Assembly (NCBI RefSeq): GCF_010119205.1
Contig: NZ_WRXM01000001.1
Span: forward strand, 496,001-560,000
Reading direction: 5' to 3'
Source of the DNA: Haloarcula limicola
GTDB taxonomy: Archaea > Halobacteriota > Halobacteria > Halobacteriales > Haloarculaceae
DNA length: 64,000 nucleotides
Below the pieces are notes generated by a model, which saw nothing but the letters and a program-made list of their open reading frames with translations, had not been told where the DNA came from and ran no database searches. Made by a program: the position numbers and the translations under genes. Shown here piece by piece: positions 1 to 64,000 of this stretch (the first letter of the stretch is position 1; each line of letters starts with the position of its first letter).

Positions 1-38
1 TCCCCCCACTCGGAGAGCGTCAGTCGTTCGACTCGCAT
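1..38 (-). CDS. partial CDS, 5' end only
   Basis: An ATG on the minus strand at 38-36 opens a frame that stays open to the window edge and gives 12 residues (MRVERLTLSEWG). The start lies 37 nt after the stop of the deacetylase gene upstream and 40 nt after an ATAACCAAT promoter element, so it looks like the next gene of the surface-polysaccharide group. The start loosely resembles FemAB-like acyltransferases, but 12 residues cannot prove a family. Confidence 0.45.
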   Translation of the reverse strand, partial: MRVERLTLSEWG

Positions 39-69
39 GTTGCTCGACTCCGAGTCGCTATGGAAGGGT

Positions 70-78
70 ATTGGTTAT
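70..78 (-). promoter_or_regulatory. ATAACCAAT promoter element
   Basis: The minus strand reads ATAACCAAT, with its first A 40 nt before the ATG at 38. It is a variant of the ATAACAA element seen before many genes in the first 27 kb and overlaps the stop codon of the deacetylase gene. Confidence 0.45.
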
Positions 79-1031
79 CGGGTTCCTACGCGGTCGTTGT
101 ACAGGTCTCCGGGCGACCCGACCCACGCGCCGCGGTCGAGCGCGGTCCGCACGAGGCGGCGGTAGAGGCGGTCGAATCCGGGGTGGTCCGAACTGAAGTA
201 GCGCGGGTGCCACAGCACCGTCATCACCGCGTCGTTCTCCTGGGCCTCCGAAAGCAGCGACTTACAGGCGGCCCACGCTTCCTCGAAGGAGTCGCTCGGG
301 TCCGGGAGCGCCGCCTCCATCGCCGTCAGCGGGAAGACGACGAACTCGTCGTCGAACGGTCTGAACGGTTCGTAGCCGTCGGTGAACCCGTACTCGGTGG
401 GACTGCCGAGCGTCGTGTCGTATCGGAGCCCGAGATCGCGGTAGTGCTCCCACGTCTCGGGTTCCTCCAGACGGAGATAGTGTTGTCGCCCCCCCAGTAC
501 CGACTCGCCGAGGACGGTTTCGAGGTGGTCCTTCTCGGCGGCCAGCCGCTCCCGGTCGTCGACCGACTCGTAGGAGCCGTGGAGACCGACTTCCCAGCCG
601 CCGTCGCGGAGTTTCGAGAGCAGGCCGCGGATGCGCTCGTCCTCGATGTCGTACCGGCCCGCGTACAGTTGCCAGCCCTCCATCGTCAGCCACTCGGCCG
701 GCGAGCGGTCGGTGAACAGCGACTGCTCGTCCAGGATGTAGAAGGCCGAACGGACCCCCTCACCGCGCTCGAAGTCGAGCAGGTCGTCGAACGTCCAGTA
801 GGGCGTCCGCCACGGCGCGAGGTCCAAGAGGTGGCTCGGATCCTGTCGAGTGAGCGCGTAGAAGACGGACTGATAGGTCTTGAACGGCCGGTCCACGTCG
901 TGGGTGAGACAGAGCGCGAACTCGTGGTCGTCGGGGATCCAATCGACGTCGTCGTCACTTTCGGATACGTCGCGGTCGCTCGCCGTCTCGGCACGCCCGT
1001 TCGCCGTCGCGTCGGGCCTGCTCGCCGTCAT
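75..1031 (-). CDS. polysaccharide deacetylase-like protein (RHDVD/THDVD type)
   Basis: Predicted 318-residue NodB-fold protein that probably removes an acyl group from a cell-surface sugar. The metal-site motif LTHDVD is at about residues 42-47, a second motif HGSYES at about 151-156 stands in place of the usual HxxxH, and WHPRYF lies near the C terminus. No signal peptide is visible, so a cytoplasmic role on a lipid-linked or nucleotide-linked precursor is likely (inference). The ATG at 1031 overlaps the stop of the DUF354 gene as ATGA, the last of three such overlaps in a four-gene cassette. A longer reading through the DUF354 gene in this frame is not credible. The substrate is unknown. 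Confidence 0.85.
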   Translation of the reverse strand: MTASRPDATANGRAETASDRDVSESDDDVDWIPDDHEFALCLTHDVDRPFKTYQSVFYALTRQDPSHLLDLAPWRTPYWTFDDLLDFERGEGVRSAFYILDEQSLFTDRSPAEWLTMEGWQLYAGRYDIEDERIRGLLSKLRDGGWEVGLHGSYESVDDRERLAAEKDHLETVLGESVLGGRQHYLRLEEPETWEHYRDLGLRYDTTLGSPTEYGFTDGYEPFRPFDDEFVVFPLTAMEAALPDPSDSFEEAWAACKSLLSEAQENDAVMTVLWHPRYFSSDHPGFDRLYRRLVRTALDRGAWVGSPGDLYNDRVGTR

Positions 1032-2065
1032 TCTGCGGCACCCAGCGCCTCTTCGAGGACCACGTCGGTCACGTCGACGCGGGTCTCCAGGAGCCGCTCC
1101 CGTCGGCCCTCCCACTGGGCCGCCGTTTCGGGGTCCTCGACCAGTTCCTTCAGTTTCGCAACCGCGTCGCCCTCCTCCCGGAAGTTGAAGACGAGGCCGT
1201 AATCTTCGAGTTCGCCGAACATCGAGACGTCGTCGTCGCCGACGAAGGAGTTCGAGCGGATCGACGGCGTCCCGAGCAGTCCGGCCTCCATCGCCATCGT
1301 CTGGGAGTCGCCGACGTAGCCGTCGGCGTAGTACAGCAGGTCGTGGATCGTCTCGGGCGGGACCGGGAGCCGGTACGCCTCGAAGGCCTCGGGGAGCTCG
1401 GACTCGCTGGTGATGTACACCTCGCCGTGACTGGAGAGGTACTCGACGAGCTCGCGCTTGGCCTCGCGGCTGAACCCGGAGTTGCCGACGTCGTGGTGGG
1501 CCTCCCAGGAGACGAACCGCAGGACGTAGTACGGTTCGTCCACGGTGACGCCATGCTCGCGCAGCCGCTCGGGGTCGGGGTCGAACCGGTCGGGATGGAG
1601 GTACGCCAGTTCGTGGTAGCCGTCGTAGCGGCGGTGTTTCCGGCCGAAGCCCATCTCGAAGTTGGCGGGCGTGCAGATCCGGGCGGTAAAGGGGACGGTC
1701 AGGCGTTCGAGCGTCCGCGTCTCGACCTCGTCGTCGGTGAAGGTGACGCTCGGCGTCCCCGTCAGGCGCGCGGCCTGTGCCGCGACGGGACTCAGGTGAC
1801 TGACGACCACGTCCGAGCCGAACTCGCGGATGGCCCGCATCAGTTTGAGCTCGCGCAGCGCCCACTCCAAGACGAGCCCCGGCGTCGAGTCGGCCTGTCG
1901 TGAGAGCACCCGGTAGTCGATGTCGTAGGCGTCGAGTAACTCCGTCGTCACCTCCTTCTCGCGGGCCGTCACCAGCGTCTCGTGGCCCGCGTCCTCCAGG
2001 TCCCAGATGGCGTGTTTGAACAGGTGGACGTGAGCCGGGTGGCCCACCTCGAAGTGGACGTTCAT
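1028..2065 (-). CDS. DUF354 glycosyltransferase-like protein
   Basis: A 345-residue protein starting MNVHFEVGHPAHVHLFKHAI, the typical N terminus of the archaeal DUF354 family, which has the GT-B fold seen in UDP-GlcNAc 2-epimerases and glycosyltransferases. No membrane segments are seen. The ATG at 2065 overlaps the stop of the preceding deacetylase as ATGA, which fixes the start. A much longer upstream start would read through that deacetylase out of frame. Its place between two deacetylases suggests it makes or transfers the sugar they act on (inference). No DUF354 member with a firmly known reaction is known to me. Confidence 0.85.
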   Translation of the reverse strand: MNVHFEVGHPAHVHLFKHAIWDLEDAGHETLVTAREKEVTTELLDAYDIDYRVLSRQADSTPGLVLEWALRELKLMRAIREFGSDVVVSHLSPVAAQAARLTGTPSVTFTDDEVETRTLERLTVPFTARICTPANFEMGFGRKHRRYDGYHELAYLHPDRFDPDPERLREHGVTVDEPYYVLRFVSWEAHHDVGNSGFSREAKRELVEYLSSHGEVYITSESELPEAFEAYRLPVPPETIHDLLYYADGYVGDSQTMAMEAGLLGTPSIRSNSFVGDDDVSMFGELEDYGLVFNFREEGDAVAKLKELVEDPETAAQWEGRRERLLETRVDVTDVVLEEALGAAE

Positions 2066-2835
2066 CGCAGCAGCGTCAACCCCCGCTTGCCCACGTTCGT
2101 GATCGCGTCCTTGGCCGTCTCGGCGACGTACTCCGTCGTCGAGTCCGCCCAGCGGTTGGGATGAGTCAGCAGACACGCCCGGGAGACCCGGCCCTCGCGG
2201 AGCAGGGCTTCGAGGTCGGCCGTCGAGTCGGCGCTGACCCGCTTGTCGCCCTCGCCCATCGTGTGGTCCTTTATCTTGAGCGCGCCGTCCTCCCACGTCC
2301 GGCCGGTGTCCGAGAAGTACGTCACGTCGGTGAAGTCCATCGACAGGTAGGCCTCGCCGATAATGTCGAACGGTTCGAGGTCGGCGGGGTCGTCCCACAT
2401 GTCGCGGTTGTCGTGGGGCGTCAGCGGATTGCCGTGCATGCAGACGGTGTCGACGTCCACGTGGTCCCGGAGCCTAGCGAGTTGCGTTCCGAACGACTGG
2501 CGCGCCCGCTCGACGTCCCCGTCCGCTCGGTCCAAGTCCTCGTAGTGATAGCCGACCTCGTGGCCGAGCGCGGCGAGGTCGCGGACGAACTGCGGGTCGA
2601 ACACCTTGTCGATTGTGCGGACGTAGTACGTGCTCGAAACGTCCCGCTCGGCCTCGATGCGGGCGAAGCGGGTCGAGTTCTCGGGCTTCCGGTCCACGTC
2701 GTGCCGGAGGATGACGAACCGCTCCGGGAGGGTCTCGCGTCGGATGTACTCCCTGACGGTGAGGAAGTCGTACCCCGCGTGCAAGCCGGTGTCGAGCAGG
2801 CTCGCGTACGCTGCGTCGGTGAAGTCCCGCGTCAT
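2062..2835 (-). CDS. polysaccharide deacetylase-like protein (RHDVD type)
   Basis: A 257-residue NodB-fold protein. The motif LRHDVDRKP at about residues 43-51 supplies the metal-binding aspartates, GYHYED at about 95-100 the histidine site, and CMHGNPL follows the barrel core. RHDVD proteins are often found in capsule and lipopolysaccharide clusters. It lies second in the cassette, with ATGA overlaps at both ends (2832-2835 and 2062-2065), so its translation is probably coupled to the acyltransferase before it. It is only distantly similar to the deacetylase at 75-1031, so the two probably act on different positions or substrates. Confidence 0.85.
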   Translation of the reverse strand: MTRDFTDAAYASLLDTGLHAGYDFLTVREYIRRETLPERFVILRHDVDRKPENSTRFARIEAERDVSSTYYVRTIDKVFDPQFVRDLAALGHEVGYHYEDLDRADGDVERARQSFGTQLARLRDHVDVDTVCMHGNPLTPHDNRDMWDDPADLEPFDIIGEAYLSMDFTDVTYFSDTGRTWEDGALKIKDHTMGEGDKRVSADSTADLEALLREGRVSRACLLTHPNRWADSTTEYVAETAKDAITNVGKRGLTLLR

Positions 2836-3413
2836 CGGTAGGCGTTGACCGCGTCCAGGTGTTCCGGGAGCGGGCGATGTTTCGCGGGCGTCCCGACCGC
2901 CAGCGTCCGCGGCGGCACGTCGTCGGTGACGACGGCCCCGGCCGCGACGAACGAGCGCTCGCCGACGGAGATACCCGGCAGGATCGTCGCGTTCGCCCCG
3001 ATGGAGACGTCGTCTTCGAGCGTCGGTCCGCGGAGGTCACCGCCCCGCCGCAGCGGATAGGGGTCGTTTGTCAGCACGGCCCGCGGCCCGAGGAACACTC
3101 GGTTCCCGATGGTCGTCTGCGGCGGGACGTAGACGCCCGTCTGCATGCTCACCTCGTCACCGACGTCGCACTGGCCGTCGATGACGGTCTGTGTCCCGAC
3201 GACGGCGTCGTGACCGATGGTCGTCTCCTCGCGGATCAGGGCGTTGTGACCGGTCTGCAACCGGTCGCCGACGACGACGTCGGGGTAGAGGATCGTCCCG
3301 CCGCGTATCACGGAGTCGTCGCCGATGCTCGCGGGCGACTGCTCGCCGTCCGGCGGGAGGAGCTGTGCGGACTCGGCGATGCGACAATTGCTGCCTATCC
3401 GGCACTTACTCAT
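2832..3413 (-). CDS. hexapeptide-repeat acyltransferase (left-handed beta-helix)
   Basis: A 193-residue left-handed beta-helix acyltransferase with repeated [LIV]-G-x4 hexapeptides from about residue 5 to 170 (for example IGHDAVVG, IGNRVFLG, VSIGANATILPG, VGERSFVAAGAVVT). Such enzymes N- or O-acetylate sugars, as in the WbpD/PglD groups, and act as trimers in the cytoplasm. It is first in the cassette. The stop overlaps the next start as ATGA. The ATG at 3413 is 107 nt downstream of an ATAACAAAG element and overlaps the end of a 23-codon leader ORF. Acetylation by this protein and deacetylation by its neighbours suggest that the acylation state of a glycan is edited. Confidence 0.88.
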   Translation of the reverse strand: MSKCRIGSNCRIAESAQLLPPDGEQSPASIGDDSVIRGGTILYPDVVVGDRLQTGHNALIREETTIGHDAVVGTQTVIDGQCDVGDEVSMQTGVYVPPQTTIGNRVFLGPRAVLTNDPYPLRRGGDLRGPTLEDDVSIGANATILPGISVGERSFVAAGAVVTDDVPPRTLAVGTPAKHRPLPEHLDAVNAYR

Positions 3414-3477
3414 CGAGATACCTCCGTTCGGGCTGTCGGTGCGTCACTGGCTGGGCGCGACTGTCGGAGCCGGTCAT
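3406..3477 (-). CDS. possible leader mini-ORF, 23 codons
   Basis: An ATG at 3477 (MTGSDSRAQP...) lies 43 nt after the ATAACAAAG element. The frame ends in TAA at 3408-3406, overlapping the acyltransferase ATG (3413) by 8 nt. It may be translated from a nearly leaderless transcript and re-initiate translation of the cassette. Chance cannot be excluded for a frame this short. Confidence 0.3.
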   Translation of the reverse strand: MTGSDSRAQPVTHRQPERRYLDE

Positions 3478-3511
3478 CTTGCGTTCGAGCGAGATTTCGG
3501 CCAGTTCGAGG

Positions 3512-3520
3512 CTTTGTTAT
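3512..3520 (-). promoter_or_regulatory. ATAACAAAG promoter element
   Basis: The minus strand reads CATAACAAAGCC upstream of the four-gene deacetylase/acyltransferase cassette. The same nine bases occur upstream of the genes at 5673, 10490, 16122 and 20521. Confidence 0.6.
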
Positions 3521-3611
3521 GGAGAGCCTGTGCGGCCGCCGCACTCGGCGGCTCGGTCTCTGTCCTCGGTAAATTGACGCTACGAATCCCTTACTCCCGT
3601 ATCGTCGTCGT

Positions 3612-3620
3612 ATAACCAAG
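3612..3620 (+). promoter_or_regulatory. ATAACCAAG promoter element
   Basis: TATAACCAAG lies with its first motif A 34 nt before the ATG at 3646, the spacing expected for a TATA box of a leaderless haloarchaeal transcript. It is a one-base variant of ATAACAAAG and is divergent from the element at 3512-3520. Confidence 0.55.
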
Positions 3621-3645
3621 GTGAGCGCCGGCCACTCGACGACAA

Positions 3646-4596
3646 ATGGGAACCGTCGTCATCTCCGTCGACGCCGAACTGGGCTGGGGGTTTCACGACT
3701 ACGAACCGGGAGACCGCCCGACCGAACGCATCGAGCGGTCGCGCTGGGGGTGGAACCGACTCGCCGACCTCTTCGAGGAGTTCCGCATTCCCGCGACGTG
3801 GGCGATCGTCGGCCACCTCTTCGAATCGGAGTGCAACGGGGCGCACGTCGGCCACCCGTCGCCGCCGGGGTGGTTCGACCACGAGCGCGACCCCGACCCG
3901 ATGCCCGCGGAGTTCCGCTTCGCACCGGACCTGATCCGCTCGCTCGTCGACGGTCCGGTCGACCACGATATCGGATCGCACACGTACTCCCACGTCGAGT
4001 TCGGCGAGTCGTACGCGACGCCCGAGCTCGCGCGCGCCGAGTGCGAACGCTCGGTCGAAGTCGCGGAGGCCGCGGGGCTCTCGCTGTCGTCGTTCATCTT
4101 CCCCCGGAACAAACTCGGCCACCGCGCGGCGCTCGCCGAGACCGGATTCACCTGCTACCGGGGGCCGGCACCGGAACCCGCCATCGACGGGCCGCTGTTG
4201 GCTCCGGCGCGGAAGCTCGCTCGCGCGACGGTCGTCGACGCCGCGCCGCCGCTGGTCGAGCCGACGGTCGACGAGCACGGGCTGGTGAACGTCCCCGCGT
4301 CGCTGTTCCTCTACGAACTCCAAGGCCCCGCGCGCCGGGCGATCGCGTCGGCAGTCGGCGACCCGGTTCTGAAGCAGGCCCGCCTCGGCATCGACGCGGC
4401 GGCGGCCGGCGACGGCATCTGTCACCTCTGGTTGCACCCGAACAACGTCAGACGGGAGTACGACGTCGAGCCGCTCCGAGAGATACTGCGCTACCTCGAC
4501 CGCGCGCGCGAGCGGACGGACTTGACCGTCGAGACGATGGCGGACGTCGCGGAAGCGACGCTGCGCGGTGAGCGGCAGACGGCGAAACAGGTCTGA
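3646..4596 (+). CDS. polysaccharide deacetylase (CE4, NodB domain)
   Basis: A 316-residue CE4-type deacetylase. The first motif is VVISVDAELGWGF (catalytic/metal Asp at about residue 9) and the metal-binding HTYSH motif is at about residues 112-116. FIFPRN and LWLHPNN follow at the expected places in the barrel. There is no signal peptide, so it is cytoplasmic or loosely membrane-associated. The start is fixed by the promoter element 34 nt upstream, which implies a leaderless mRNA. It is divergent from the acylation cassette and probably expressed with it. The substrate is unknown; a glycan or lipid-linked sugar is likely. Confidence 0.88.
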   Translation: MGTVVISVDAELGWGFHDYEPGDRPTERIERSRWGWNRLADLFEEFRIPATWAIVGHLFESECNGAHVGHPSPPGWFDHERDPDPMPAEFRFAPDLIRSLVDGPVDHDIGSHTYSHVEFGESYATPELARAECERSVEVAEAAGLSLSSFIFPRNKLGHRAALAETGFTCYRGPAPEPAIDGPLLAPARKLARATVVDAAPPLVEPTVDEHGLVNVPASLFLYELQGPARRAIASAVGDPVLKQARLGIDAAAAGDGICHLWLHPNNVRREYDVEPLREILRYLDRARERTDLTVETMADVAEATLRGERQTAKQV

Positions 4597-4642
4597 GCGA
4601 GGAGGACGGTTTACGCTCGGACGCGCCGAGGCGGCGTCGCGT

Positions 4643-5422
4643 TCACTCGCCCGACTGCGCGGCCGAGGCGTCTCCCTCTCCGCTCTCGGAGTCGGCGTCG
4701 GCGGCGATGGGTTCGTCGCGGAGGCGGCGCTCGGCCTCGTCGCGGTCCTCGGGGTAGCCGATGTCGTTTCGCCAGCCGTTCATGCGGATGGCGTCGATGG
4801 TGCGACCCGAGTCCAGGAGGAGGTCGACGGCGTCGCTGATCTCGTACTCGCCGCGGTCGGAGGGCTGGACGAGGTGACAGGCGTGGAAGATCGCCGGCGT
4901 GAACGTGTAGAAACCGGTCATCACGAGGTTCGACGGCGGGTCGTCGGGCTTCTCGACGACGTTCGTTATCTCGCCGTACTTGTTGGTGTCACAGACGCCG
5001 TAGCGACTCGCCTCGTCCCAGGGCACCTCCTCGACGAGGAAGGCGGCGTCCGCGCGCTCCTCCTGCTGGCGGTTGACCACGTCGCGGAGGTTGGCCTCGA
5101 AGATGTTGTCGCCGAGCATCAGCATGAAGTCGTCGTCGATGTGCTCTTCGACGGTCAGCATCGCATGGGCTAACCCCTTCTGCTCGCGCTGGTGCGTATA
5201 GGTGATCGGGACGCCGTCGAAGCTGTCCTCGTAGTGGTTGATTATCGCCTGTTTCTTGTAGCCGACGACGACCAACAGCTCGTCGGCTCCCAGTTCGATC
5301 AGCTGTTCGAAGCAGTGCGTCAGGATGGGCTTGCCGTCGACCTCGACCATCCCCTTGGGCTTGTCCTCGGTGAGCGGGCGGAGGCGGCTCCCCTTCCCGG
5401 CCGCGAGTATCACAGCGTCCAT
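4643..5422 (-). CDS. sugar-1-phosphate nucleotidyltransferase (AglF/RmlA type)
   Basis: A 259-residue nucleotidyltransferase that activates a sugar phosphate with UTP or dTTP. The N-terminal signature LAAGKGSRLRPLTEDKPKG at about residues 6-24 binds the nucleotide, LGDNIF at about 98-103 gives the metal Asp, and VEKP follows. It has the short catalytic domain only, like AglF (glucose-1-phosphate uridylyltransferase) of Haloferax, and ends in an acidic tail of about 25 residues. It is convergent with the deacetylase at 3646. The minus strand has TATACCTTT about 37 nt before the start, so its promoter differs from the ATAACAA group. UTP or dTTP use cannot be told from the sequence. Confidence 0.85.
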   Translation of the reverse strand: MDAVILAAGKGSRLRPLTEDKPKGMVEVDGKPILTHCFEQLIELGADELLVVVGYKKQAIINHYEDSFDGVPITYTHQREQKGLAHAMLTVEEHIDDDFMLMLGDNIFEANLRDVVNRQQEERADAAFLVEEVPWDEASRYGVCDTNKYGEITNVVEKPDDPPSNLVMTGFYTFTPAIFHACHLVQPSDRGEYEISDAVDLLLDSGRTIDAIRMNGWRNDIGYPEDRDEAERRLRDEPIAADADSESGEGDASAAQSGE

Positions 5423-5639
5423 CGTACTCGGAGTACGGAACCTGACCGGGGAAAGGTATAGTCCGCCTTCGCGGAGTAGCGGCCGGTTTCGACCGGGCTC
5501 TCGGCCGGGAACCGTCCGCCCGGAGACGGGTCCGTGTCCGACGAGTAGAGACTCGACTCGTCACGGTTCGACGGGTCGGTATCGTCTCCGACAGCCGCTA
5601 ATACGCCGTTATCTCCCGTCCGGGGGCGGCTCGCTCCGC

Positions 5640-5648
5640 ATAACAAAG
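5640..5648 (+). promoter_or_regulatory. ATAACAAAG promoter element
   Basis: CATAACAAAG lies with its first motif A 33 nt before the ATG at 5673. The spacing matches a TATA box with a leaderless start and favours 5673 over the in-frame ATG at 5661. Confidence 0.6.
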
Positions 5649-5672
5649 TACGCCCGAAGCATGCGCGTAACT

Positions 5673-6287
5673 ATGACACAGCAGTGGACTATCAGCGGCG
5701 ACTACGTCGAGGCGTGCAACTGCGAGGTCGCCTGCCAGTGCGTCTGGCTCGAACCGCCGGACGACGACGTCTGTACCGTCTCGCTCGCATGGCACATCCG
5801 CGAGGGGAACTACGGGGACGTGGACCTGAGCGACCTCTCGGTCGGGATGCTCATCTCGACCGAGGAGGGGGTCATGTTCGACTCCGAAACCGAGTGGGAC
5901 GTCGTCCTCATGATAGACGAGACGGCCGACGACGACCAGCGCGAGGCGATCGAGGACATCTACTTCGGCCGGGCCGGGGGTATCTGGGAACCGGTCGCCG
6001 ACACGCACGTCAGGTCGGCCGAGACCGCCACCGTCCCGATCGAGTTCTCCCGGGACGGCGACGAATACGCCGTCGAGATCGGCGACGCCGTCACCATGGA
6101 AGCCCACGGGGCCGTCGGCTTTAACGACGAGGTCGGCACCATCTCACCGCATCCGCTGACGAAGAGCACGAAAGTCCAGACCGGCAAGTCGACGACGGCC
6201 ACGGTGTCCTACGGCGACGGCGAGTTCGAGTGGGACGTCTCGGGCAACAACGCGTATCTCGGGGACTTCGAACTGGCGAACTCGTAG
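5673..6287 (+). CDS. DUF1326 cysteine-motif protein
   Basis: A 204-residue DUF1326 protein. The N terminus carries CNCEVACQC (Cys at about residues 15, 17, 21 and 23), a likely metal- or thiol-active site. The rest is a soluble beta-rich domain rich in acidic residues. DUF1326 genes are often followed by DUF2182 membrane proteins, as here, so the two probably work together. The biochemical role is unknown. The start at 5673 is preferred because the promoter element lies 33 nt upstream; an in-frame ATG at 5661 would add four residues (MRVT). Confidence 0.85.
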   Translation: MTQQWTISGDYVEACNCEVACQCVWLEPPDDDVCTVSLAWHIREGNYGDVDLSDLSVGMLISTEEGVMFDSETEWDVVLMIDETADDDQREAIEDIYFGRAGGIWEPVADTHVRSAETATVPIEFSRDGDEYAVEIGDAVTMEAHGAVGFNDEVGTISPHPLTKSTKVQTGKSTTATVSYGDGEFEWDVSGNNAYLGDFELANS

Positions 6288-6290
6288 GTC

Positions 6291-6353
6291 ATGGCCGACG
6301 ACCGCCCCGGCGATACCGCCGACGACGGGGGAGGCGATGCGAGAAGCGTTTAG
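6291..6353 (+). CDS. possible bridging mini-ORF, 20 codons
   Basis: An ATG three bases after the DUF1326 stop opens an acidic 20-codon frame (MADDRPGDTADD...) that ends in TAG inside the start of the DUF2182 gene (17-nt overlap). It could couple translation across the 49-nt gap. The acidic composition is protein-like for a haloarchaeon, but evidence is limited to position. Confidence 0.28.
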   Translation: MADDRPGDTADDGGGDARSV

Positions 6354-7128
6354 ACGGCGGTTCGGGCTACAGCGCGCTCCGACGGTCGCGCTCGTCACCT
6401 ACGTGATAGCGCTGCTCGCGTGGGTCGCCGTCGTCGAGCGCTGGCTCCCGATGGTGGGGTCGGACGGCGGGATGGAGATGCAGATGTCGGCACCCGGCGC
6501 TCCGGAAGCGATGGCGCTCTCGAACGGCCTCCCGGGCGTGGGGCTGTACCTCGTCATGTGGGGCGTGATGATGGTCGCCATGATGTACCCGTCCTCGGTC
6601 CCGCTGTTTCGCATGTACCACCGGACGATCGCGGGGGCCACGCGCTCGGGCAGGGCGGCTCGTCTGGCGGCGTTCATGGGCACGTACGCGCTCGTCTGGA
6701 CGCTCACCGGCGTCGTGCCGCTCGCGGTGAACGCCGTCGTGCCCGTCGCCGCCGTCGCCGAATCGCACACCGCGCTCCTGTTCGGCGGGACGCTGGTGTT
6801 GCTCTCGGCGTATCAGCTCTCGCCGTACAAGTACCGGTGCCTGAGATACTGCCGGACGCCGCTCGGATTCCTGATGGAGTACCAGCGGCCGGGGATCCGC
6901 GGCGCGGCTGCGATGAGCGCCCGCTTCAGCCTCTTCTGCGTCGGCTGTTGCTGGGCGCTGTTCGCCGTGATGGTCGTCGTCGGCTCGATGAACGTCCTCT
7001 GGATGGCCGCGCTCACCGTTGTGCTCTCGCTCGAACGTCTCGTCGGGTGGGGTGAGCGGCTGGCCAGCGGCGTCGGCGTCCTCGCGGGCGTCGGCGGCGC
7101 GGCGTTGCTCCTGTTCGCACTCTCATGA
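6337..7128 (+). CDS. DUF2182 integral membrane protein
   Basis: A 263-residue multi-pass membrane protein with about six hydrophobic segments. The family marks are the Met-rich stretch MMVAMMYPSSVPLF at about residues 78-91, the Cys pair in YKYRCLRYCRTPLGF, and CVGCC in a later helix. The Met, Cys and His content suggests metal binding (inference). It follows the DUF1326 gene on the same strand with a 49-nt gap and is convergent with the BKACE gene. Function is not established; transport or membrane handling of a metal or thiol compound is possible. Confidence 0.85.
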   Translation: MREAFRRRFGLQRAPTVALVTYVIALLAWVAVVERWLPMVGSDGGMEMQMSAPGAPEAMALSNGLPGVGLYLVMWGVMMVAMMYPSSVPLFRMYHRTIAGATRSGRAARLAAFMGTYALVWTLTGVVPLAVNAVVPVAAVAESHTALLFGGTLVLLSAYQLSPYKYRCLRYCRTPLGFLMEYQRPGIRGAAAMSARFSLFCVGCCWALFAVMVVVGSMNVLWMAALTVVLSLERLVGWGERLASGVGVLAGVGGAALLLFALS

Positions 7129-7151
7129 GCGAGAACGAGATAGAAGAGGGT

Positions 7152-8024
7152 TCAGGCTTCGATATCGTCGTTCGCTACCTCTTTCCCCGGGAGACCGACG
7201 AGGCGACGCGCGCCGTCGGCGTCGGTGAGGTCACGGAGGGAGTTGCGCGCGAGTTCCGCGACCTGTCGGACCAGCTGCGCGTTGCGCGACACCGGCGTCT
7301 CGGGGTCGAAGAAGAGGTTGTCCTCCATGCCGACCATCGGGTGAGCACCGAGGAAGAACGCCATCGCCGTCAGCGGGTACTGGTTGGGACCGGTCGCCCG
7401 CACGAGGCAGTGGGCCCGCTCCGGCACGGCGTCGAGCAACGCCAGCAGGTTCTGTGGCGTTCCGACCGTTCCGTCGGGAGCGCCGAACAGCAGCGTCACG
7501 ACCGGCGGCCCGTCGAACGCCCCCTGCTCGCGCAGGCGGTCGACCTCGTGGAGGTCCCGACCGCTCGTGACCAGCAGGTTCGGAACGACCCCTCGGTCTT
7601 GCAGTTCGCCGACGAACTGGTCGACGTCGCGGCGGCTCGTCGCCGACGTCCCGCGGTGACCGTGCTGTGCCGGGCCGACGCGAACCGACGCGAGATCCGG
7701 CAGCGGGCCGTCGTCGATGGCGGCGAGGAAATCCCCGGGCGGGCAGTCCGGCCCGACGGCGTACTCCACAATCACGTCGTCCCCGCAGCGGTCGTGGACG
7801 GCGGTGCCGAACGCCGGCAACCGGGCCGGCGCGGGGTCACCGTCGCTGTCGCGCCCGTGGAGATGGGCGATAGACGCCCCGAGGGCGACGGCCTCGTAGA
7901 TTTGATCGGCCACGTCCTCGGCGGTCACGGGCAGCGAATCGTTCGCGTCGGTCGAGTAGCGATACCCCGTCGGCGCGACACCGAGTGTGACCTCGTCACC
8001 GCGGATGTAGTCGTCGTACGTCAT
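7152..8024 (-). CDS. beta-keto acid cleavage enzyme family protein (BKACE, DUF849)
   Basis: A 290-residue TIM-barrel protein of the BKACE family, whose founding member Kce cleaves 3-keto-5-aminohexanoate with acetyl-CoA. The zinc-site motif AHLHGRD is at about residues 53-59, and GMEDNLFF near the C terminus is the family's conserved substrate loop. Length is normal. The substrate of this member cannot be named; the family accepts many beta-keto acids. It stands alone between the DUF2182 gene and a small acidic gene and has no visible link to polysaccharide synthesis. Confidence 0.85.
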   Translation of the reverse strand: MTYDDYIRGDEVTLGVAPTGYRYSTDANDSLPVTAEDVADQIYEAVALGASIAHLHGRDSDGDPAPARLPAFGTAVHDRCGDDVIVEYAVGPDCPPGDFLAAIDDGPLPDLASVRVGPAQHGHRGTSATSRRDVDQFVGELQDRGVVPNLLVTSGRDLHEVDRLREQGAFDGPPVVTLLFGAPDGTVGTPQNLLALLDAVPERAHCLVRATGPNQYPLTAMAFFLGAHPMVGMEDNLFFDPETPVSRNAQLVRQVAELARNSLRDLTDADGARRLVGLPGKEVANDDIEA

Positions 8025-8091
8025 CGTCGGCCCCCTGAGATCGGGTGTGTGGTCACACCACGGACCGACCGTTAGTTATGGAGGTCTTTCG

Positions 8092-8292
8092 TCACCCCTC
8101 CAGTTCGACGAGGGCGTCCTCGTCGGCGACGATGAACGCCTCCTCCAGCAGTTGGTCCTCCTCCGCGGGGAGAAAGACGTACCGGTCGTCCGTCTCCGAC
8201 TGGATGACCGTCAGTTCCTCCAACTCGTAGCCGAGGTTCTCGTGCGGGTCCGGGTCGTCGGGGACCTCGTCCCAGTTGCCATCCGAGAACAT
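8092..8292 (-). CDS. small acidic haloarchaeal protein, 66 aa
   Basis: A 66-residue very acidic protein (MFSDGNWDEVPDDPDPHENL...) with no membrane segment and no cysteines. I do not recognise a named family. It starts 2 nt after the stop of the large beta-helix gene, so it is almost certainly the second gene of that operon. It is probably cytoplasmic, whereas its partner is exported. Confidence 0.7.
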   Translation of the reverse strand: MFSDGNWDEVPDDPDPHENLGYELEELTVIQSETDDRYVFLPAEEDQLLEEAFIVADEDALVELEG

Positions 8293-8294
8293 AT

Positions 8295-10208
8295 TCAGTC
8301 CTGGAAGCGGTTGACGTCGGCTTTCCCGTGGACGTCGATGGAGCGAACCTCGCCGCTGTAGTAGTAGGCGGCGACGCCGTTGCAGACCCGGCCGGACGAG
8401 GAGCTCCCGTCCGTCGCGCGCTTCTTCGCCTCCAGCGTCGTCCCGCCCTTCACGACGGTTCGTTCCTCGTCGACGACGAGATCACCGGAGACGGCGAAGC
8501 CGTACATCGCGCCCTCCTCGGCGTCACCGGTCCCGTCGATCTCGATGCGCTTGGGGAGCGGTTGACTCGCCTCGGACTCGCTTTCGGCGTCGCCCGACGG
8601 GCTTTCGGAGGACTCGTCGGAGTCCCTTTCGGGCGCCGAACTCGCAGACGCGGAGTCGTCCGCCGACGAGTCGACCAGCTGCCCCGTGATCGTCGTCGAA
8701 CCGTCTTCGGACTCGCCCGACGAGGAGCTGTCCTCGGTAACGACGTCGCCGACCGACGACTCGTTCGCGGAGCTATCGGACGCGGACAGGGCCGACGCGT
8801 TCGAGGACTCCGGTGTCGGAGTCGACGGTTCCGTCGAGGAGCTATCGTCCGACGAGTCGTCGTCCGCTTCCGGTTCGTCGGTCTCCGCAGCCGTCTCGTT
8901 CGACGCGCTTTCGGTGGCGGTCTCCGTTTCCGTGGTCTCGGTTTCGGTTTCCTCGGTTTCCGTGGTCTCGGTTTCAGTTTCCGTGTTCTCGGATTCCGTT
9001 TCTGTACTCTCGGTCGATTCCTCGGTGGTGTTCGTCTCGGTCGACGCGTTGGAGCTGTCCGCGCTCGTCACGTCAGTCGAACCGCTCTCGGTCGTGCCCG
9101 CGGAGCTGTCCCCGACCGGCGTCCAGATCGCGTAGTCGGTGTTCGGCGCGGTCGCCTCGCTGCCGGTGACGGCCTCGAATCCCTCCGGCAGTTCCGTGTC
9201 ACCGCTACCGGTCAGGCTGATGTTCTCGCCGGACCAGTTGCCCTGGACGTCCCACTCGGTGTCGATGGGCGCGCTGTCGGAGTCGTTCCGGATGCGGCAG
9301 TTCCGGACGACGCCGGACCCGCCCTGCCCGCGTTCGTGGAAGTCGAAACAGGGGCCGCCCGGGTCGCCCCAGACGAAGTCGCAGTCCTCGACGACGACGT
9401 CCTGCCCGGCGTCGTCGAACTTGATACCGCGCTGAGCGACGCCGCCGCCCTCCTCTGCCGGCGCGGTCTCGGTCGCCTCGAAGTAGCAGCCGCGAATGAC
9501 GCTGTCGCCGGGTGCGAAGCGCACGCCGGCCGCGTTCGTGTTCCGGAGAACGCAGTCCTCGACGACGACTTTCCCGTTCCCGCCCGTGTAGGGGTCGGAG
9601 ACGTACAGCGCGACGTTGCCGAACCCCTCGAGATAGCAGGACTGTATCCGGAGCGTGCCCGCGTGGTCCGTCCCGGCGTAGAGCCCGGTCGAGTCGGACC
9701 CGTCGACGGTCCCGTCGGGCATGTTGACGTTGACGACCTCCATCGTCGCGCCCTCGGCGGCGCCGACGCGCCAGCGGGACTGCTCCTGCCCGCGCTTGCC
9801 CTTGACCGTGATGTTCTCGACGCGGACGGTCCCGCTCGTCGCGCGGATGCCCGGTCGAACCGTCGTCTCCGGGTCGTCGGGCCGGTTGAACGTGACGCCG
9901 TCGGGCGACCCGACGAGCGCGCAGTTCCCCTTGTCGCCGCCGAGGCCGGCACCCGTATACTCGTACTCGCCGGCCGGGATCAGTACCCGGTTCCCGTCTG
10001 TGAAGTGCTCCTCGAGATAGGAGTCGATGTTGTCGCCGTTCGAGAGCCCCTCTTCGCCGAGGTCGACGGTCGTCTCGGCCGCGGTGGCACCGCCGAACGT
10101 CGAACTGCCGAGCGCCGCCGTCGCGGCGACGCCGACCGTCTTCACGAACGTCCGTCGGGTGGTATGTTGACCTTTCTCCGCTTGCGCGTCGTCGTGGCGT
10201 TCTGCCAT
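8295..10208 (-). CDS. Tat-exported beta-helix surface protein with mucin-like linker
   Basis: A 637-residue exported protein. Residues 1-45 form a twin-arginine signal (TRRTFVKTVG, then an Ala-rich stretch). Residues about 45-350 form a right-handed parallel beta-helix with repeated short strands such as VRVENITVKG and VVVEDCDFVWG, a fold typical of polysaccharide lyases and binding proteins. Residues about 365-545 are a Ser/Thr/Glu-rich linker that is probably O-glycosylated. Residues about 550-637 form a compact C-terminal domain with the segments GAMYGFAVSG and VCNGVAAYYYSGEV. No C-terminal anchor is seen. A role in binding or trimming surface polysaccharide is inferred from fold and neighbours. 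Confidence 0.85.
   Translation of the reverse strand: MAERHDDAQAEKGQHTTRRTFVKTVGVAATAALGSSTFGGATAAETTVDLGEEGLSNGDNIDSYLEEHFTDGNRVLIPAGEYEYTGAGLGGDKGNCALVGSPDGVTFNRPDDPETTVRPGIRATSGTVRVENITVKGKRGQEQSRWRVGAAEGATMEVVNVNMPDGTVDGSDSTGLYAGTDHAGTLRIQSCYLEGFGNVALYVSDPYTGGNGKVVVEDCVLRNTNAAGVRFAPGDSVIRGCYFEATETAPAEEGGGVAQRGIKFDDAGQDVVVEDCDFVWGDPGGPCFDFHERGQGGSGVVRNCRIRNDSDSAPIDTEWDVQGNWSGENISLTGSGDTELPEGFEAVTGSEATAPNTDYAIWTPVGDSSAGTTESGSTDVTSADSSNASTETNTTEESTESTETESENTETETETTETEETETETTETETATESASNETAAETDEPEADDDSSDDSSSTEPSTPTPESSNASALSASDSSANESSVGDVVTEDSSSSGESEDGSTTITGQLVDSSADDSASASSAPERDSDESSESPSGDAESESEASQPLPKRIEIDGTGDAEEGAMYGFAVSGDLVVDEERTVVKGGTTLEAKKRATDGSSSSGRVCNGVAAYYYSGEVRSIDVHGKADVNRFQD
8921..9015. 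repeat. in-frame hexamer repeats coding the Thr-Glu linker
   Basis: The plus strand alternates near-identical hexamers such as GTTTCC, GGTTTC and GGTCTC. On the coding strand they read as Thr-Glu dipeptides (TETETETTETEETETE). Imperfect but dense, the array is the kind that changes length by slippage without breaking the frame. Confidence 0.6.
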
Positions 10209-10489
10209 GGTCGGGCAGGCTTGACTTACGGGAAAAGGCGTTCTGGCCAGCTACCGCGTAAGGTTCACCTACTCCATAGCAAATACCCGTCGGACGAGTA
10301 CGGTCTGTTTACCACGCGCTCTTGGTTCCCCGAAAGCGGCGCTTAATTCAGTAGATACCGCCACACACGTATTATCACCCATGAAGGAATCATTTTCTGT
10401 TCGCTCTGACAGAGTAAGCATCAGATAGTTCGATTGAACGGTCGGTAAGGCTTCGATAACAAAGCCGAACGGCGAGAGAGACGCCCACG
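10209..10489. other. AT-richer divergent promoter region
   Basis: This 281-bp gap between the divergent beta-helix and phosphodiesterase genes is clearly AT-richer than its flanks. It holds a CTTTTCCC box about 30 nt before the beta-helix ATG, the ATAACAAAG element of the phosphodiesterase gene, and a 15-codon ATG frame at 10381-10428 (MKESFSVRSDR...) that I cannot support as a gene. Confidence 0.5.
10456..10464 (+). promoter_or_regulatory. ATAACAAAG promoter element
   Basis: GATAACAAAGCC lies with its first motif A exactly 34 nt before the ATG at 10490, in the TATA-box position of a leaderless transcript. Confidence 0.65.
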
Positions 10490-12100
10490 ATGCGGACGCT
10501 CTTACTCGGACTGGACGGCACCTGCCGGCCGGTCCTGGACTCGGTGTTCGAGGCCGGCGTCGCGCCCGCGCTCGAATCGCTCTTCGAGGAGAGCGCGACG
10601 GGACCGCTCACCTCGCAGCTGCCGCCGTGGACGCCGAGCGCGTGGCCGTCGCTGTACACCGGCGTCAATCCCGGGAAACACGGGGTCTACGGCTTTCTGA
10701 CGTTCGACGGCTACGACTACGACGTGGTGGACGCGACGGACGTGCGTGCCCACGCGCTATGGGAATTGCTCGACCGACAGGGCCGTTCGAGCGTCGTCGT
10801 CAACGTCCCCGTGACCGCCCCGGCCGCTCCCATCGACGGCGCGATACTCCCCGGGTACGTCTCCCCGGAGGACCCGCCGGGTCACCCAGATGGGATCTTC
10901 GACGACGTGCGCGAGGAAATCGGAGCTTACTCGGTCTACGGGCCGATGGATACGCCCGGCGAGGCCGACCTCGACGACGTGGCGGCTCACTCGGAGACCC
11001 GCGGCGACGCCTTCGCCTATCTCGTCGATCGGTTCGATCCCGACTTCGGCTTCCTGGAGTTCCAGCAGACCGACACCGTCTTCCACCGCCGCCCGACGGA
11101 CACCGAGGCGATCGAACGCGTCTTCGGGGCCGTCGACGACGCCGTGGCGACGGCGCTCTCGGCCGCCGACCCGGACAACGTTATCGTGGTGAGCGACCAC
11201 GGCATCGGCGAGTATAGGGGGCACGAAATCCGCGTTAACGAGTGCTTACGCGACTGGGACCTGGTCTCAGCGACGGCCGGCGGGGAGGGGATGCCATCGT
11301 GGGACGCCATCGCGCGCCGCCGCCTCCAGCGCGGCGAGAGCGGCGGGACGCCCGACCCCGGACTGCTGGAACGCGGCGTCTCGTCGCTCGCCCGGGTCGG
11401 CGTGACCAGCCAGCGGATCGAAGCGGTGCTCGAACCGCTCGGACTCGCCGAGGTCGTCGCCCGGATCGCGCCCACGGACGCCGTCCGCGCGGGGACCGAG
11501 CAGGTCGACTTCCGGAACTCCAGGGCGTACATGCGGGACCGGATCGAACTCGGCGTCCGGATCAATCTCGCGGGCCGCGAACCCGAGGGCGTCGTCGACC
11601 CGGACGAGTACGAGGCGACGCGGACCGAGCTGCTCGACAGACTGCGCGACCTCAACGATCCGGACGGCGAGCCGGTCTTTGAGACGGTCCTCCCGCGAGA
11701 GGACGTCTTCGAGGGACCCTACGTCGAAGACGCACCGGACGTGGTGGTCGTCCCCCGAGAGTTCGAGAACTTCCTCAACGGCTCGCTGCTGGGCGAGCGC
11801 TTCGGGACGCCGCGGGAGTCGTGGAACCACAAGCGCGACGGGATCGTCGCCGCGACGGGCGCGGACGTGGACGAGACGGCGTCGCTCGCCGACGCGCACC
11901 TCTTCGATATCGCGCCCACCGTACTGGGGACGCTCGGGGTTCCGCAGTCCGACCTGATGGACGGCGCGGCGCTGTCGGTCGTCGAACCGCCGCCGGTCGA
12001 GACGTATCCCGAGTACGAGGACCGCGACGCGAGCACGCGGGACGACCACGACGTGGCCGATCGACTCGCACACCTCGGCTATCTCTCCGAGGACCAATAG
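10490..12100 (+). CDS. alkaline phosphatase-superfamily phosphodiesterase/sulfatase-fold protein
   Basis: A 536-residue enzyme of the type I phosphodiesterase/nucleotide pyrophosphatase group. LLLGLDGT at about residues 5-11 gives the first metal Asp, WTPSAWPSLYTGVNPGKHG at about 47-65 carries the nucleophile Ser/Thr, and VVSDHGIGEYRGHEIRVNE at about 233-251 gives the second metal site. No signal peptide is visible. Homologues occur in many haloarchaeal exopolysaccharide clusters, where a phosphodiester or sugar-nucleotide substrate is suspected but unproven. The start is fixed by the promoter element 34 nt upstream. It is convergent with the beta-helix lipoprotein gene. Confidence 0.88.
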   Translation: MRTLLLGLDGTCRPVLDSVFEAGVAPALESLFEESATGPLTSQLPPWTPSAWPSLYTGVNPGKHGVYGFLTFDGYDYDVVDATDVRAHALWELLDRQGRSSVVVNVPVTAPAAPIDGAILPGYVSPEDPPGHPDGIFDDVREEIGAYSVYGPMDTPGEADLDDVAAHSETRGDAFAYLVDRFDPDFGFLEFQQTDTVFHRRPTDTEAIERVFGAVDDAVATALSAADPDNVIVVSDHGIGEYRGHEIRVNECLRDWDLVSATAGGEGMPSWDAIARRRLQRGESGGTPDPGLLERGVSSLARVGVTSQRIEAVLEPLGLAEVVARIAPTDAVRAGTEQVDFRNSRAYMRDRIELGVRINLAGREPEGVVDPDEYEATRTELLDRLRDLNDPDGEPVFETVLPREDVFEGPYVEDAPDVVVVPREFENFLNGSLLGERFGTPRESWNHKRDGIVAATGADVDETASLADAHLFDIAPTVLGTLGVPQSDLMDGAALSVVEPPPVETYPEYEDRDASTRDDHDVADRLAHLGYLSEDQ

Positions 12101-12115
12101 GCCGGTTCCACGCCC

Positions 12116-13540
12116 TCAGCGGCAGCCGCACGACGGACCGCCGAGCGCACCGATCCGACCGAGTGAATGGAGGCGGACGTCCCGCCGAGCGAGCGGCGCT
12201 CGCCGCGTCACGAGCGGTCGTCCGGTGACGGTGATGTTCGCTCGGCGGAGCACCCCGTCGGCGGAGGCGAGGACGTGGACGCCGTCGCGGTCGAGACCGG
12301 ACTGGCAGAGACAGAGGTCCTCGATGAGCGTCCCGTCGCGGTACGAGACTTTGACTGCCGCGCCGCGAGCGGCCGAGCCGTCGACCGTGAGTCCCCGGAG
12401 CTGGATCGGGTGACGGCGAACGTCCGCCCCGACCGCGTCCGGCTCCTTCGCCCAGACCGCCGGGACGTCGTCGGCCGCGACGGTGACGTGCGTGTCCCGG
12501 ATCGTCGCCTCGTCGAGCCACTTCGCGCAGGTGATGCCGCCGTCGCTCGCCGTCACTTTCTCCATGACGACTCGACAGTTCTCGACGAGGACGCCCGACC
12601 CCTCGCGGAGGCGGATACCGCGCATGTTCGGGACGCTCCGCCGGGCCTCGTCACAGCGGACCGTGACGCCGCGCACCGTCGCCGGGCCGCTGACGCGGAC
12701 GTTCGAGACGCCGCTGTTCCGGTAGACGCCCCCGACGACGTCGACGCGGCCGACGGCGGGCGAGGCGTATAGGCCGTTGTCGGGGAAGCCGTCGATGCGG
12801 CAGTCCGCGAACGCGACGTGACCGCGATGGTCCTCGCCGACGTAACAGCCGGTGTTCGTAAAGCGGGGGTCGCCGCCGTCGGGCATCCGGAGGCGGCGAA
12901 CGACGCCCGTACCCTCCTCGCGGGTCACGCCGAAGCGCATTCCGTCCTGGTCTAGGTCCATCTCGCCGCGGACGGTCACGTCGCTGACCGCCAGCCCGTC
13001 TTCGACGGCGGCGTATATCGGCCGCGGTCCGGTGTCCGCCCGCCGGAAATCGAACGTCAGCCCGGAGATCGCGAGGTCGCGGGCGTCGCCGTCGCCGCCC
13101 AGTCCGAACAGCGGGCCGGTGATTCCGGGGTCGGTCGTGATCGTCGCCTCCGGGCCGACGATAGCGAGGCGCTCGAACTCCTCGACGCGCCAGCTCCCGT
13201 CGAGGCGGTACTCGCCCGGCGGAAACCTGACGAGCGTGTCGTCGGGGTCGATCGATTCGAGAATCGGCAGCACGGACTCGGAGCCGCCGGTGTCCCCGCC
13301 CGCCTCGGCGACGTCGACGACGGTCCCGTACCGCTCTGCGTCGGGCGGCCACTCTTCGGTCTGTCGCTCGACGTCGAGCGGCGTCTCGCTCTCCGGCGTC
13401 GGGCCGGGGGTCCTCGGCGTCGGCGTCTGCTCGTCGGGTCCCGGCCCCGGATCGTCGCTCGGGCACCCGGCGAGCGAGCCGAGCAGCCCGGCCGCTCCCA
13501 GTCGCTCGACGAGCTCTCGCCGGGTCCAGTCCCTGCCCAT
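12116..13540 (-). CDS. Tat-exported lipoprotein with beta-helix fold
   Basis: A 474-residue lipoprotein-like protein. The N terminus has a twin arginine (TRRELVERLG) followed by the lipobox LAGC with Cys at about residue 26, then a Pro/Thr-rich tether (about 27-60) and a parallel beta-helix (about 65-460, repeats such as VRGVTVRCDEA and VLVENCRVVM). It is a smaller relative of the beta-helix protein at 8295 and flanks the same phosphodiesterase on the other side. The ATG at 13540 is chosen because it lies 32 nt after the ATAACAATT element; an ATG two codons upstream (13546) would be only 26 nt away. Confidence 0.85.
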   Translation of the reverse strand: MGRDWTRRELVERLGAAGLLGSLAGCPSDDPGPGPDEQTPTPRTPGPTPESETPLDVERQTEEWPPDAERYGTVVDVAEAGGDTGGSESVLPILESIDPDDTLVRFPPGEYRLDGSWRVEEFERLAIVGPEATITTDPGITGPLFGLGGDGDARDLAISGLTFDFRRADTGPRPIYAAVEDGLAVSDVTVRGEMDLDQDGMRFGVTREEGTGVVRRLRMPDGGDPRFTNTGCYVGEDHRGHVAFADCRIDGFPDNGLYASPAVGRVDVVGGVYRNSGVSNVRVSGPATVRGVTVRCDEARRSVPNMRGIRLREGSGVLVENCRVVMEKVTASDGGITCAKWLDEATIRDTHVTVAADDVPAVWAKEPDAVGADVRRHPIQLRGLTVDGSAARGAAVKVSYRDGTLIEDLCLCQSGLDRDGVHVLASADGVLRRANITVTGRPLVTRRAPLARRDVRLHSLGRIGALGGPSCGCR

Positions 13541-13563
13541 ACCCACGCTGACGGCGGTCGAGG

Positions 13564-13572
13564 AATTGTTAT
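13564..13572 (-). promoter_or_regulatory. ATAACAATT promoter element
   Basis: The minus strand reads CTATAACAATTCC with its first motif A 32 nt before the ATG at 13540. The spacing chooses 13540 over 13546. Confidence 0.6.
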
Positions 13573-13626
13573 AGTGCTCGTACAGGGAGTAAGGCCGCTC
13601 TGCTCGTCCGGCCCGTCGTAATCGAG

Positions 13627-14676
13627 CTAGTCCTGCCCGATCGGGGCGGAGACGGCCGCAGCGTCGTCGTCGTCATCGTCGTCGCCGTCGTAACCGCTCG
13701 CTTCCGCCTCGACTGTCGCCCGCCCGTCGAGATAGCTCTCGTGTGAGTAATCGAGCAGCATCGCACCGAGGAGGAATACGGCCGAGAGCGCCAGCGCCCC
13801 GACCGCTCGGGAGAGCGTCGAGAGCGGACCGCCGTCGCCGCGGGCCGCGCGGACGAGACCGGCCACGCCCGTCGCGCCCGCGGTCCCGTACAGCACGGCG
13901 ACCGGATGGACGCCGTCGGAGAGGTGTTTCGCCCGGAGCCGCCAGAGGAAGTTCCGGAACAGCATCCCCGACACGCGCGGGATGTACGAGCGGTAGCTGA
14001 TGTGGCTCTCCTCCTCGCCGTAGTTCGCCGGTCGCGGCACGTCGAGGACGCGCAGGCCCGCGACGTTCAGCCGGACGAGGAGGTCGTTGCAGTAGCCGTA
14101 GAACTCGTACATGTCCTCGATGCCGGCCGTCTCCAGCGCGTGCAGGGAGATGGCGGTGTAGCCGTTCTGCGGGTCGCCGATGGACCAGTAGCCGCTGGCG
14201 ATGCGGGTGAGCCAGGTCAGGATGCGGTTGCCGACGTACCGGAAGCGCGGCATCGTCCCGTAGTGCCCGTCGAGGAGGCGGTTCCCCTTCACGTAGTCGG
14301 CCTCGCCCTCGACGATGGGGCGGATGACGCCTTCGAGCAGTTCGGGCTGCATCTGCGCGTCGCCGCCCATCACCGCCGTGACGCCGATCCCGTCCTCGCG
14401 GGCGGCGAGGTAGCCGGTCTTTATCGCGCCGCCGACGCCGCGGTTCTCCTCGTGACGGATGGGGACGACGCGTCGCCGGAACCCGTTGGTCCGGCTATCG
14501 CGCTCGTTGACCCGCTCGGCGGTCTCCCGTATCTCCCGCCACGTCTCGTCGGTCGAGCCGTCCTCGACGACGTAGACGCGATCGACGTAGTCGGGGACCG
14601 TCTCGATCACCGTCCCGACCAGACCCTCCTCGTTGTACGCCGGAACGACGACGGCAACAGTTGTCTCCCGGTACAT
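13627..14676 (-). CDS. family 2 glycosyltransferase with C-terminal membrane helices
   Basis: A 349-residue GT2 enzyme. VVVPAYNEEGLV at about residues 8-19 and VEDGSTDETW form the nucleotide-sugar site, and MGGDAQMQP is the metal-binding DxD-like site. Two C-terminal hydrophobic segments (about 265-320) anchor it in the membrane, and the last 30 residues are very acidic with an Asp run. The architecture matches polyprenyl-phosphate sugar transferases of the DPM1 type, so it probably charges a lipid carrier. The start is near a 14-codon mini-ORF and 76 nt after an ATAACAATG element. Confidence 0.88.
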   Translation of the reverse strand: MYRETTVAVVVPAYNEEGLVGTVIETVPDYVDRVYVVEDGSTDETWREIRETAERVNERDSRTNGFRRRVVPIRHEENRGVGGAIKTGYLAAREDGIGVTAVMGGDAQMQPELLEGVIRPIVEGEADYVKGNRLLDGHYGTMPRFRYVGNRILTWLTRIASGYWSIGDPQNGYTAISLHALETAGIEDMYEFYGYCNDLLVRLNVAGLRVLDVPRPANYGEEESHISYRSYIPRVSGMLFRNFLWRLRAKHLSDGVHPVAVLYGTAGATGVAGLVRAARGDGGPLSTLSRAVGALALSAVFLLGAMLLDYSHESYLDGRATVEAEASGYDGDDDDDDDAAAVSAPIGQD

Positions 14677-14677
14677 C

Positions 14678-14722
14678 TCACCGGCCCCCGACGCGGCGTT
14701 GATGCTCGAAACCCATTCTCAT
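14678..14722 (-). CDS. possible leader mini-ORF, 14 codons
   Basis: An ATG at 14722 (MRMGFEHQRRVGGR) lies 30 nt after the ATAACAATG element, and its second Met (14716) lies 36 nt after it. The TGA ends one base before the glycosyltransferase ATG at 14676. This could be the leaderless first cistron that couples to the enzyme gene. Confidence 0.3.
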   Translation of the reverse strand: MRMGFEHQRRVGGR

Positions 14723-14743
14723 CAGTACTGCCGGCGAGACCCG

Positions 14744-14752
14744 CATTGTTAT
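14744..14752 (-). promoter_or_regulatory. ATAACAATG promoter element
   Basis: The minus strand reads CCATAACAATGCGG, 76 nt before the GT2 start and 30-36 nt before the ATGs of the leader mini-ORF. It is divergent from the element at 14874. Confidence 0.55.
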
Positions 14753-14873
14753 GGTCGGCTTGCGGAGACGGACGGCCGTGCGGTGACTGTTTCGGCGGCG
14801 CTCCCCCGCGTACGGCGGCCTTATGCCGGTCACTATCGGCGGTAATCACCGATTACCGGCCCACACAGCGCCT

Positions 14874-14882
14874 ATAACAATA
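14874..14882 (+). promoter_or_regulatory. ATAACAATA promoter element
   Basis: CTATAACAATACC has its first motif A 34 nt before the ATG at 14908 and 28 nt before an in-frame GTG at 14902. The constant 34-nt spacing elsewhere favours 14908. Confidence 0.65.
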
Positions 14883-14907
14883 CCCGCAGGACCGAGGTAC
14901 TGTGACG

Positions 14908-16017
14908 ATGACGCTCGAAAGCGCGGTCGTCGGCGGTGGAACTGTCTCGGACTTCCATCTGTCAGGATTGAAGAAGTGTCCAGCGACGAACCTCGTCGCC
15001 ATCTGCGACGTGGACGAGTCCAGAGCGCGGACGAAGGCCACGGAGTACGACATCAGCGCCTACGCCGACTTCGAAGGGATGCTGGCCCGTGAGGACCTCG
15101 ACTGGATCCACCTCTGTACGCCCGTCCAGACCCACCTCGACCTGGCGCGGATGGCTATCGAGGACGGGATCGCGGTCCAGATCGAGAAGCCCGTCACGAC
15201 CTCCGTCGCCGAGGCCGAGGAGCTGGAGAAACTCGCCCGGGAACACGACGTGCCGGTCTCGGTCGTCCACAACCACAACTTCGACCCGGCGGTTCGCAAA
15301 GCGTCGAAGCTCATCGACGCGGGGGCCATCGGCGACGTGCGCTCGGTCGACCTGCTCTACTCCGGCGAGACCTACCCCGACGACGTCCGCCGGGGCGCGT
15401 GGGCGTTCGACCTCCCGGGCGGCGAGTTCGAGGAGGGGCTCCCGCATCCGATATACCTGGTGCTGAAACTCGGCGGCTACCCGGTCGACGCGGCCTCGAT
15501 CCAGTCCCAGACGGAGCGGACCCGCGAGTACGAGCAGGGGTTCGACTACGACAGCGCCGGCTTCCAGTACACGAGCGAGTCGGGCGTCCTCTGTAGCGGG
15601 ACGATACTCGCGAGCGACGTCCCGCACAAGGCGGTCCGGGTCCACGGCGAGCGCGGGAGCCTGGACATCGACATCGTCTCACAGTCCGTCACCGTCCTCG
15701 ACAAGGACTACGAGGCCTCGCCGAAGGCCCGAGCGCAGACGAACATCGACCACGTCCTCGGGCGCGTGCAGGGGACCGTCGAGAACGTGGTCGCCGTCGC
15801 GCGGCGGGCCCTCGACGACGACTGGACGGCGGAGCGCGACCTCGATTCGCACTACTACCAGATCGACGCCGACGCGCGAGCCATCATCCGCGGCGAACCG
15901 ATGCCGGTCCCCGTCGAGGAGGGGACATGGACCATGCGAATCGTGGAGTCGGTGCGGGCGGCGGCCGTTCAACCGATAGACGACGGGCAGATTCGAGTCA
16001 ACACCGATTCGGCGTAA
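14908..16017 (+). CDS. Gfo/Idh/MocA-family oxidoreductase
   Basis: A 369-residue NAD(P)-dependent sugar oxidoreductase. The N-terminal Rossmann motif is AVVGGGTVSDFHL, the family mark EKPVTT is at about residue 92, and the C-terminal alpha/beta domain holds the HNHNFDP active-site region. Members interconvert UDP-sugars, for example oxidising the 3-position before transamination. The protein is soluble. It is followed 104 nt later by the PKD surface-protein gene and preceded by the divergent GT2 gene, which fits making or modifying a sugar for the surface polymer. The exact reaction is not determined. Confidence 0.87.
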   Translation: MTLESAVVGGGTVSDFHLSGLKKCPATNLVAICDVDESRARTKATEYDISAYADFEGMLAREDLDWIHLCTPVQTHLDLARMAIEDGIAVQIEKPVTTSVAEAEELEKLAREHDVPVSVVHNHNFDPAVRKASKLIDAGAIGDVRSVDLLYSGETYPDDVRRGAWAFDLPGGEFEEGLPHPIYLVLKLGGYPVDAASIQSQTERTREYEQGFDYDSAGFQYTSESGVLCSGTILASDVPHKAVRVHGERGSLDIDIVSQSVTVLDKDYEASPKARAQTNIDHVLGRVQGTVENVVAVARRALDDDWTAERDLDSHYYQIDADARAIIRGEPMPVPVEEGTWTMRIVESVRAAAVQPIDDGQIRVNTDSA

Positions 16018-16055
16018 GCGGTCGTTACCGGAGCGGGTCGCGACGACGGCGCTCC

Positions 16056-16064
16056 ATAACAAAG
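16056..16064 (+). promoter_or_regulatory. ATAACAAAG promoter element
   Basis: CCATAACAAAGCGG lies 66 nt before the ATG of the PKD protein. No ATG or GTG occurs between, so if this is the promoter the mRNA has a leader of about 30 nt, unlike the leaderless cases. Confidence 0.5.
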
Positions 16065-16121
16065 CGGGAATCTTCTGAAACCCGGGCATACCGAGGCGGG
16101 CCACCGGCCCGTAGGACCACA

Positions 16122-18863
16122 ATGGAACGGGACACACTTGCAATCACGAGTATCGCGTGGGTACTGCTGGTCGTCGGGGCCAGTATCGCGCCGTTTACGC
16201 CGGTCGGGACGGCCGCCGGGAACGTCGAGAACGTCGAAGAGCGGCCCGACGAATACGCGGTCGTCCAGGGGAGCCAGTGCATCCCGCTGGCGATGGTCGG
16301 CGACGCCTCTCAGAACGTCTCGACGTACTACGACTACCGGGGCGGGACCGGCACTGATTACAGCTCTCACGGGACCGACGACCTGCAGGTCTCGGGGGTA
16401 AGTCAGCTCTACGTCTACCGCGGCGAGGGCGGCGATAGTCTGGTCTTCCTCCACGACAGCCGGAACGACGACACCGGCGGCGGGGCGCTCTCGATGGACA
16501 TCACCGGCATCCCGACGCAGGCGGGCTGGGCCGTCGAGGACGACAACTACGACGGACAGGACGACAGCTTCGAGCACACCGAGACGACCAGCGACGTCGA
16601 CTGGCAGTGGCAGCCGAGCCGCAACGACGGGGGCGCGCTGCGCGGAATCGCTCACCTCTCCGGGAGCGACGGTATCGAGATCTCGGCTGGCTTCGGCGAG
16701 AACAGCGACTCGCCGGACTCCGACTGGGCCGACGACCCGCTATCTTGGCGAGCACGGAGTCCGAGCGGACTCGTCGAACTCGATAAGTCCCAATCGGTCT
16801 CCGTGGTCGCGGGCGGCTGTCCGACCGCTGACCTGACGGCGACGCCCGCGAACCCGGCCGTCGGCGCAAGCGTGACCTTCGACGCCGGAGGCTCGACGCC
16901 GGCGGGCGACATCGTCAGCTACCGTTGGGACGTCGGCGACGACGGGAGTTTCGAGGCACAGACCGCCCAGCCGACCTTCGAACGGGCGTTCGAGACGACC
17001 GGCGAGAAGACGGTCGCCGTCGTGGTCGAGGACGCGAACGGCAGGCAGAGCGAGGCCAACGCGACGGTGACGGTCGGGTCGAACCAGCAGGTCGAGGCCG
17101 TGATCGAAGCGCCCGCGTCCGCTCGCGTCGGCGACGCGGTGCAGTTCGACGGCCGGAACTCGACGGCCGGGCAGTCGGCGACCTACCGGTGGGCGTTCGG
17201 CGACGGCGCGACGGCCACCGGGCCAGCGCCGACCCACGCGTACGGGAGCGCCGGCACGTACGACGTGACGCTCACCGTGACCGACGGCAGCCAGAGCGAT
17301 ACGGCCAACGCGTCACTCGTCGTGGAGGCGAACGAGAGCGACGATCCCACGGCGGCGCTCGCCGGACCGGCGACGGCGACGGTCGGCCAATCCGTCACGT
17401 TCGACGCCTCGAACTCGACGGTCCCGCGCGGCGGTGCGACTTACCGCTGGGACGTGAACGCCGACGGCACCGTCGAGACCGAGACGAGCCAGCCGACGCT
17501 GGCGACGGCCTTCGACGCGCCCGGTGATCGGACCGTCAGCGTCACCGTGGTCGACGGAACGAATCGGTCGGCGACGGCGAGTACGACAGTCACCGTCGAG
17601 CGTGAGTCGTCGAGCGGCGGCGGGAACGGCGGCGATAGCGGCGGTGACGACGACAGCAGTAGCGGTGGCAGCACGGGCGGTGGCGGTGCCGCCCCGCCGC
17701 CGTCCAACGATGGGCCCCCCGCGACTGCGACGCGGACCGACGAGGGCGTCCGCGTCGAGGTCAGTGACCCCGGGACCGGTGCCGTCGGCGTGGCACTGGA
17801 CGACGGAATGCTGGGCTCCGGTCCGGCAGCGGTCCAGCGGATCGCGCTCGCCGACGCCAGAGCGGGGACGGCCCTCACCGTGACCGACGCGTGGAACGGG
17901 AGCGAGGGACCGCCGACCGGGAGCGACGAGACCCTGTTGGCGCTCGACCCGACGGTCCAGGACGGGTCGGCACCCTCGTCGGTCACCTACCAGATAGCGC
18001 TCGACCGCGAGGCGATCCGCAACCGCGGCGGCTCCGTCGAGTCGCTCGCGGTGGCGACGTGGACCGGCTCTGACTGGCAAGCGGCCGAGACGACCGTCGT
18101 CAGCAACGGTTCGACGGTCGTGGTGAACGCCACAGCCGGCCCCGAGACGCCGCTCGCGGTCGGCCTCGCGCGACCGAACATGGTCGGCGGGAATCTGACG
18201 GTCGAGGGGGACGCCGTCGCCGACCAGCCGGTGAACGTCACGGCGACGCTCACGAACGCGGGGCAGCTCGAGGGGACGAAGACGATAACCGCGGTACTGG
18301 GCGGTCGCGTCGTCGGGTCCGAGCGAGTGACGCTCGGCCCGGGCGAGACGAGGCGGCTCACGATGTCGGTGATACCGGCCGCGTCGGGCCGTCAGCGGCT
18401 CACAATCGCCGGCCAGAGCCGGATGGTCGACGTCGCGCCCTCCGAGGCGGACATCGGCCGGCCGACCGTCACCGTCGAGCGCGACGCCGTGAACCCCGGC
18501 GAACCCGTGCGCGTGACCGCGACGTTCACCAACGATGGGACCGAGTCGGGCACCGTCACCGCGTCGTTCGTCGCCTTCGGCGACGTCGTCGGGACGGAGC
18601 GCCTCACCGTCGCCGCGGGGGCCTCCGAGACGGTCACGTTCGAACAGCGCATCGAGCAGCCCGGCCAATACACGGTCGGCGTGAACGGCCAGAACGCCAG
18701 CGTCACCGTCGACGGCGACGCGACGCAGCGCCGGAGCGAGACGCCGGCGGGCGGTGACGGCGGGTCCGACGGCGGGACGTCCCCGCTCCTGCTCGGCCTC
18801 GTCGCCGTCGGGAGCGTCGGCGCGCTGGCCGGCGGCATCGTCGTCCTCAGCCGACAGCTCTGA
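16122..18863 (+). CDS. surface protein with three PKD domains, CARDB domains and C-terminal anchor
   Basis: A 913-residue exported protein. A Sec-type signal helix (LAITSIAWVLLVVGASIAPF) lies at residues 6-25. A roughly 200-residue unassigned domain is followed by three PKD repeats (about 235-317, 323-403 and 408-489, each with a YRWD or YRWA strand), a Gly/Ser-rich linker, a beta domain (about 530-680), two CARDB-like adhesion domains (about 685-865) and a C-terminal membrane helix ending LSRQL. The C terminus lacks Pro-Gly-Phe, so it is not a PGF-CTERM archaeosortase substrate. It is probably a cell-surface adhesin or matrix protein made with the polysaccharide genes. Confidence 0.87.
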   Translation: MERDTLAITSIAWVLLVVGASIAPFTPVGTAAGNVENVEERPDEYAVVQGSQCIPLAMVGDASQNVSTYYDYRGGTGTDYSSHGTDDLQVSGVSQLYVYRGEGGDSLVFLHDSRNDDTGGGALSMDITGIPTQAGWAVEDDNYDGQDDSFEHTETTSDVDWQWQPSRNDGGALRGIAHLSGSDGIEISAGFGENSDSPDSDWADDPLSWRARSPSGLVELDKSQSVSVVAGGCPTADLTATPANPAVGASVTFDAGGSTPAGDIVSYRWDVGDDGSFEAQTAQPTFERAFETTGEKTVAVVVEDANGRQSEANATVTVGSNQQVEAVIEAPASARVGDAVQFDGRNSTAGQSATYRWAFGDGATATGPAPTHAYGSAGTYDVTLTVTDGSQSDTANASLVVEANESDDPTAALAGPATATVGQSVTFDASNSTVPRGGATYRWDVNADGTVETETSQPTLATAFDAPGDRTVSVTVVDGTNRSATASTTVTVERESSSGGGNGGDSGGDDDSSSGGSTGGGGAAPPPSNDGPPATATRTDEGVRVEVSDPGTGAVGVALDDGMLGSGPAAVQRIALADARAGTALTVTDAWNGSEGPPTGSDETLLALDPTVQDGSAPSSVTYQIALDREAIRNRGGSVESLAVATWTGSDWQAAETTVVSNGSTVVVNATAGPETPLAVGLARPNMVGGNLTVEGDAVADQPVNVTATLTNAGQLEGTKTITAVLGGRVVGSERVTLGPGETRRLTMSVIPAASGRQRLTIAGQSRMVDVAPSEADIGRPTVTVERDAVNPGEPVRVTATFTNDGTESGTVTASFVAFGDVVGTERLTVAAGASETVTFEQRIEQPGQYTVGVNGQNASVTVDGDATQRRSETPAGGDGGSDGGTSPLLLGLVAVGSVGALAGGIVVLSRQL

Positions 18864-19468
18864 CACGGACGAGACGCTTTTTTCCGCAGGGCAGACTTTC
18901 GCTGCCATTCGGTACGCAGTCAGCGACGCACAGTCGAAGCGCGATTGCTCAGCGACCGATCGCGATAGACGGCCGGGGGTCGGCGCTCGGCCCGCGCTCG
19001 ACGCCGCCGAGGACGCGCGTACGGCCGACGCACCGAGCCGCATCGACATAGTCTCACGACGCGCTGGGCGACCGAGAGCCGGCGGGCTCCGGACGCCGGC
19101 CGGTGGGTTCCAGTACCCCGTCGCACGGCAGACCACGCTGGACCGAACGACGAGAGCGGGTCGACCAGACGACGGGCCAGCGCCGACTGATCGACGGACC
19201 AGTTCGGCTGTACGGCGAACCGTCGGCTCGCCGCGGCTCCATTCACCGACGCCGCGTAGCCGCCGAGTCGACACGGAGCGACACGCCGCTCTCGTGGGGA
19301 GGCGACGGCGGTGACGGCGTCGCTGTGCCGACACGACTGCCGTGACAGGCTGTCCTGATTGCTGGACGGGTGAGCGTGTCGTCGGCTCAGAATAGCATCG
19401 ACGGGAAGGCGATGCGGAAAAGACGGAACTGCGCTCGAACGGCGGCGTTACTGGGACGGCGTCGGGGC
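18864..19468. other. 605-bp stretch with no supported gene
   Basis: This GC-rich gap lies between the ends of the convergent PKD and DUF1616 genes. Several open frames exist on both strands, but all are Arg/Ser-rich, have no promoter box in place and no family resemblance. Only the T-run at 18878 is assigned. The stretch could hold a decayed gene. Confidence 0.4.
18878..18883 (+). terminator. T-run terminator after the PKD protein gene
   Basis: Six Ts follow the stop codon by about 15 nt. No stem-loop is needed for archaeal U-tract termination, and none is seen. Confidence 0.5.
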
Positions 19469-20521
19469 CTAAGTCGCGTTCGCTGACTGCGTCGCGTTCG
19501 CCGACTGGGCCGTCTGTGACTGATCGGTCGGCGTCACGTCGAGCCGCAGGTAGAGGACCCGTTCGGCCGTGTTCTCGTTCACGTCGTCGGGCATCGGCCC
19601 GCGGACGACGTAGTAGACCAGGCGGAGGTCCTGACCGGCCATCGACGGGCTGACGGTGTGGTCGTAGGTCCACGTCTCGTTGACGCCTACGCGTTGGTTC
19701 TGGGTCAGCAGGTCGTTGCTCGCCAGTACGGTCCCGCCGTCCACGCGCTGAATCTTCGCGACGATCGTGTAGTTGGCCGCCTCCTCGTGGTGGTTCGTGA
19801 CCTCCACGACGAGCTGCTGCGGTTGGCCCTGCGTGACGTTGGTCGGGTAGCCGCCCAGTCCGCCGTCGCCGGACTTCGTCAGCAGCGACGCGCTGGTATA
19901 GGACATCGACTGCTGCGGCCCGGCGAGGGCGACGGTGGCCGACCCGAGGGCGGCCACGACCGCGAGACAGAGACAGACCGTCAGCACGTTCGTCACCGCG
20001 TCCCCGGCAAAGACGCCCTCGTTCCGTGGCTGTCGCGCGACGGTCAGCGGGTCGAAGCGCTCCCGGGACGGTAGGAGGAGCCGCCGCGCACCGCCGACGA
20101 CGACGCCGACGCCGACGATGGCCCACACCGCCGCCAGGACGGACTCGGTCGTCAAGAGGACGCCCGCCGCGCCGAGAGTGACCGCGAAGAGCGGGATCAG
20201 CGTGACGCTGACGCCGAAGGCGAGCGCCAGTCGCTCCTGGGGGAGCAGACCGTCGTGGGCCGAGGACAGCGAGAGCGTCCGCGACTGCTCGCCCGCGTCC
20301 CTGTTTCGCGCCCGGCCGGGAAAGAGCGCCGCGACGACGGCGTAGCCCGGGGCGAAGAAGACGAGTATCGACCCGACGACGAACAGGCCGACCTCGCCGC
20401 CGACGCCGCCGGCGACCGCCGCCGTCGCGAACGCGACGTACGCGACGAGGACGACGAGGTCCACCGGGACGACGTCGAGAGTCGATTCCACGAGGCGACG
20501 GGCAGTTTCCGTGACACTCAC
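19469..20521 (-). CDS. DUF1616 membrane protein
   Basis: A 350-residue membrane protein. The DUF1616 domain spans about residues 15-150 with four hydrophobic segments, including FAPGYAVVAALFPGR, the typical loop of the family. A fifth helix near 180 is followed by an extracellular beta domain (about 205-330) and an Asn/Ala/Thr tail with likely N-glycosylation sequons. DUF1616 genes are common in archaeal surface-polysaccharide clusters; the function is unknown. The GTG at 20521 is chosen because it overlaps the stop of a 21-codon leader ORF as GTGA; an ATG at 20536 would add five residues. Confidence 0.8.
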   Translation of the reverse strand: MSVTETARRLVESTLDVVPVDLVVLVAYVAFATAAVAGGVGGEVGLFVVGSILVFFAPGYAVVAALFPGRARNRDAGEQSRTLSLSSAHDGLLPQERLALAFGVSVTLIPLFAVTLGAAGVLLTTESVLAAVWAIVGVGVVVGGARRLLLPSRERFDPLTVARQPRNEGVFAGDAVTNVLTVCLCLAVVAALGSATVALAGPQQSMSYTSASLLTKSGDGGLGGYPTNVTQGQPQQLVVEVTNHHEEAANYTIVAKIQRVDGGTVLASNDLLTQNQRVGVNETWTYDHTVSPSMAGQDLRLVYYVVRGPMPDDVNENTAERVLYLRLDVTPTDQSQTAQSANATQSANAT

Positions 20522-20583
20522 ACGTCGGTCCCCCACTGGTCGGCCGAGCGCGAGGCGTCGGCCGGGACGCTGACCACAGACAT
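20518..20583 (-). CDS. possible leader mini-ORF, 21 codons, GTGA overlap
   Basis: An ATG at 20583 (MSVVSVPADASRSADQWG...) lies 39 nt after the ATAACAAAG element, and its TGA overlaps the GTG of the DUF1616 gene by four bases. The layout mirrors that of the divergent FemAB gene, whose 18-codon leader ORF also lies 39 nt after its promoter element and ends in an ATGA overlap. Confidence 0.4.
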   Translation of the reverse strand: MSVVSVPADASRSADQWGTDV

Positions 20584-20613
20584 TGTTCGGTTACGGGCTT
20601 TCCCCGAACGTCG

Positions 20614-20622
20614 CTTTGTTAT
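20614..20622 (-). promoter_or_regulatory. ATAACAAAG promoter element
   Basis: The minus strand reads GTATAACAAAGCG, 39 nt before the leader mini-ORF and 101 nt before the GTG of the DUF1616 gene. Confidence 0.6.
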
Positions 20623-20695
20623 ACCGCGCATACCACCGCTGGCCGTCGGTTCGGGGGCGGCAGACTACCGACGGAGGCCGTACCGTAGGCTGGGT

Positions 20696-20704
20696 ATAAC
20701 TTAC
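20696..20704 (+). promoter_or_regulatory. TATAAC-type promoter element (ATAACTTAC)
   Basis: GTATAACTTACC keeps the ATAAC core but not the following AA. The first A is 39 nt before the ATG of the leader mini-ORF at 20735. It is a weaker match to the shared element. Confidence 0.4.
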
Positions 20705-20734
20705 CCCCCGGGGCGGCCACTTTCTGGCCGACAG

Positions 20735-20791
20735 ATGTGGGCGTGTAACTGCCAATGGCAAGGGCCGACACACCGCGGGAGGGACCGATGA
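20735..20791 (+). CDS. possible leader mini-ORF, 18 codons, ATGA overlap
   Basis: An ATG at 20735 (MWACNCQWQGPTHRGRDR) lies 39 nt after the promoter core, and its TGA overlaps the FemAB-like ATG at 20788 by four bases. An in-frame ATG for the enzyme at 20755 exists, but the overlap favours 20788. Confidence 0.38.
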   Translation: MWACNCQWQGPTHRGRDR

Positions 20792-21789
20792 GTCCGGAGA
20801 TCTCGAAACTATCGACGAACGACGGAGCGGTATGGAACGACGCGCTCGATCGGACCGACGAACGGACGCCGTTTCACCGGTTCGAGGCGCTCGAAGTGTT
20901 CGCCGCGCACTCGGGGGCGGAGTTTCACCCGCTGGTCGGCTACAAGGGACAGGAGGAGATCGGCCTGTTCCCGCTGTTCACCCTGGAGAAGGGGCCGATA
21001 ACGACGGCGTTCTCCCCGCCGCCGAACCTGAAGGTGAGCTATCTGGGGCCGGTCCTGTTGACCCAGCCGGGGATGAAAGCCAACACGGTCGAGCGCCGGC
21101 GACAGCGGTTCATCTCCGCCTGTATCGACTGGCTCGACGAGGCGCACGCGCCCCGGTACGTCCACGTTCGGACGGCCATCACGACGCCGGACACCCGCCC
21201 GTTCGACTGGGAGCTGTTCGAGGAGACGCCGCGTTTCACGTACGTCGTCGACCTCGACACCGGACCGGAGGCGCTGTTCGACCGGTTCAGCCGCGACGCG
21301 CGCTCGAACGTGCGCGAAGCCGAGGAGGCCTGTTCCGTCTCGCTGTCCGGCCGAGACGCCGCTCGACGGATCATCGAGCAGGTCAAACAGCGCCACGACG
21401 AGCAGAACATCGGCTTCCCGGTGACCCCGGAACTGGTCGGGGACCTCTACGACGCGCTCCCGGAGGGATATCTCAGACCGTACGTCTGTACCATCGACGG
21501 CGAGTTCGCGGGCGGGAGTCTCGTCCTCGACGACGGCGAACGCGCCTACGGCTGGCAGGGGACCGTCAAGCAGGACATCGAGTACGACATCAACGACTTG
21601 CTCCACTGGGAGATCATCCGGGACGCCGCCGACCGCGGCGTCCGGAGCTACGACCTCGTCGGCGCGAACAACCCGCGCCTCTCGCGGTACAAATCGAAGT
21701 TCGCGCCGACGCTGACGCGGTATCACTCCCTGGAACGGAGCGCGACGGGGTTCGGGATGATGGCGCAGCTGTACCGACGAATCCAGTGA
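20788..21789 (+). CDS. FemAB/GNAT-like acyltransferase
   Basis: A 333-residue protein of the FemAB-related GNAT group (double GNAT fold). Typical stretches are FHRFEALEVFA near the N terminus, FSRDARSNVREAE in the middle (the FS..xRxxIRxA motif of the family) and YDLVGANNPRLSRYKSKFAP near the C terminus. In bacteria such proteins sit in exosortase-type exopolysaccharide clusters and may transfer an aminoacyl or acyl group to a glycan. No membrane segment is seen. It is divergent from the DUF1616 gene and translationally coupled to an 18-codon leader ORF. The substrate is unknown. Confidence 0.82.
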   Translation: MSPEISKLSTNDGAVWNDALDRTDERTPFHRFEALEVFAAHSGAEFHPLVGYKGQEEIGLFPLFTLEKGPITTAFSPPPNLKVSYLGPVLLTQPGMKANTVERRRQRFISACIDWLDEAHAPRYVHVRTAITTPDTRPFDWELFEETPRFTYVVDLDTGPEALFDRFSRDARSNVREAEEACSVSLSGRDAARRIIEQVKQRHDEQNIGFPVTPELVGDLYDALPEGYLRPYVCTIDGEFAGGSLVLDDGERAYGWQGTVKQDIEYDINDLLHWEIIRDAADRGVRSYDLVGANNPRLSRYKSKFAPTLTRYHSLERSATGFGMMAQLYRRIQ

Positions 21790-21798
21790 GAAGCCGGA

Positions 21799-22158
21799 TC
21801 AGGACTCGTCGACGGCGGCGAGCCACGTCTCGATCCGCTCGTCGCCGCGGTACCGGACGCTGTTCGTCTCGCGGTCGTAATCGACGACGCCGGCGGCGTC
21901 GAGCTTCGGGAGGTGCGCGTGGTGAAGCGAGACGGCGATCCGGTGGCTCGGCGTCGCGCCGAGGCCGGTCGCTCGCTCGGTCTGTGCGATGGCCGTCGCG
22001 AGCGACTCCAGCGTGACGGGCCCGCCGGCGTCGACCAGCAACTCCAATAGGGTTCGCCGCCGCCGGGAGGCGAGCAGTTCGATCGCGTCGGAATCGGGGA
22101 GCAACCCCGTCTCGCTGTCCCCGTCACGGAGCGGCGATTCGTCGTCCTCAGGCGACAT
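21799..22158 (-). CDS. DUF7344 winged-helix regulator
   Basis: A 119-residue protein with the haloarchaeal DUF7344 winged helix. The pattern is LLASRRRRTLLELL near residue 30, then SHRIAVSLHHAHLPKLDAAGVVDYD, the recognition and wing region. It has no membrane segment, unlike the DUF7344 proteins at 27.3 and 28.2 kb. The ATG at 22158 is preferred because residues upstream are basic and unlike a haloarchaeal protein. A GTG at 22212 that overlaps the stop of the tiny membrane-protein gene as GTGA is a real alternative. It is convergent with the FemAB gene and may regulate the surface locus (inference). Confidence 0.75.
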   Translation of the reverse strand: MSPEDDESPLRDGDSETGLLPDSDAIELLASRRRRTLLELLVDAGGPVTLESLATAIAQTERATGLGATPSHRIAVSLHHAHLPKLDAAGVVDYDRETNSVRYRGDERIETWLAAVDES

Positions 22159-22208
22159 GGGTAGACCGAACTCGCGGGGCGATCGGCGCGCTCGCGACGG
22201 CGACCACC

Positions 22209-22304
22209 TCACTCATCGCGGGACGGTGAACGGCGGGTTCTGTACCAGACGCCGAAGGCGAGCGCTGCGATGCTGACCAACAGGATTCGTTTCGATGCGA
22301 ACAT
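22209..22304 (-). CDS. 31-aa single-helix membrane protein
   Basis: A 31-codon ORF starting at 22304 codes MFASKRILLVSIAALAFGV and a basic C-terminal tail. It has one hydrophobic helix (about residues 7-21). An ATAACTACT box has its first A 35 nt upstream, the correct spacing for a leaderless gene. It overlaps the alternative GTG start of the DUF7344 gene by four bases (GTGA), which suggests a two-gene operon of a membrane peptide and a regulator. No family is recognised. Confidence 0.5.
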   Translation of the reverse strand: MFASKRILLVSIAALAFGVWYRTRRSPSRDE

Positions 22305-22330
22305 CACGCCGGATACTCACACGAGGAGAC

Positions 22331-22339
22331 AGTAGTTAT
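22331..22339 (-). promoter_or_regulatory. TATAAC-type promoter element (ATAACTACT)
   Basis: The minus strand reads CGTATAACTACTG with its first motif A 35 nt before the ATG at 22304. It has the core ATAAC but not the following AA. Confidence 0.45.
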
Positions 22340-22433
22340 ACGTCGTCTTCTCGCGTTTCCAGATTCGATATTCGAGTGAAACAGTTCGTCCCGTCCGGCG
22401 GACGAACGACTGCCTACCGCCGCTAACCAGGGA

Positions 22434-22442
22434 ATAACAATA
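22434..22442 (+). promoter_or_regulatory. orphan ATAACAATA promoter element
   Basis: GGAATAACAATACAAC matches the shared element exactly, but no credible start codon lies 30-40 nt downstream. The nearest start is a GTG at 22453, only 19 nt away, opening a 63-codon Pro/Arg-rich frame I do not trust. The transcript could be non-coding or a long leader of the gene at 22702. Confidence 0.4.
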
Positions 22443-22701
22443 CAACTAGCCCGTGCAGTCAGAACGCGGGGAGAGCGACACTGCACGTACTGGCCAACCG
22501 GTCCATCCCTTGCCAACTCACCCACCCCACCCCCCCACTCAGGCCACGCGACGGCGGGCGTCGTCGTCCGAACTGCGCTGTCCGCTCTCCCCCAACGCGA
22601 TTCGTCCGGGAGTCTCGGGGAGAACGTTCGTAAGAGTTTCTTAGCCCCGAAAAGGCTGTGTGTATTTAATACCGTGCTCGGGACATCCCGATCCGAGACC
22701 A
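22443..22701 (+). other. region downstream of the orphan element, no supported gene
   Basis: The stretch has a pyrimidine tract (CCACCCCACCCCCCCACTC, about 22521-22540) and then the box TATTTAAT at 22663-22670. That box lies 39 nt before the ATG at 22702 and is the likely TATA box of that gene. No stable gene is recognised. Confidence 0.4.
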
Positions 22702-23232
22702 ATGAGTTCAGGTGAGTCCCACGAACGCCTCGACAGGCTGTTGCCTTCCGGCGAAACGGACCTCCGCGTCGAGGTGTTCGTCCACTCTCTCGCGCCCGTG
22801 GGATGTAAAGAGAAACAGGATACCCTGGTCGAACGACTCAGGGCGCTCGTCGCGGACGGCGAGCTCGCGGATATCGATCTGCATGTCTGGGGAGACAGCG
22901 TCGCGACCGGCGGCCCGCTCGCGGAGGTCGGGGCCGGCGAGCGAATCTCGGCCGCGATCGGCGAGTTCTACGAACTGGCCGCGAAAACTGACGTCTCCAT
23001 CTCGCCGTTCTTCCGCATCTCGAAGGTGACGTCGAGCGTCACTGACGAGTCGTTCCGGCGTATCGTCCCCCCGCACTGCTGTATTGCGCTGTACGCCGAG
23101 GACGAACTGGTCGGCGTCTTCCCCAGTCTGATAGACGGCGTCGCTTGCACACCCGACGACGCGGTCGCGTACCTCGAAGCGCGCACGCCCAGCGAGCTCC
23201 CCTCTCAGATACTCGCCGACGACCGTCCCTAA
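22702..23232 (+). CDS. conserved haloarchaeal protein, HTH-protein-associated family
   Basis: A 176-residue acidic soluble protein. The pattern VEVFVHSLAPVGCKEKQDTLVERLRAL followed by IDLHVWGDSV and SPFFRISKVTS matches a family seen widely in haloarchaea and sometimes annotated as HTH-domain protein, though no clear helix-turn-helix can be pointed to here. It carries three scattered Cys and no membrane segment. The start at 22702 is supported by a TATTTAAT box 39 nt upstream. It is convergent with the DUF5658-like gene, with a 4-nt overlap. Function unknown. Confidence 0.65.
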   Translation: MSSGESHERLDRLLPSGETDLRVEVFVHSLAPVGCKEKQDTLVERLRALVADGELADIDLHVWGDSVATGGPLAEVGAGERISAAIGEFYELAAKTDVSISPFFRISKVTSSVTDESFRRIVPPHCCIALYAEDELVGVFPSLIDGVACTPDDAVAYLEARTPSELPSQILADDRP

Positions 23233-23585
23233 CTGCAGAGGTGCGCGTAGCGGGCCAGCAACAGCCCGTTGTGGCCCACGGCGTACAGTTGCGGCAGCGA
23301 GAACGCGAGCAGCGCCGCGCGCCGATAGGTCGTATCGAGGCGGCGACAGACCGCGAACAACACGCCCAGCGCGGCGATTTTCAGGGCCAGTAACCCGACA
23401 CCGCCCGCGACGTCGAGGATAGCTCTCGCGACCGGGTTCGCTTCGCTGAAACACAGCGACAGCCCGACCAGCGTCAGGGCGACGTCGGCGCTCGATGCCC
23501 CCAACACGACGCCCCAGAGTACGTGGTCGTATCGCAGTCGGGAGTCCCGAAGGAATCCGACGTTCGCGGCGAGATCGGAGGTCAC
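23229..23585 (-). CDS. DUF5658-like membrane protein
   Basis: A 118-residue membrane protein with three to four hydrophobic segments. The sequence VLWGVVLGASSADVALTLVGL followed by SEANPVARAI matches the DUF5658 family (a small membrane domain of unknown function). The GTG at 23585 places the first helix near the N terminus, as is usual; a possible ATG at 23642 would add 19 residues. The sequence GGCCGTTATACGGCC at 23622-23636 is a palindrome that contains a TATA-like core upstream of the GTG. Confidence 0.6.
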   Translation of the reverse strand: MTSDLAANVGFLRDSRLRYDHVLWGVVLGASSADVALTLVGLSLCFSEANPVARAILDVAGGVGLLALKIAALGVLFAVCRRLDTTYRRAALLAFSLPQLYAVGHNGLLLARYAHLCS

Positions 23586-23783
23586 CGGTGAGTAGTGGTC
23601 GGGACGTGCATTGGTAACAGGCCGTATAACGGCCCGCTGCAACGGTCGAAGGGAGCGGTTACCGCGAGAAATCGAGACCTAGGTGGCCCAACCGCCGCGG
23701 AACCCGTTATTCGGGCCGTACGCCCCAGCGAGGCCCCGTACAGAGTGGGTAACTATACCATAGTCTCCTGTTCTCTCGCTGTG

Positions 23784-23834
23784 ATGTCCGATACAGACAG
23801 CAGTTCGGAATCCCGAGATGGGGGTGACCGATGA
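23784..23834 (+). CDS. possible leader mini-ORF, 16 codons, ATGA overlap
   Basis: An ATG at 23784 opens MSDTDSSSESRDGGDR, an acidic, very haloarchaeal-looking N terminus, and its TGA overlaps the ATG of the PGF-CTERM protein gene by four bases. The box CTATACCATAG lies about 29 nt upstream. Confidence 0.4.
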   Translation: MSDTDSSSESRDGGDR

Positions 23835-25921
23835 CCGCACGCCTCGCGACCGTCGGCGTGGTCCTCTTGGTGGCGCTCACCGCGCCGATCGCCGGCGTGG
23901 GTGCCGTCGCCGCCGCGCCGGGAGACGACACGCGCGAGATAGCCTACGGCGAGACCGTGAGGGGTGCCGTCGACAGCGTCGACGCGATACGAGACAATCC
24001 GACCGAGAACGGCCACAGCGGCCAGTGGTACTACGAGCCGGTCTCGTTCGAGGGCGAGGCCGGGGACGTGGTCAACATCAGCCTCTACGGCCCGACCGAC
24101 ACCTCGATGGTGCTCGTCGGTCCCGACGGCCAGCGCCTCTCGCACAACGAGGACGGCGGGACGGGCAACAACTCCGAGATCGTGACGCGGCTGCCCGCGG
24201 ACGGGACCTACACCATCCAGGTGACGAGTCACTTCCCGGAAGACAGCTACGAGTACCTGCTCTCGCTGCACCGACTGGACGCCGAGGACCGGACGTCCAT
24301 CGAGCTGGGTGAGACTGTCGTCGGCACCGTCGACGAGTCGAACCCGGAGAGCGAGCAGTTCCACGGCCGATACGCCGAGCTCTCGCTCTCGGCACCCGTC
24401 GGGCAGGAGATCGAGCTGACTCACTCCTCGGCAGCCGACTCCGGGCTGTTCCTGATCGGCCCGAACAACCGAGTCGTGGCCCAGAAGGTCGCTCCGTACG
24501 CCGGACAGGACGTCACGCTCCGGTACGTCATCGAACAGGAGCGGCCCTACACGGTCATCGTCGCGAGCGACGACTACGAGGGCGAGTTCTCCTACCAGGT
24601 GAGCGCGAGCGCGGTCGCGGAGAACGAGAGCGCGAACGACAGCGCGACGGGGAACGAGACCGCCGCGAACGAGACGAGCGACACCACCGATGACGAGACC
24701 GAGGGCCACAGCGGCCACGCCCCGGACGCTCCCGCTTCGTCGTCGCTCCGCGTGCTCGACGGCGGACTCAACCAGTCCGCGACGACGCTCGGGACGTCCG
24801 TGACGCATACGGTGACCGTCGCCAACTTCGGCGACGCCGCGGGGACGTTCGACGAACCGATCGTCGTCGACGGCACCGAGACCGTCCGGTACAACGCGAC
24901 GCTCGCGCCCTACGAGATGCGGACGCTCAGCGTCAGCATGACGCCGAACCGGACCGGCCAGTACGCCGTCGCCCTCGGTGACAGGGCCGCGCAGTCCCTG
25001 ACCGTCGTGCCGCCGGCGAACGCCGACGGCAACACGGTGCAGATCGGTAACGACACCTACGTCGGCGTCGCCCAGAACGCGATGGCCGGGCAGACGGTCC
25101 CCTTCGAGTTCGAGATGGGGGCGGCGGACGCGACTCTCCGGACGGTGTCCGTCGACGCCGGTGGGTCGGGGACGCTGTGGCTCGAGGCGACGCGAACGGC
25201 GAACCTCTCCGCCGGCGGCCCGCCCGCCGACGGGCTCGCCGTTCAGCACGGCTTCGCGCTCAGCCCGTCCCTACAGAGTAACGGAACCACGGTCGATCAG
25301 TCGATTCAGCGCGGCGCGGTCACCGTCGACGTGTCCCGAGCCGCGCTCGGCGAGACCGCCGAGGCCGACGTCGTCCTCTACCGATACGACGAGGACGCGG
25401 GGACGTGGAACGCGCTGCCGACGACTCGCGTCTCGTCCACCGCGGAGAACGTGACCTACCGGGCGGAGACCGATCGGTTCTCCACGCTCGCGCTCGGGAC
25501 CGTCACGGCCGCCCAGACCGGCGGCTCGCTCTCGACGAACGCCGTCTCGGCCGGTGAGACGGTCACCGTGACCGCGACCGTTCGGAACGCCGGGTCCGCG
25601 CCCGTCGAGACGACTGTCCCCGTCACCGTCGACGGTGATACCGTCACCGAACGAACCCTGACCGTCCAGCCGGGCGGCGAGCGGACGTTCACCGCGACGC
25701 TCTCGCCGGCCGCCGGGACGCACGCCATCGGCGTCGGCGACACGCAGGTCGGCACGCTCGACGTCGCGGCGTCGGGAACGGCCGACGGCGAGGACGCGGT
25801 GACGACCGACGCGACCCCGACCTCGACGACCGGCGGCGACGGTCCCGGCTTCACCGCCGTGGTCGCGCTGCTCTCGGTCGTGGCGGCGCTGCTGATGGGA
25901 TACGGGCGCAGAGAAGCGTAA
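23831..25921 (+). CDS. secreted PGF-CTERM surface protein
   Basis: A 696-residue surface protein. Residues 1-29 form a Sec signal (LATVGVVLLVALTAPIAGVGA). Two beta domains like bacterial pre-peptidase C-terminal domains follow (about 40-150 and 155-265, with GPTDTSMVLVGPDG), then a Thr/Glu/Asn linker with many N-glycosylation sequons, two CARDB-like domains (about 305-400 and 570-650), and the C terminus GDGPGFTAVVALLSVVAALL with a basic tail. The last is a PGF-CTERM sorting signal, processed and lipid-attached by archaeosortase A. No archaeosortase lies in this window. Confidence 0.88.
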   Translation: MTARLATVGVVLLVALTAPIAGVGAVAAAPGDDTREIAYGETVRGAVDSVDAIRDNPTENGHSGQWYYEPVSFEGEAGDVVNISLYGPTDTSMVLVGPDGQRLSHNEDGGTGNNSEIVTRLPADGTYTIQVTSHFPEDSYEYLLSLHRLDAEDRTSIELGETVVGTVDESNPESEQFHGRYAELSLSAPVGQEIELTHSSAADSGLFLIGPNNRVVAQKVAPYAGQDVTLRYVIEQERPYTVIVASDDYEGEFSYQVSASAVAENESANDSATGNETAANETSDTTDDETEGHSGHAPDAPASSSLRVLDGGLNQSATTLGTSVTHTVTVANFGDAAGTFDEPIVVDGTETVRYNATLAPYEMRTLSVSMTPNRTGQYAVALGDRAAQSLTVVPPANADGNTVQIGNDTYVGVAQNAMAGQTVPFEFEMGAADATLRTVSVDAGGSGTLWLEATRTANLSAGGPPADGLAVQHGFALSPSLQSNGTTVDQSIQRGAVTVDVSRAALGETAEADVVLYRYDEDAGTWNALPTTRVSSTAENVTYRAETDRFSTLALGTVTAAQTGGSLSTNAVSAGETVTVTATVRNAGSAPVETTVPVTVDGDTVTERTLTVQPGGERTFTATLSPAAGTHAIGVGDTQVGTLDVAASGTADGEDAVTTDATPTSTTGGDGPGFTAVVALLSVVAALLMGYGRREA

Positions 25922-25978
25922 GCCGACGCCCGAACGGCCCACCAAGCCGTTCGAGGCGATCGGTATCGCTAGGTACCG

Positions 25979-26332
25979 TTATTCCGGCGGCGAAATCTCT
26001 ATTTTCCCGCCGCTGGTGACGACGATCTCGAACCCGTCGACCGTGGCCGTCACGCTCACCGAGTCGCCGCTCCCCGTGATGATCGCGTCGAGCGCGTCCG
26101 TGTCTATCTCGTCGTACAGCGGGCTGAGCGCCGTCGTCTCGCAGTGACGGACAGTCGCCAGCGCCTCGGCGACCGCGATACTCGGCGAGACGTCCGCGAA
26201 CGAGACAGTCGTCGTGTACGTGTCGGTCATCGGGTCGTAAGTCGGTTTGGCCGCGTCCGCGTCAGCCAACTCACCACCGGGTAGTTCCCATGCCTGTGCC
26301 TGCTCAGGATGGCCGGAGTCGTTGCCGTTCAT
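25979..26332 (-). CDS. HalOD1 output-domain protein
   Basis: A 117-residue protein with the haloarchaeal HalOD1 output domain (about residues 40-117, with SIAVAEALATVRHCETTALSPLYDEIDTDAL). HalOD1 occurs at the C terminus of sensor proteins and as a stand-alone; its target is unknown. The ATG at 26332 is chosen because the TTTATTA box lies about 35 nt upstream; an ATG at 26356 would leave only about 12 nt. Confidence 0.82.
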   Translation of the reverse strand: MNGNDSGHPEQAQAWELPGGELADADAAKPTYDPMTDTYTTTVSFADVSPSIAVAEALATVRHCETTALSPLYDEIDTDALDAIITGSGDSVSVTATVDGFEIVVTSGGKIEISPPE

Positions 26333-26408
26333 CGAGCTAACAGGAGGTCGATGCACAGCGTAATAAAGGCTCCGTCAGACGCGACCGACGAAGGCAACTA
26401 GCGCGCCC

Positions 26409-26978
26409 TTACCGACTGTTCGCGCGCGGTCGGAGCAGATCGAGGCCGGGCCACCCGTCGTCCCACCACAGGATGAACGTTACCCCGAGCAACAGCGCTT
26501 CCAGCGCGAGAAACCGATACCCCATGGGCGTGCCGAGAATCCCGACGAACTCGACGAACAGCTCGCCGGCGCGGGCGAAGATCGCCGTCGGCTCCATGGG
26601 ATGGGCCGGGACCACCGGCCAGAGCAGGAAGCCGAGCCTGAGGTGCCCCCCGAGAACGAACGAGTAGACCGCGTCGGCCGGCGGGTGTGCGAGGTACGCG
26701 AGCGCGAACCCGACGCCCACCGAGGAATGGCCGTACCGATGCGCGACCGCGACGACCAGGAGCGATATCGGGACGGCGAACAGGATCGAGTGTGCGAGCG
26801 ACGTCCCCGAGGGCAACAGCGTCGTCCCCCAGCCGAGCGGTTTGTCGACGAGGTCGGGGAACTGCGAACCGACGGCGACGGCGACGACGTCGACGCCGCT
26901 GGGGCGCTCCCGCCCGCGGACACGAACGTACAGCGAGTAGACGAGGTATCCGACGGCGAGGTGTTCCCACGGCCACAT
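26409..26978 (-). CDS. membrane-bound metal-dependent hydrolase (YdjM/DUF457-like)
   Basis: A 189-residue membrane protein with about five hydrophobic segments. MWPWEHLAVGYL at the N terminus, GSQFPDLVDKPLGW and LAHPPADAVYS supply the His and Asp residues of the YdjM/LexA-regulated membrane hydrolase family (DUF457). The activity is not established. It stands 75 nt after an ATAACAATA element and is preceded by a 12-codon GTG mini-ORF, so it may belong to the promoter-defined group in the first 27 kb. Confidence 0.82.
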   Translation of the reverse strand: MWPWEHLAVGYLVYSLYVRVRGRERPSGVDVVAVAVGSQFPDLVDKPLGWGTTLLPSGTSLAHSILFAVPISLLVVAVAHRYGHSSVGVGFALAYLAHPPADAVYSFVLGGHLRLGFLLWPVVPAHPMEPTAIFARAGELFVEFVGILGTPMGYRFLALEALLLGVTFILWWDDGWPGLDLLRPRANSR

Positions 26979-26981
26979 CGG

Positions 26982-27020
26982 CTATCCGCTCCTCGGAGCG
27001 ACTGCAGTTGAGTGTCTCAC
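26982..27020 (-). CDS. possible leader mini-ORF, 12 codons, GTG start
   Basis: A GTG at 27020 (VRHSTAVAPRSG) lies 33 nt after the ATAACAATA element, and its TAG ends three bases before the hydrolase ATG. The purine-rich GAGGAG just before the ATG could serve re-initiation. Support is positional only. Confidence 0.25.
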   Translation of the reverse strand: MRHSTAVAPRSG

Positions 27021-27044
27021 GCCAGCCGCTGAGGAGCGTTTCCG

Positions 27045-27053
27045 TATTGTTAT
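27045..27053 (-). promoter_or_regulatory. ATAACAATA promoter element
   Basis: The minus strand reads AGTATAACAATACGG. The first motif A is 33 nt before the GTG mini-ORF and 75 nt before the hydrolase ATG. This is the last exact copy of the shared element that I could find in the window. Confidence 0.55.
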
Positions 27054-27207
27054 ACTGATTATACTCCGGGACGATACCGCTCCCGTCTGGTGGTTTTTCC
27101 GCTCGGTCGACGGACGTGAACCCCGCCGTCTGACTCGTAAAGTATGAACTACATTATCTGTCCTATGAACTTAATTACTAACCCCGAAGGAGGGGTTGTC
27201 GCCGGTG

Positions 27208-27315
27208 ATGCCTGAGCACATCACGGACCAGGAGTTGGAACGGATGGCCGAGTTCGCGAACACGCCGGTGTACCTGCGAAAGCCCGAACAGTTACTCCCC
27301 GAAGACGAGGAGTGA
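27208..27315 (+). CDS. 35-aa acidic haloarchaeal protein
   Basis: A 35-codon gene: MPEHITDQELERMAEFANTP, then VYLRKPEQLLPEDEE. The composition is clearly protein-like and acidic, and the box CTTAATTACTA about 37 nt upstream fits a leaderless promoter. It ends convergent with the DUF7344 gene at 27332. I recall similar short proteins in haloarchaea but no assigned function. Confidence 0.65.
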   Translation: MPEHITDQELERMAEFANTPVYLRKPEQLLPEDEE

Positions 27316-27331
27316 CCGCGCCGGGGCGATC

Positions 27332-27856
27332 TCACTCGGTGAATTCGACCGGTGGCGGGCGTTCTCGCCAGCGGTAGACGACGTGGACCGCGGTCAACAC
27401 GACGAACGCACCGACCACTATCATCGCGACAGTCCCTTCCGCGACGCCGAGTCCGGCGACGGACGCGGCGATGAGGAGCGTACTCAGGACGGCCAACCCG
27501 AGATAGTACAGGTACCAGCGCGGCTCCTCGGACTGCTCGCCGAGATACGGGTCGATCTCGGACGCCTTCCGCGAGATCGACACTTCTCCGGAGTCCTCGT
27601 CGTACTCGACGAGACCGGAGTCCGCGAGCTTGGGGAGATGTGTCTGATACAGTGACACGTACACGCGTTTGCGCTGCTGTGTCGAGAGCTCCTCGACCGT
27701 CGTGTCGTTCTCCCAGGCCGCGACGTGCTCCGCGAGGTCGGTCAGCTGGATCGGGTTCGGCTCGGTCCGCAGGAAGTACAGGACGTACCGACGGCGCGGG
27801 CTACTGAGGATGTCGAAGACGCGGTCGCGTGAGAGTTCTGTATTGTTTTGTTCCAT
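27332..27856 (-). CDS. DUF7344 winged-helix protein with two membrane helices
   Basis: A 174-residue membrane-anchored regulator. The DUF7344 winged helix spans about residues 12-100 (VFDILSSPRRRYVLYFLRTE and RVYVSLYQTHLPKLADSGLVEYD). Two C-terminal helices (about 115-160) place it in the membrane. The ATG at 27856 is the common-type start (MEQNNTELS); a GTG four codons upstream is possible. It is divergent from a second DUF7344-membrane gene, and each may control the shared intergenic region (inference). Confidence 0.82.
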   Translation of the reverse strand: MEQNNTELSRDRVFDILSSPRRRYVLYFLRTEPNPIQLTDLAEHVAAWENDTTVEELSTQQRKRVYVSLYQTHLPKLADSGLVEYDEDSGEVSISRKASEIDPYLGEQSEEPRWYLYYLGLAVLSTLLIAASVAGLGVAEGTVAMIVVGAFVVLTAVHVVYRWRERPPPVEFTE

Positions 27857-28174
27857 CGCATCCGTCACTGCGGTTGGTGAGGAGGCTGTTCATCTGGCTG
27901 TCGTCCGAGACGACACGAACGTACCGATAATCGGACACCCATTTGTTACAGCGTCGTTACTCCCGAGACAGGCCGGATTACTGCCTTCGGCGGCAGCAAG
28001 ATCCGAACCTGATACCGCCGTTCGCGACGCGTCGGGACGGTCTCGACAGCCGTTCGCCTCGCTACCGAACTGGTTAGAAAATGGTAAAGAACTATATACT
28101 TCGATTGTCAGATAAGAAGTGGAACCGTCGCTACCGCACCGTCGCTGGACCCCGTTCCCGAAATTCAACTACCC
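27857..28174. other. divergent intergenic region between two DUF7344 genes
   Basis: This stretch of about 318 bp is AT-richer in its right half and contains ACTATATACTT at about 28089-28099, a good TATA box, 76-86 nt before the GTG at 28175. No gene is recognised within it. Confidence 0.45.
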
Positions 28175-28786
28175 GTGACAGATAACGCGAATCCACAGGC
28201 GAGATCGAAGTCGAACGCGCCGAGCGAGGCCGACGGAGCGACCGAATCCGCCGGCGAGGGTGGTGACGAGGCTGCGGGACGCGCGGCGGACTCGACCGCC
28301 GCGCCTCTCACCGACAGCGAGCTGTTCGACGTCTTGAAAAACGAGCGCAGACGCGCGGCTCTCTCGCTGCTCTTCGCCTCGGAGGACGCCCGGGTCTCGG
28401 TCAGTTCCGTTTCCGAACAGGTCGCGGCCCGGGAGAACGACACGACGGTCGATTCGCTCGAAGAGCAGCAGCGAAAGCGCGTCTACGTCTCCCTCTATCA
28501 GTGTCACCTCCCGAAGATGGACGGGCTGGGAATCGTGGAATTCGACCGCGAGACGGGCACTATCGCGCTGGGCCCCAACGCGACGGTGCTCAGCGGCTAC
28601 GTCGACGGCGAAGCGAACGCCGGACGAGCGTGGTATCGCTACTACGCCGCGGTGGCGGTCGCGGGGGCGGTCGGCGTTCTCGCCAATCGAGTCGCCGGGC
28701 AGATTCTCGCCGCCGAACTCCTCACCGGGGGCGTCCTCCTCGCCGTCGCCGCCTGTGCGGTCGCTCACTGGTACCGGGAACGCTAA
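28175..28786 (+). CDS. DUF7344 winged-helix protein with membrane helices
   Basis: A 203-residue membrane-anchored regulator with an acidic, low-complexity N terminus (about 1-45), the DUF7344 winged helix (about 46-130: LFDVLKNERRRAALSLLFASE, RVYVSLYQCHLPKMDGLGIVEFD), and two C-terminal hydrophobic segments (about 150-200). It is a diverged paralogue of the divergent gene at 27332. The start is GTG at 28175; no ATG is available further upstream in frame. The target is unknown. Confidence 0.8.
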   Translation: MTDNANPQARSKSNAPSEADGATESAGEGGDEAAGRAADSTAAPLTDSELFDVLKNERRRAALSLLFASEDARVSVSSVSEQVAARENDTTVDSLEEQQRKRVYVSLYQCHLPKMDGLGIVEFDRETGTIALGPNATVLSGYVDGEANAGRAWYRYYAAVAVAGAVGVLANRVAGQILAAELLTGGVLLAVAACAVAHWYRER

Positions 28787-28828
28787 CGCGGGGGAATAAC
28801 CGGTTCGTACCGGCCCGTGAACCGGGAC

Positions 28829-29725
28829 TCAGACCGACTGCAGCGCCGTCTCCTCGGGAGCGGTAAAGAGGTCCGCGACTCGCCGAGTGGTGTCGTCGCC
28901 CTCGCTCGCGTTCTCCAGGAGGACGGTCTCGCTCGGGAAGAGGCGCTCGCCGAGTTCCAGGTCGTGGTCGCGTGCGGTCGATCCCGTCACCGTGAGGTAG
29001 ACGCCGATGCCCGTCGCGGCGATATCGGCCTCCTCCTCGTTGCCGTTATCGGGGTAGGTGAACGTGATACCGTCCAGGGCCGCCGTTCCCAGCACCGCCT
29101 CGACGAGCCGTTCGTAGCGCGGCGAGATACAGAGCTCCCCCTCGTATTCGGCGACGAATTCACGGTTCAGCGGTCGGTTCTGGGCGTCGATCACGCCGGG
29201 CAGCGCCAACAGCGTGTGATAGACCGTATCGCCGAGTCCGGTGACCACCCGGACGTCCGTATCGAGCGGGTCGATGCGGTCGTTTATCTCCCCGATGCTC
29301 GTGAGCGGGTCGTCCCGGAGCTGGACGACCTCCTCCAAGACGAGGTCGGCGCTGTCGAAGCCGAGCGCGAACTCGTGGGTCCGGAGGGCGCGGAACGGCT
29401 CCTCGCGGCCGATCAGCTGCACGTCGCCGTGGTCGGTCGGGACGGTGACGCTGTCGAAGACGACGCGGCGCGGCATCCCGTCGCGGTCGTCCCGGAGCAG
29501 CGTGTACTCCGGTCGGCGCGGGTCCGAGAGCGTCGAGTACTCGGCGAGGCGATGGTAGACGTCGTCGTCGGCGCGCTGGTTCCCCTTGGTGATGGCCTTC
29601 TCGTAGCGAAGCGTCGAGATGATGTCGTCGGCCAGCTCGGCGGTCCCGGTCCGAGACGCGAGCCGTTCGAGGACGGCTTCGAGGGGCCTGCCCTTTCGCG
29701 GCACGGCCACCCTGGTCGTCGTCAT
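28829..29725 (-). CDS. HisG-like phosphoribosyltransferase-fold protein
   Basis: A 298-residue protein resembling ATP phosphoribosyltransferase HisG. The start TRVAVPRKGRPLEAVLERL matches the HisG N terminus (I-A-x-P-K-G-R-L). The region ending GIGVYLTVTGSTARDHDLEL matches the DxVxTGxTLxxNGL stretch that binds the 5-phosphate of PRPP. Other parts are diverged and insertions occur, so histidine synthesis is not assured. No his genes are near. It follows the coiled-coil gene by 64 nt. Confidence 0.55.
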   Translation of the reverse strand: MTTTRVAVPRKGRPLEAVLERLASRTGTAELADDIISTLRYEKAITKGNQRADDDVYHRLAEYSTLSDPRRPEYTLLRDDRDGMPRRVVFDSVTVPTDHGDVQLIGREEPFRALRTHEFALGFDSADLVLEEVVQLRDDPLTSIGEINDRIDPLDTDVRVVTGLGDTVYHTLLALPGVIDAQNRPLNREFVAEYEGELCISPRYERLVEAVLGTAALDGITFTYPDNGNEEEADIAATGIGVYLTVTGSTARDHDLELGERLFPSETVLLENASEGDDTTRRVADLFTAPEETALQSV

Positions 29726-29789
29726 TACGGCGATCGACAGGAGCGAGCGGTAAAACCAGTTCGATTCGAACGAGGAGCCCCGGCGGGGT

Positions 29790-30923
29790 TCAGTTGCCGC
29801 CGCCGATGACCGACGAGAGCTGTTCGCGCCACTGTTTGAGCTCCTCGATCTCGTCCTCGAGGGTCGTGAGGCGCTCGTCCACTTCGCCGTCGCCGATCTC
29901 CTCGCGCAGCGAGTCGAGTTCCGATTCGAGGTCGTCGAGCTGGTCGTCCAGCTCGTCGACGGTCCCCTCCACGTCGTTTACGTCCGATTCGACGGTCTGG
30001 ACTTCGTCGTCGAGGCGAGAGACATCCTCGCTCGCCGACTGTGCGGTCGACTTCGCGCTCTGAATATCGGACTCGAAACTGGCGAGCTCGGACTCGAATC
30101 GCTCCAGACGATCACTAAAGTCCGAGATCATCTGATCTCCGGTCCCATTTTCAGCGAGAAACTCTTCGAGCGCGTCGGTATACGCACGGAGGTCGGATAT
30201 ATCTCCCTGAATACGCTCGATACGCGCCTCGTTGACGCCGTCCGTCGGTTCGTCGTCCTCAGAGACGGCATCGAGCGCTCGCTGGAGGAGCTTTACGTCC
30301 TCGGGCGAGACGTTCTGTCGTCGAATCTCGTCGGCCATCGCCGCGACGACGCCGTCCTCCACGTCGGGTGCCGCCTCGTCTCCGTCCCCGTGCGTCGCCC
30401 CGTCACCGCCGCCGGGGCGGTTCGGGTCCTTCAGGTCGAGCGTCTCGATGTCCTCGTCGTCCTCGTCTTCCAGTCCGGGGACGCTGTCGGCGTCGCCCGC
30501 GATGACGTCCCTGACCGCGTCGTCGCCGCCGCCAACCAGGTCGGCGTCGTCCCCGTCAGTCGGCGGGTCGACGGACTCGATCTTCGGTTCCGTGAGGAAC
30601 TTCTCGACGTCGTCGGTGCCGGTCGCGCGGATGCCGTAGACCGTCGTGTAGTCCGCGTCGGCTTCGACCTCCTTCTCGAAGGCGATGCGGTCCTCGTTGA
30701 TGTCCCAGTACTCCGAGCCGTACTCGGGGTGGAAGCCGAGGTCCTCGACGGCCACGTCCTCGGGCACCTCGTCGACGAGGCGAAGCGTCACCGGTTCCGT
30801 TCGACGGGACTGTACGTTGAACGCGATCGCGGGCACGGGGAACTCGTCGGCCTCGAACCGCTTGGTGACGGTGACCCCATCAGAGGCGACGGTAACCTCT
30901 TCATATGTTTGCGAATCACTCAT
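29790..30923 (-). CDS. haloarchaeal coiled-coil protein
   Basis: A 377-residue very acidic soluble protein. Residues 1-105 form a beta-rich domain (TYEEVTVASDGVTVTKRFEA; FNVQSRRTEPVTLRLVDEV) that looks like a conserved haloarchaeal module. A low-complexity Asp/Gly region (about 110-190) follows, and residues about 230-370 form a long coiled coil with heptads (FSDRLERFESELASFESD, LDDQLDDLESELDSLREEI). The start at 30923 is fixed by a TTTAATAC box about 32 nt upstream. It might be a scaffold or chromosome-associated protein; no function is known to me. Confidence 0.75.
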   Translation of the reverse strand: MSDSQTYEEVTVASDGVTVTKRFEADEFPVPAIAFNVQSRRTEPVTLRLVDEVPEDVAVEDLGFHPEYGSEYWDINEDRIAFEKEVEADADYTTVYGIRATGTDDVEKFLTEPKIESVDPPTDGDDADLVGGGDDAVRDVIAGDADSVPGLEDEDDEDIETLDLKDPNRPGGGDGATHGDGDEAAPDVEDGVVAAMADEIRRQNVSPEDVKLLQRALDAVSEDDEPTDGVNEARIERIQGDISDLRAYTDALEEFLAENGTGDQMISDFSDRLERFESELASFESDIQSAKSTAQSASEDVSRLDDEVQTVESDVNDVEGTVDELDDQLDDLESELDSLREEIGDGEVDERLTTLEDEIEELKQWREQLSSVIGGGN

Positions 30924-30994
30924 GTTTGTTAATCCATACCCCGCAGTATTAAAGCTACTTCGCCTCTCGCAAGCGCTGATTTCGACCGCCGCCG

Positions 30995-31825
30995 TCAGAG
31001 GTCCACGCGATCGCCGATCTTCGCGATCTCGAGCGATCGGGGGTACTCGAAACTGTTGGCGTGGTTGTGCAGGACCGTCGGCTCGGTCGTCATGCCCTTC
31101 CACATGTCCCAGTGGCTCGGCAGCAGCCGGTCGAGTCGGAGTTCGTTCGCCGCCTCGATGATCATGTTCTCGTCGCTGTACCACTGCGTGCGCGTCGGTT
31201 CGCCGGTATCGCTGTCGTCGATCATACCGATGGTCCCGAACGCGAGGACGCCGAGGTCGATGTCGTACGCCTCGCCGACCGCCTCGAAGTCGCCGGGGCG
31301 GGCGTCGCCGCCGTGGAAGAACGTCCCCGACTCGTGTTCGAAGACGTAGGAGACCGGATGCTCGGCGTCGGGGTCGTTCGCCGGTTCGACGTGTATCGTC
31401 AGATCGCCGATCTCGAGCGCGTCGCCCTCCTCGACCTCGTGGAGCTGGTCGTCGGTCACCGACCAGTTATCCATCCACGCCTCCTCGCGGATGACGTCGT
31501 GACCGCTGTCGGTGGTGTAGTAGTCCGCGTTCGTGCCCGCGAGGATCGGGGCCTGCGAGGGACCGTGGACGTGATCCGTGTGCTCGTGGGTGCCGAGCAC
31601 CGCGTCGGCCTCTTGTACGTCCGTCGGATCGAACGGCACCGGTACCATGCGGACCGTGCGCGGCGGGTCGCCGATACCGAGATACGGGTCGATGAACACC
31701 GTCGTATCGCCGCTGGACTTGACGATGAAGCCGTTACAGCCCAGATACCAGATGGCCAGCCCGTCGGGGTCGGCGTCCTCGACGGCGCGCAGGAGCCAGT
31801 CGTCCCAGTCGGAATCAACCGTCAT
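30995..31825 (-). CDS. MBL-fold metallohydrolase, UlaG-like
   Basis: A 276-residue metallo-beta-lactamase-fold hydrolase of the UlaG (L-ascorbate-6-phosphate lactonase) subgroup. The metal motif THEHTDHVHG is at about residues 79-88, and the conserved FIDPYLG segment precedes it. FFHGGDARPGDF and LLPSHWDMW give later His and Asp ligands. The real substrate in haloarchaea is unknown; ascorbate use is unlikely. It lies 32 nt after the MFS transporter gene and may share its transcript. Confidence 0.85.
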   Translation of the reverse strand: MTVDSDWDDWLLRAVEDADPDGLAIWYLGCNGFIVKSSGDTTVFIDPYLGIGDPPRTVRMVPVPFDPTDVQEADAVLGTHEHTDHVHGPSQAPILAGTNADYYTTDSGHDVIREEAWMDNWSVTDDQLHEVEEGDALEIGDLTIHVEPANDPDAEHPVSYVFEHESGTFFHGGDARPGDFEAVGEAYDIDLGVLAFGTIGMIDDSDTGEPTRTQWYSDENMIIEAANELRLDRLLPSHWDMWKGMTTEPTVLHNHANSFEYPRSLEIAKIGDRVDL

Positions 31826-31857
31826 GTCCCTGTCTGCGACGGCGGCGGGCTAAGTCG

Positions 31858-33216
31858 TTACGGACTCCGGAACTCCTCGATGCGGTCGTCGCCGTACTCG
31901 ACGCTCGCGACCGACGGGAGCGCCCGGAGCGACCCCGAGAAGAGGAAGTAGAGCGTCCCGAGGAAGTTCGCGCCGCCGACGAACAGGACGATGGGGACCG
32001 GGCCGACGACGGCCGCCGCCGCGCCGCCGAGGAGCGATCCGAACGGCGTCGCCACCTGCTGGAGCGTCGACATCGAACTCGTCACCCGCCCCAGTTTGCG
32101 CTCCGGAACGACCGTCTGGACGAGCGTATCGAAGAGGACGCTGTTGCCGCCCGAGTAGACGATCGCGAGCGCGAAGAACGCGACGACGGCCGGCGTCCAC
32201 GTCGCGAGACCCGCGCCGATCCACGCGAGGCCGGTCAGCGCCGTCCCGCCGAGCATGAAGTAGCCGTAGGGTACGCGGTCGAGTCGCGCAGAGAGCACCG
32301 ACCCGACGAGCGCGCCCGCGGCCAACGCCGACAGCAGGACGCCGTACAGGCCGGCGCTCCCGCGGAGCTCGGCGAAGGCCGGGAGGATAGCGAGCATCAT
32401 CCCGGTCGCGAAGCTGATGAAGATCTGCGGGAGCAAGACGGGAACGAACGCCGTCCCGCGGAGGTACGCGAGGCCGTCGCGGAAGTCGCCGACGTATCGC
32501 CGCGTCCGCTCGCGGAGCGACTCCGAGTCGGAACCCTCTCGCTCGGTGTCCCCGCCGCCGTCGGACGCGGCCGACACTCCGTCGCCGGGGTTCGTGTCGT
32601 CGGCGTGCGCGTCGGTGTCCGCGTCCGGAGCGCCCCTGCGCCCGGGCAGCGTGAGACCGGCGAACAGCAGGATCGCGACGCCGAAGGTCGCCGCATCGAC
32701 GAGGAACGCCCCGACGGCACCGACCGCGGCCAGTCCGACGAGGACGCCGCCCACCGCGTTGAACGCCATGTTGACGCCCTCGTGGGCGGTGTTGAACACC
32801 GCGTTGGCCGACGAGAGGTTCTCCCGGCCGACGGCGCGGGGGAGCGCGGCGGACTGCGCCGGGTAGGTCACGAGGTTCACGAGCGACGCCAGCGGAATGA
32901 CGACGAGGACGAGTTCGACCGTCAGCGCGTCGAACCACGCCGCGACCGGGATCGTCAGCACGAGCAGGCCCTGAACGGCCTGCGTCACGACGAGCGCCCA
33001 CCGGACTTCCACGTCGTCGACCAGCGGCCCGACCGCGAAGGAGAGCAGGCCGGGGACCATCACCAGAAAGGAGGCGACGCCGGTGTAGAACGTGGACTGG
33101 GTGAGGTCGTGGACCAGCCACAGCGCCGCGACGTAGTAGATGCTGTCGCCGGCGTTGGTCACCAGCCGGCCGACGAGCAGGCGGAGGAAGGTCCGATTGG
33201 AGAGCAGTTCGCGCAC
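31858..33216 (-). CDS. MFS transporter
   Basis: A 452-residue major facilitator protein with about 12 hydrophobic helices and a central acidic loop at about residues 200-235. The sequence GRLVTNAGDSIYYVAALWLV at the N terminus matches drug-efflux-type MFS_3 members (enterobactin exporter-like group). The substrate is unknown. A UlaG-like hydrolase follows. Confidence 0.85.
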   Translation of the reverse strand: MRELLSNRTFLRLLVGRLVTNAGDSIYYVAALWLVHDLTQSTFYTGVASFLVMVPGLLSFAVGPLVDDVEVRWALVVTQAVQGLLVLTIPVAAWFDALTVELVLVVIPLASLVNLVTYPAQSAALPRAVGRENLSSANAVFNTAHEGVNMAFNAVGGVLVGLAAVGAVGAFLVDAATFGVAILLFAGLTLPGRRGAPDADTDAHADDTNPGDGVSAASDGGGDTEREGSDSESLRERTRRYVGDFRDGLAYLRGTAFVPVLLPQIFISFATGMMLAILPAFAELRGSAGLYGVLLSALAAGALVGSVLSARLDRVPYGYFMLGGTALTGLAWIGAGLATWTPAVVAFFALAIVYSGGNSVLFDTLVQTVVPERKLGRVTSSMSTLQQVATPFGSLLGGAAAAVVGPVPIVLFVGGANFLGTLYFLFSGSLRALPSVASVEYGDDRIEEFRSP

Positions 33217-33339
33217 GACACGTCTCTCGCACGACGATTCAAATATGTGTTGTGGTGGTTCCTCGCAGTTTCAAGCGAGGCGAACCGCACCTCGGATCGG
33301 CGGCCGAGGGGGGGGGACTTCCTAAAAGGGGACTCCGCG

Positions 33340-33738
33340 TCAGTCCTCGCAGCAGCCGCCGGCCTTCTGCCCGAAGTCGACGGCCAACTGCTCGGAGACG
33401 AGTTCGTTGAGCTCCTGCAGGCGGAGTTCGAGGTCGTTCTGGACCTGCAGGTACTCGCTCATCACGGGGATGTCGTGAAGCTCCTCTTGGGCGTCCTGCA
33501 GTTTCCGGAGGTCCTCCTGGGAGGCGCGGCCGGTCTGGCGGGCGAGCTGGAACTCCTCGCGGAGCTGCTCGAACTCCTGGATGGCTTCCTGGGCCTCCTC
33601 GTGGTTCTCGACGGTCTCCTTGGCTTCGAGGTAGCGCTGGTACACCGGCAGTTCGGTGATGGCCTCGCCGAACTCCGTGGCGAGTTCCTCGACGCTGTCG
33701 TCGGTCGGGTCGGCGGCGGTGTCGCTCTCGATGCTCAT
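33340..33738 (-). CDS. YlbF/YmcA family protein
   Basis: A 132-residue helical protein of the YlbF/YmcA (Com_YlbF) family, with repeated Glu/Gln-rich helices (YQRYLEAKETVENHEEAQEAIQEF). In Bacillus relatives the family takes part in mRNA processing with RNase Y and carries iron-sulfur clusters. The C terminus here ends GGCCED, a Cys pair that could be such a ligand. It stands alone. Confidence 0.83.
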   Translation of the reverse strand: MSIESDTAADPTDDSVEELATEFGEAITELPVYQRYLEAKETVENHEEAQEAIQEFEQLREEFQLARQTGRASQEDLRKLQDAQEELHDIPVMSEYLQVQNDLELRLQELNELVSEQLAVDFGQKAGGCCED

Positions 33739-33910
33739 GTCCCGGGGTTGGGACTGGCGATGTATAGGCTTGCCGAAACCCCACCTACGAATTGTCGTGG
33801 CTGTTTACCGGTAATCGCCGTACCGGAGCTGGCGATACCGGGAAGAGACTACAATAGTCCGTAGCCCAGAAGCGCGGAGGTTTTACACCGCGAAGCAGTA
33901 AGCCGTCTCA

Positions 33911-34957
33911 ATGAGCCAAGAGCGTACCGAGGGCGACCTCCGAAACACGGGCCTCTCGCTGAAACACGACCGGGAGTGGGACTACGAGATCGACCGCATC
34001 GTCGAGGCGGTCGAGGAGCGCGACGCCGAGACGGTCGGACTCCAGTTCCCCGAGGGGCTGAAGCGGCGCGGTCCCGCCGTCACCGACGACCTGCGGGAGA
34101 CGCTTCCCGACGACGTGCAAGTGATGATGTCGGGTCAGCCCTGCTACGGGGCCTGCGACCTCGACACGTACATGATGCGCCGGACCGACGTGTTCGTCCA
34201 CTTCGGCCACTCGCCGATGAAGGAGTCCGAGAAGATCATCTACGTCCCGCTGTTCTCGAACGTCGACGTCTTCCCGATGATGGAGCGGGCCACCGAAGAG
34301 GAACTGGCGAGTCCGGACGAGGACCCCGACGTGGGCCTCGTGACGACGGCCCAGCACATGAACAAGTTCGACGAGATGCGCTCGTGGCTCGAGGAACGGG
34401 GCTACGAGGTCCACGTCCGCAAGGGCGACGACCGCCTGACCCACGAGGGGCAGGTGCTTGGCTGTAACTACGCCAGCGCCGACGTCGACGCCGACCAGAT
34501 CCTCTACGTCGGCGGCGGCAAGTTCCACCCGCTCGGCCTGGCGATGGAACACCCCGACAAGAAGGTCGTCATCGCGGACCCCGTCAACAACGCCCTGACC
34601 GTCGCCGACACGGAGCAGTTCATGAAACAGCGCTACGCCTCGGTCCACAAGGCGATGGACGCCGAACAGTGGGGCGTCATCTTCTGTACGAAGATCGGGC
34701 AGGGCCGCTGGGACCAGGCCCAGGAGATCGTCGAGAACAACGACGACGCCTACCTCATCACGATGGACGAGGTGACGCCGGACCGCCTGACCAACTTCGG
34801 GATGGACGCCTACGTCAACACCGGCTGTCCGCGCATCACGACCGACGACGGCCCGCAGTTCAAGAAGCCGATGCTCACCCCCGGCGAGTACGAGATCGCC
34901 ATCGGCGAGAAGCCGCTCGACGCCCTGGAGTTCGACACCTTCCACGGGACGTGGTGA
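33911..34957 (+). CDS. dph2: diphthamide biosynthesis enzyme Dph2
   Basis: A 348-residue radical-SAM-type (non-canonical) enzyme that transfers the 3-amino-3-carboxypropyl group of SAM to a histidine of translation factor aEF2, the first step of diphthamide. The three cluster cysteines are in GQPCYGACD (about residue 78), VLGCNYASAD (about 185) and VNTGCPRI (about 302). Archaea use a homodimer. Length is normal. Confidence 0.95.
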   Translation: MSQERTEGDLRNTGLSLKHDREWDYEIDRIVEAVEERDAETVGLQFPEGLKRRGPAVTDDLRETLPDDVQVMMSGQPCYGACDLDTYMMRRTDVFVHFGHSPMKESEKIIYVPLFSNVDVFPMMERATEEELASPDEDPDVGLVTTAQHMNKFDEMRSWLEERGYEVHVRKGDDRLTHEGQVLGCNYASADVDADQILYVGGGKFHPLGLAMEHPDKKVVIADPVNNALTVADTEQFMKQRYASVHKAMDAEQWGVIFCTKIGQGRWDQAQEIVENNDDAYLITMDEVTPDRLTNFGMDAYVNTGCPRITTDDGPQFKKPMLTPGEYEIAIGEKPLDALEFDTFHGTW

Positions 34958-35036
34958 GGCGCGCCGCCGGGAGAGGGTTCGAATAACTCCCAGACATTCC
35001 CAAAGGTTTTTGGATGAATCTGGCGTATCCCCGCTG

Positions 35037-35660
35037 ATGCCGACAAAGAGCGCCCTCGCCCAGCAACTCGCCGTCGTCGCGGGATTCGACGACCCACGGG
35101 CAGACCTCGAACAGTACCGGACGCCCCCGGAACTGGCGGCGCATCTCGTCCACACGGCGGACCTCCAGGGCGACGTGCAGGACCGCACCGTCGTCGACCT
35201 GGGATGCGGGACCGGCATGCTGGCCCTGGGCGCGGCACTCAGAGGACCGGACACCGTCGTCGGCCTCGACATCGACCCCGCGCCGCTCTCGACGGCCCGG
35301 ACGAACGAGCGCAAGGTCGGCTCGACCACGTCGGTCTCGTGGGTGCGCGCGGACGCGACGCGGGCACCGCTCTGTCCCCCCGAGGAGACCACCGTCGTGA
35401 TGAACCCGCCCTTCGGCGCGCAGTCGGGCAACGAACACGCCGACCGCGGCTTTCTCGAAACGGCCGCCGAGGTGTCCGAGGTCTCGTATTCCATCCACAA
35501 CGAGGGCAGTCGCGAGTTCGTCGAGTCCTTCGCCGCGGACAACGGCGGCGAGGTGACCCACGCCTTCGAAGCCGAGTTCGACCTTCCCCGCCAGTTCGAC
35601 TTCCACGAGCGGGACTCGCAGGTCATCACCGCCGAAGTGTATCGCATCGCCTGGGACTGA
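35037..35660 (+). CDS. METTL5-like RNA N6-adenine methyltransferase
   Basis: A 207-residue SAM-dependent methylase. The SAM motif VVDLGCGTGMLALGAAL is at about residues 56-72 and the catalytic NPPF motif, typical of N6-adenine methylation, at about 122-125. The LEQYRTPPELAAHLV stretch near the N terminus is typical of METTL5, which methylates 18S rRNA in eukaryotes; the archaeal substrate is presumably rRNA (inference). The start at 35037 (MPTKSAL) is preferred over 35010. It follows dph2. Confidence 0.88.
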   Translation: MPTKSALAQQLAVVAGFDDPRADLEQYRTPPELAAHLVHTADLQGDVQDRTVVDLGCGTGMLALGAALRGPDTVVGLDIDPAPLSTARTNERKVGSTTSVSWVRADATRAPLCPPEETTVVMNPPFGAQSGNEHADRGFLETAAEVSEVSYSIHNEGSREFVESFAADNGGEVTHAFEAEFDLPRQFDFHERDSQVITAEVYRIAWD

Positions 35661-35684
35661 GACGGGCGAGCGGCGCGTCCCTCG

Positions 35685-37334
35685 TCAATTCCGCGGTTTC
35701 CGCTTCTCCGCGACGATCACGCGCGTCCCGTTCTCACCGGCGTATAGTCGGGTTCGATTCCGGTCGAACGTGAGGCCGCCGATGGTGCTCGTCGTCATGT
35801 TCGCCGGGACGGGCCCCCGCCCGACGGTCTGATTCGCGCGGGTGACCGCGATCCGAAACCCGTCTTCGCTCGGGCGGATCGTGACGTTCCTATCGGCGAT
35901 CGTCGCGTCGGCCGTCGACGGCGGCGACGTGAACGCCGTCCGACGCTCGCCGCCCTCGCGGCGGAGTTGGACCCGGTAGACGGTGTCGTTTCCGAGCACC
36001 GACCAGCCCGTGCGGTTGGCGTACACCGTCTCGCGCCAGCCCACGCCGCCGACGATCACGGGAACGCGCTTGTTCAGGGAGAGCCGCCCCTTCGGCACCG
36101 CCGCGATCCACACCTCTCGGTCGGCGTTGACGACGACGACGCCGCTCTGGGTGACGTTGGTCTGGGCCTCGCCGACGCCGAACGGCGTCGGAACCGAACC
36201 GACGTAGGCGTCGCGGACGCCCTCGTCGTAGGTGACGACGTAGTCCCTGACTTCGACCCCGTTCTCGGGCACGTCGTCGGGGCCGATCTGGACGAGATTC
36301 GTCGGCACCGACGCCAGACAGAGCGCCCCGAGCGCGACCACGATCGCGATCGTCGCGATCGAGGGGCCGTGCCACTCGAAGCGGGGGAATCGACCGTCGA
36401 GCGGCCTCGCTCCGGCGGCGAGCAGGAGCGCGAGGAGGAAGACCAGCCCCGTCCCGAGCCAGCGGTACAGCGTGAACCGACCGCCGCCGACCGGAAGGTA
36501 CACCGCCCAGAGGCCGTTCGCGATGGCGAAGACGAGCGTGGCGAAGAAGACGCGCGTCGGCCGCGGCCGCCTCTCGCGAGTCCGGAGGAGCAGCCCCGCG
36601 ACCACGACGCCGGCCAGCAGTCCGATGGCGTGACCCTGGATGGCGATGTCGGCCCACCAGGGCGTGATGTAGCGGGTCGCGCCGCCGACGGTCGGTTCGG
36701 GGTAGCGAAGCGCCGTGTAGACGAGGTCGACGATGCGGTTGGCGAGAAAGGCACCGAGGAAGAGGAACGGACGCGTGACGAGGGCGAACCCGGCGAGCGC
36801 GAACACCACGCCGGAGAAGCCGACGACGGGACCGATGGCGAAGACGCCCGTGAACACGCCGACGGTGGCCATCGCCGCCGGAACCGCGAGGATCCGCGCG
36901 AACGGGTTCGTCGCGAGCGAGGAGAACGTCTGCGTGCCCCGCTCTCGCGGGTAGTGGCCCCACACGTACTCGACGACGGTGCCGTAGACGAGCGTCGCCA
37001 TGAGGTTGCCCGTGATGTGACCCTGGCCGGCGTGGGTGAAGGGACCGGTCAGCATCCCGAGCGGGTAGAAGTACGACCACGTCCGGAACGGCGTCACGAG
37101 CGGACGTGAGTACCACCAGGCCCCCTGTACGAACCAGTAGACGGCGAGGACGCCCGCCATCGTCAGCAGCGTCCCCCACGGAACGCCGAACAGGAGGCGA
37201 CGGCGGAGCGGGTCCAGCAGTCGCCCGCCGGCGAGGCGGCGCAGCGCGACCAACACGACGACGACGGCGACGACGACAGCGAGCGGCCGGAACGGTGCCG
37301 CGGCCACCGCCCCCCACAGCGACGACTGCATCAT
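35685..37334 (-). CDS. rhomboid-family intramembrane protease with C-terminal extracytoplasmic domain
   Basis: A 549-residue membrane protein. The rhomboid core spans about residues 50-330: GPFTHAGQGHITGNLMA gives the conserved His/Asn, VVGFSGVVFA holds the catalytic Ser, and IAIQGHAIGLLAG the catalytic His. About eight membrane helices are seen, with the last near 330-350. A 200-residue domain follows (about 355-549), mostly beta and with N-glycosylation sequons (NVTQSG, NMTTS), probably outside the cell. Rhomboids with such a long C-terminal domain are uncommon outside haloarchaea. The substrate is unknown. An ATG at 37331 is equally possible. Confidence 0.85.
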   Translation of the reverse strand: MMQSSLWGAVAAAPFRPLAVVVAVVVVLVALRRLAGGRLLDPLRRRLLFGVPWGTLLTMAGVLAVYWFVQGAWWYSRPLVTPFRTWSYFYPLGMLTGPFTHAGQGHITGNLMATLVYGTVVEYVWGHYPRERGTQTFSSLATNPFARILAVPAAMATVGVFTGVFAIGPVVGFSGVVFALAGFALVTRPFLFLGAFLANRIVDLVYTALRYPEPTVGGATRYITPWWADIAIQGHAIGLLAGVVVAGLLLRTRERRPRPTRVFFATLVFAIANGLWAVYLPVGGGRFTLYRWLGTGLVFLLALLLAAGARPLDGRFPRFEWHGPSIATIAIVVALGALCLASVPTNLVQIGPDDVPENGVEVRDYVVTYDEGVRDAYVGSVPTPFGVGEAQTNVTQSGVVVVNADREVWIAAVPKGRLSLNKRVPVIVGGVGWRETVYANRTGWSVLGNDTVYRVQLRREGGERRTAFTSPPSTADATIADRNVTIRPSEDGFRIAVTRANQTVGRGPVPANMTTSTIGGLTFDRNRTRLYAGENGTRVIVAEKRKPRN

Positions 37335-37420
37335 TCACCCACTCTCGGGACGGCGACGGCTTAGATGTGGCGGCGATGTCGGCGACGGTGAGCGATCAGA
37401 ACGTGTTCGATGGCCCCGGT

Positions 37421-37840
37421 TCAGAACAGACCGATACCGACGCTGTAGGGCCAGGACGTGCCCGCGACCGTCAGGACGACGAGCGCGCCGCCCGCGAGCG
37501 CGACGTTCTTCAGGAACTGCGTCATCTCGTCCTGTTGCTGGTCCTCCGGGACGGCCCAGAAGTCGTGCATCGTCACCGCCGAGGCGACGAGGAAGACGGC
37601 GAGCGCGCCCGCCGCGACGACGGGGTACGCGCCGAGAATGACGAGCAGGCCGCTGAACACCAGTAACCCTCCGCTCCCGTACACCGCCGCCGCGGGCGCT
37701 GGCAGCCCCTTCGCCTCGGCGTAGGGGATCATCCCGTCGGCGTTCAGGAAGTGATTCAGCCCGGTGAACGCGAGGACGCCGCCGAAGAGGAGCCGGCCGA
37801 GCAGGAACAGCTCGGCCGATCCCGCAGTTTCGAAGGCCAT
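37421..37840 (-). CDS. DoxX family membrane protein
   Basis: A 139-residue membrane protein with four hydrophobic segments and the DoxX-type marks LLGRLLFGGVLAFTGLNHF and LPAPAAAVYGSGGLLVFSG. DoxX proteins in archaea include a thiosulfate-quinone oxidoreductase subunit, but most are uncharacterised. It is divergent from the HxlR regulator gene, which almost certainly controls it. The ATG overlaps the stop of a 22-codon leader ORF as TGATG. Confidence 0.87.
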   Translation of the reverse strand: MAFETAGSAELFLLGRLLFGGVLAFTGLNHFLNADGMIPYAEAKGLPAPAAAVYGSGGLLVFSGLLVILGAYPVVAAGALAVFLVASAVTMHDFWAVPEDQQQDEMTQFLKNVALAGGALVVLTVAGTSWPYSVGIGLF

Positions 37841-37908
37841 CAGTGTTGCACCTCGACGACGACGGCAGTTCGAGCTCGGGTCGACCGTGCAGCGAGTTGT
37901 GGTTTCAT
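37840..37908 (-). CDS. possible leader mini-ORF, 22 codons, TGATG overlap
   Basis: An ATG at 37908 (MKPQLAARSTRAR...) is 33 nt after the start of the minus-strand TATATATAGG box, the right spacing for a leaderless mRNA. Its TGA (37842-37840) overlaps the DoxX ATG (37840-37838) by one base. It is the clearest example outside the polysaccharide region of a leader ORF coupled to a gene. Confidence 0.42.
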   Translation of the reverse strand: MKPQLAARSTRARTAVVVEVQH

Positions 37909-37910
37909 TA

Positions 37911-37973
37911 CGTTACTTGGTTCGGATGCGAACCTATATATCGCTTCCCGGACATAGTCGATACCAGGTAACG
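37911..37973. promoter_or_regulatory. palindromic operator region between doxX and hxlR genes
   Basis: GGTTCG-GATG-CGAACC (37919-37934) is a perfect 6-bp inverted repeat next to the TATATAT box (37935-37941). A second, wider inverted repeat pairs CGTTACTTGG (37911-37920) with CCAGGTAACG (37964-37973), 9 of 10 bases complementary, the latter just before the HxlR ATG. Both fit dimeric HxlR binding and autoregulation. Confidence 0.6.
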
Positions 37974-37976
37974 TCG

Positions 37977-38327
37977 ATGTCATCAGAAATCTTCTCCGAG
38001 GAGGCGGCCGACGCCGATGACGGCCCCTGCGCGCTGGTCGAATCGCTCGAACAGATCGGCTCGAAGTGGCGACTGGTCGTCCTCCACGAACTCCAGGGCG
38101 GCGAACGCCGGTTCAACGAACTCAAGCGCGCGACGGACGCGAGCTCGCGGACGCTCTCGCGCGTCCTCGACGACTTACAGGAGATGGAGTTCGTCGAGCG
38201 GCGACTGGAGGAAGACGCCCCGGTCGCGACCTACTACAAGCTGACGCCGAAGGGCGAGTCGCTCTGTCCGGTCTTCGACGAGATCGAGTGCTGGGCCGGC
38301 GAGTGGCTGGCGGCGTGCGACGAATAA
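37977..38327 (+). CDS. HxlR family transcriptional regulator
   Basis: A 116-residue winged-helix regulator of the HxlR family. The pattern CALVESLEQIGSKWRLVVLHEL (with the family Cys at about residue 17), RRFNELKRATDASSRTLSRVLDDLQEMEFVERR and the wing is typical. HxlR proteins sense oxidants or electrophiles in some bacteria through that Cys. The divergent DoxX gene and the palindromes between them point to local control. Confidence 0.9.
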   Translation: MSSEIFSEEAADADDGPCALVESLEQIGSKWRLVVLHELQGGERRFNELKRATDASSRTLSRVLDDLQEMEFVERRLEEDAPVATYYKLTPKGESLCPVFDEIECWAGEWLAACDE

Positions 38328-38395
38328 GAGGTCTCGTACTTCGCGAGTAACCGAGAACACAGCCTTTTCCACCCGGTAGGTCGATAGAGGTACTG

Positions 38396-38722
38396 ATGGG
38401 AGTACGGCCACCCGCAGACGACAACGACGACCCGGACGTCATCGAGTTCGGTATCGCGGCGCTAGACGCGGCCCTGTCGGACGCCGATATCGAGTATCCC
38501 GCTGACGAGCGCGAGGTACGCGAGCGGGTCGGGCACGTCGAGGTGCCGTACGACGCCGCCGGACACACGACGACCGTCGGCGAGGCTCTCGACGAGATCG
38601 ACCTCGGGCGATTCGAGAACGAGCAGGCACTGTTGAACGCGCTCCACCCCGTGTTCGAGCGCAAGCGCGAGGCGACCGGCAACAGCATCCTCTCGCAGCT
38701 GCGCTCGCTGGTCCCGTTCTAG
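38396..38722 (+). CDS. DUF5789 family protein
   Basis: A 108-residue acidic soluble protein of the haloarchaeal DUF5789 family (IEFGIAALDAALSDADIEYPADEREV, then VGHVEVPYDAAGHTTTVGEALDEI). Its function is unknown. The stop overlaps the convergent aglJ stop by four bases. A CCTTTTCC box about 33 nt upstream supports the start. Confidence 0.82.
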   Translation: MGVRPPADDNDDPDVIEFGIAALDAALSDADIEYPADEREVRERVGHVEVPYDAAGHTTTVGEALDEIDLGRFENEQALLNALHPVFERKREATGNSILSQLRSLVPF

Positions 38723-39813
38723 TTCTGCCGGTCGTTCGTCGTCACGGCGGTCTCCGTTTCCGTCTCCATCTCGGGGCGCTCGGCCCCCTCACCCTCCTCT
38801 GTGTCCGCCGAATCGGCAGTAGCGTCCGCGTCGGCGCTCCCTACTGTCTCCGCCGGCGGCCCGGACTGTCGGTCCGTGCCGACGCGGTTCGCGATGTCTT
38901 CGAGCCGTCGGGTCTGCTCTCTGTTGACGGTCACGATCATGTCCGAGAGGACGCCGAACATCAGCAACTGGAGCCCCAGGAGGATCGCGACGCCACCGAC
39001 CATCGCGATGACCTCGTGCGAGATGCTGTTGACGACGTAGTCGTAGACGACGAACGCCCCCAGCAGGACGCCGAGACCGATCGAGCCGAACCCGACGCTG
39101 CCGAAATAAAACAGCGGGTTGTTCGTCTTGGCCATCCGGTAGAGCGTGACGATGATCGTCGCGCCGTCGCGGAACGGCCGGAGGTTCGTCTCGGACTCGT
39201 CGGGCCGCGGCCGATAGGTGATGGGGACCACCGCTGTCGGGACGCCGTGTTTCACGCACTCGACGGCCATCTCCGTCTCGATGCCGAACCCCTCCGAGTT
39301 GAGCGTGAGACGGCGGAACGACTCGGCGGTGAACGCTCGGTATCCCGAGAGGATGTCCGAGAGGTAGCGGCCGTGGATGACCGAGAAGGCCCAGTTGATG
39401 ACGGTGTTGCCCGTCTGGTTGAGGCGGGTCATCGCGCCCGATCGCATATCGGCGAAGCGGTTGCCGATGACGTGCTCGGCCCGCCCCTCGAAGAGCGGTT
39501 CCAACATCCGGTCGGCGTCCTCGGGCCGGTACGTCATGTCGGCGTCGGCGAGCAGCACGTACGGCTGATCGACGTGGCGCTCGACGGCCTCGCGGACGGC
39601 CTGTCCCTTCCCCGAGCCCTCGCCGCCGACGGTCTGTTCGACGACGCGAGCGCCCGCCGCCGCCGCGAGCTCGCGCGTGTCGTCGCTCGACCCGCCGTCG
39701 ATGACGAGGACGTTCTCGAACCCCGCCTCGCGGAACCCGGAGACGACGGGTTCGATGGTCTCCGATTCGTTGTAGGCGGGCAGGAGGACGCAGACGTCGT
39801 CGCGGTCGGCCAT
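38719..39813 (-). CDS. aglJ: AglJ-type dolichyl-phosphate glycosyltransferase
   Basis: A 364-residue GT2 enzyme of the AglJ type, which in Haloferax volcanii charges dolichol phosphate with the first sugar of the S-layer N-glycan. VCVLLPAYNESETIEPVV at about residues 6-23, VIDGGSSDDT and LADADMTYRPEDADRML (DxD) form the active site. SETNLRPFRDGATIIVTLYRMAKTNNPLF precedes two C-terminal helices (about 240-310). The C terminus is an extra 50-residue acidic tail. The start at 39813 fits the TTTATTTGG box 35 nt upstream. Confidence 0.8.
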   Translation of the reverse strand: MADRDDVCVLLPAYNESETIEPVVSGFREAGFENVLVIDGGSSDDTRELAAAAGARVVEQTVGGEGSGKGQAVREAVERHVDQPYVLLADADMTYRPEDADRMLEPLFEGRAEHVIGNRFADMRSGAMTRLNQTGNTVINWAFSVIHGRYLSDILSGYRAFTAESFRRLTLNSEGFGIETEMAVECVKHGVPTAVVPITYRPRPDESETNLRPFRDGATIIVTLYRMAKTNNPLFYFGSVGFGSIGLGVLLGAFVVYDYVVNSISHEVIAMVGGVAILLGLQLLMFGVLSDMIVTVNREQTRRLEDIANRVGTDRQSGPPAETVGSADADATADSADTEEGEGAERPEMETETETAVTTNDRQN

Positions 39814-39894
39814 TGACCCAACGTCGGCCACGCGCACCCAAATAAATGCGGGTCCGCGTCTGGCAGTACGTGAGTGATCGGTCAACGGCAACGT

Positions 39895-40035
39895 AGTCGT
39901 TCAAAACGGCCAGAAAGTCCCCGCCCGCTCGGCTCTTCCGACTCGCTGTGGTCCTCAGTCGCTTCGCTCCTTGCGGTCCTTCCTTCGTCTCATCCGCCGA
40001 GCGACCGGCCCCTTTCAGTCCCACCCGTTTCGGAC
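39895..40035. repeat. likely interspersed non-coding element
   Basis: This stretch has no gene and contains the phrases CAGTCGCTTCGCTCCTTGCG, GTCTCATCCGCCGAGCGACC and CCCCTTTCAGTCCCACCC, which I recall as parts of a sequence scattered between genes in haloarchaeal genomes. Only one copy is seen here, so the call rests on memory of the motif rather than on repetition in the window. Confidence 0.35.
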
Positions 40036-40063
40036 GTTCAGCCGGCTACGAGACGCCGAACCC

Positions 40064-40243
40064 TCAGTCCGCGTCGCCATCCCGCTGTTCGCTCAGGTGT
40101 TCCCAGATTTCCGTACAGCCACAGCCGTCTTCGACGCCGTCGAGGTGATCGTCGCGGCCGTCGCTGCTGTCGTCGAGGTCGCCGTCAGTGTCGCCTACGT
40201 CGCCGTCCCGCCGACCGCGCGGAGCCTGTCTCTGGTTACTCAC
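40064..40243 (-). CDS. 59-aa acidic Cys-motif protein
   Basis: A 59-residue acidic protein with the conserved-looking C terminus DGCGCTEIWEHLSEQRDG. The GTG at 40243 (MSNQRQAPRG) lies 36 nt after a CGTATTTAT box, which supports a leaderless start. The CGC motif suggests metal binding or a redox role (inference). It is divergent from the TrmB-like gene. Confidence 0.65.
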   Translation of the reverse strand: MSNQRQAPRGRRDGDVGDTDGDLDDSSDGRDDHLDGVEDGCGCTEIWEHLSEQRDGDAD

Positions 40244-40329
40244 GTTGCGAGTAACTATCCGCGTCAACTGATAAATACGTTCCGGCGACTCCCCGCGCGT
40301 TTTACGTACCGGGAGGTGAACCACTCCGT

Positions 40330-41184
40330 ATGGCCGATGCGTCCGACGTGTTCGACCGCGTTGGGCTAACCGAGTACGAGACGACGGCGTTAGAGGAACT
40401 CCTCTCGCTGGGCCGGACGACCGCGCCGAACCTCGCGGAGGCCAGCGGCATCCCGAAGGCCCGCGTTTACGGCGTCCTCGATTCGCTCGCCGACCGCGGG
40501 TTCATCAAGGTGATCCCGGGCCGTCCGAAGGAGTACCAACCGAAGTCGCCGGCCGAGATCCTCGACCGCGCCGTCGAAAACAGGCGACAGTCTTTCGAGG
40601 GCTTCGCCAGCGACGTCGAGGAGTACCGGGAGGCCTTCCTCTCGGAGTACCGCCCCCGCTACGAGCGCGCGAGCGAGGACATCTCGCCGACGGCCGAACT
40701 GTTCCACGTCGTCGACGTCGGCGACCCGAGCGAGCGGGAGACGCGCCGCCTCTACGACCGCGCCGAGGAGACGCTGCGGGTCATCACCAACAGCTTCGCC
40801 TACCTCGACAGCGTGGACCGGGCGCTCGCCGATGCCGTGGAACGCGGTGTCGACGTCGCCGTCCTCTTTCTCCACCCCGACCGACTCCCGCCGGAGAAGG
40901 CCGCGGTGCAAGCAGAGGTGGTGGAGCGACTGGCCGACGAGTTCCCGGAGATAGCGGTCCGCTTCAGCACCGAGAAGCTCCCGTGGCGCGGCACCCTGGT
41001 GGACCCGAGCATGGACTACGCCGGCGGCGAGGCGATACTGCTCGTCGAGGAACCCGACGTGCCGAACCACATGCGACAGGCCGCGCTGACCGACAACGGA
41101 TCGTTCGTCGCGGGGATGAAGCGGTACTTCGACCTGGTGTGGGAGTACGAGAGCGTGAGTAGTTTCGACCGGACACAGTCGTAG
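40330..41184 (+). CDS. TrmB family transcriptional regulator
   Basis: A 284-residue regulator. The N-terminal winged helix of the TrmB family spans about residues 8-80 (GLTEYETTALEELLSLGRTTAPNLAEASGIPKARVYGVLDSL), followed by a phospholipase-D-like sensor domain (about 110-280: AEETLRVITNSFAYLDSVDRAL). TrmB proteins sense sugars in several archaea. Its place at the edge of the glycosylation cluster makes local control possible. It is convergent with the sulfotransferase at 41200. Confidence 0.88.
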   Translation: MADASDVFDRVGLTEYETTALEELLSLGRTTAPNLAEASGIPKARVYGVLDSLADRGFIKVIPGRPKEYQPKSPAEILDRAVENRRQSFEGFASDVEEYREAFLSEYRPRYERASEDISPTAELFHVVDVGDPSERETRRLYDRAEETLRVITNSFAYLDSVDRALADAVERGVDVAVLFLHPDRLPPEKAAVQAEVVERLADEFPEIAVRFSTEKLPWRGTLVDPSMDYAGGEAILLVEEPDVPNHMRQAALTDNGSFVAGMKRYFDLVWEYESVSSFDRTQS

Positions 41185-41199
41185 CGACCGGGTACTTTC

Positions 41200-42087
41200 T
41201 CAGAAGGGATCGTTCCGCCAGACGTCCAGTTTCCGCCCGATGATCCTCTCGACTGCCGATATCTCCGACTCGAAGGCGTCGGCGAGATATCGTTCCATTT
41301 CGGAGTCCATCTCGGGATATCCCGTCCGGAGATTCAGGTAGTAGATGAGTTCGCCGATACCGGTCCAGCGAAGGTGGTCGTGATAAATCTCGTTGAGACG
41401 GAGGTTCTTCGGCGTCTTCGTCTCGTTCTTCTGTCGGTCCGTATCACGCCACTGCTCCGGTGGCTCGACGTCGAGGAACTCACAGATCCGATCCAACGCG
41501 GCGGGCGGGTCACCGATCCACTCTTCGAATATCAGCAGGAGTATCTGGTCCTCGTCGAAGAGGTCGAACCACCGCTCTAAGTGAGTCGAATACTGGTTCT
41601 TGTAGTACCAACACATCGCGGTGTCTCGGTGGTCGCGGCTTCCCTCTATCTCGGCCTCGATCGCATCGCTGAACGGATACACCCGTTCCCGTCCCTGCCT
41701 AACGTTCTTCCAGTACTGAGAGTACGCCCGTGATATCGGGTTACGAAGCGTGAATATCAGCTTGATGTCGGGGTACTGCTCGCGGATACGAGCCGGAGGA
41801 TCGTCGCTGGGGTCGAAGCGGTAGTTGCGGTTCGAATCGAACGTGATGCCCCGATACCAGTACGGTGGCGACGCCTCGCCGACGGCCGTCTCGCCGTCGT
41901 GATTCGCGAACTGCTGCTCGTAATACTCAGTCCCTCTGGAGTAGTTCTCGTCTCGATCGAAGAACCGGAGTTCCTTCGCTGCCGGCATGAATATATCGTC
42001 GTGTTCGGAAAGATAGTCGTGAAGCGTCGTAGTCCCGGCACGCGAGACGCCGGGGATGAGAAATGTCGGGCGGCTGGCGTTCTGCAT
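41200..42087 (-). CDS. PAPS-dependent sulfotransferase
   Basis: A 295-residue sulfotransferase. The 5'-phosphosulfate-binding loop is FLIPGVSRAGTTTLHDYL at about residues 9-26, and the 3'-phosphate-binding motif is TLRNPISRAYSQYW at about 113-126. It adds sulfate from PAPS to a hydroxyl of a sugar, probably on a glycan. It is third in a run after another sulfotransferase and a CE4 deacetylase. The ATG at 42087 is preferred; a TTG at 42117 overlaps the previous stop but is an unlikely start. Low similarity to the second sulfotransferase suggests different positions are sulfated. Confidence 0.88.
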   Translation of the reverse strand: MQNASRPTFLIPGVSRAGTTTLHDYLSEHDDIFMPAAKELRFFDRDENYSRGTEYYEQQFANHDGETAVGEASPPYWYRGITFDSNRNYRFDPSDDPPARIREQYPDIKLIFTLRNPISRAYSQYWKNVRQGRERVYPFSDAIEAEIEGSRDHRDTAMCWYYKNQYSTHLERWFDLFDEDQILLLIFEEWIGDPPAALDRICEFLDVEPPEQWRDTDRQKNETKTPKNLRLNEIYHDHLRWTGIGELIYYLNLRTGYPEMDSEMERYLADAFESEISAVERIIGRKLDVWRNDPF

Positions 42088-42113
42088 AATGGCTGCATCC
42101 GACTCGACTGTTA

Positions 42114-43055
42114 TCAATACCGCGGGACTGATACTGTCGCCCCGTCGAGTCTGGGGATTCGAAATCGGGAACCCGAAACAGCGGCCGCTGATATGCGACG
42201 TGGGACGGTCGTCACGGCCGATCGGAACCCTGCACGTTCGACCGCCTCGGCGACCGCTTCGGAGCAGGCACCATAGGGATAGGAGAACTGTTCGATATCT
42301 CGGTCGAGGTACCGCTCTAGCTCGGTCTTCGAACGCAGAACGTCGGATGTGAGCGCGTCCTCGTCCAGCGATGTCAACGGGACGTGTTCGTACCCGTGCG
42401 CGCCGATCTCGATCAGCCGGTGGGTATCGAGTCGCCGTAGCTCGTTACCGCTCAACATCGCCGGAGCGGCGGTAGTCGTCCCGTCGATTCGCGCTATGAC
42501 TGCGTCTCGGACATCGGATCGTTCGAACTTCAGCGTCGCTCGAAGGCGCTCGTACGCGTCGTGTCGGCTCTCGTCGTCAGTGAGTGGCTGATCGACCGTT
42601 TCCCCGCCGATAGAGACGGCCACGCCGGTAGCAGACTGCAACTTCGCCGCGAGCCGATACTCGTACGGAGACATCCCGTCGAGATACTTTCCGGCGACGA
42701 AAACGGTGGCGGGTGCCTCGTACCGCTCCAGTAGCGGGAGCGCCTCGGTCAGATTGTCCCGGTAGCCGTCGTCGAACGTGATGACAGCGGTCGGTTCGGC
42801 CGGCGGTGACCCTGCAAGACACGATTCGAGGAGGTCCGAGAGCGACGAGACGTCGTATTCGGTGGTGATATACGCGAGCTGTCGCTCGAACGTCTCCGGC
42901 GTCACGGCGTACTGCCACGGCCCCCACTCCTTCTCGGCGCCGGGGTGTACGCTATGATACATGAACGCGACGACTGGGACGGATCTGCCAATTCGGAACC
43001 CGACCTCGTCTACGGCCTGTCGAGCGCGCCAATGGAGTCGCTGGAGCGGAATCAC
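42114..43055 (-). CDS. polysaccharide deacetylase (CE4) with PgaB-like features
   Basis: A 313-residue CE4 deacetylase. VVAFMYHSVHP at about residues 28-38, VITFDDGYRDN at about 91-101 (catalytic and metal Asp), the metal-binding HGYEH at about 220-224 and FSYPYG complete the canonical motif set. No clear signal peptide is seen. It lies between two sulfotransferases, so N-deacetylation followed by sulfation of the freed amine or nearby hydroxyl is a sensible order of events (inference), as in heparan-type N-deacetylase/N-sulfotransferase chemistry. Confidence 0.88.
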   Translation of the reverse strand: MIPLQRLHWRARQAVDEVGFRIGRSVPVVAFMYHSVHPGAEKEWGPWQYAVTPETFERQLAYITTEYDVSSLSDLLESCLAGSPPAEPTAVITFDDGYRDNLTEALPLLERYEAPATVFVAGKYLDGMSPYEYRLAAKLQSATGVAVSIGGETVDQPLTDDESRHDAYERLRATLKFERSDVRDAVIARIDGTTTAAPAMLSGNELRRLDTHRLIEIGAHGYEHVPLTSLDEDALTSDVLRSKTELERYLDRDIEQFSYPYGACSEAVAEAVERAGFRSAVTTVPRRISAAAVSGSRFRIPRLDGATVSVPRY

Positions 43056-43068
43056 GAGCTCTCCGTCC

Positions 43069-43956
43069 TCAGTAATCCACGTGTTCGAACCAGTGTTCGA
43101 ACGTCTTATCCACCCGTTCGTCTAAGTCCTTGGTCTTGGGTAGGTATATCTCTTCGAGACGCCGTCGCGTCTCGGGATTCATTCCCTTTTCGTATTCCGA
43201 TTCGGACTGGAACGGGTTACTGAGGTCGCCGCTCTGAACGAACTCGTGGAGCGGTCGAATCGGTCGCTTGATCGACTCGCCGAAGTTTCGATAAACGAAG
43301 TTCACCGCCCGATAGTAGGCCTTGTCGACGGCGTTGATACCGAAACTCCGCCTGGCGTCGTTGACCCGCTCGTCGAGTATCGACGGTCGGAACGTCGGGT
43401 CCGCACCGACGAAGTCGTACACTGATTCGATGAACGATTCGTCGTCCGCGACCAGGTCGTCGAAATACAGCAGCTTGAGTTGGTCCGAGTCGAAATGCTC
43501 CTCGAAACGCTCGATGTGGTCCACGTACATCCCGGGTCGAATCCAGTTCTCGTAGAGGTCGTAGTTCTCGAAGAGTTCCTCAAACTCGAAGGATATCTTC
43601 CCCTTCGACTTCTCGTGCCAGTAGTGAGAGAACGCCCTGTCCACCGGGTTCCGAAGCGAGAACAGTAGCTTCGCGTCCGGGTTCAGCTCCGCTATCCGCT
43701 CGGGAGTCACTTCTGATCGGATGTACGACGGCGTCTCCTCCCCGATGACCGCGTATTCATCGGGGTCCGCCGGGAAGTGCTGGCGGTACCACTCCGTACC
43801 GCGGTGGTACCCCATGTCGAAGTAATGGACGGAGTCCGTATCGGGGACGTAGACCTCGGGGTGTTCGGCCAGCCCCTCGTACATCCACGTCGTGGCGCAC
43901 TTCTGGGGGCCGACGATAACGAAATCGGGGACCCACTCGTCGGTATCAGACAGCAT
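43069..43956 (-). CDS. PAPS-dependent sulfotransferase
   Basis: A 295-residue sulfotransferase. The 5'-phosphosulfate loop FVIVGPQKCATTWMYEGL is at about residues 12-29, and the 3'-phosphate motif SLRNPVDRAFSHYW at about 100-113. The helical C terminus is typical of heparan/NodH-type enzymes. It is first in the three-gene run, whose gaps are 13 and 26 nt. A CTTTTGTAG box about 33 nt upstream supports the ATG at 43956 and a leaderless transcript. Confidence 0.9.
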   Translation of the reverse strand: MLSDTDEWVPDFVIVGPQKCATTWMYEGLAEHPEVYVPDTDSVHYFDMGYHRGTEWYRQHFPADPDEYAVIGEETPSYIRSEVTPERIAELNPDAKLLFSLRNPVDRAFSHYWHEKSKGKISFEFEELFENYDLYENWIRPGMYVDHIERFEEHFDSDQLKLLYFDDLVADDESFIESVYDFVGADPTFRPSILDERVNDARRSFGINAVDKAYYRAVNFVYRNFGESIKRPIRPLHEFVQSGDLSNPFQSESEYEKGMNPETRRRLEEIYLPKTKDLDERVDKTFEHWFEHVDY

Positions 43957-44107
43957 AGTCCTAGAGGGAGCAGGTCGCTACAAAAGTGTACAGATACACG
44001 GCGAACGTCTCGCCCGTTGGAACACCCACGACCGGGGGACGCGGTTCCGAACGTCGAAGCGAGCAGAAACGTTGATAGGAACACTATCCGCTAGTACGAT
44101 CGGAGGG

Positions 44108-44890
44108 ATGGCGGAGCCATCAGATACCACGAACGGAACCGAGGCAAGTACCAGTGAGAGTCCCGTCTCGGTCGTCGTCCCGTATAGTCCCGCACACACG
44201 CCGGAAAATATCTTCGACGACGCCGTCGCAACGGCGCAATCTCAGTCGGTTCCGACGGAACTGATCGTCGTAGAGGACACCGAACAACGAGGACCGTCAT
44301 GGGCGCGTAATCGAGGGCTCGAACGCGCATCGACCCGTTACGTCGCGTTTCTCGATGCCGACGACTACTGGCACGACGGGAAGTTGGCCCGTCAGCTCGC
44401 CGAGATGGACGAGTCCGAAACGGGGATCTGTGTCGAAGCCGACGACGTGCAGCCGTCGCAGTTTCTCCGGGAGCTGTATCTCGGCAACATCGCCTCGCTC
44501 ACATCGTCCGTACTCGTCGATACCGAGCGGACCGACATCCGATTCGAGGAAGCACTCGAACGCCGGGAAGACCACTTATTCGTCCTCGAATCGGCCGCAC
44601 AGAGCGGTATCTGTTTCGTTCCCGACCTCTTTACCGTCGGCGGTCACGACGAGAGCCTCTCACAGGGGACGGCGACTCGGTACCGGCTCGAACAGGATTT
44701 CCGCTTCTCTCGGTACGTCAAAGAGCGCGTACCCGAGGTACGCGATGCGCTCCGGTTTTACGAACAGCCTCGGTGCGACCACGCGTTCGACAACACGCCG
44801 GGAGACCTCTATCGGCTCGCGCTCCTCTGGCCGTCTCTACGGGCGGTCGTCGGAATGTGGATCTCGCTACTGTGCCAGCGGCTCAGTTAG
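44108..44890 (+). CDS. family 2 glycosyltransferase
   Basis: A 260-residue GT2-A enzyme. VSVVVPYSPAHTPENIFDDAV at about residues 23-43, GPSWARNRGLERASTRYVAFLDADDYW (DxD) at about 63-90, and a later HDESLSQGTATRY stretch match soluble capsule-type transferases. It is shorter than usual and has one hydrophobic stretch at the very C terminus. It is divergent from the sulfotransferase run, overlaps the flippase stop by four bases, and probably adds one sugar to the lipid-linked glycan. The start is set at MAEPSDTTNG. Confidence 0.82.
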   Translation: MAEPSDTTNGTEASTSESPVSVVVPYSPAHTPENIFDDAVATAQSQSVPTELIVVEDTEQRGPSWARNRGLERASTRYVAFLDADDYWHDGKLARQLAEMDESETGICVEADDVQPSQFLRELYLGNIASLTSSVLVDTERTDIRFEEALERREDHLFVLESAAQSGICFVPDLFTVGGHDESLSQGTATRYRLEQDFRFSRYVKERVPEVRDALRFYEQPRCDHAFDNTPGDLYRLALLWPSLRAVVGMWISLLCQRLS

Positions 44891-46308
44891 GCTGGAATGA
44901 CCGAATCGAGCAGCGAGATCGCCTTGTCCCTGACTCTCGTAGAGAGACTGACGAGTAGCCCCAGATAGACGCCTGCGGCCAGAATCACGATTGCTACCGT
45001 CCAGTAGTGACCGGCTGGTATCGTATCGCGAGCGGCTAGCAAAATACCCCCCATCCCGAGCGCCGAGACAGCCTGTGAAGCGAATTCCGTCCAAGGCAGG
45101 CTCGGTCGGCCGATGAGCCGCGCGATGACGCCGAAGCTCACGACGAGCAGACCGGTCGCCGAGAGCGCCGTAGCGGCCGCCGCCCACTCCCAGCCGTACG
45201 TCGAGACGAGAGCGACGTTCAACGCGACGTTCACGGCGATGAACGCGCCACTAACCCGAAACGCTACTTCGGGGCGATCGATCGCGTTGATAGCCGAGAT
45301 GAACTGCTCACCGAACGCCGCGACGAGTTGGGCGTAGACGAGAACGACCAAGACGGTCGCACCGGCTCGGAACGCGCCGTCGTATATCGCCAGAATACGC
45401 GGTCCGACGAGCGCGGCGCCGACCAGTCCCGGGAGACAAAAAACGCCGGTGAACACGAGTCCCTCGTTGAGTAAGTGATGTATCTGGTCGTAGCTATCGT
45501 CCGTACTGAGGTCGCTGAACTCGGGAAACAGCGTATGCTGGACCGACTTACTGACGAGAATGAGCGTCGCCGACAGCGTCCAGGCGACTTCGTAGATACC
45601 GACGAGCGACGACGTCACGAACAGGCCGAGTACCGCGGTGTCGGTCCAGCTAAACGCTCGGCTCTTGAGTCGTGCGAGCCAAGAGAAACGGGAATACTCC
45701 ACGAGGCTGTGAAGGTGTTCTCGCTCCGGGAGACGCGGCCGCGACTGAGAGAGATACAGCCCCAACACGCCGGCCGTCAGCAACGCCACGGCGTGTCCGA
45801 TGAGCAGCCCGGAGATGCTGTAGCCGAGGAGTATGAAACCGACCTGTAGCACCGTCCGCACGATCCGCTCTACGCTCTGTATTGACCCCGAGTGGACGAC
45901 CTGTTTCTCGCCGCTCAGTACGGCCTGCAGTAGTCTGAAGACTCCGGTACCGACCAAGAGGAATACGAATTCGGTCGTGACCGGTGCACCGACGTACTGT
46001 TCGAAGTACGACTTTGACAGCGACACGGTCACAACCAACACGAGCAGTATCCCGCCAATGATGACGATTCCGCCGCCGAAATACGCGTCCCGTTCCCCCG
46101 CTTCGCTCATTCGCTTGATTATGGCGGTGTGGACGGCGATTATCGGTACAGCGACGAGGAACAGAACTGCCGTCGCCTTCGCGTAATAACCGAGCGGCTC
46201 GGGACCGAGCAGTCTGGCGATCGCGAACGTGGCGACGAACCCGGACAGCGAAACCACGACCTGCGAGAGAAAGTGAAATGCGGCAGTCCGACCGAGTTTC
46301 AACGCCAT
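44887..46308 (-). CDS. polysaccharide/oligosaccharide flippase (Wzx/AglR-like)
   Basis: A 473-residue membrane protein with about 13-14 hydrophobic helices, of the Wzx/MATE-related polysaccharide biosynthesis family (FLSQVVVSLSGFVATFAIARLLGPEPLGYYAKA at the N terminus). AglR of Haloferax is the closest named functional analogue; it is linked to translocation of the lipid-linked sugar. Here it is the last gene of the aglG operon and would move the finished, possibly sulfated glycan across the membrane for AglB. Confidence 0.87.
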   Translation of the reverse strand: MALKLGRTAAFHFLSQVVVSLSGFVATFAIARLLGPEPLGYYAKATAVLFLVAVPIIAVHTAIIKRMSEAGERDAYFGGGIVIIGGILLVLVVTVSLSKSYFEQYVGAPVTTEFVFLLVGTGVFRLLQAVLSGEKQVVHSGSIQSVERIVRTVLQVGFILLGYSISGLLIGHAVALLTAGVLGLYLSQSRPRLPEREHLHSLVEYSRFSWLARLKSRAFSWTDTAVLGLFVTSSLVGIYEVAWTLSATLILVSKSVQHTLFPEFSDLSTDDSYDQIHHLLNEGLVFTGVFCLPGLVGAALVGPRILAIYDGAFRAGATVLVVLVYAQLVAAFGEQFISAINAIDRPEVAFRVSGAFIAVNVALNVALVSTYGWEWAAAATALSATGLLVVSFGVIARLIGRPSLPWTEFASQAVSALGMGGILLAARDTIPAGHYWTVAIVILAAGVYLGLLVSLSTRVRDKAISLLDSVIPA

Positions 46309-46356
46309 TACTGGCGGAAGCGCGCCGAGGCTTGTGTGTGTTCCTATCGAAGTTCG

Positions 46357-47205
46357 TCACTCACTGCGTTCAGCGCTGGCCGAGCGGAGCGCCTCTACCG
46401 TCTCCGCTGACACGCCGACCGTCCCGATTCTGAACTTTCCGGATTCCCGCCCGTGACAGTCTGATCCGCCGGTTTGCAGCAGGTCGTGATCAGCGGTCAA
46501 TCGGTCGGCGTCCTCGATACCGAACTCGACGTCCGCATCGTACGGATACCACGTTTCGATGGCGTCGACCCCGTTCCGAACCGCAGCTTGGACTATCTCC
46601 GGGATCCGGTCGGATCGGATGCGACCGGGGTGGGCGAGCGACGCGACACCGCCGGCCGCGTGGATGGCGTCGACGACCTCGCCGCAGGGAATCCGCTCCA
46701 TCGGGACGTAACATCGGCCATCCTCTGCGAGATACTCGGAGAACGCCTCACCGATGCCGTCTACGTATTCCTCTTCCAATAAAATCTCGGCCAGATGTGG
46801 CCGTCCCATCCCGCCACGGACATCGCTTTGTAACGCTTCGTAGCTCAGCTCGAGGTCGGTCACATCATTGAGTTCGCTGACGAGTCGTCTATTTCGCTCG
46901 CGCCGATACGTTCGAGCGCGGTCGAGAACTGAGTCGAGCGCCGCGTCTGTCGGATCGATGAAATACCCCAGCAGCTCGACCTTCGTCTCGAAAATGTCGG
47001 CCCTGATTTCGACGCCAGTTACCACCTCTATCCCGCTCATTCGTTGCGAGCCTGCGCCGAGTTCGTCGAGAACACGATCGTGGTCCGTTATCGCGATCGC
47101 CTCTAAGTCCCGCTCTCGCGCCTGTTCGATTCGATCGTCGAGCGTGTCGGTTCCGTCGGATCCGACTGTATGCATGTGGAGATCCGCCGCGATCTCGGAG
47201 GTCAT
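46357..47205 (-). CDS. PHP-domain phosphoesterase, candidate PAP phosphatase
   Basis: A 282-residue PHP-domain hydrolase with a full ligand set visible: DLHMH (H10, H12), SDG (D17), TDHD (D41, H42), GVEI (E67), GRPH (H137), AHPGR (H192) and GGSDCHG (D249, H251). The layout matches the bacterial subgroup that includes Chromobacterium Cv1693, a 3',5'-nucleotide bisphosphate phosphatase that turns PAP into AMP. It is 43 nt after cysC and next to a flippase, in an operon that makes PAPS. PAP is the product of sulfotransferases, so a PAP phosphatase is expected here. The activity itself is inference. Confidence 0.85.
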   Translation of the reverse strand: MTSEIAADLHMHTVGSDGTDTLDDRIEQARERDLEAIAITDHDRVLDELGAGSQRMSGIEVVTGVEIRADIFETKVELLGYFIDPTDAALDSVLDRARTYRRERNRRLVSELNDVTDLELSYEALQSDVRGGMGRPHLAEILLEEEYVDGIGEAFSEYLAEDGRCYVPMERIPCGEVVDAIHAAGGVASLAHPGRIRSDRIPEIVQAAVRNGVDAIETWYPYDADVEFGIEDADRLTADHDLLQTGGSDCHGRESGKFRIGTVGVSAETVEALRSASAERSE

Positions 47206-47248
47206 CGCGGCAGCATAGCGGCGTGACGGGTGAGAACGTTCCGGTCGG

Positions 47249-47872
47249 TTACGAGTCCGAGTCGAGTTTTCCCTTCTCGCGTAGCTGTTCGATGACGGAC
47301 AGCTCCTCGTTTCGGGAGATGCTGAAGTCGTATCCTTCGAGCGGCTGGTCGATGATGTGGTTCGAACCCAGATAATTCATGACTTGGCCGACGCAGTCGT
47401 CGAGCGAGTCGTGTTCGGTGTCGACGATGAGATCTGGATCGAGCGGTTCCTGGAAGGGGTGGTTGACGCCGGTGAACTTCTCGATTTTGCCTTCCCGCGC
47501 CTGTTTGTACAGCTCTTTCGGGTCACGCCGTTCGCACTCCTCTATCGAGCACTTCGTGTAGATGAGGACGAAATCGCCTTCAGATTCGATTATCTCACGC
47601 GCCTGCTGCTGGGACTCTCGGAACGGCGTTATCATACCGACGATGACGGGAATGTCGTTCCGATTAAGCAGTTTACAGATGTATGCCGTCCGTTTGTTGT
47701 TCAATCGCCGGTCTTCCCGAGAGAAGCCGAGTCCGGGATGGAGATTTTGTCGGAGATCGTCTCCGTCCAAGTTCTCTATTGGCAATCCGTGTTCGATCAA
47801 TTCGTCCTCTACGCGGCTCGCCAGTGTCGACTTCCCGGACGCCGGACGACCCATGAACCAGAGTGTGAACAT
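47249..47872 (-). CDS. cysC: adenylylsulfate (APS) kinase
   Basis: A 207-residue APS kinase that phosphorylates APS with ATP to make PAPS. The P-loop GRPASGKSTLA is at about residues 8-18, LDGDDLR (family LDGDN) at about 35-41, and FTGVNHPFQEPLDPDLIVDT is the C-terminal substrate loop. It starts 2 nt after the sat gene, so translation is coupled. In this cluster PAPS feeds the two sulfotransferases rather than cysteine synthesis; no PAPS or sulfite reductase gene is near. Confidence 0.93.
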   Translation of the reverse strand: MFTLWFMGRPASGKSTLASRVEDELIEHGLPIENLDGDDLRQNLHPGLGFSREDRRLNNKRTAYICKLLNRNDIPVIVGMITPFRESQQQAREIIESEGDFVLIYTKCSIEECERRDPKELYKQAREGKIEKFTGVNHPFQEPLDPDLIVDTEHDSLDDCVGQVMNYLGSNHIIDQPLEGYDFSISRNEELSVIEQLREKGKLDSDS

Positions 47873-47874
47873 CG

Positions 47875-49026
47875 TTAGTTACTCACAAATACGTCGTCCA
47901 TTTGCAATATATCTTCGGCCACTTCGGGTCGCATCAGTTTCTCGCTGGGCAGTTCTCCGTCGCCGAGCATCGCTCGTAGCTTCGTCCCGCTCGGTTCGAC
48001 GTGCTCCGAAGCGTCGTGGGGACAGATCTTCTCGGAGACGACTCCGTCACAGCGTCGGCAGAAGAACGCGTAGTGGTAATACAGTGGCGTGATACCGACC
48101 GTCCCGACGCGATCGAAGATTTCCTGTGATGCGAAGTCACTATAGTACTCACCGACGCCGGCGTGGTCGCGGCCGATTATGAAGTGGGTACAGCCGTAGT
48201 TCTTCCGGACGATACTGTCGAACACCGCTTCACGCGGTCCGGCGTACCACATCCGCGAGGAGAACATCGCGAGGACGATGGCGTTCTCCGGATAATACCC
48301 CTCGACGAGCGTCTCGTACGCGGAGAGTATCGCTTCGTTAGCGTAGTCGCCGGCTTTCTTCTCTCCGATTTTGGGCTGGATGAACAGCCCGTCAGTCTGT
48401 TCGAGCGCCGACTTCTGGAGATACTCGTGAGCGCGGTGCGGGACGTTCCGTGTTTGAAAGCCGACGACAGTGTCCCAGCCCTTTTGATTGAATAGAACGC
48501 GCGATTCGATCGGCTTCAGAAAGTGGTCCGCGTTCATGCCGTCCGCGTCGTCGAACGCCTTTATATCGCCCCCGACGAAGAAGGGATCCTTCTCCAGAAA
48601 GGTCTCGACGCCGGGATGGTCCGGGTCGTCGGTTCCGAATATCTTTCTGGCCGCTTCCTCACCGTTGTAGCGATAGATCTCGTCTACGTCCAGTAGGCCG
48701 AGTCGTTCCCCATTCGGCCCCGTAATACCGACGCGGTCGCCGGGGCTCATCTCGTTTGCTTTCTGCGCGGTGACGTCGAGTACGATCGGGAGCGTCCACG
48801 GTTCCCCCCCTTCGAGCGTCATATCGTTCACGACCTTCAGGAAGTCGTTCTGCGATAGGAAACCGGTAAGCGGACTGTAGGCTCCACTGGAGATATTCAG
48901 AAAGTCGTAGTAGAGGTTCTGGTCGAGTTGAATCTCCGGATAGCTGTCGAACTCATCTCTTAGTTCCTCGCTACGTTCTGGGGACAAAAAACGGTCGACG
49001 AGCGTATTTCCGTGGGGAGGAATCAT
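47875..49026 (-). CDS. sat: sulfate adenylyltransferase (ATP sulfurylase)
   Basis: A 383-residue ATP sulfurylase making APS from sulfate and ATP. The active-site motif FQTRNVPHRAHEYLQ is at about residues 190-204, IIGRDHAGVGEYY further on, and CRRCDGVVSEKICPHD provides Cys/His residues found in archaeal-type enzymes. The ATG at 49026 (MIPPHGNTLV) is preferred; a longer frame upstream reads into the glycosyltransferase gene. It lies 47 nt after the GT4 stop and 2 nt before cysC. Confidence 0.93.
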   Translation of the reverse strand: MIPPHGNTLVDRFLSPERSEELRDEFDSYPEIQLDQNLYYDFLNISSGAYSPLTGFLSQNDFLKVVNDMTLEGGEPWTLPIVLDVTAQKANEMSPGDRVGITGPNGERLGLLDVDEIYRYNGEEAARKIFGTDDPDHPGVETFLEKDPFFVGGDIKAFDDADGMNADHFLKPIESRVLFNQKGWDTVVGFQTRNVPHRAHEYLQKSALEQTDGLFIQPKIGEKKAGDYANEAILSAYETLVEGYYPENAIVLAMFSSRMWYAGPREAVFDSIVRKNYGCTHFIIGRDHAGVGEYYSDFASQEIFDRVGTVGITPLYYHYAFFCRRCDGVVSEKICPHDASEHVEPSGTKLRAMLGDGELPSEKLMRPEVAEDILQMDDVFVSN

Positions 49027-49073
49027 TACGTAACCGCCAAGAAGTGCGATTCGCCGAGGTGAAAATGTTTCGT

Positions 49074-50255
49074 CTACGGACGACGCCACCCCTCGGCTTC
49101 GGACGAGCGGGGGGGCGCATACTGACGCAGAATCGCCCGATAGCGCTCGACGGCCGCCTCGAAACTGTACTCGCGCTCTATCAGCGCACGCCCGTTCTCA
49201 CTTATTCGCTCGCGGTCGTCGCGGTCGAGGATCGATTCGATGCCCTCTCTGAGCGCCGAGGGCTCTCTGGAGTCGATGAGAAAACCCGTCTCGCCCTCCC
49301 GCACCACGTCTGGAACGCCGGAGACCGGCGAGGCGTACACCGGGGTGCCACAGGCCAGCGCCTCCAGTATCGTCGTCGGCAATCCCTCCGTCGGTTGGGA
49401 GGGCAAGACGAGCAGGGAGAGGTCGTTCAACTGGGCGGGCACGTCGTCGTGGTCGACCCAGCCCGCGAGTTCGACGCGCCCGGCGTCGATCTCGGCGGCG
49501 AGTTCGGCCTCCAGCCACTCGCGTAAGTCGCCGTCGCCGATGAAGCGGAAGGTCACGTCGTCGGGAAGGGTCCGAGCGACCGTCGCCAGTTCGCGGATAC
49601 CCTTCTCCTCGTCAAGGCGGCCGAGGAAGCCGACGACGCGCTCTCGCTCCGCGTAGGGTTTCTCGACGGCGAACTCGTCGGTCCGAACGTACCGCGCGCC
49701 GGTCGGGAAGACGTCCGGTGCTTCGGGGTGGAGGTCGAGTTGCCGAGCCATGCTCGGCGTGTAGGTGACGACGCCGTCGGCCGCGGCGAACCCCGCCCGT
49801 TCGAGGGCGCGCACCGCGCCGGCGAGTCCGCGAGCGAGCGGCGCTGGTAGCCGCTGTTCCCAGTTGAGACGCAACGTGAGCGGAACGTCCCCGCGCGGTT
49901 CGACGAGGACGGTCTTGCCGAGTGCGCGGGCTACGAGAATCGGGAGCAGATACGACGTCGCGCCGTAGAAAAGGACGACCTCCTCGTCGCGGTCGGCCAG
50001 CACGCGACACATCCGTAACTGGTTGAGGAGGAAGCGGGTCGCGGCAACGAGAACGGTATCACCCGACCCCTTCCGGGTGAGTTCGATCAGTTCGCGGTTC
50101 TCGCGAATCTCCGAGTCTCCGGGGAGGTCGGCGGTCACGAGGGCGACACTCGTGATAGCCGAGAGCACGTCCAGCAGGCTTCGTGTCGCGTTCTCACCGG
50201 CGGCGGCGAGTGGATGGGTGACGACGCAGACGTCGGGGAGGTCGGGTTCCGTCAT
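49074..50255 (-). CDS. family 4 glycosyltransferase
   Basis: A 393-residue GT-B enzyme of the GT4 group. The C-terminal nucleotide-sugar-binding region is clear: VVGFLGRLDEEKGIREL, then LVLPSQPTEGLPTTILEALACGTPVYAS (the EAxAxGxPV motif, E at about residue 296), and FLID. It has no membrane helices. It lies second in the aglG operon (gap 4 nt after aglG, 47 nt before sat) and probably adds a sugar of the N-glycan on the cytoplasmic face. Confidence 0.9.
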   Translation of the reverse strand: MTEPDLPDVCVVTHPLAAAGENATRSLLDVLSAITSVALVTADLPGDSEIRENRELIELTRKGSGDTVLVAATRFLLNQLRMCRVLADRDEEVVLFYGATSYLLPILVARALGKTVLVEPRGDVPLTLRLNWEQRLPAPLARGLAGAVRALERAGFAAADGVVTYTPSMARQLDLHPEAPDVFPTGARYVRTDEFAVEKPYAERERVVGFLGRLDEEKGIRELATVARTLPDDVTFRFIGDGDLREWLEAELAAEIDAGRVELAGWVDHDDVPAQLNDLSLLVLPSQPTEGLPTTILEALACGTPVYASPVSGVPDVVREGETGFLIDSREPSALREGIESILDRDDRERISENGRALIEREYSFEAAVERYRAILRQYAPPRSSEAEGWRRP

Positions 50256-50259
50256 CGAG

Positions 50260-51207
50260 TCAACCCCACACGTACGCTCCGTAGAGGTAGCCAGCGCCGA
50301 CCGCGCCGGTCAGCACGAAGAGGAATATCAGTTGCAGGACGGCGGCCACCGACGGCGAGCGGACGAGGCCACGGAGACGGTTCGGCACGAATTCGAACAG
50401 CAAGTCGCCCAAGAACGCCGACTCGTCGCCCGTCGATTCGGGGACGAACACTTCCATCCCGCGTTTCGAATACCCCTGCCAGAACGCCCGGTCGACGAGC
50501 CAGCCGGGGTCGGTGCGGTAGTCGAAGACCTTGTGCGCGACGAGGGCATCGGGAACGTAGTAGACACCGGTACCGTACTCGCGCTGGAGTCGAGCGCACA
50601 GCTCCGTCTCGCCGCCCTGCAGGTTCTTCGCGCCCTGTCGGCCGCCGATGTCGTCCTCGAACCCGCCCAGTTCGAGGAAGGCGTCGCGTCGAAAGGAGAT
50701 GTTCGAGCCGAAGGTGTTGCGAACCTCGCCCGCTTTTTCGGGGTCGCCGTCCGGGCCGAACCCGCGGTGCGTGACGCCGACGAGCCAGTAGAACTCGTCG
50801 GGGAGAAAGGCGGGCTTGCCGGCGACCCACGCCGGGACCATCCGTCCGCCGACGGCCGGGACGTCGCCGTCGGCGTCGTCGCGTTCGTAGCCGCCGACGA
50901 GTTTCTCGACCCAGTCTTCGGCGGCGACGGCGTCGTCGTCGAGAAAGGCCACCACCTCTCCTGTCGCCAACTCGGCTCCGTTGTTCCGGCTCTCCAGTAA
51001 GCCGACGTTCTCGTCGTTACAGTGGACGAGGACGCTCTCTCGGCCGCCGAAGTCGGTTTCGAAGCGATCGGCGACGGCCTCGCTCCCGTCGGAGACGAGG
51101 ACGAGTTCGACGTCGTCGTAGGTCTGGGAGAGGACACTCTCGGCCGCCGCCCGACAGTCGTCGTATCGCTCCATCGTATGCGTACACAGGACGACCGAGA
51201 CGCGCAT
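50260..51207 (-). CDS. aglG: AglG-type glycosyltransferase
   Basis: A 315-residue GT2 enzyme closely resembling AglG of Haloferax volcanii, which adds the second sugar, a hexuronic acid, to the N-glycan. VSVVLCTHTMERYDDCRAAAESVLSQTYDD opens the domain, VAFLDDDAVA gives the DxD, and FGSNISFRRDAFLELGGFEDDIGGRQGAKNLQGGETELC is the acceptor loop. One C-terminal helix (about 285-310) anchors it. It heads a six-gene minus-strand run. The ATG at 51207 is set by the family start MRVSVVLCT. The uronic acid specificity is inferred from resemblance. Confidence 0.82.
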   Translation of the reverse strand: MRVSVVLCTHTMERYDDCRAAAESVLSQTYDDVELVLVSDGSEAVADRFETDFGGRESVLVHCNDENVGLLESRNNGAELATGEVVAFLDDDAVAAEDWVEKLVGGYERDDADGDVPAVGGRMVPAWVAGKPAFLPDEFYWLVGVTHRGFGPDGDPEKAGEVRNTFGSNISFRRDAFLELGGFEDDIGGRQGAKNLQGGETELCARLQREYGTGVYYVPDALVAHKVFDYRTDPGWLVDRAFWQGYSKRGMEVFVPESTGDESAFLGDLLFEFVPNRLRGLVRSPSVAAVLQLIFLFVLTGAVGAGYLYGAYVWG

Positions 51208-51302
51208 GCACGCAGGTGCACGACGGCCGCTGTTAGGCGTTTCCATCCCGCGACCGGTCGGAGGTCAAAAGGCTTATGCGCGCGTTGGAAGTGTTTCCGG
51301 CA

Positions 51303-54300
51303 ATGAGTCAATCGCGGGGCTATCTCGACGAGAACCCCGAGCTCGAGTCCGCCCTGGACTGGGTACAGGAGTGGTATCACATCCCAGCCCTCGTGGTGCT
51401 GATCGGGTTCATGCTGTGGAATCGGGTTCGCAACTACTCGCAGTTCATCGTCGACGGCGAAGTGCTGTTCAGCGCACAGGACCCCTGGTATCACTACCGG
51501 ACGACGATGTTCGTGGTCAGGAACTGGCCGGCGACGATGCCGTTCGACCCGTGGACCTACTTCCCCCACGGCACCCGTTCGGGCCAGTTCGGAACGCTAT
51601 TGGACCAGACCGTCGCCACGGTCGCGCTCGTCGTCGGCCTGGGATCGCCGAGCGAGCAGACCGTCGGCATCGTCGCCATCCTCGCTCCGGCGGTCATCGG
51701 CACGCTCGCGGCCATCCCGGTGTACTTCATCGGTCGTCGCCTCGGCGGCCGCCTCGGCGGCGTCACCGCCGTCGTCGTCCTCGCGTTCTCGGCGGGCGTG
51801 TTCCTCCAGCGGAGCCTCGTCGGGACGTACGACCACCAGGTCGCAGAGGGATTCCTCCAGACGCTCGCGGTGCTGGGCGTGATGGTCGCGCTCGGCGTCG
51901 CAGAGCGCGAGAAACCCATCTACGAGCAGTTCCTCGAACGCGACGTCGACGCCCTGAGAGACACCGTCGGCTACTCGCTGCTGGCCGGGTTCGGCATCAC
52001 GCTGTACCTCTGGACGTGGCCCCCGGGCGTCCTCCTCCTGGGCATCCTCGGAGCCTTCTTCCTCCTGTGGCTCACGATGGAGTTCGTCCGCGGGAAGAGC
52101 CCGGAACACGTCGCCATCGCCGGCGCGATAATGATGGGGGCGGTGACGGTGTTCGAACTGGCCGTCATCAAATCGCTCAGAATCACCGCGACGGACCACT
52201 CGCTGTTGCAGCCGCTGATGGCCGCCGCGATCGGCGTCGGCTGCCTGTTCATGGCGTGGCTGGCCCGCTACATGGAGGCAGAGGACTACGACCGCAACCT
52301 CTACCCGGTGACGGTCGGCGGCATCCTCGTCGTCATCACGGTCCTGATGGCGGTGCTGACGCCGGACCTCCTGAGCTACATCGTCGACCAGGTCCTCCGC
52401 GTCGTCGGGTTCACGTCGAGTCCGTCGGCGACCCAGACCTCCGTCGGCGAGGCGACGCCGCTTCGCAACCCCCTTCGCCTCTATCAGTACCACGGGCTCG
52501 CGCTGTTCGTCGCCATCGCCGGGGCGATCTACATCACCGCGAAGCAGTTCCTCGACCGCGACGCGCCCGCAGAGCAGTTCCTGATGGTCGTCTGGGGCGC
52601 GTTCATCCTCGCAGCTAACTTCACGCAGATCCGCTTCGGCGTCTATCTGGTTTTCCCCGTCGCCGCTCTGACTGGATTCGCCATCGCGCGAATCGTCAGT
52701 TGGGTCGACCTCTCGGCCGACGACGGCGTCGAGGTGTACGAGGTGTTGACCGTCATCGTCCTCGTGTTCACCGTCATCGGACCGCTGCTGTTCGTCGCCC
52801 CGACGGCCACCGCGGTCGGCGCGACGGCCGCGCCGGGACAGGAAGCGCAGGGCTGGGACGACGGCCTCGACTGGATGGCGAACCACACGCCGGAGGAAGG
52901 TGCCTACGGCACCGGCGGCGACCGGTCGCTCGAGTACTACGGCACCTACCAGATCCGAGACGACTACGACTACGAGAACGGCGAGTACGGCGTCATGTCG
53001 TGGTGGGACTACGGGCACATGATCACCGTCGAGGGCGAACGCATCCCGCACGCCAACCCCTTCCAGCAGGGTTCGACGACCGCGGCGAACTTCCTGCTCG
53101 CGCCCAACGAGTCACAGGCCAACGCCGTCCTCGAGAACATCAACGAGGACGACGCGAAGGTGCAGTACGTCGCGGCCGACTGGAAGATGGCCAGCGTCAA
53201 CAGCCAGTACGGCGGGAAGTTCTTCGCGCCGCCGCGCTTCTACAACGTCTCGGACGTCGCGGCGAACGACTACTACCGGTCGATCACGAGCAGGAACACC
53301 GGTCAGCAGTTCAACTACCGGACGCAGTCGTACTACGACACCACCGTCGTCCGGCTCTACCGGTACCACGGCAGCGCCGTCGAGCCGCAGCCGATCGTCC
53401 TCGACTGGGAAATCGCAACCCAGAACGGCCGGAGCGTCGCGGCGACGCCCGAAAACAGCCGAACCATCAAGACCTTCCGGTCGATGGAACAGGCGCGGGC
53501 GTACGTGGAGAACGACTCCACATCGCAGGTCGGCGGCTTCGGGGGGCTCCCCAGCGAGCGCGTCCCGGCGATGGAACACTACCGCTACGTCGGGTCGAGC
53601 GAGCGCAGCGCTTACGCGTCCGATAGCTTCAACTACGCCACGCTCATCGAGGCGCAGGGCGCCGGGTTCGCCCCGCGACCCGCCGGCAATCAGAGCTGTT
53701 TCGCCAACGAGACGTCGATGCCGGTCGGCGGCCAGAACTACTGCATGGCCGACGGCATCGCCAACGCGATGAACGAGAACAACCCGGCGTGGACCAAGAT
53801 ATTCGAGCGCGTCCCCGGCGCGACAGTCGAGGGGACCGGTCCCGCCGACTCGGTCGTCACGGCCTCGGTGCAGATGCGCAACCACGAGACCAACGAGACG
53901 TTCGTCTACCGCCAGCAGGCCCAGACGGACGCGAACGGGAACTTCGAGATGACGCTCCCCTACTCGACGACCGGCTACGACGAGTGGGGCACCGAGGAAG
54001 GCTACACGAACGTCAGCGTCCGCGCCGAGGGACCGTATCAGTTCAGCACGCCGGCGAGCTTCCAGAACAACAGCATCACTCGGTCGACGGGCACGGCCGA
54101 CGTGAGCGAGGGGCAGGTGCTCGGCGAGACCCAGTCGCCGGTGACGGTCGAACTGGAGGAGACGAGCCGCGACATCAACGTCGGCAACGACTCGTCGGAT
54201 AACGGGACGTCCGGCGAGTCGCTGAACCAGACGGCGAACGGCTCCGACAGCGGGGCGACGAACACCACGTCCGGTGGCGAGCAGTCCGGGACTGCGACGC

Positions 54301-54383
54301 CGGCACCCGGGACTGACGCCGGCACGGCGACGGCCGAACCCGCGACCGACGCGGGGACGCCGGCCGCGACCGAGACGGCGTAA
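51303..54383 (+). CDS. aglB: oligosaccharyltransferase AglB (N-glycosylation)
   Basis: A 1026-residue OST catalytic subunit that moves the lipid-linked glycan to Asn of S-layer and other proteins. About 13 membrane helices fill residues 25-500. The first metal motif is SAQDPWYHYR (Asp at about residue 60), and the catalytic WWDYGH motif is at about 567-572, followed by a large extracytoplasmic domain. A Ser/Thr/Ala-rich tail (about 960-1026) is unusual in length and probably glycosylated. The start at 51303 (MSQSRGYLDE) is preferred over 51276 because a CTTATG box lies about 33 nt before it. It is divergent from the aglG operon. Confidence 0.95.
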   Translation: MSQSRGYLDENPELESALDWVQEWYHIPALVVLIGFMLWNRVRNYSQFIVDGEVLFSAQDPWYHYRTTMFVVRNWPATMPFDPWTYFPHGTRSGQFGTLLDQTVATVALVVGLGSPSEQTVGIVAILAPAVIGTLAAIPVYFIGRRLGGRLGGVTAVVVLAFSAGVFLQRSLVGTYDHQVAEGFLQTLAVLGVMVALGVAEREKPIYEQFLERDVDALRDTVGYSLLAGFGITLYLWTWPPGVLLLGILGAFFLLWLTMEFVRGKSPEHVAIAGAIMMGAVTVFELAVIKSLRITATDHSLLQPLMAAAIGVGCLFMAWLARYMEAEDYDRNLYPVTVGGILVVITVLMAVLTPDLLSYIVDQVLRVVGFTSSPSATQTSVGEATPLRNPLRLYQYHGLALFVAIAGAIYITAKQFLDRDAPAEQFLMVVWGAFILAANFTQIRFGVYLVFPVAALTGFAIARIVSWVDLSADDGVEVYEVLTVIVLVFTVIGPLLFVAPTATAVGATAAPGQEAQGWDDGLDWMANHTPEEGAYGTGGDRSLEYYGTYQIRDDYDYENGEYGVMSWWDYGHMITVEGERIPHANPFQQGSTTAANFLLAPNESQANAVLENINEDDAKVQYVAADWKMASVNSQYGGKFFAPPRFYNVSDVAANDYYRSITSRNTGQQFNYRTQSYYDTTVVRLYRYHGSAVEPQPIVLDWEIATQNGRSVAATPENSRTIKTFRSMEQARAYVENDSTSQVGGFGGLPSERVPAMEHYRYVGSSERSAYASDSFNYATLIEAQGAGFAPRPAGNQSCFANETSMPVGGQNYCMADGIANAMNENNPAWTKIFERVPGATVEGTGPADSVVTASVQMRNHETNETFVYRQQAQTDANGNFEMTLPYSTTGYDEWGTEEGYTNVSVRAEGPYQFSTPASFQNNSITRSTGTADVSEGQVLGETQSPVTVELEETSRDINVGNDSSDNGTSGESLNQTANGSDSGATNTTSGGEQSGTATPAPGTDAGTATAEPATDAGTPAATETA

Positions 54384-54418
54384 CTCGTCGGCGATCGGGT
54401 CACCGACGCGAGGCTCGA

Positions 54419-54423
54419 TTTTT
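54419..54423 (+). terminator. T-run terminator after aglB
   Basis: Five Ts lie 36 nt after the aglB stop, in the gap shared with the convergent cutA gene. Confidence 0.45.
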
Positions 54424-54441
54424 CCGTAAGGTTCGATTCCC

Positions 54442-54759
54442 TCACTCCGACCCGTTCGGCTCGACCGCGCTCGCTCGCCAGTCGCCGAATCGGTCGAGCA
54501 GGTCGGCCTCCTCGAAGCGTTCGATGCAGGGCACGTCGTAGGGGTGCAGCGATTCGACTCGCTCGGCGAGTTCGGGATAGCGCTCGTCGGTCGTCTTCGC
54601 CAGCAGAATCACCTCCGCTTCCTCGTGAACCTCGCCCTCCCAGCGGTAGACGGAGTTACACTCGAAGCGATTGACACAGGCCGCGAGGCGTTCCTCGACG
54701 AGAGCGTGTGCGATGTCGCTCGCGGCGTCCGGCGGCGCGGTGACGTAGGCGGTCGGCAT
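54442..54759 (-). CDS. cutA: CutA divalent-cation tolerance protein
   Basis: A 105-residue CutA family protein, a trimeric ferredoxin-like fold protein long linked to copper tolerance, though its molecular role is unsettled. MPTAYVTAPPDAASDIAHALVEERLAACVN opens the domain, and YRWEGEVHEEAEVILLAKT and HPYDVPCIERF are conserved. The start is set at the family MPTAYV position; a longer frame upstream is not protein-like. Confidence 0.92.
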   Translation of the reverse strand: MPTAYVTAPPDAASDIAHALVEERLAACVNRFECNSVYRWEGEVHEEAEVILLAKTTDERYPELAERVESLHPYDVPCIERFEEADLLDRFGDWRASAVEPNGSE

Positions 54760-54815
54760 GGCCGACCCGATACGCGGAAGCGAGAAGAACGTTCGGGCGG
54801 CTGGCGGTCGGTACT

Positions 54816-54992
54816 CTACGGGAGGGGATTGAACGCGCCGTTGATGTCCCACTCGTGGAGACAGTGGGGGTTCCCGGCCAGTTTCTCCCCGTCTTCGACG
54901 GCGATTCGCCACGTCGTCTCCGCCGCGTCCCACACGTCTCGCCGACCACAGCACTCACACGTCCGTTCCGTGGGCGATACGATCCTTGCCAT
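54816..54992 (-). CDS. HEWD family small zinc-motif protein
   Basis: A 58-residue protein with CECCGRRDVWDAAETTW and the family signature HCLHEWDINGAFNPLP. The Cys/His set (C13, C15, C16, C47, H49 approximately) suggests zinc binding. HEWD proteins are haloarchaeal and uncharacterised. The ATG at 54992 is set by the family start MARIVSPTERTC. Confidence 0.82.
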   Translation of the reverse strand: MARIVSPTERTCECCGRRDVWDAAETTWRIAVEDGEKLAGNPHCLHEWDINGAFNPLP

Positions 54993-55076
54993 GACTGACC
55001 CAAACGCGTGAGCGGTTATCAGCGTGCCGGTCTCTGAGGGTGAGCGTTTTGTCCGTCGGCCGGCAATCCCGACGGG

Positions 55077-55628
55077 ATGGGATTTCACACGTTCGACCCC
55101 GACCGCGCCGACCAGCTGGAGGACCCGAGTCGCTACGAGTACGTCTCCGTCGACGAGCTGCTGGCGCTGTTCGACCCAGGTCCCGAGGACGTCGTCGCGG
55201 ATCTCGGGAGCGGGACCGGGTTCTACACCGACGACGTGGCGGCCGCGGCGGGGACCGTCTACGCCCTCGACGTCCAGTCTGAGATGCACGAGATCTACCG
55301 CGAGAAGGGGATGCCCGAGAACGTCGTCCCGGTGACGGCGACGGTGGAGGCGATGCCCGTCGACGAGCCGCTGGACGCGGTGTTCTCGACGATGACGTTC
55401 CACGAGTTCGCCACGCCCGAGGCGATGGCGGCCGTCGCTGACGCCCTCAAGGCGGACGGCCGAGTCGGCTTCGCGGACTGGACGCGCAACGGCGCGGGAA
55501 CCGACGGTCCGCCGGTCGAGGAGCGCTACGCCGCGGCCGACGCCGTCGAGCTGTGTGAGGAAGTCGGTATCGAGGTCCACCGAGCCGAGGACCGCCGCGA
55601 GACGTTCGTCCTCGAAGGCAGTCTCTAG
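55077..55628 (+). CDS. class I SAM-dependent methyltransferase
   Basis: A 183-residue methyltransferase of the Methyltransf_11/25 type. The SAM motif VVADLGSGTGFYTDDVAA is at about residues 39-56, followed by YALDVQSEM and FSTMTFHEF. The substrate is not known. A GCGTTTTGTCC box about 36 nt upstream supports the start and a leaderless mRNA. The 3' end overlaps the convergent acidic-protein gene by four bases. Confidence 0.85.
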   Translation: MGFHTFDPDRADQLEDPSRYEYVSVDELLALFDPGPEDVVADLGSGTGFYTDDVAAAAGTVYALDVQSEMHEIYREKGMPENVVPVTATVEAMPVDEPLDAVFSTMTFHEFATPEAMAAVADALKADGRVGFADWTRNGAGTDGPPVEERYAAADAVELCEEVGIEVHRAEDRRETFVLEGSL

Positions 55629-56080
55629 AAGTCCGGCAGGTCGCCGGCGTCCACCTCGTCTGCCTCCCAGTCGAGGTACTCGTCGGCCAGAACGTCACAG
55701 ACGACCTGGCCGAGCTCGGTGAGCGAGGCGTTGATGGACGAGACCGTCTCCCAGGACTGGATGTCCGGGTGGATGTCCCGCTCGAGCCAGTTCTCCGGTA
55801 AGCCCGGCGCGTGATAGCCGACGCGACCGGCGAAGGAGTCCCAGAAGAAATCGAACTCCGCGACGAGGTCGAGGTCGGTGACGACGTTCCAGTCCGCCTC
55901 GTCCAGATTCGTCTCGGCCGCCCACGACTCGAAGGCCTCAGCCCACGCGCCGTCGTCCAGCGCCTCGGCGAGTTCCTCGCGGCGGTACTCGTCGCCCTCG
56001 ACGGTCACGTCCTCGTAATCATCGGCGCTCATCGCGCTCTCGAGCTCGGGCCGGTCCGGCGTCGCCACGTCGAGTGTCAT
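55625..56080 (-). CDS. conserved haloarchaeal acidic protein
   Basis: A 151-residue very acidic soluble protein with no membrane segment. Recognisable stretches are EFDFFWDSFAGRVGYHAPGLPENW and SINASLTELGQVVCDVLADEYLDW. I believe it is conserved in haloarchaea but cannot name a family. An in-frame ATG at 56032 (MSADDYEDV) would make it 135 residues and is a plausible start. Confidence 0.65.
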   Translation of the reverse strand: MTLDVATPDRPELESAMSADDYEDVTVEGDEYRREELAEALDDGAWAEAFESWAAETNLDEADWNVVTDLDLVAEFDFFWDSFAGRVGYHAPGLPENWLERDIHPDIQSWETVSSINASLTELGQVVCDVLADEYLDWEADEVDAGDLPDF

Positions 56081-56111
56081 GGGTCGTCTTCGCCGCCGAC
56101 CGTGAAAAACC

Positions 56112-56549
56112 TCAGCGCTCGCCGTCGAGGGCCGCCGACCGTAGCTCCTCGCCCCGTTCGGAGTCGACGGTGAGCGACGGCACTTCCATCGGGTCGCCGT
56201 CCTCGTCGACGGCGACGTAGACGGAGTAGGACTCCGTGGTCGGTTCGCGCTCGCCGGTCCGCGGATTCTCGCGGGCGGCCTTCAGCCGGACCTTGACGCT
56301 GGTCGTCCCGGTGTCGTAGACGTACGCTTCGACGAGCGCCGTCTCGCCGACGTTGATCGGGCGCTTGAAGTTCACCTGGTCCATCCGGGCGGTGACACAG
56401 CTCTCGCCGGCGAAGCGCATCGCGGCCATGCCGCCGAGTTCGTCCATCCACTTCAGGACGTTCCCGCCGTGGGTCGTCCCGAGGTGGTTGGCGTGGTTCG
56501 GCTGGACCATCCAGCGGTTCTCCAGATACGTCTCCAGCAGTTCCGGCAT
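56112..56549 (-). CDS. acyl-CoA thioesterase, hotdog fold
   Basis: A 145-residue hotdog-fold thioesterase of the YciA/BACH type. NHLGTTHGGNVLKWMDELGGMAAMR at about residues 22-46 is the catalytic/CoA-binding region, with TARMDQVNFKRPINVGE and RTNP-like later motifs. It hydrolyses acyl-CoA to free acid and CoA; chain-length preference is unknown. The ATG at 56549 (MPELLETYLEN) is the family start. Confidence 0.88.
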   Translation of the reverse strand: MPELLETYLENRWMVQPNHANHLGTTHGGNVLKWMDELGGMAAMRFAGESCVTARMDQVNFKRPINVGETALVEAYVYDTGTTSVKVRLKAARENPRTGEREPTTESYSVYVAVDEDGDPMEVPSLTVDSERGEELRSAALDGER

Positions 56550-56602
56550 ACCGATTCCTGTCCGGCCCACCTAATTGAGTGTACCGGCGAGGGGTCCGTC
56601 AC

Positions 56603-56878
56603 TCAGACCGTGACGTACTGCGCTTCCCAGTCTTGCCGGGCGTCGAGTTCCCGCTCGCCCCGGCGCGTCAGCGTATAGAAGTTGGTCCGCCGATCGAGTT
56701 CGCCCTTCTCGATGAGTCCCTTCTCGACGAGCGTATCGAGGTTGGGATACAGTCGCCCGTGGTTGACCTCGCTCTCGTAGTAGTCTTCGAGTTCGTCCTT
56801 GATGGCGAGTCCGTGCGGTTCTTCGAGCCCCGCGATGACGTACAGCAAGTCGCGCTGAAAGCCAGTCAGATCGTGCAT
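56603..56878 (-). CDS. PadR family transcriptional regulator
   Basis: A 91-residue PadR winged-helix regulator (DLTGFQRDLLYVIAGLEEPHGLAIKDELEDYYESEVNHGRLYPNLDTLVEKGLIEKG). It lacks the long C-terminal dimerisation helices of larger PadR proteins. The ATG at 56878 (MHDLTG) is preferred over 56908. The gene it controls is unknown. Confidence 0.88.
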   Translation of the reverse strand: MHDLTGFQRDLLYVIAGLEEPHGLAIKDELEDYYESEVNHGRLYPNLDTLVEKGLIEKGELDRRTNFYTLTRRGERELDARQDWEAQYVTV

Positions 56879-57127
56879 GGTTCCCGCTCGTTCCGTCGGA
56901 CTCCGCACATATCACTATTGCTAAACTGGAGGTGAGTAGATAACCCACAGGTAATCTTCCGCCGTCGTGTAGTTACCGTCCTTGGAACCCGCAAAATAAC
57001 AGCGAAAGCGACCGTCCGTCAGAGGAACGTGTATGTCTACTGAATATTGTGCTCTCCGAGGGCCGGCGAAGGACGGCGTGTCGCCGACCCGACAACGGTA
57101 AAGGAAACGCCCGTGTACCCCGGACTG

Positions 57128-58663
57128 ATGACCGAACACGCGGCGTCGGCGGGCGACGACCCCCCGCGGCCCTCGGGGGAGGGGTCCGTCACCGTCGTCG
57201 GGACCGCCCACGTTTCCGAACACAGCGTCAAGGAAGTCGAGACGAGCATCGAGGAGAGCCGGCCCGACATCGTCGCGGTCGAACTCGACGAGGGTCGGTA
57301 CAAACAGATGCAGGGCGAGGCCCCCGACGACCTCGACGCCGGCGACCTGCTGCGTGGCAACACCGTCTTTCAGTTTCTGGCGTACTGGATGCTGTCGTAC
57401 ATCCAGACCCGACTCGGCGACCGATTCGACATCGAGCCGGGCGCGGACATGAAGGCCGCCATCGACAAGGCCGAGGAGCTCGGCCTGGGGGTCGCCCTCG
57501 TGGACCGCGACATCCAGACGACCGTCCAGCGGTTCTGGGCGCGCCTGTCCTTCCGCGAGAAGGTCGCCCTCGTCGGCAGCCTCGCGGCCGAGATGGGGCC
57601 GCCGCTGACCGTCGGTCTCACGATCGGCGCGACGGTCGGTGCAGGAGTCGCCATCGTCGCCGGCGCGTTCGGCGGTCCGTTCGTCGTTCCGTCGGGATTC
57701 CTCGCCGGGATACTGCCCGGCGGGATCGCCAGCACGATCGCCGGCTTGCTCGATACGCTGTTGCTCGTCGTCGGCGCGAGCCTCCTCGTCGGCTTACCCA
57801 TCGCCGCCTTGCTCGCGCGGTTCCACAGCGAGACCGACGACGTGGAGGAGTTTGACATCGAACAACTGACCGAGACGGACGTTGTCAGCGCGATGATGGA
57901 GGAGTTCCGCCAGTTCTCCCCCGGCGGCGCCGAGGCGCTCATCGACGAGCGCGACGCCTTCATCGCGCACCGACTCGTCGGCCTCCGCGAGGCGGGCTAC
58001 GACGTGCTGGCCGTCGTCGGTGCCGGCCACCGAGCGGGCATCGAACACTACCTCGAACACCCCGAGGAACTCCCGCCGCTGGAATCGCTCACCGGCACCG
58101 AGGACGGCCGACGAATCTCGCTGTATCAGGTCGTCGGCTACGGCGTCGGCCTCGTCTTCCTGGTCTTCTTCGGCCTGCTGATACTCGGCGGGGCGAGCCA
58201 GGCGGTCCTCCTCGAACTGTTCGTCGCGCTGGTCGTCGTCAACGCCGTCTTCGCGGGCGGACTGGCGAAAGTCGCCGGCTCGCACTGGTCCAGCGCCGTC
58301 GTCGCCGGCGCGTTCGGCTGGCTGACGAGCCTCTTCCCGCTGCTCGCGGCCGGCTGGTTCGCCGGCTACGTCGAACTGCGCTACATCTCGGTCAACGTCG
58401 GCGACATCGCGAAGCTCAACGAGATCCTCGGCGACGAGCAAGCCCCGATATCGGACCTCCTCGCCCGGATGCGCGCGGTCCCGCTGTTCCGGCTCATCCT
58501 CATCGTCGCGCTGACCAACATCGGTAGCGCCGTCGCCTCGTACGTCGTCTTCCCGGCGCTGCTGCCCTATCTCGCCGCGGACATCGGCGGGATGGCGGGT
58601 GTGACCGCCCTCCTCTGGGAGGGTATCAACCGCGGAACGCAGATACTCGTGGGGGCGCTGTAA
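57128..58663 (+). CDS. TraB family membrane protein
   Basis: A 511-residue TraB/PrgY-family protein. The TraB domain spans about residues 15-300 (VTVVGTAHVSEHSVKEVE; VAVELDEGRYKQMQGE; LAVVGAGHRAGI), with the GTAHVS motif and a later GxxH shared with the TIKI/EreA hydrolase fold. About seven membrane helices follow from 310 to 500, and two lie within the first part. In Enterococcus PrgY limits a peptide pheromone, and a protease-like role is suspected. The function in archaea is unknown. It overlaps the M50 protease gene by one base. Confidence 0.85.
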   Translation: MTEHAASAGDDPPRPSGEGSVTVVGTAHVSEHSVKEVETSIEESRPDIVAVELDEGRYKQMQGEAPDDLDAGDLLRGNTVFQFLAYWMLSYIQTRLGDRFDIEPGADMKAAIDKAEELGLGVALVDRDIQTTVQRFWARLSFREKVALVGSLAAEMGPPLTVGLTIGATVGAGVAIVAGAFGGPFVVPSGFLAGILPGGIASTIAGLLDTLLLVVGASLLVGLPIAALLARFHSETDDVEEFDIEQLTETDVVSAMMEEFRQFSPGGAEALIDERDAFIAHRLVGLREAGYDVLAVVGAGHRAGIEHYLEHPEELPPLESLTGTEDGRRISLYQVVGYGVGLVFLVFFGLLILGGASQAVLLELFVALVVVNAVFAGGLAKVAGSHWSSAVVAGAFGWLTSLFPLLAAGWFAGYVELRYISVNVGDIAKLNEILGDEQAPISDLLARMRAVPLFRLILIVALTNIGSAVASYVVFPALLPYLAADIGGMAGVTALLWEGINRGTQILVGAL

Positions 58664-59295
58664 TGGGACTCAGCTTCAGTCGGCAGGAACTCCGGGACCT
58701 ACTCGTCGCGTGGCTGGCGCTCGGGCTGGCGTTCACGCTCCTCTTGCAACCGCAGTTCCGGTCAGCGCTGCTCGGGCGGGTCGGCGACCTGACGCTCGCT
58801 TCCGTGATCTCGACGCTCGTCGTCAGCCTGCTGACCGTCGGCGTCGGCTTCCTGCTCCACGAACTGGCCCACAAGGTCGTCGCGGTACGCTTCGGGCAGG
58901 TCGCGGCGTTCCGCGCGGACTACCGCATGCTCGGGTTCGCCATCGTCGGCGCGCTGGTCGGCTTCCTCTTCGCCGCGCCCGGGGCCGTCGTCCACCGCGG
59001 CCGCATCAGCGCGAAGGAGAACGGCCTCATCGCGCTGGCCGGCCCGGTGACGAACCTCCTGTTGGCTCTCGTCTTCCTCGTGCCGTTTCTCTTGTTGGTC
59101 GGCACCGACGGGTTTCTCACCGACCTTGCCAGCCGCGGCCTCCAGATCAACCTCCTGCTCGCGGGGTTCAATATGCTCCCGTTCGGCCCGCTGGACGGCC
59201 GGAAGGTGCGAGCGTGGAGTAACGTCGTCTTCTTCGTCGTCGCCGTCCCGTCGATTCTGCTCGCGTTCGCCGCGCTGTTCTTAGTTCCGTTCTGA
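58663..59295 (+). CDS. site-2-type M50 metalloprotease
   Basis: A 210-residue intramembrane zinc protease. HELAH (HExxH) at about residues 67-71 and LDGRK with its Asp at about 180-184 form the zinc site in the membrane. About five helices are seen. It is short, like archaeal S2P-like proteins. The start overlaps the last base of the TraB stop (TAATG), so the pair is coupled and they probably act together in membrane proteolysis or peptide control (inference). Confidence 0.87.
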   Translation: MGLSFSRQELRDLLVAWLALGLAFTLLLQPQFRSALLGRVGDLTLASVISTLVVSLLTVGVGFLLHELAHKVVAVRFGQVAAFRADYRMLGFAIVGALVGFLFAAPGAVVHRGRISAKENGLIALAGPVTNLLLALVFLVPFLLLVGTDGFLTDLASRGLQINLLLAGFNMLPFGPLDGRKVRAWSNVVFFVVAVPSILLAFAALFLVPF

Positions 59296-59343
59296 ACGCG
59301 GGCGAACGATGCGCTTTTGCCCGCGCCGCGTGCCCCCTCTGGT

Positions 59344-60354
59344 ATGACCGACGACGACGCCTCGGCCGAGGACACCGAGGACGCTGAGGGACTGACTTAC
59401 GCCGAAACGGGCGTGGACATCGACGCGAGCGAGGCGGCGACGAAGGCGCTCATCGGCGCGGCCGGCGAGTTCGAGGGCGACTACGCCGGTCTCGTGGACA
59501 TCGGCGACCAGTACCTCGCGCTGGCGACCGACGGCGTCGGGACGAAGTTGCTCGTCGCGGAGGCCGTCGACGACTACTCGACCATCGGCATCGACTGCAT
59601 GGCGATGAACGCCAACGACCTGCTGGCCGCGGGCGTCGAACCCGTCGCGTTCGTGGACTACCTCGCCGTCGAGAACCCCGACGAGGAGACCAGCGAGGAG
59701 ATCGGGGCGGGTCTGAAAGCGGGGGCCGAACAGGCCGGCGTCGCCCTCGTCGGCGGCGAGACGGCGGTGATGCCCGACGTCATCAGGGGACTGGACATCG
59801 CCGGGACCTGTGCCGGTCTGGCTCCGAAAGACGCCGTCTTCCCCGGCGAGGCCGAGGCCGGCGACGCCATCGTCGGGTGGCCCTCGTCGGGCGTCCACTC
59901 GAACGGGCTGACGCTGGCCCGGGAGGCCGTCACCCGAGAGCACGACTACACCGACCCCTTCCCGCACAACCCGGACGTGACCATCGCCGAGGAACTGCTG
60001 ACGCCCACCCGCATCTACAGCGAAGTCCTGGCCCCGCTACGGGACGCCGAGACTCACGCCGCGGCCCACGTCACCGGCGGCGGGTGGACGAACCTCGCGC
60101 GCATGGGCGAGTTCCGCTACGAGATCACCGACGCCTTCGAGGCCCAGCCCATCTTCGAGTTCGTTCAGGCAGAGGGTGACGTAACCGACGAGGAGATGCA
60201 TCGAACGTTCAACATGGGGACGGGGTTCGTCGCGGCGCTTCCTGAGGCGGACGCCGAAACCGTCGTGGAAGCGTCTGCCGATGCACGCGTCATCGGTCGC
60301 GTCGAAGACGGAAACGGCACGGTCGCGATTCGCGGGCTCGAACTCGACAGCTAA
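59344..60354 (+). CDS. purM: phosphoribosylformylglycinamidine cyclo-ligase
   Basis: A 336-residue PurM (AIR synthetase), fifth step of purine synthesis. LTYAETGVDIDASEAATKAL opens the family region, ATDGVGTKLLVAE gives the ATP-binding and Asp site, GGETAVMPDV and GWPSSGVHSNGLTLAR follow, and the C terminus ends RGLELDS. The last 131 bases recur 231 bp downstream. The ATG at 59344 is preferred over 59317. Confidence 0.94.
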   Translation: MTDDDASAEDTEDAEGLTYAETGVDIDASEAATKALIGAAGEFEGDYAGLVDIGDQYLALATDGVGTKLLVAEAVDDYSTIGIDCMAMNANDLLAAGVEPVAFVDYLAVENPDEETSEEIGAGLKAGAEQAGVALVGGETAVMPDVIRGLDIAGTCAGLAPKDAVFPGEAEAGDAIVGWPSSGVHSNGLTLAREAVTREHDYTDPFPHNPDVTIAEELLTPTRIYSEVLAPLRDAETHAAAHVTGGGWTNLARMGEFRYEITDAFEAQPIFEFVQAEGDVTDEEMHRTFNMGTGFVAALPEADAETVVEASADARVIGRVEDGNGTVAIRGLELDS

Positions 60355-60578
60355 CGGACCCGAGGAACGAGGGTCCGTCTTTTTCGCCCACGTTTTTGCC
60401 GCGAGCGGTTCGACAGCGGCGAACCCGAGCGGGAAAAAGGTGGATGCGGGACGGGATTCGTCGCGGCGCTTCCTGAGGCGGACGCCGAAACCGTCGTGGA
60501 AGCGTCTGCCGATGCACGCGTCATCGGTCGCGTCGAAGACGGAAACGGCACGGTCGCGGTTCGCGGGCTCGAACTCGA
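60217..60578. repeat. 131-bp direct repeat of the purM 3' end
   Basis: Bases 60217-60347 (end of purM) and 60448-60578 are identical except for two changes (G at 60225 to A at 60456, and A at 60328 to G at 60559), so 129 of 131 match. The copies are 231 bp apart. The second would read VAALPEADAETVVEASADAR and end GLELE then TAG, but has no start of its own. Between them lies a terminator and a 70-bp GC-rich stretch. Confidence 0.92.
60356..60384 (+). terminator. stem-loop and T-run terminator after purM
   Basis: GGACCC (60356-60361) pairs with GGGTCC (60371-60376) over a nine-base loop and is followed by GTCTTTTT, a good intrinsic-type terminator just after the purM stop. Confidence 0.65.
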
Positions 60579-60585
60579 ATAGAAC

Positions 60586-60747
60586 TCAGGCGGAGAGGGG
60601 GTCGTCGGGCCGTTCGTCGGTGACGTCTTCGTTTTCCGCGATGCGCAGCTGCATCGCTTGGCGGAGGTGATACAACGTCGTCTCGTCTTCGGCCGCGGCG
60701 AGTGCCGCTTCGAGGTGGAAATCCAGCGAGGTGTCCGTCGGTGGCAT
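60586..60747 (-). CDS. 53-aa acidic haloarchaeal protein
   Basis: A 53-residue protein starting MPPTDTSLDFHLEAALAAAE and containing ETTLYHLRQAMQLR. The composition is protein-like and acidic, and the box ATTATATAC on the minus strand lies about 38 nt before the ATG, so the start is well supported. It begins just beyond the second copy of the purM repeat. Family unknown. Confidence 0.7.
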   Translation of the reverse strand: MPPTDTSLDFHLEAALAAAEDETTLYHLRQAMQLRIAENEDVTDERPDDPLSA

Positions 60748-60886
60748 GTCTCGACTGCTACTCCAGCGACGACCAGTATATAATGCCGGGACCGTTCTCG
60801 CGGTTAGGGCGCGTTTACGGCGGAGAAAAGGTCGTTTTCACCGATCCTCAAAATCGAGGCCGAGAGATGGGAGCGCGTACCGCGAG

Positions 60887-61429
60887 CTAGCTCACGGTGC
60901 GGGCGATGTCGGCCTCCGTGATGACGCCGATCGTCTCGCCGCCCTCGACGACCATCACGGCGGCGTTGTGGTTGAGATAGGCGTCCACCTCGTCGATGGT
61001 CGCGTCGGGTTCGACGGTCGCGATGGACTCGTGCATCACTTCGGCGACGGGGAGTTCGCCGACGTTCTCCTCGGGTCGCTGGCGGATATCGGAGTTGCCG
61101 ATGAGTCCCTGCGGCGCGCCGTCGCGGATGACCGGGACCTGCGAGTATCCCTTCTCGTCCATGAGCTGTTTGCTCTCGTGGACGGAGTCGTCGGGCGCGA
61201 CGCCGACGACCGGCGAGTTCATCACGTCACGCGCTCTGACGATGCCGCCCTCGGCCTCGTCGAGCGCGTTGACGATGCGTCGCAGCGTCGAGAGCCGGGG
61301 GTCCACGTCGCCGCCCTCGATCCGGGCGATGAGCGGTTGGGAGACGTCGGCGCGCTCGGCCAACTCGCTCTGGGTCAGGTCGAGTTCGTTTCGCCGCTCC
61401 CGCAAATCGTCGGGCGTGGGTAAGTCCAT
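60887..61429 (-). CDS. HTH (XRE) regulator with two CBS domains
   Basis: A 180-residue regulator. The XRE helix-turn-helix spans about residues 5-62 (LRERRNELDLTQSELAERADVSQPLIARIEGG), followed by two CBS domains (about 67-125 and 128-180: VMNSPVVGVAPDDSVHESKQLM, VMHESIATVEPDATIDEVDAYL). CBS domains bind AMP, ATP or SAM and adjust the partner domain, so it probably responds to energy state. The architecture is common in archaea. Confidence 0.9.
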   Translation of the reverse strand: MDLPTPDDLRERRNELDLTQSELAERADVSQPLIARIEGGDVDPRLSTLRRIVNALDEAEGGIVRARDVMNSPVVGVAPDDSVHESKQLMDEKGYSQVPVIRDGAPQGLIGNSDIRQRPEENVGELPVAEVMHESIATVEPDATIDEVDAYLNHNAAVMVVEGGETIGVITEADIARTVS

Positions 61430-61492
61430 GACCCACGATAACTATGGGTAATACAAAAAGCCACCGGCTGGATACGGGTCGTCGGTCGCCGT

Positions 61493-61861
61493 TCAGCCCT
61501 GGGTTTCGCTCTCGTCGTCTTCCTCGGTCTCGAAGACCTCGATGACCTTCAGCGGGACGTCCCGGAGCGCGCCGCCGATCTCGCTCTTGGCGATCCGCTG
61601 GGCGTGTTCGGTCGATTCGGCGTTGAAGACGTCCATCTCAAGCACCAGTCCGACGAGGGCGGTATCCGCCGCGATGAACGCGGAGTCGAACGGTTCGCCG
61701 CAGGCGGGGCAACCGGTCGCGCCGACCTCCACCTCGACGTAGTCCATCTCGGCCTCGTTGAGGCGCTTGCCGGCCTCGCTCACCGCGACGCCGATGGCGT
61801 CGTCGATGTCGTCTACGTCACGGACCAACCAGGCTGCTTCCATCGCCACCAGGTAGTTCAT
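61493..61861 (-). CDS. UPF0212 (DUF555) protein
   Basis: A 122-residue archaeal UPF0212 protein ([35 protein letters not shown]) with a CPACGEPF zinc-ribbon-type CxxC at about residues 49-56. The function is unknown. The ATG at 61861 is the family start. It is alone in this gap. Confidence 0.88.
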
Positions 61862-62136
61862 ACGAGGAGTCACACAGTCGCGCTACTCGTTAGTTTTGAT
61901 TCGCGCCCGCTGCGCACGTCACTGTTACTATCGCCATAAGTTACGAGAACGCCGAGTCGTTCCAATGCTCCAGTTACGCCCGACAGGCCAGTTCGCTCTC
62001 ATAGATTTGTCCTCTCTCCAAGTGTAGTTTAATCGCCGGACGGCGACGCCACTATCTGTCACGAACGTAATTGTACGTTTACGATACAGGCAGAAAATAT
62101 ATATGTCGGTCTCGCCCTGCCAGCTATCGAGGGACG

Positions 62137-62307
62137 ATGGAATCCCGACTGTACCCCGCAACGCTGCTCGTGCTGTATCAACTCACGCTGCTCGCCGGCA
62201 TCGTGTTACTACCCCTGGCGATGGTTACCGAACGCCTCGGCCTGCGACTCCCGATCGACCGGGCCGTGACCGGGCTCAACGACGCCTACGAAGAGGCACG
62301 AGCGTAG
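62137..62307 (+). CDS. 56-aa single-helix membrane protein
   Basis: A 56-residue membrane protein (MESRLYPATLLVLYQLTLLA, then IVLLPLAMVTERLG) with one long or two short helices and an acidic C-terminal tail (LNDAYEEARA). A strong AAATATATATG box about 38 nt upstream supports the start and a leaderless mRNA. I do not know the family. It lies 74 nt before psmB on the same strand. Confidence 0.7.
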   Translation: MESRLYPATLLVLYQLTLLAGIVLLPLAMVTERLGLRLPIDRAVTGLNDAYEEARA

Positions 62308-62381
62308 ACGAAAGCGGCCGGAGGCGGTCAGCCTCACCACAAAAAGAGGTTTTATCAGCGCCCGAGTGATACGGAACGGTA

Positions 62382-63098
62382 ATGAGAGACACGACTCCCG
62401 ACTTCTCACGCCCCCAGACGGCCGACGAGTTCCAGACCGACCCCTACGAGCCGGAGGTGGGGTCGCTGCCCGAACAGAGCGGCCGCGACGACGAGAAGGT
62501 CAACAAGACCGGGACGACGACCATCGGCATCACGACGAGCGAGGGCGTCGTCATCGCCACGGACATGCGCGCGTCGCTGGGCGGCCGGTTCGTCTCGAAC
62601 AAGAACGTCCAGAAGGTCGAGCAGATCCACCCGACGGCCGCGCTCACCCTGGTCGGCAGCGTCGGCGGTGCCCAGTCCTTCATCCGCTCGCTCCGCGCTG
62701 AGGTCAACCTCTACGAGGCCCGCCGCGGCGAGGAGATGAGCATGCAGGCGCTCTCGACGCTCGCGGGCAACTTCGCCCGCGGCGGCCCCTTCTTCGCCAT
62801 CAACCCGATCCTGGGCGGCGTCGACGAGGAGGGCCACCACGTCTACAGCATCGACCCGGCCGGCGGCGTCATGAAAGACGACTACACCGTCACCGGCTCG
62901 GGGCTCACCGTCGCCTACGGGACGCTCGAAGACCGCTACGAGGACGGCATGAGCAACGAGGAGGCCCGCGAAGTCGCCGCCGCCTCGATCAAGGCCGCCG
63001 CCGAGCGCGACACCGGCTCCGGCAACGGCATCTTCCTCGCGGACGTCACGAGCGACGGCGTCGACATCCAGGGCTACGACTTCGACGAGCTTCTATAG
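62382..63098 (+). CDS. psmB: archaeal proteasome beta subunit
   Basis: A 238-residue 20S proteasome beta subunit. A 44-residue propeptide ends in NKTG, and autocatalytic cleavage would expose the nucleophile Thr45 (TTTIGI). The catalytic Lys is in the ATDMRASLGGRFVSNKNVQK region. A GGTTTTATCAG box about 33 nt upstream fits a leaderless promoter. The alpha subunit is not in this window. Confidence 0.95.
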   Translation: MRDTTPDFSRPQTADEFQTDPYEPEVGSLPEQSGRDDEKVNKTGTTTIGITTSEGVVIATDMRASLGGRFVSNKNVQKVEQIHPTAALTLVGSVGGAQSFIRSLRAEVNLYEARRGEEMSMQALSTLAGNFARGGPFFAINPILGGVDEEGHHVYSIDPAGGVMKDDYTVTGSGLTVAYGTLEDRYEDGMSNEEAREVAAASIKAAAERDTGSGNGIFLADVTSDGVDIQGYDFDELL

Positions 63099-63102
63099 TA
63101 CC

Positions 63103-63259
63103 TTTTTGTGACTCGGATGTCCTCGCGGCGCTTCGCGCCGCTGTGGGCACCACTCGCCACAAAAATCTACGCTAAAAAGGCCGAACTCGCGGCGTCGCCG
63201 CGAGTTCGGTGTCTGCCGGAGCACAGCGACGGCAGGCTCGTCAGAACTCCGTTCTGACG
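63103..63259. terminator. T-run and four hairpins between psmB and udp
   Basis: After the psmB stop come five Ts (63103-63107) and then four inverted repeats: GCGGCGC/GCGCCGC (63125-63141), a 14-bp-armed palindrome centred at 63195 (63181-63209), CTGCCG/CGGCAG (63213-63235) and CGTCAGAAC/GTTCTGACG (63239-63259). The minus strand shows CCTTTTTAGC after the third hairpin, so the region probably ends transcripts from both sides. Confidence 0.6.
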
Positions 63260-63304
63260 GCGTCTTCGCGCGACGGAGCGCTCCCGGCCCGCAGCCACCG
63301 CCCG

Positions 63305-64000
63305 CTACCGCTCGATCGAGAGGCCGGCGTGCCAGCCGTCGGCGTCGGCTTCTTCGACTGCTTCGTCCATCCGTTCCAAGTACGTCACCGCGAGGCTGGC
63401 GCACTTGGCGGCCTTGCGCTCGCCCTCGGTGCGGAACTCGCCGGTCTCGCGGTTAGCGTAGACGGTACAGACCGCGCCCGCTCGCAGGCCGTAGATGCCG
63501 GCGAGCGTGAGGACGCTCGCGGCCTCCATCTCGAAGTTGTAGACGCCGGCCTCGCGGAGTTCGCCGATTTTCGCCTCGCTGTCGCGGGCCTCGAAGCCGT
63601 CGAAGCCGGGTCGGGACTGACCGGGGTAGAAACTGTCCGTCGAGCAGGTGACACCGAGGTGGTAGTCGTAGCCCAGTTCCTCGGCGGCGGCGACGAGCGC
63701 CGAGACGACGCGGTGGTCCGCGCTCGCGGGGTAGTCCTCGCGGACGTACTCCTTGCTGGTCCCCTCTTGTCTGACCGCGCCGGTCGTGATGATCAGGTCG
63801 CCGACGTCGGCCTCGGGCTGGATGGCTCCACAGGACCCGACGCGGAGGAGGGTGTCCGCGCCGACGCGGGCCAGTTCCTCGACGGCGATGGCGGCGGAGG
63901 GCGAGCCGATTCCCGTCGACGTGACCGAAATAGGCGTCCCCTCGTGAGTACCCGTGGCAGTGCGGTACTCGCGGTGCTCGCCGACGATCTCGTGGTCGTC
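63305..64000 (-). CDS. udp: uridine phosphorylase, 5' part beyond the window
   Basis: The last 231 residues of a nucleoside phosphorylase of the PNP/UDP family. Visible motifs include SVTSTGIGSPSAAIAVEELARVGADTLLRVGSCG (phosphate and substrate site), YPASADHRVV and YNFEMEAASVLTLAG (the ExE/EMEA ribose-binding motif). It splits uridine with phosphate to uracil and ribose-1-phosphate. The frame stays open to the right edge, so the start is missing. The specificity call (uridine rather than purine nucleosides) is by family resemblance. Confidence 0.88.
   Translation of the reverse strand, partial: DDHEIVGEHREYRTATGTHEGTPISVTSTGIGSPSAAIAVEELARVGADTLLRVGSCGAIQPEADVGDLIITTGAVRQEGTSKEYVREDYPASADHRVVSALVAAAEELGYDYHLGVTCSTDSFYPGQSRPGFDGFEARDSEAKIGELREAGVYNFEMEAASVLTLAGIYGLRAGAVCTVYANRETGEFRTEGERKAAKCASLAVTYLERMDEAVEEADADGWHAGLSIER

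Follow-up and report, generated by a model that had tools for sequence, protein, structure and literature searches.

A PHP-domain phosphoesterase linked to sat and cysC as a candidate PAP phosphatase for glycan sulfation in Haloarcula limicola

Sulfotransferases and exoribonucleases are inhibited by PAP, and sulfating cells that use PAPS must therefore clear it. In the literature that we searched, the removal of PAP in archaea has been linked by gene context and biochemistry to DHH enzymes only (PMC8268124, PMC10322725). The gene for the DHH PAP phosphatase adjoins sat/cysC in the Thermococcales (PMC8268124) and in Methanothermococcus, where the activity was measured (PMC10322725). Among the haloarchaea, Agl30 and Agl31 of Halobacterium salinarum sulfate the AglB-linked N-glycan, and PAPS is absent from the paper that describes them (PMC11980604).

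Here, we analyzed a stretch of 64,000 nucleotides from Haloarcula limicola (the window), in which sat, cysC, a gene for a PHP protein and two genes for PAPS-type sulfotransferases form an island of low GC content, surrounded by an aglB N-glycosylation cluster (Table 1). We propose that the PHP protein probably serves PAPS-dependent glycan sulfation as a 3'-phosphatase for PAP, and possibly for PAPS. This candidate role had been put forward in the original prediction, and it is now backed by the co-occurrence profile (6/7), by linkage at nine loci, by the rank of the PHP gene among the neighbors of sat-cysC and by a conserved pNp-type pocket.

The sulfation island and its surroundings

The GC content of the island is 56-62%, as compared to 66-67%, and the dip at 41-49 kb matches the gene block. 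Sat and CysC both scored above the curated NCBIfam cut-offs. The short distances in the original prediction were recovered when the coordinates were re-read: the gap between sat and cysC is 2 nt and the PHP gene starts 43 nt past the cysC stop. The flippase gene follows 48 nt after the PHP gene. Sat, cysC, the PHP gene and the flippase gene can be read as one transcription run, but the sulfotransferase genes fall outside that run because a glycosyltransferase gene on the plus strand intervenes.

Table 1. Features of the sulfation island and the adjoining N-glycosylation genes, with coordinates in the window.
Feature	Coordinates	Strand	Evidence
sat, ATP sulfurylase, 383 aa	47875..49026	-	TIGR00339 355.5 bits (cut-off 322.95); NF003166 461.9 (cut-off 387)
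cysC, adenylylsulfate kinase, 207 aa	47249..47872	-	TIGR00455 174 bits (cut-off 138.7); PF01583
PHP-domain (COG0613-type) phosphoesterase, 282 aa, 'PHP1' subfamily; proposed PAP 3'-phosphatase	46357..47205	-	PF02811 37.7 bits (cut-off 26.4); AlphaFold model; active-site map
Wzx/oligosaccharide flippase, 473 aa	44887..46308	-	PF13440/PF01943
GT2 glycosyltransferase, opposite strand	about 44108..44890	+	PF00535; start inferred from L042 homolog
PAPS-type sulfotransferase 2 (ST2), 295 aa	43069..43956	-	PF00685 74 bits, PF13469 61 bits
Polysaccharide deacetylase, 313 aa, GTG start	42114..43055	-	PF01522 81.7 bits
PAPS-type sulfotransferase 1 (ST1), 295 aa, ATG start (TTG at 42117 possible)	41200..42087	-	PF13469 64 bits, PF00685 59 bits
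GT4 glycosyltransferase of N-glycosylation cluster (context)	49074..50255	-	PF00534 113.6 bits
AglG-type glucuronosyltransferase (context)	50260..51246	-	NF041394 481.6 bits (cut-off 440)
AglB oligosaccharyltransferase (context)	51276..54383	+	TIGR04154 819 bits (cut-off 450)

Both sulfotransferases pass PF00685 and PF13469 and contain 5'-PSB-like (SRAGTT; PQKCATT) and 3'-PSB-like (RNPxxRAxSxYW) motifs, and neither matched any sulfatase model, which is the domain type of Agl30/Agl31. Homologs of ST2 were found in four other sat-cysC loci. The polysaccharide deacetylase, which recurs in loci L042 and L111, could prepare amines for N-sulfation. Neither the haloarchaeal type of sat nor the sat-linked PHP subfamily was found in 20 sampled genomes of the same genus, and the sulfation block was apparently acquired by Haloarcula limicola. 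We infer that the island is horizontally mobile.

In the proposed pathway, Sat would produce APS and CysC would convert it to PAPS, from which the two sulfotransferases would transfer sulfate to an acidic glycan on the cell surface, probably the N-glycan that is built by the surrounding cluster and linked by AglB, with the release of PAP. The PHP protein would then hydrolyze the 3'-phosphate of pAp to yield AMP and Pi, and perhaps act on PAPS too, thereby relieving product inhibition, while PPi would be removed by the Mn-dependent pyrophosphatase of the host (L005).

Family, fold and active site of the PHP protein

In the Pfam scan, the PHP protein exceeded the gathering score of the PHP domain (PF02811), which was the only domain identified; it matched neither PF00459, the Inositol_P fold of CysQ/HAL2/BPNT, nor the DHH domain PF01368. 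Its best NCBIfam match was to the 3',5'-nucleoside bisphosphate phosphatase model NF041577 (122.4 bits, below the cut-off of 400), with the RNase RNM model NF047791 close behind (115.6 bits, below the cut-off of 375). Other members of the subfamily score 139-155 bits on NF041577, and this model is ahead of RNase RNM by about 5-15 bits in every member scored. The folds nearest to the AlphaFold model (pLDDT 93.8) are BAD_1165, RNase AM of V. cholerae and the bisphosphate phosphatase Cv1693, and bisphosphatases are separated from RNases neither by the NCBIfam scores nor by the fold comparison.

A full set of metal ligands had been predicted for the PHP protein. Our active-site map, in which the ligands of RNase AM were taken from PMC9410882, upholds this for eight of the nine ligands, which are identical in Cv1693 and RNase AM, and revises it for the ninth. 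Two residues in the earlier list were incorrect: H137 follows R135 in a GRPH motif and is not a metal ligand, and the glutamate given as E67 is E66. The ninth position, H83 in RNase AM and H75 in Cv1693, is Glu77 in the PHP protein. Glutamate is still able to bind metal, and Glu77 is invariant in all ten members of the subfamily. The pocket residues with which Cv1693 and RNase AM bind a 5'-phosphorylated nucleoside 3'-phosphate are likewise conserved; the 5'-phosphate arginine triad R101/R104/R135, the adenine-stacking F155 and the phosphate-binding R195 are invariant in 10/10 members, as are the eight shared metal ligands. The universal COG0613 paralog of the haloarchaea keeps the same pocket residues, and the pocket alone can therefore not tell PAP from 5'-phosphorylated RNA.

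Linkage of the PHP gene to PAPS synthesis in haloarchaea

A survey of the co-occurrence of PHP genes with sat-cysC, suggested as a check in the original prediction, was carried out in 391 Halobacteria genomes. Members of the sat-linked PHP subfamily scored at least 277 bits, followed by relatives at 192-197 bits and then at 158 bits or less. A 195-bit relative (G014) was left out of the subfamily; it has Tyr in place of the phosphate-binding Arg, and no sulfation neighbors were detected. The haloarchaeal type of sat was identified in nine of the 391 genomes, all with a strong APS kinase, and the PHP subfamily, which is distinct from the near-universal COG0613 paralog, in seven, six of which also contain sat-cysC (Fisher p = 1.2e-10; 4.1e-7 at the genus level).

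The PHP gene is linked to sat-cysC at nine loci, spread over distantly related haloarchaea (the window, L041, L042, L043/L112 in Halobellus, L044, L103 and L107 in Salinibaculum, L110, and L111 in Halorussus). It is placed divergently from sat, convergently with cysC, co-directionally or about 4-6 kb away, and the varied gene orders thus indicate that the association outlasts rearrangement. At the 13 sat-cysC loci, PHP is the most common neighbor after the pair itself (9/13), followed by the flippase and the ST1/ST2 family (five each) and AglB (four). Neither sulfotransferases nor glycan genes were detected at L103 within 10 kb, which suggests that PHP follows PAPS synthesis rather than one particular glycan, and at L041 the sat-cysC-PHP set is accompanied by one sulfotransferase, with no glycosyltransferase or flippase detected. 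We therefore rejected the idea that PHP is a mere passenger of the whole glycan cluster: it ranks above the glycan genes as a neighbor and remains with sat-cysC at both of these loci. Repeated re-pairing of PHP with sat-cysC was also considered and set aside; the position of the window differs between the Sat-CysC tree and the PHP tree, and their internal support is too low. Departures from the pattern are five Halovenus loci and Natronomonas aquatica, which have sat-cysC without the sat-linked PHP, and one genome (G199) with the PHP but no sat or real cysC, in which the PHP gene adjoins two sulfatase-family genes, a GT2 gene and a flippase gene.

Alternative explanations and comparison with known systems

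One alternative, improbable in our opinion, would make the PHP protein an RNase AM-like 5'-3' exoribonuclease or oligoribonuclease located in the island by chance. The close NCBIfam scores, the rank of V. cholerae RNase AM among the top folds and a pocket in which every residue is common to RNase AM are all in line with such a function. However, a housekeeping RNase is not expected to track the rare sat-cysC pair in 6/7 genomes, the other COG0613 paralog is already present in nearly every haloarchaeon, and the lead of NF041577, albeit small, is consistent. That the protein acts instead on a glycan precursor or a sugar or dolichyl phosphate, and travels with glycan clusters rather than with PAPS chemistry, seems quite improbable. 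Flippase and glycosyltransferase genes do recur beside PHP, and the setting in G199 fits with this, but the linkage at L103 and L041, the rank of PHP above every glycan gene and the retained nucleotide-binding pocket argue against it. Since Sat and CysC are also enzymes of sulfate assimilation, the pair might serve that process rather than sulfation, which we consider highly improbable. The prediction that no PAPS reductase gene is located near sat-cysC was confirmed, and none above cut-off was found in the whole host genome; its two PF01507 matches are a CysD-like protein, which reaches 26.7 bits on the CysH model (cut-off 154), and a second protein that scores 23.5 bits on PF01507. Furthermore, sulfotransferases are present at 12/13 sat-cysC loci (one of them a weak match), and the assimilatory Sat lineage (G286, with sat, CysH and sulfite reductase) contains neither a real cysC nor the sat-linked PHP. 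A second APS-kinase-like gene is located elsewhere in the host genome (C2:798389). Two genomes with sat but without a real APS kinase and the sat-linked PHP (G286 and G382) were dropped as a control for the absence of both PAP and PHP, because the genomes are incomplete and the CysH of G286 resembles PAPS reductases (an ECGLH tail and no CC pairs).

A further explanation, possible although on balance unlikely, is that the PHP protein hydrolyzes PAP but is redundant, with most of the work done by a second COG0613 PHP, an inositol-phosphatase-family protein or a DHH protein. It agrees with our preferred explanation on the activity and differs on its importance, and the confidence placed in the two overlaps. 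The host genome encodes all three classes, including several DHH phosphoesterases, and two lineages run sat-cysC without the sat-linked PHP. The claim that PAP removal would otherwise be missing was accordingly not borne out, given Halovenus, Natronomonas aquatica and the other candidates in the host. Yet, none of the scanned host proteins passed the PAP-phosphatase models, and PHP has been kept repeatedly, which speaks for a benefit. L012 scored 75 bits versus 229 on the CysQ model TIGR01331, and the PDB matches of the DHH protein L008 are pyrophosphatases and cyclic-dinucleotide phosphodiesterases, not archaeal pApases. A short made-up DHH-like string gave no match in the host genome and was uninformative as a query.

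If the PHP protein is indeed a PAP phosphatase, it would represent a non-homologous replacement for the DHH PAP phosphatase in archaea, and sat-cysC-PHP a compact, portable module, as seen in near-bare form at L103 and next to a single sulfotransferase at L041. More tentatively, and with slightly more doubt than belief, we suggest that the COG0613 PHP proteins constitute a haloarchaeal class of PAP phosphatases apart from CysQ and DHH, in which a His of the trinuclear site is replaced by Glu in the sat-linked subfamily or by Asp in the universal paralog. Mobile islands for glycan sulfation may have recruited them along with PAPS synthesis, and a separate clade of them may have been taken up next to a locus with a sulfotransferase and a fusion of APS kinase and nucleotidyltransferase.

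The archaeal DHH enzymes (MtPAPP and the pApase of Pyrococcus yayanosii) resemble the PHP protein in their place in the pathway and their location beside ATP sulfurylase and APS kinase, whereas their fold and family are unrelated, and their clusters feed sulfate assimilation rather than glycan sulfation, as we propose for Haloarcula limicola. Cv1693, the PHP-family 3',5'-nucleotide bisphosphate phosphatase of Chromobacterium violaceum (PDB 2YB1), shares the fold (TM 0.78), eight of nine metal ligands, the arginine triad, the stacking Phe and the phosphate-binding Arg, but the identity is 24%, His75 is replaced by Glu77, the cut-off of NF041577 is not reached, and the PHP protein is archaeal and tied to sat-cysC. 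RNase AM/RNM (YciV; PDB 7UG9, 9ETK) has the same fold group and pocket residues, but differs in sequence (19-29% identity), in H83, and in that the PHP context is sulfation rather than a stand-alone RNase. Finally, Agl30 and Agl31 belong to the alkaline-phosphatase superfamily, whereas ST1 and ST2 belong to Sulfotransfer_1/3 and are encoded near the genes for PAPS synthesis, which suggests a PAPS-based route to glycan sulfation in the haloarchaea next to that of Agl30/31.

Sulfation genes and their linkage to the PHP gene

The gene calls on the minus strand agree with the original observation that sat and cysC lie 2 nt apart and that the PHP gene follows 43 nt past cysC. Upstream of this run are genes for a GT4 enzyme, for AglB and for a glucuronosyltransferase of the AglG type that scores above the curated cut-off. 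Typical 5'-PSB- and 3'-PSB-like motifs were read from the sequences of both sulfotransferases, ST1 and ST2.

Coordinates of the sulfation genes in the window and of related features at survey loci (L) and in survey genomes (G)
Feature	Location	Coordinates	Strand	Remark
sat	window	47875-49026	minus	Sat above curated cut-off
cysC	window	47249-47872	minus	CysC above curated cut-off
PHP protein	window	46357-47205	minus	
Wzx-type flippase	window	44887-46308	minus	48 nt from PHP gene
Glycosyltransferase	window	about 44108-44890	plus	between sat-cysC-PHP-flippase run and ST2
ST2 sulfotransferase	window	43069-43956		above Pfam cut-offs
Polysaccharide deacetylase	window	42114-43055		between ST2 and ST1
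ST1 sulfotransferase	window	41200-42087		above Pfam cut-offs
Low-GC segment	window	41000-49000		
PF01663 gene	L039	10208-11182		
PF01663 gene	L043	6594-7571		
PF01663 gene	L107	1721-2692		
Sat-independent PHP region	L097 (G199)	3286-10767		
Assimilation-type set	L099 (G286)	5878-11042		
Second-type locus	L046 (G000)	7803-12018		C2:798389-798841
Separate-clade PHP	L047	12137-12949		
Separate-clade PHP	L048	5690-6502		
Separate-clade PHP	L049	5510-6337		
Separate-clade PHP	L052	11974-12786		
Separate-clade PHP	L057	6769-7698		

Gene neighbourhoods were examined for hits from 292 genomes and in a separate scan of genome contigs. The PHP subfamily, comprising the window protein and its close relatives, is linked to sat-cysC at nine loci in varying gene order: co-directional after cysC in the window, convergent after cysC at L041, L103 and L107, divergent from sat at L043 (Halobellus inordinatus), L044 and L110, and about 4-6 kb away at L042 and L111 (Halorussus salinisoli). 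A divergent sat-PHP pair with about 130 bp between was also found in G371, which may be the same organism as that of L110. Across 13 loci, PHP ranked first among the neighbours other than sat and cysC themselves (9), followed by flippase and the ST1/ST2 family (5 each) and AglB and GT4 (4 each). At L103 the genes within 10 kb included no recognized sulfotransferase, and ST-sat-cysC-PHP of L041 forms a four-gene group amid apparently unrelated genes; the association is therefore with PAPS synthesis and not with a particular glycan. Three sat-cysC islands also carry a gene of the PF01663 type I phosphodiesterase/nucleotide pyrophosphatase family, and the Thermococcales sat-cysC cluster includes an analogous gene (PMC8268124).

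Distribution and island character

Sat and CysC are rare among Halobacteria. Close CysC homologs (57-69%) were identified in 7 of 292 genomes, and Sat in those same 7, plus a divergent Sat in G286. Among 391 genomes, haloarchaeal-type Sat was present in nine, in all of which a direct check showed a strong APS kinase, and two others contained a divergent Sat (G286, G382). The PHP subfamily is set off by score (at least 277 bits, 7 genomes) from the next-best proteins (192-197 bits, three genomes of one genus) and from the paralog of nearly all genomes (at most 158 bits), and a long, fully supported branch divides paralog and subfamily in the tree. PHP and sat-cysC co-occur in haloarchaea: six of the seven genomes with the PHP subfamily contain sat-cysC (p=1.2e-10 for genomes, 4.1e-7 for genera), and since these represent six genera, this is not one clade counted repeatedly.

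In Natronomonas aquatica (L039/L102) and at every Halovenus locus (L104-L106, L108, L109), sat-cysC and a sulfotransferase occur with no PHP of the subfamily type, and only the paralog was found genome-wide in G220 and G180; on the Sat-CysC tree, these absences require two changes. Conversely, G199 has the PHP subfamily with neither sat nor a real APS kinase. PHP is thus neither strictly required nor strictly confined. The G199 copy adjoins GT2 and flippase genes and two sulfatase-family genes, which may encode Agl30/31-like sulfotransferases.

The GC content is 56-62% across 41-49 kb, compared with 66-67% on both flanks, and neither sat of this type nor the PHP subfamily occurred in any of the 20 sampled genomes of the genus (G016 to G341), which is consistent with transfer of the sulfation block into the aglB cluster. 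The drop of about 5-10 points falls exactly over the sulfation genes, within a glycosylation cluster of 66-67% GC.

A second recurrent haloarchaeal locus (L045-L057, including C2:798389 of the host) encodes a sulfotransferase (roughly 407 aa), an APS kinase-cytidylyltransferase-like domain fusion (285 aa) and a YqcI/YcgG or weakly arginine-deiminase-like protein, in some cases with argininosuccinate synthase; sat was not seen in its vicinity, and the locus resembles a biosynthetic cluster. At 5 of the roughly 14 such loci, a PHP protein of a separate COG0613 clade is encoded about 2-4 kb from these genes; in one genome or more it occurs besides the core paralog. This is a second PHP-sulfotransferase association.

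Active site and candidate substrates

Ligand and pocket positions known from the E. coli RNase AM structure, which was compared with the Cv1693-AMP-Pi complex (PMC9410882), were mapped onto the window protein. Eight metal ligands are identical (H10, H12, D17, H42, E66, H192, D249, H251); H137, part of the originally proposed set, is not a ligand, and E77 occupies the position of H83 in RNase AM and H75 in Cv1693. The original observation is real, with one ligand wrong. E77 is invariant in the subfamily (10/10), whereas the paralog has Asp (29/29). Also invariant are R101, R104 and R135 (5'-phosphate), F155 (adenine-stacking) and R195 (phosphate-binding). The folds nearest to the AlphaFold2 model (mean pLDDT 93.8) are BAD_1165, V. 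cholerae RNase AM and Cv1693 (TM 0.77-0.81). Fold and pocket point to a 5'-phosphorylated nucleoside 3'-phosphate or 5'-P RNA as the predicted substrate, and do not by themselves choose PAP; it is the comparative genomics, namely co-occurrence and linkage, that makes the protein a well-supported candidate PAP phosphatase, as originally proposed.

The host genome encodes four PHP, seven DHH and one inositol-phosphatase-family protein. The last scored 75 bits against 229 on the CysQ model, the DHH protein at L005 is a Mn pyrophosphatase (above cut-off), and the stand-alone DHH protein at L008 resembles pyrophosphatases and cyclic-dinucleotide phosphodiesterases. No dedicated PAP phosphatase is evident among these other candidates, but they may have background activity. 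In the host genome, no PAPS reductase exceeded a cut-off. An assimilation-type set is present in G286 (sulfite reductase, sat, CysH and apparent siroheme-type genes), where CysH has a PAPS-reductase-like ECGLH tail and no real APS kinase was found genome-wide.

Comparison with known systems

The literature searched, to which most subscription papers do not belong, yielded no previous description of haloarchaeal sat-cysC accompanied by a PHP gene. Agl30 and Agl31, the N-glycan sulfotransferases known from haloarchaea, belong to the alkaline phosphatase superfamily, and the paper describing them mentions neither phosphoadenosine nor adenylylsulfate kinase (PMC11980604); the island sulfotransferases are of another enzyme type. 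A phosphoesterase encoded beside sat/cysC removes PAP in Thermococcales, and Cv1693, a bacterial relative of the window protein, hydrolyses pAp (PMC8268124). In Methanothermococcus, where PAP accumulation inhibits the pathway, this is done by a DHH phosphoesterase with high specificity for PAP (PMC10322725). In the window the slot beside sat/cysC is filled by a PHP protein, which would be a known class of activity in a new combination of family and context.
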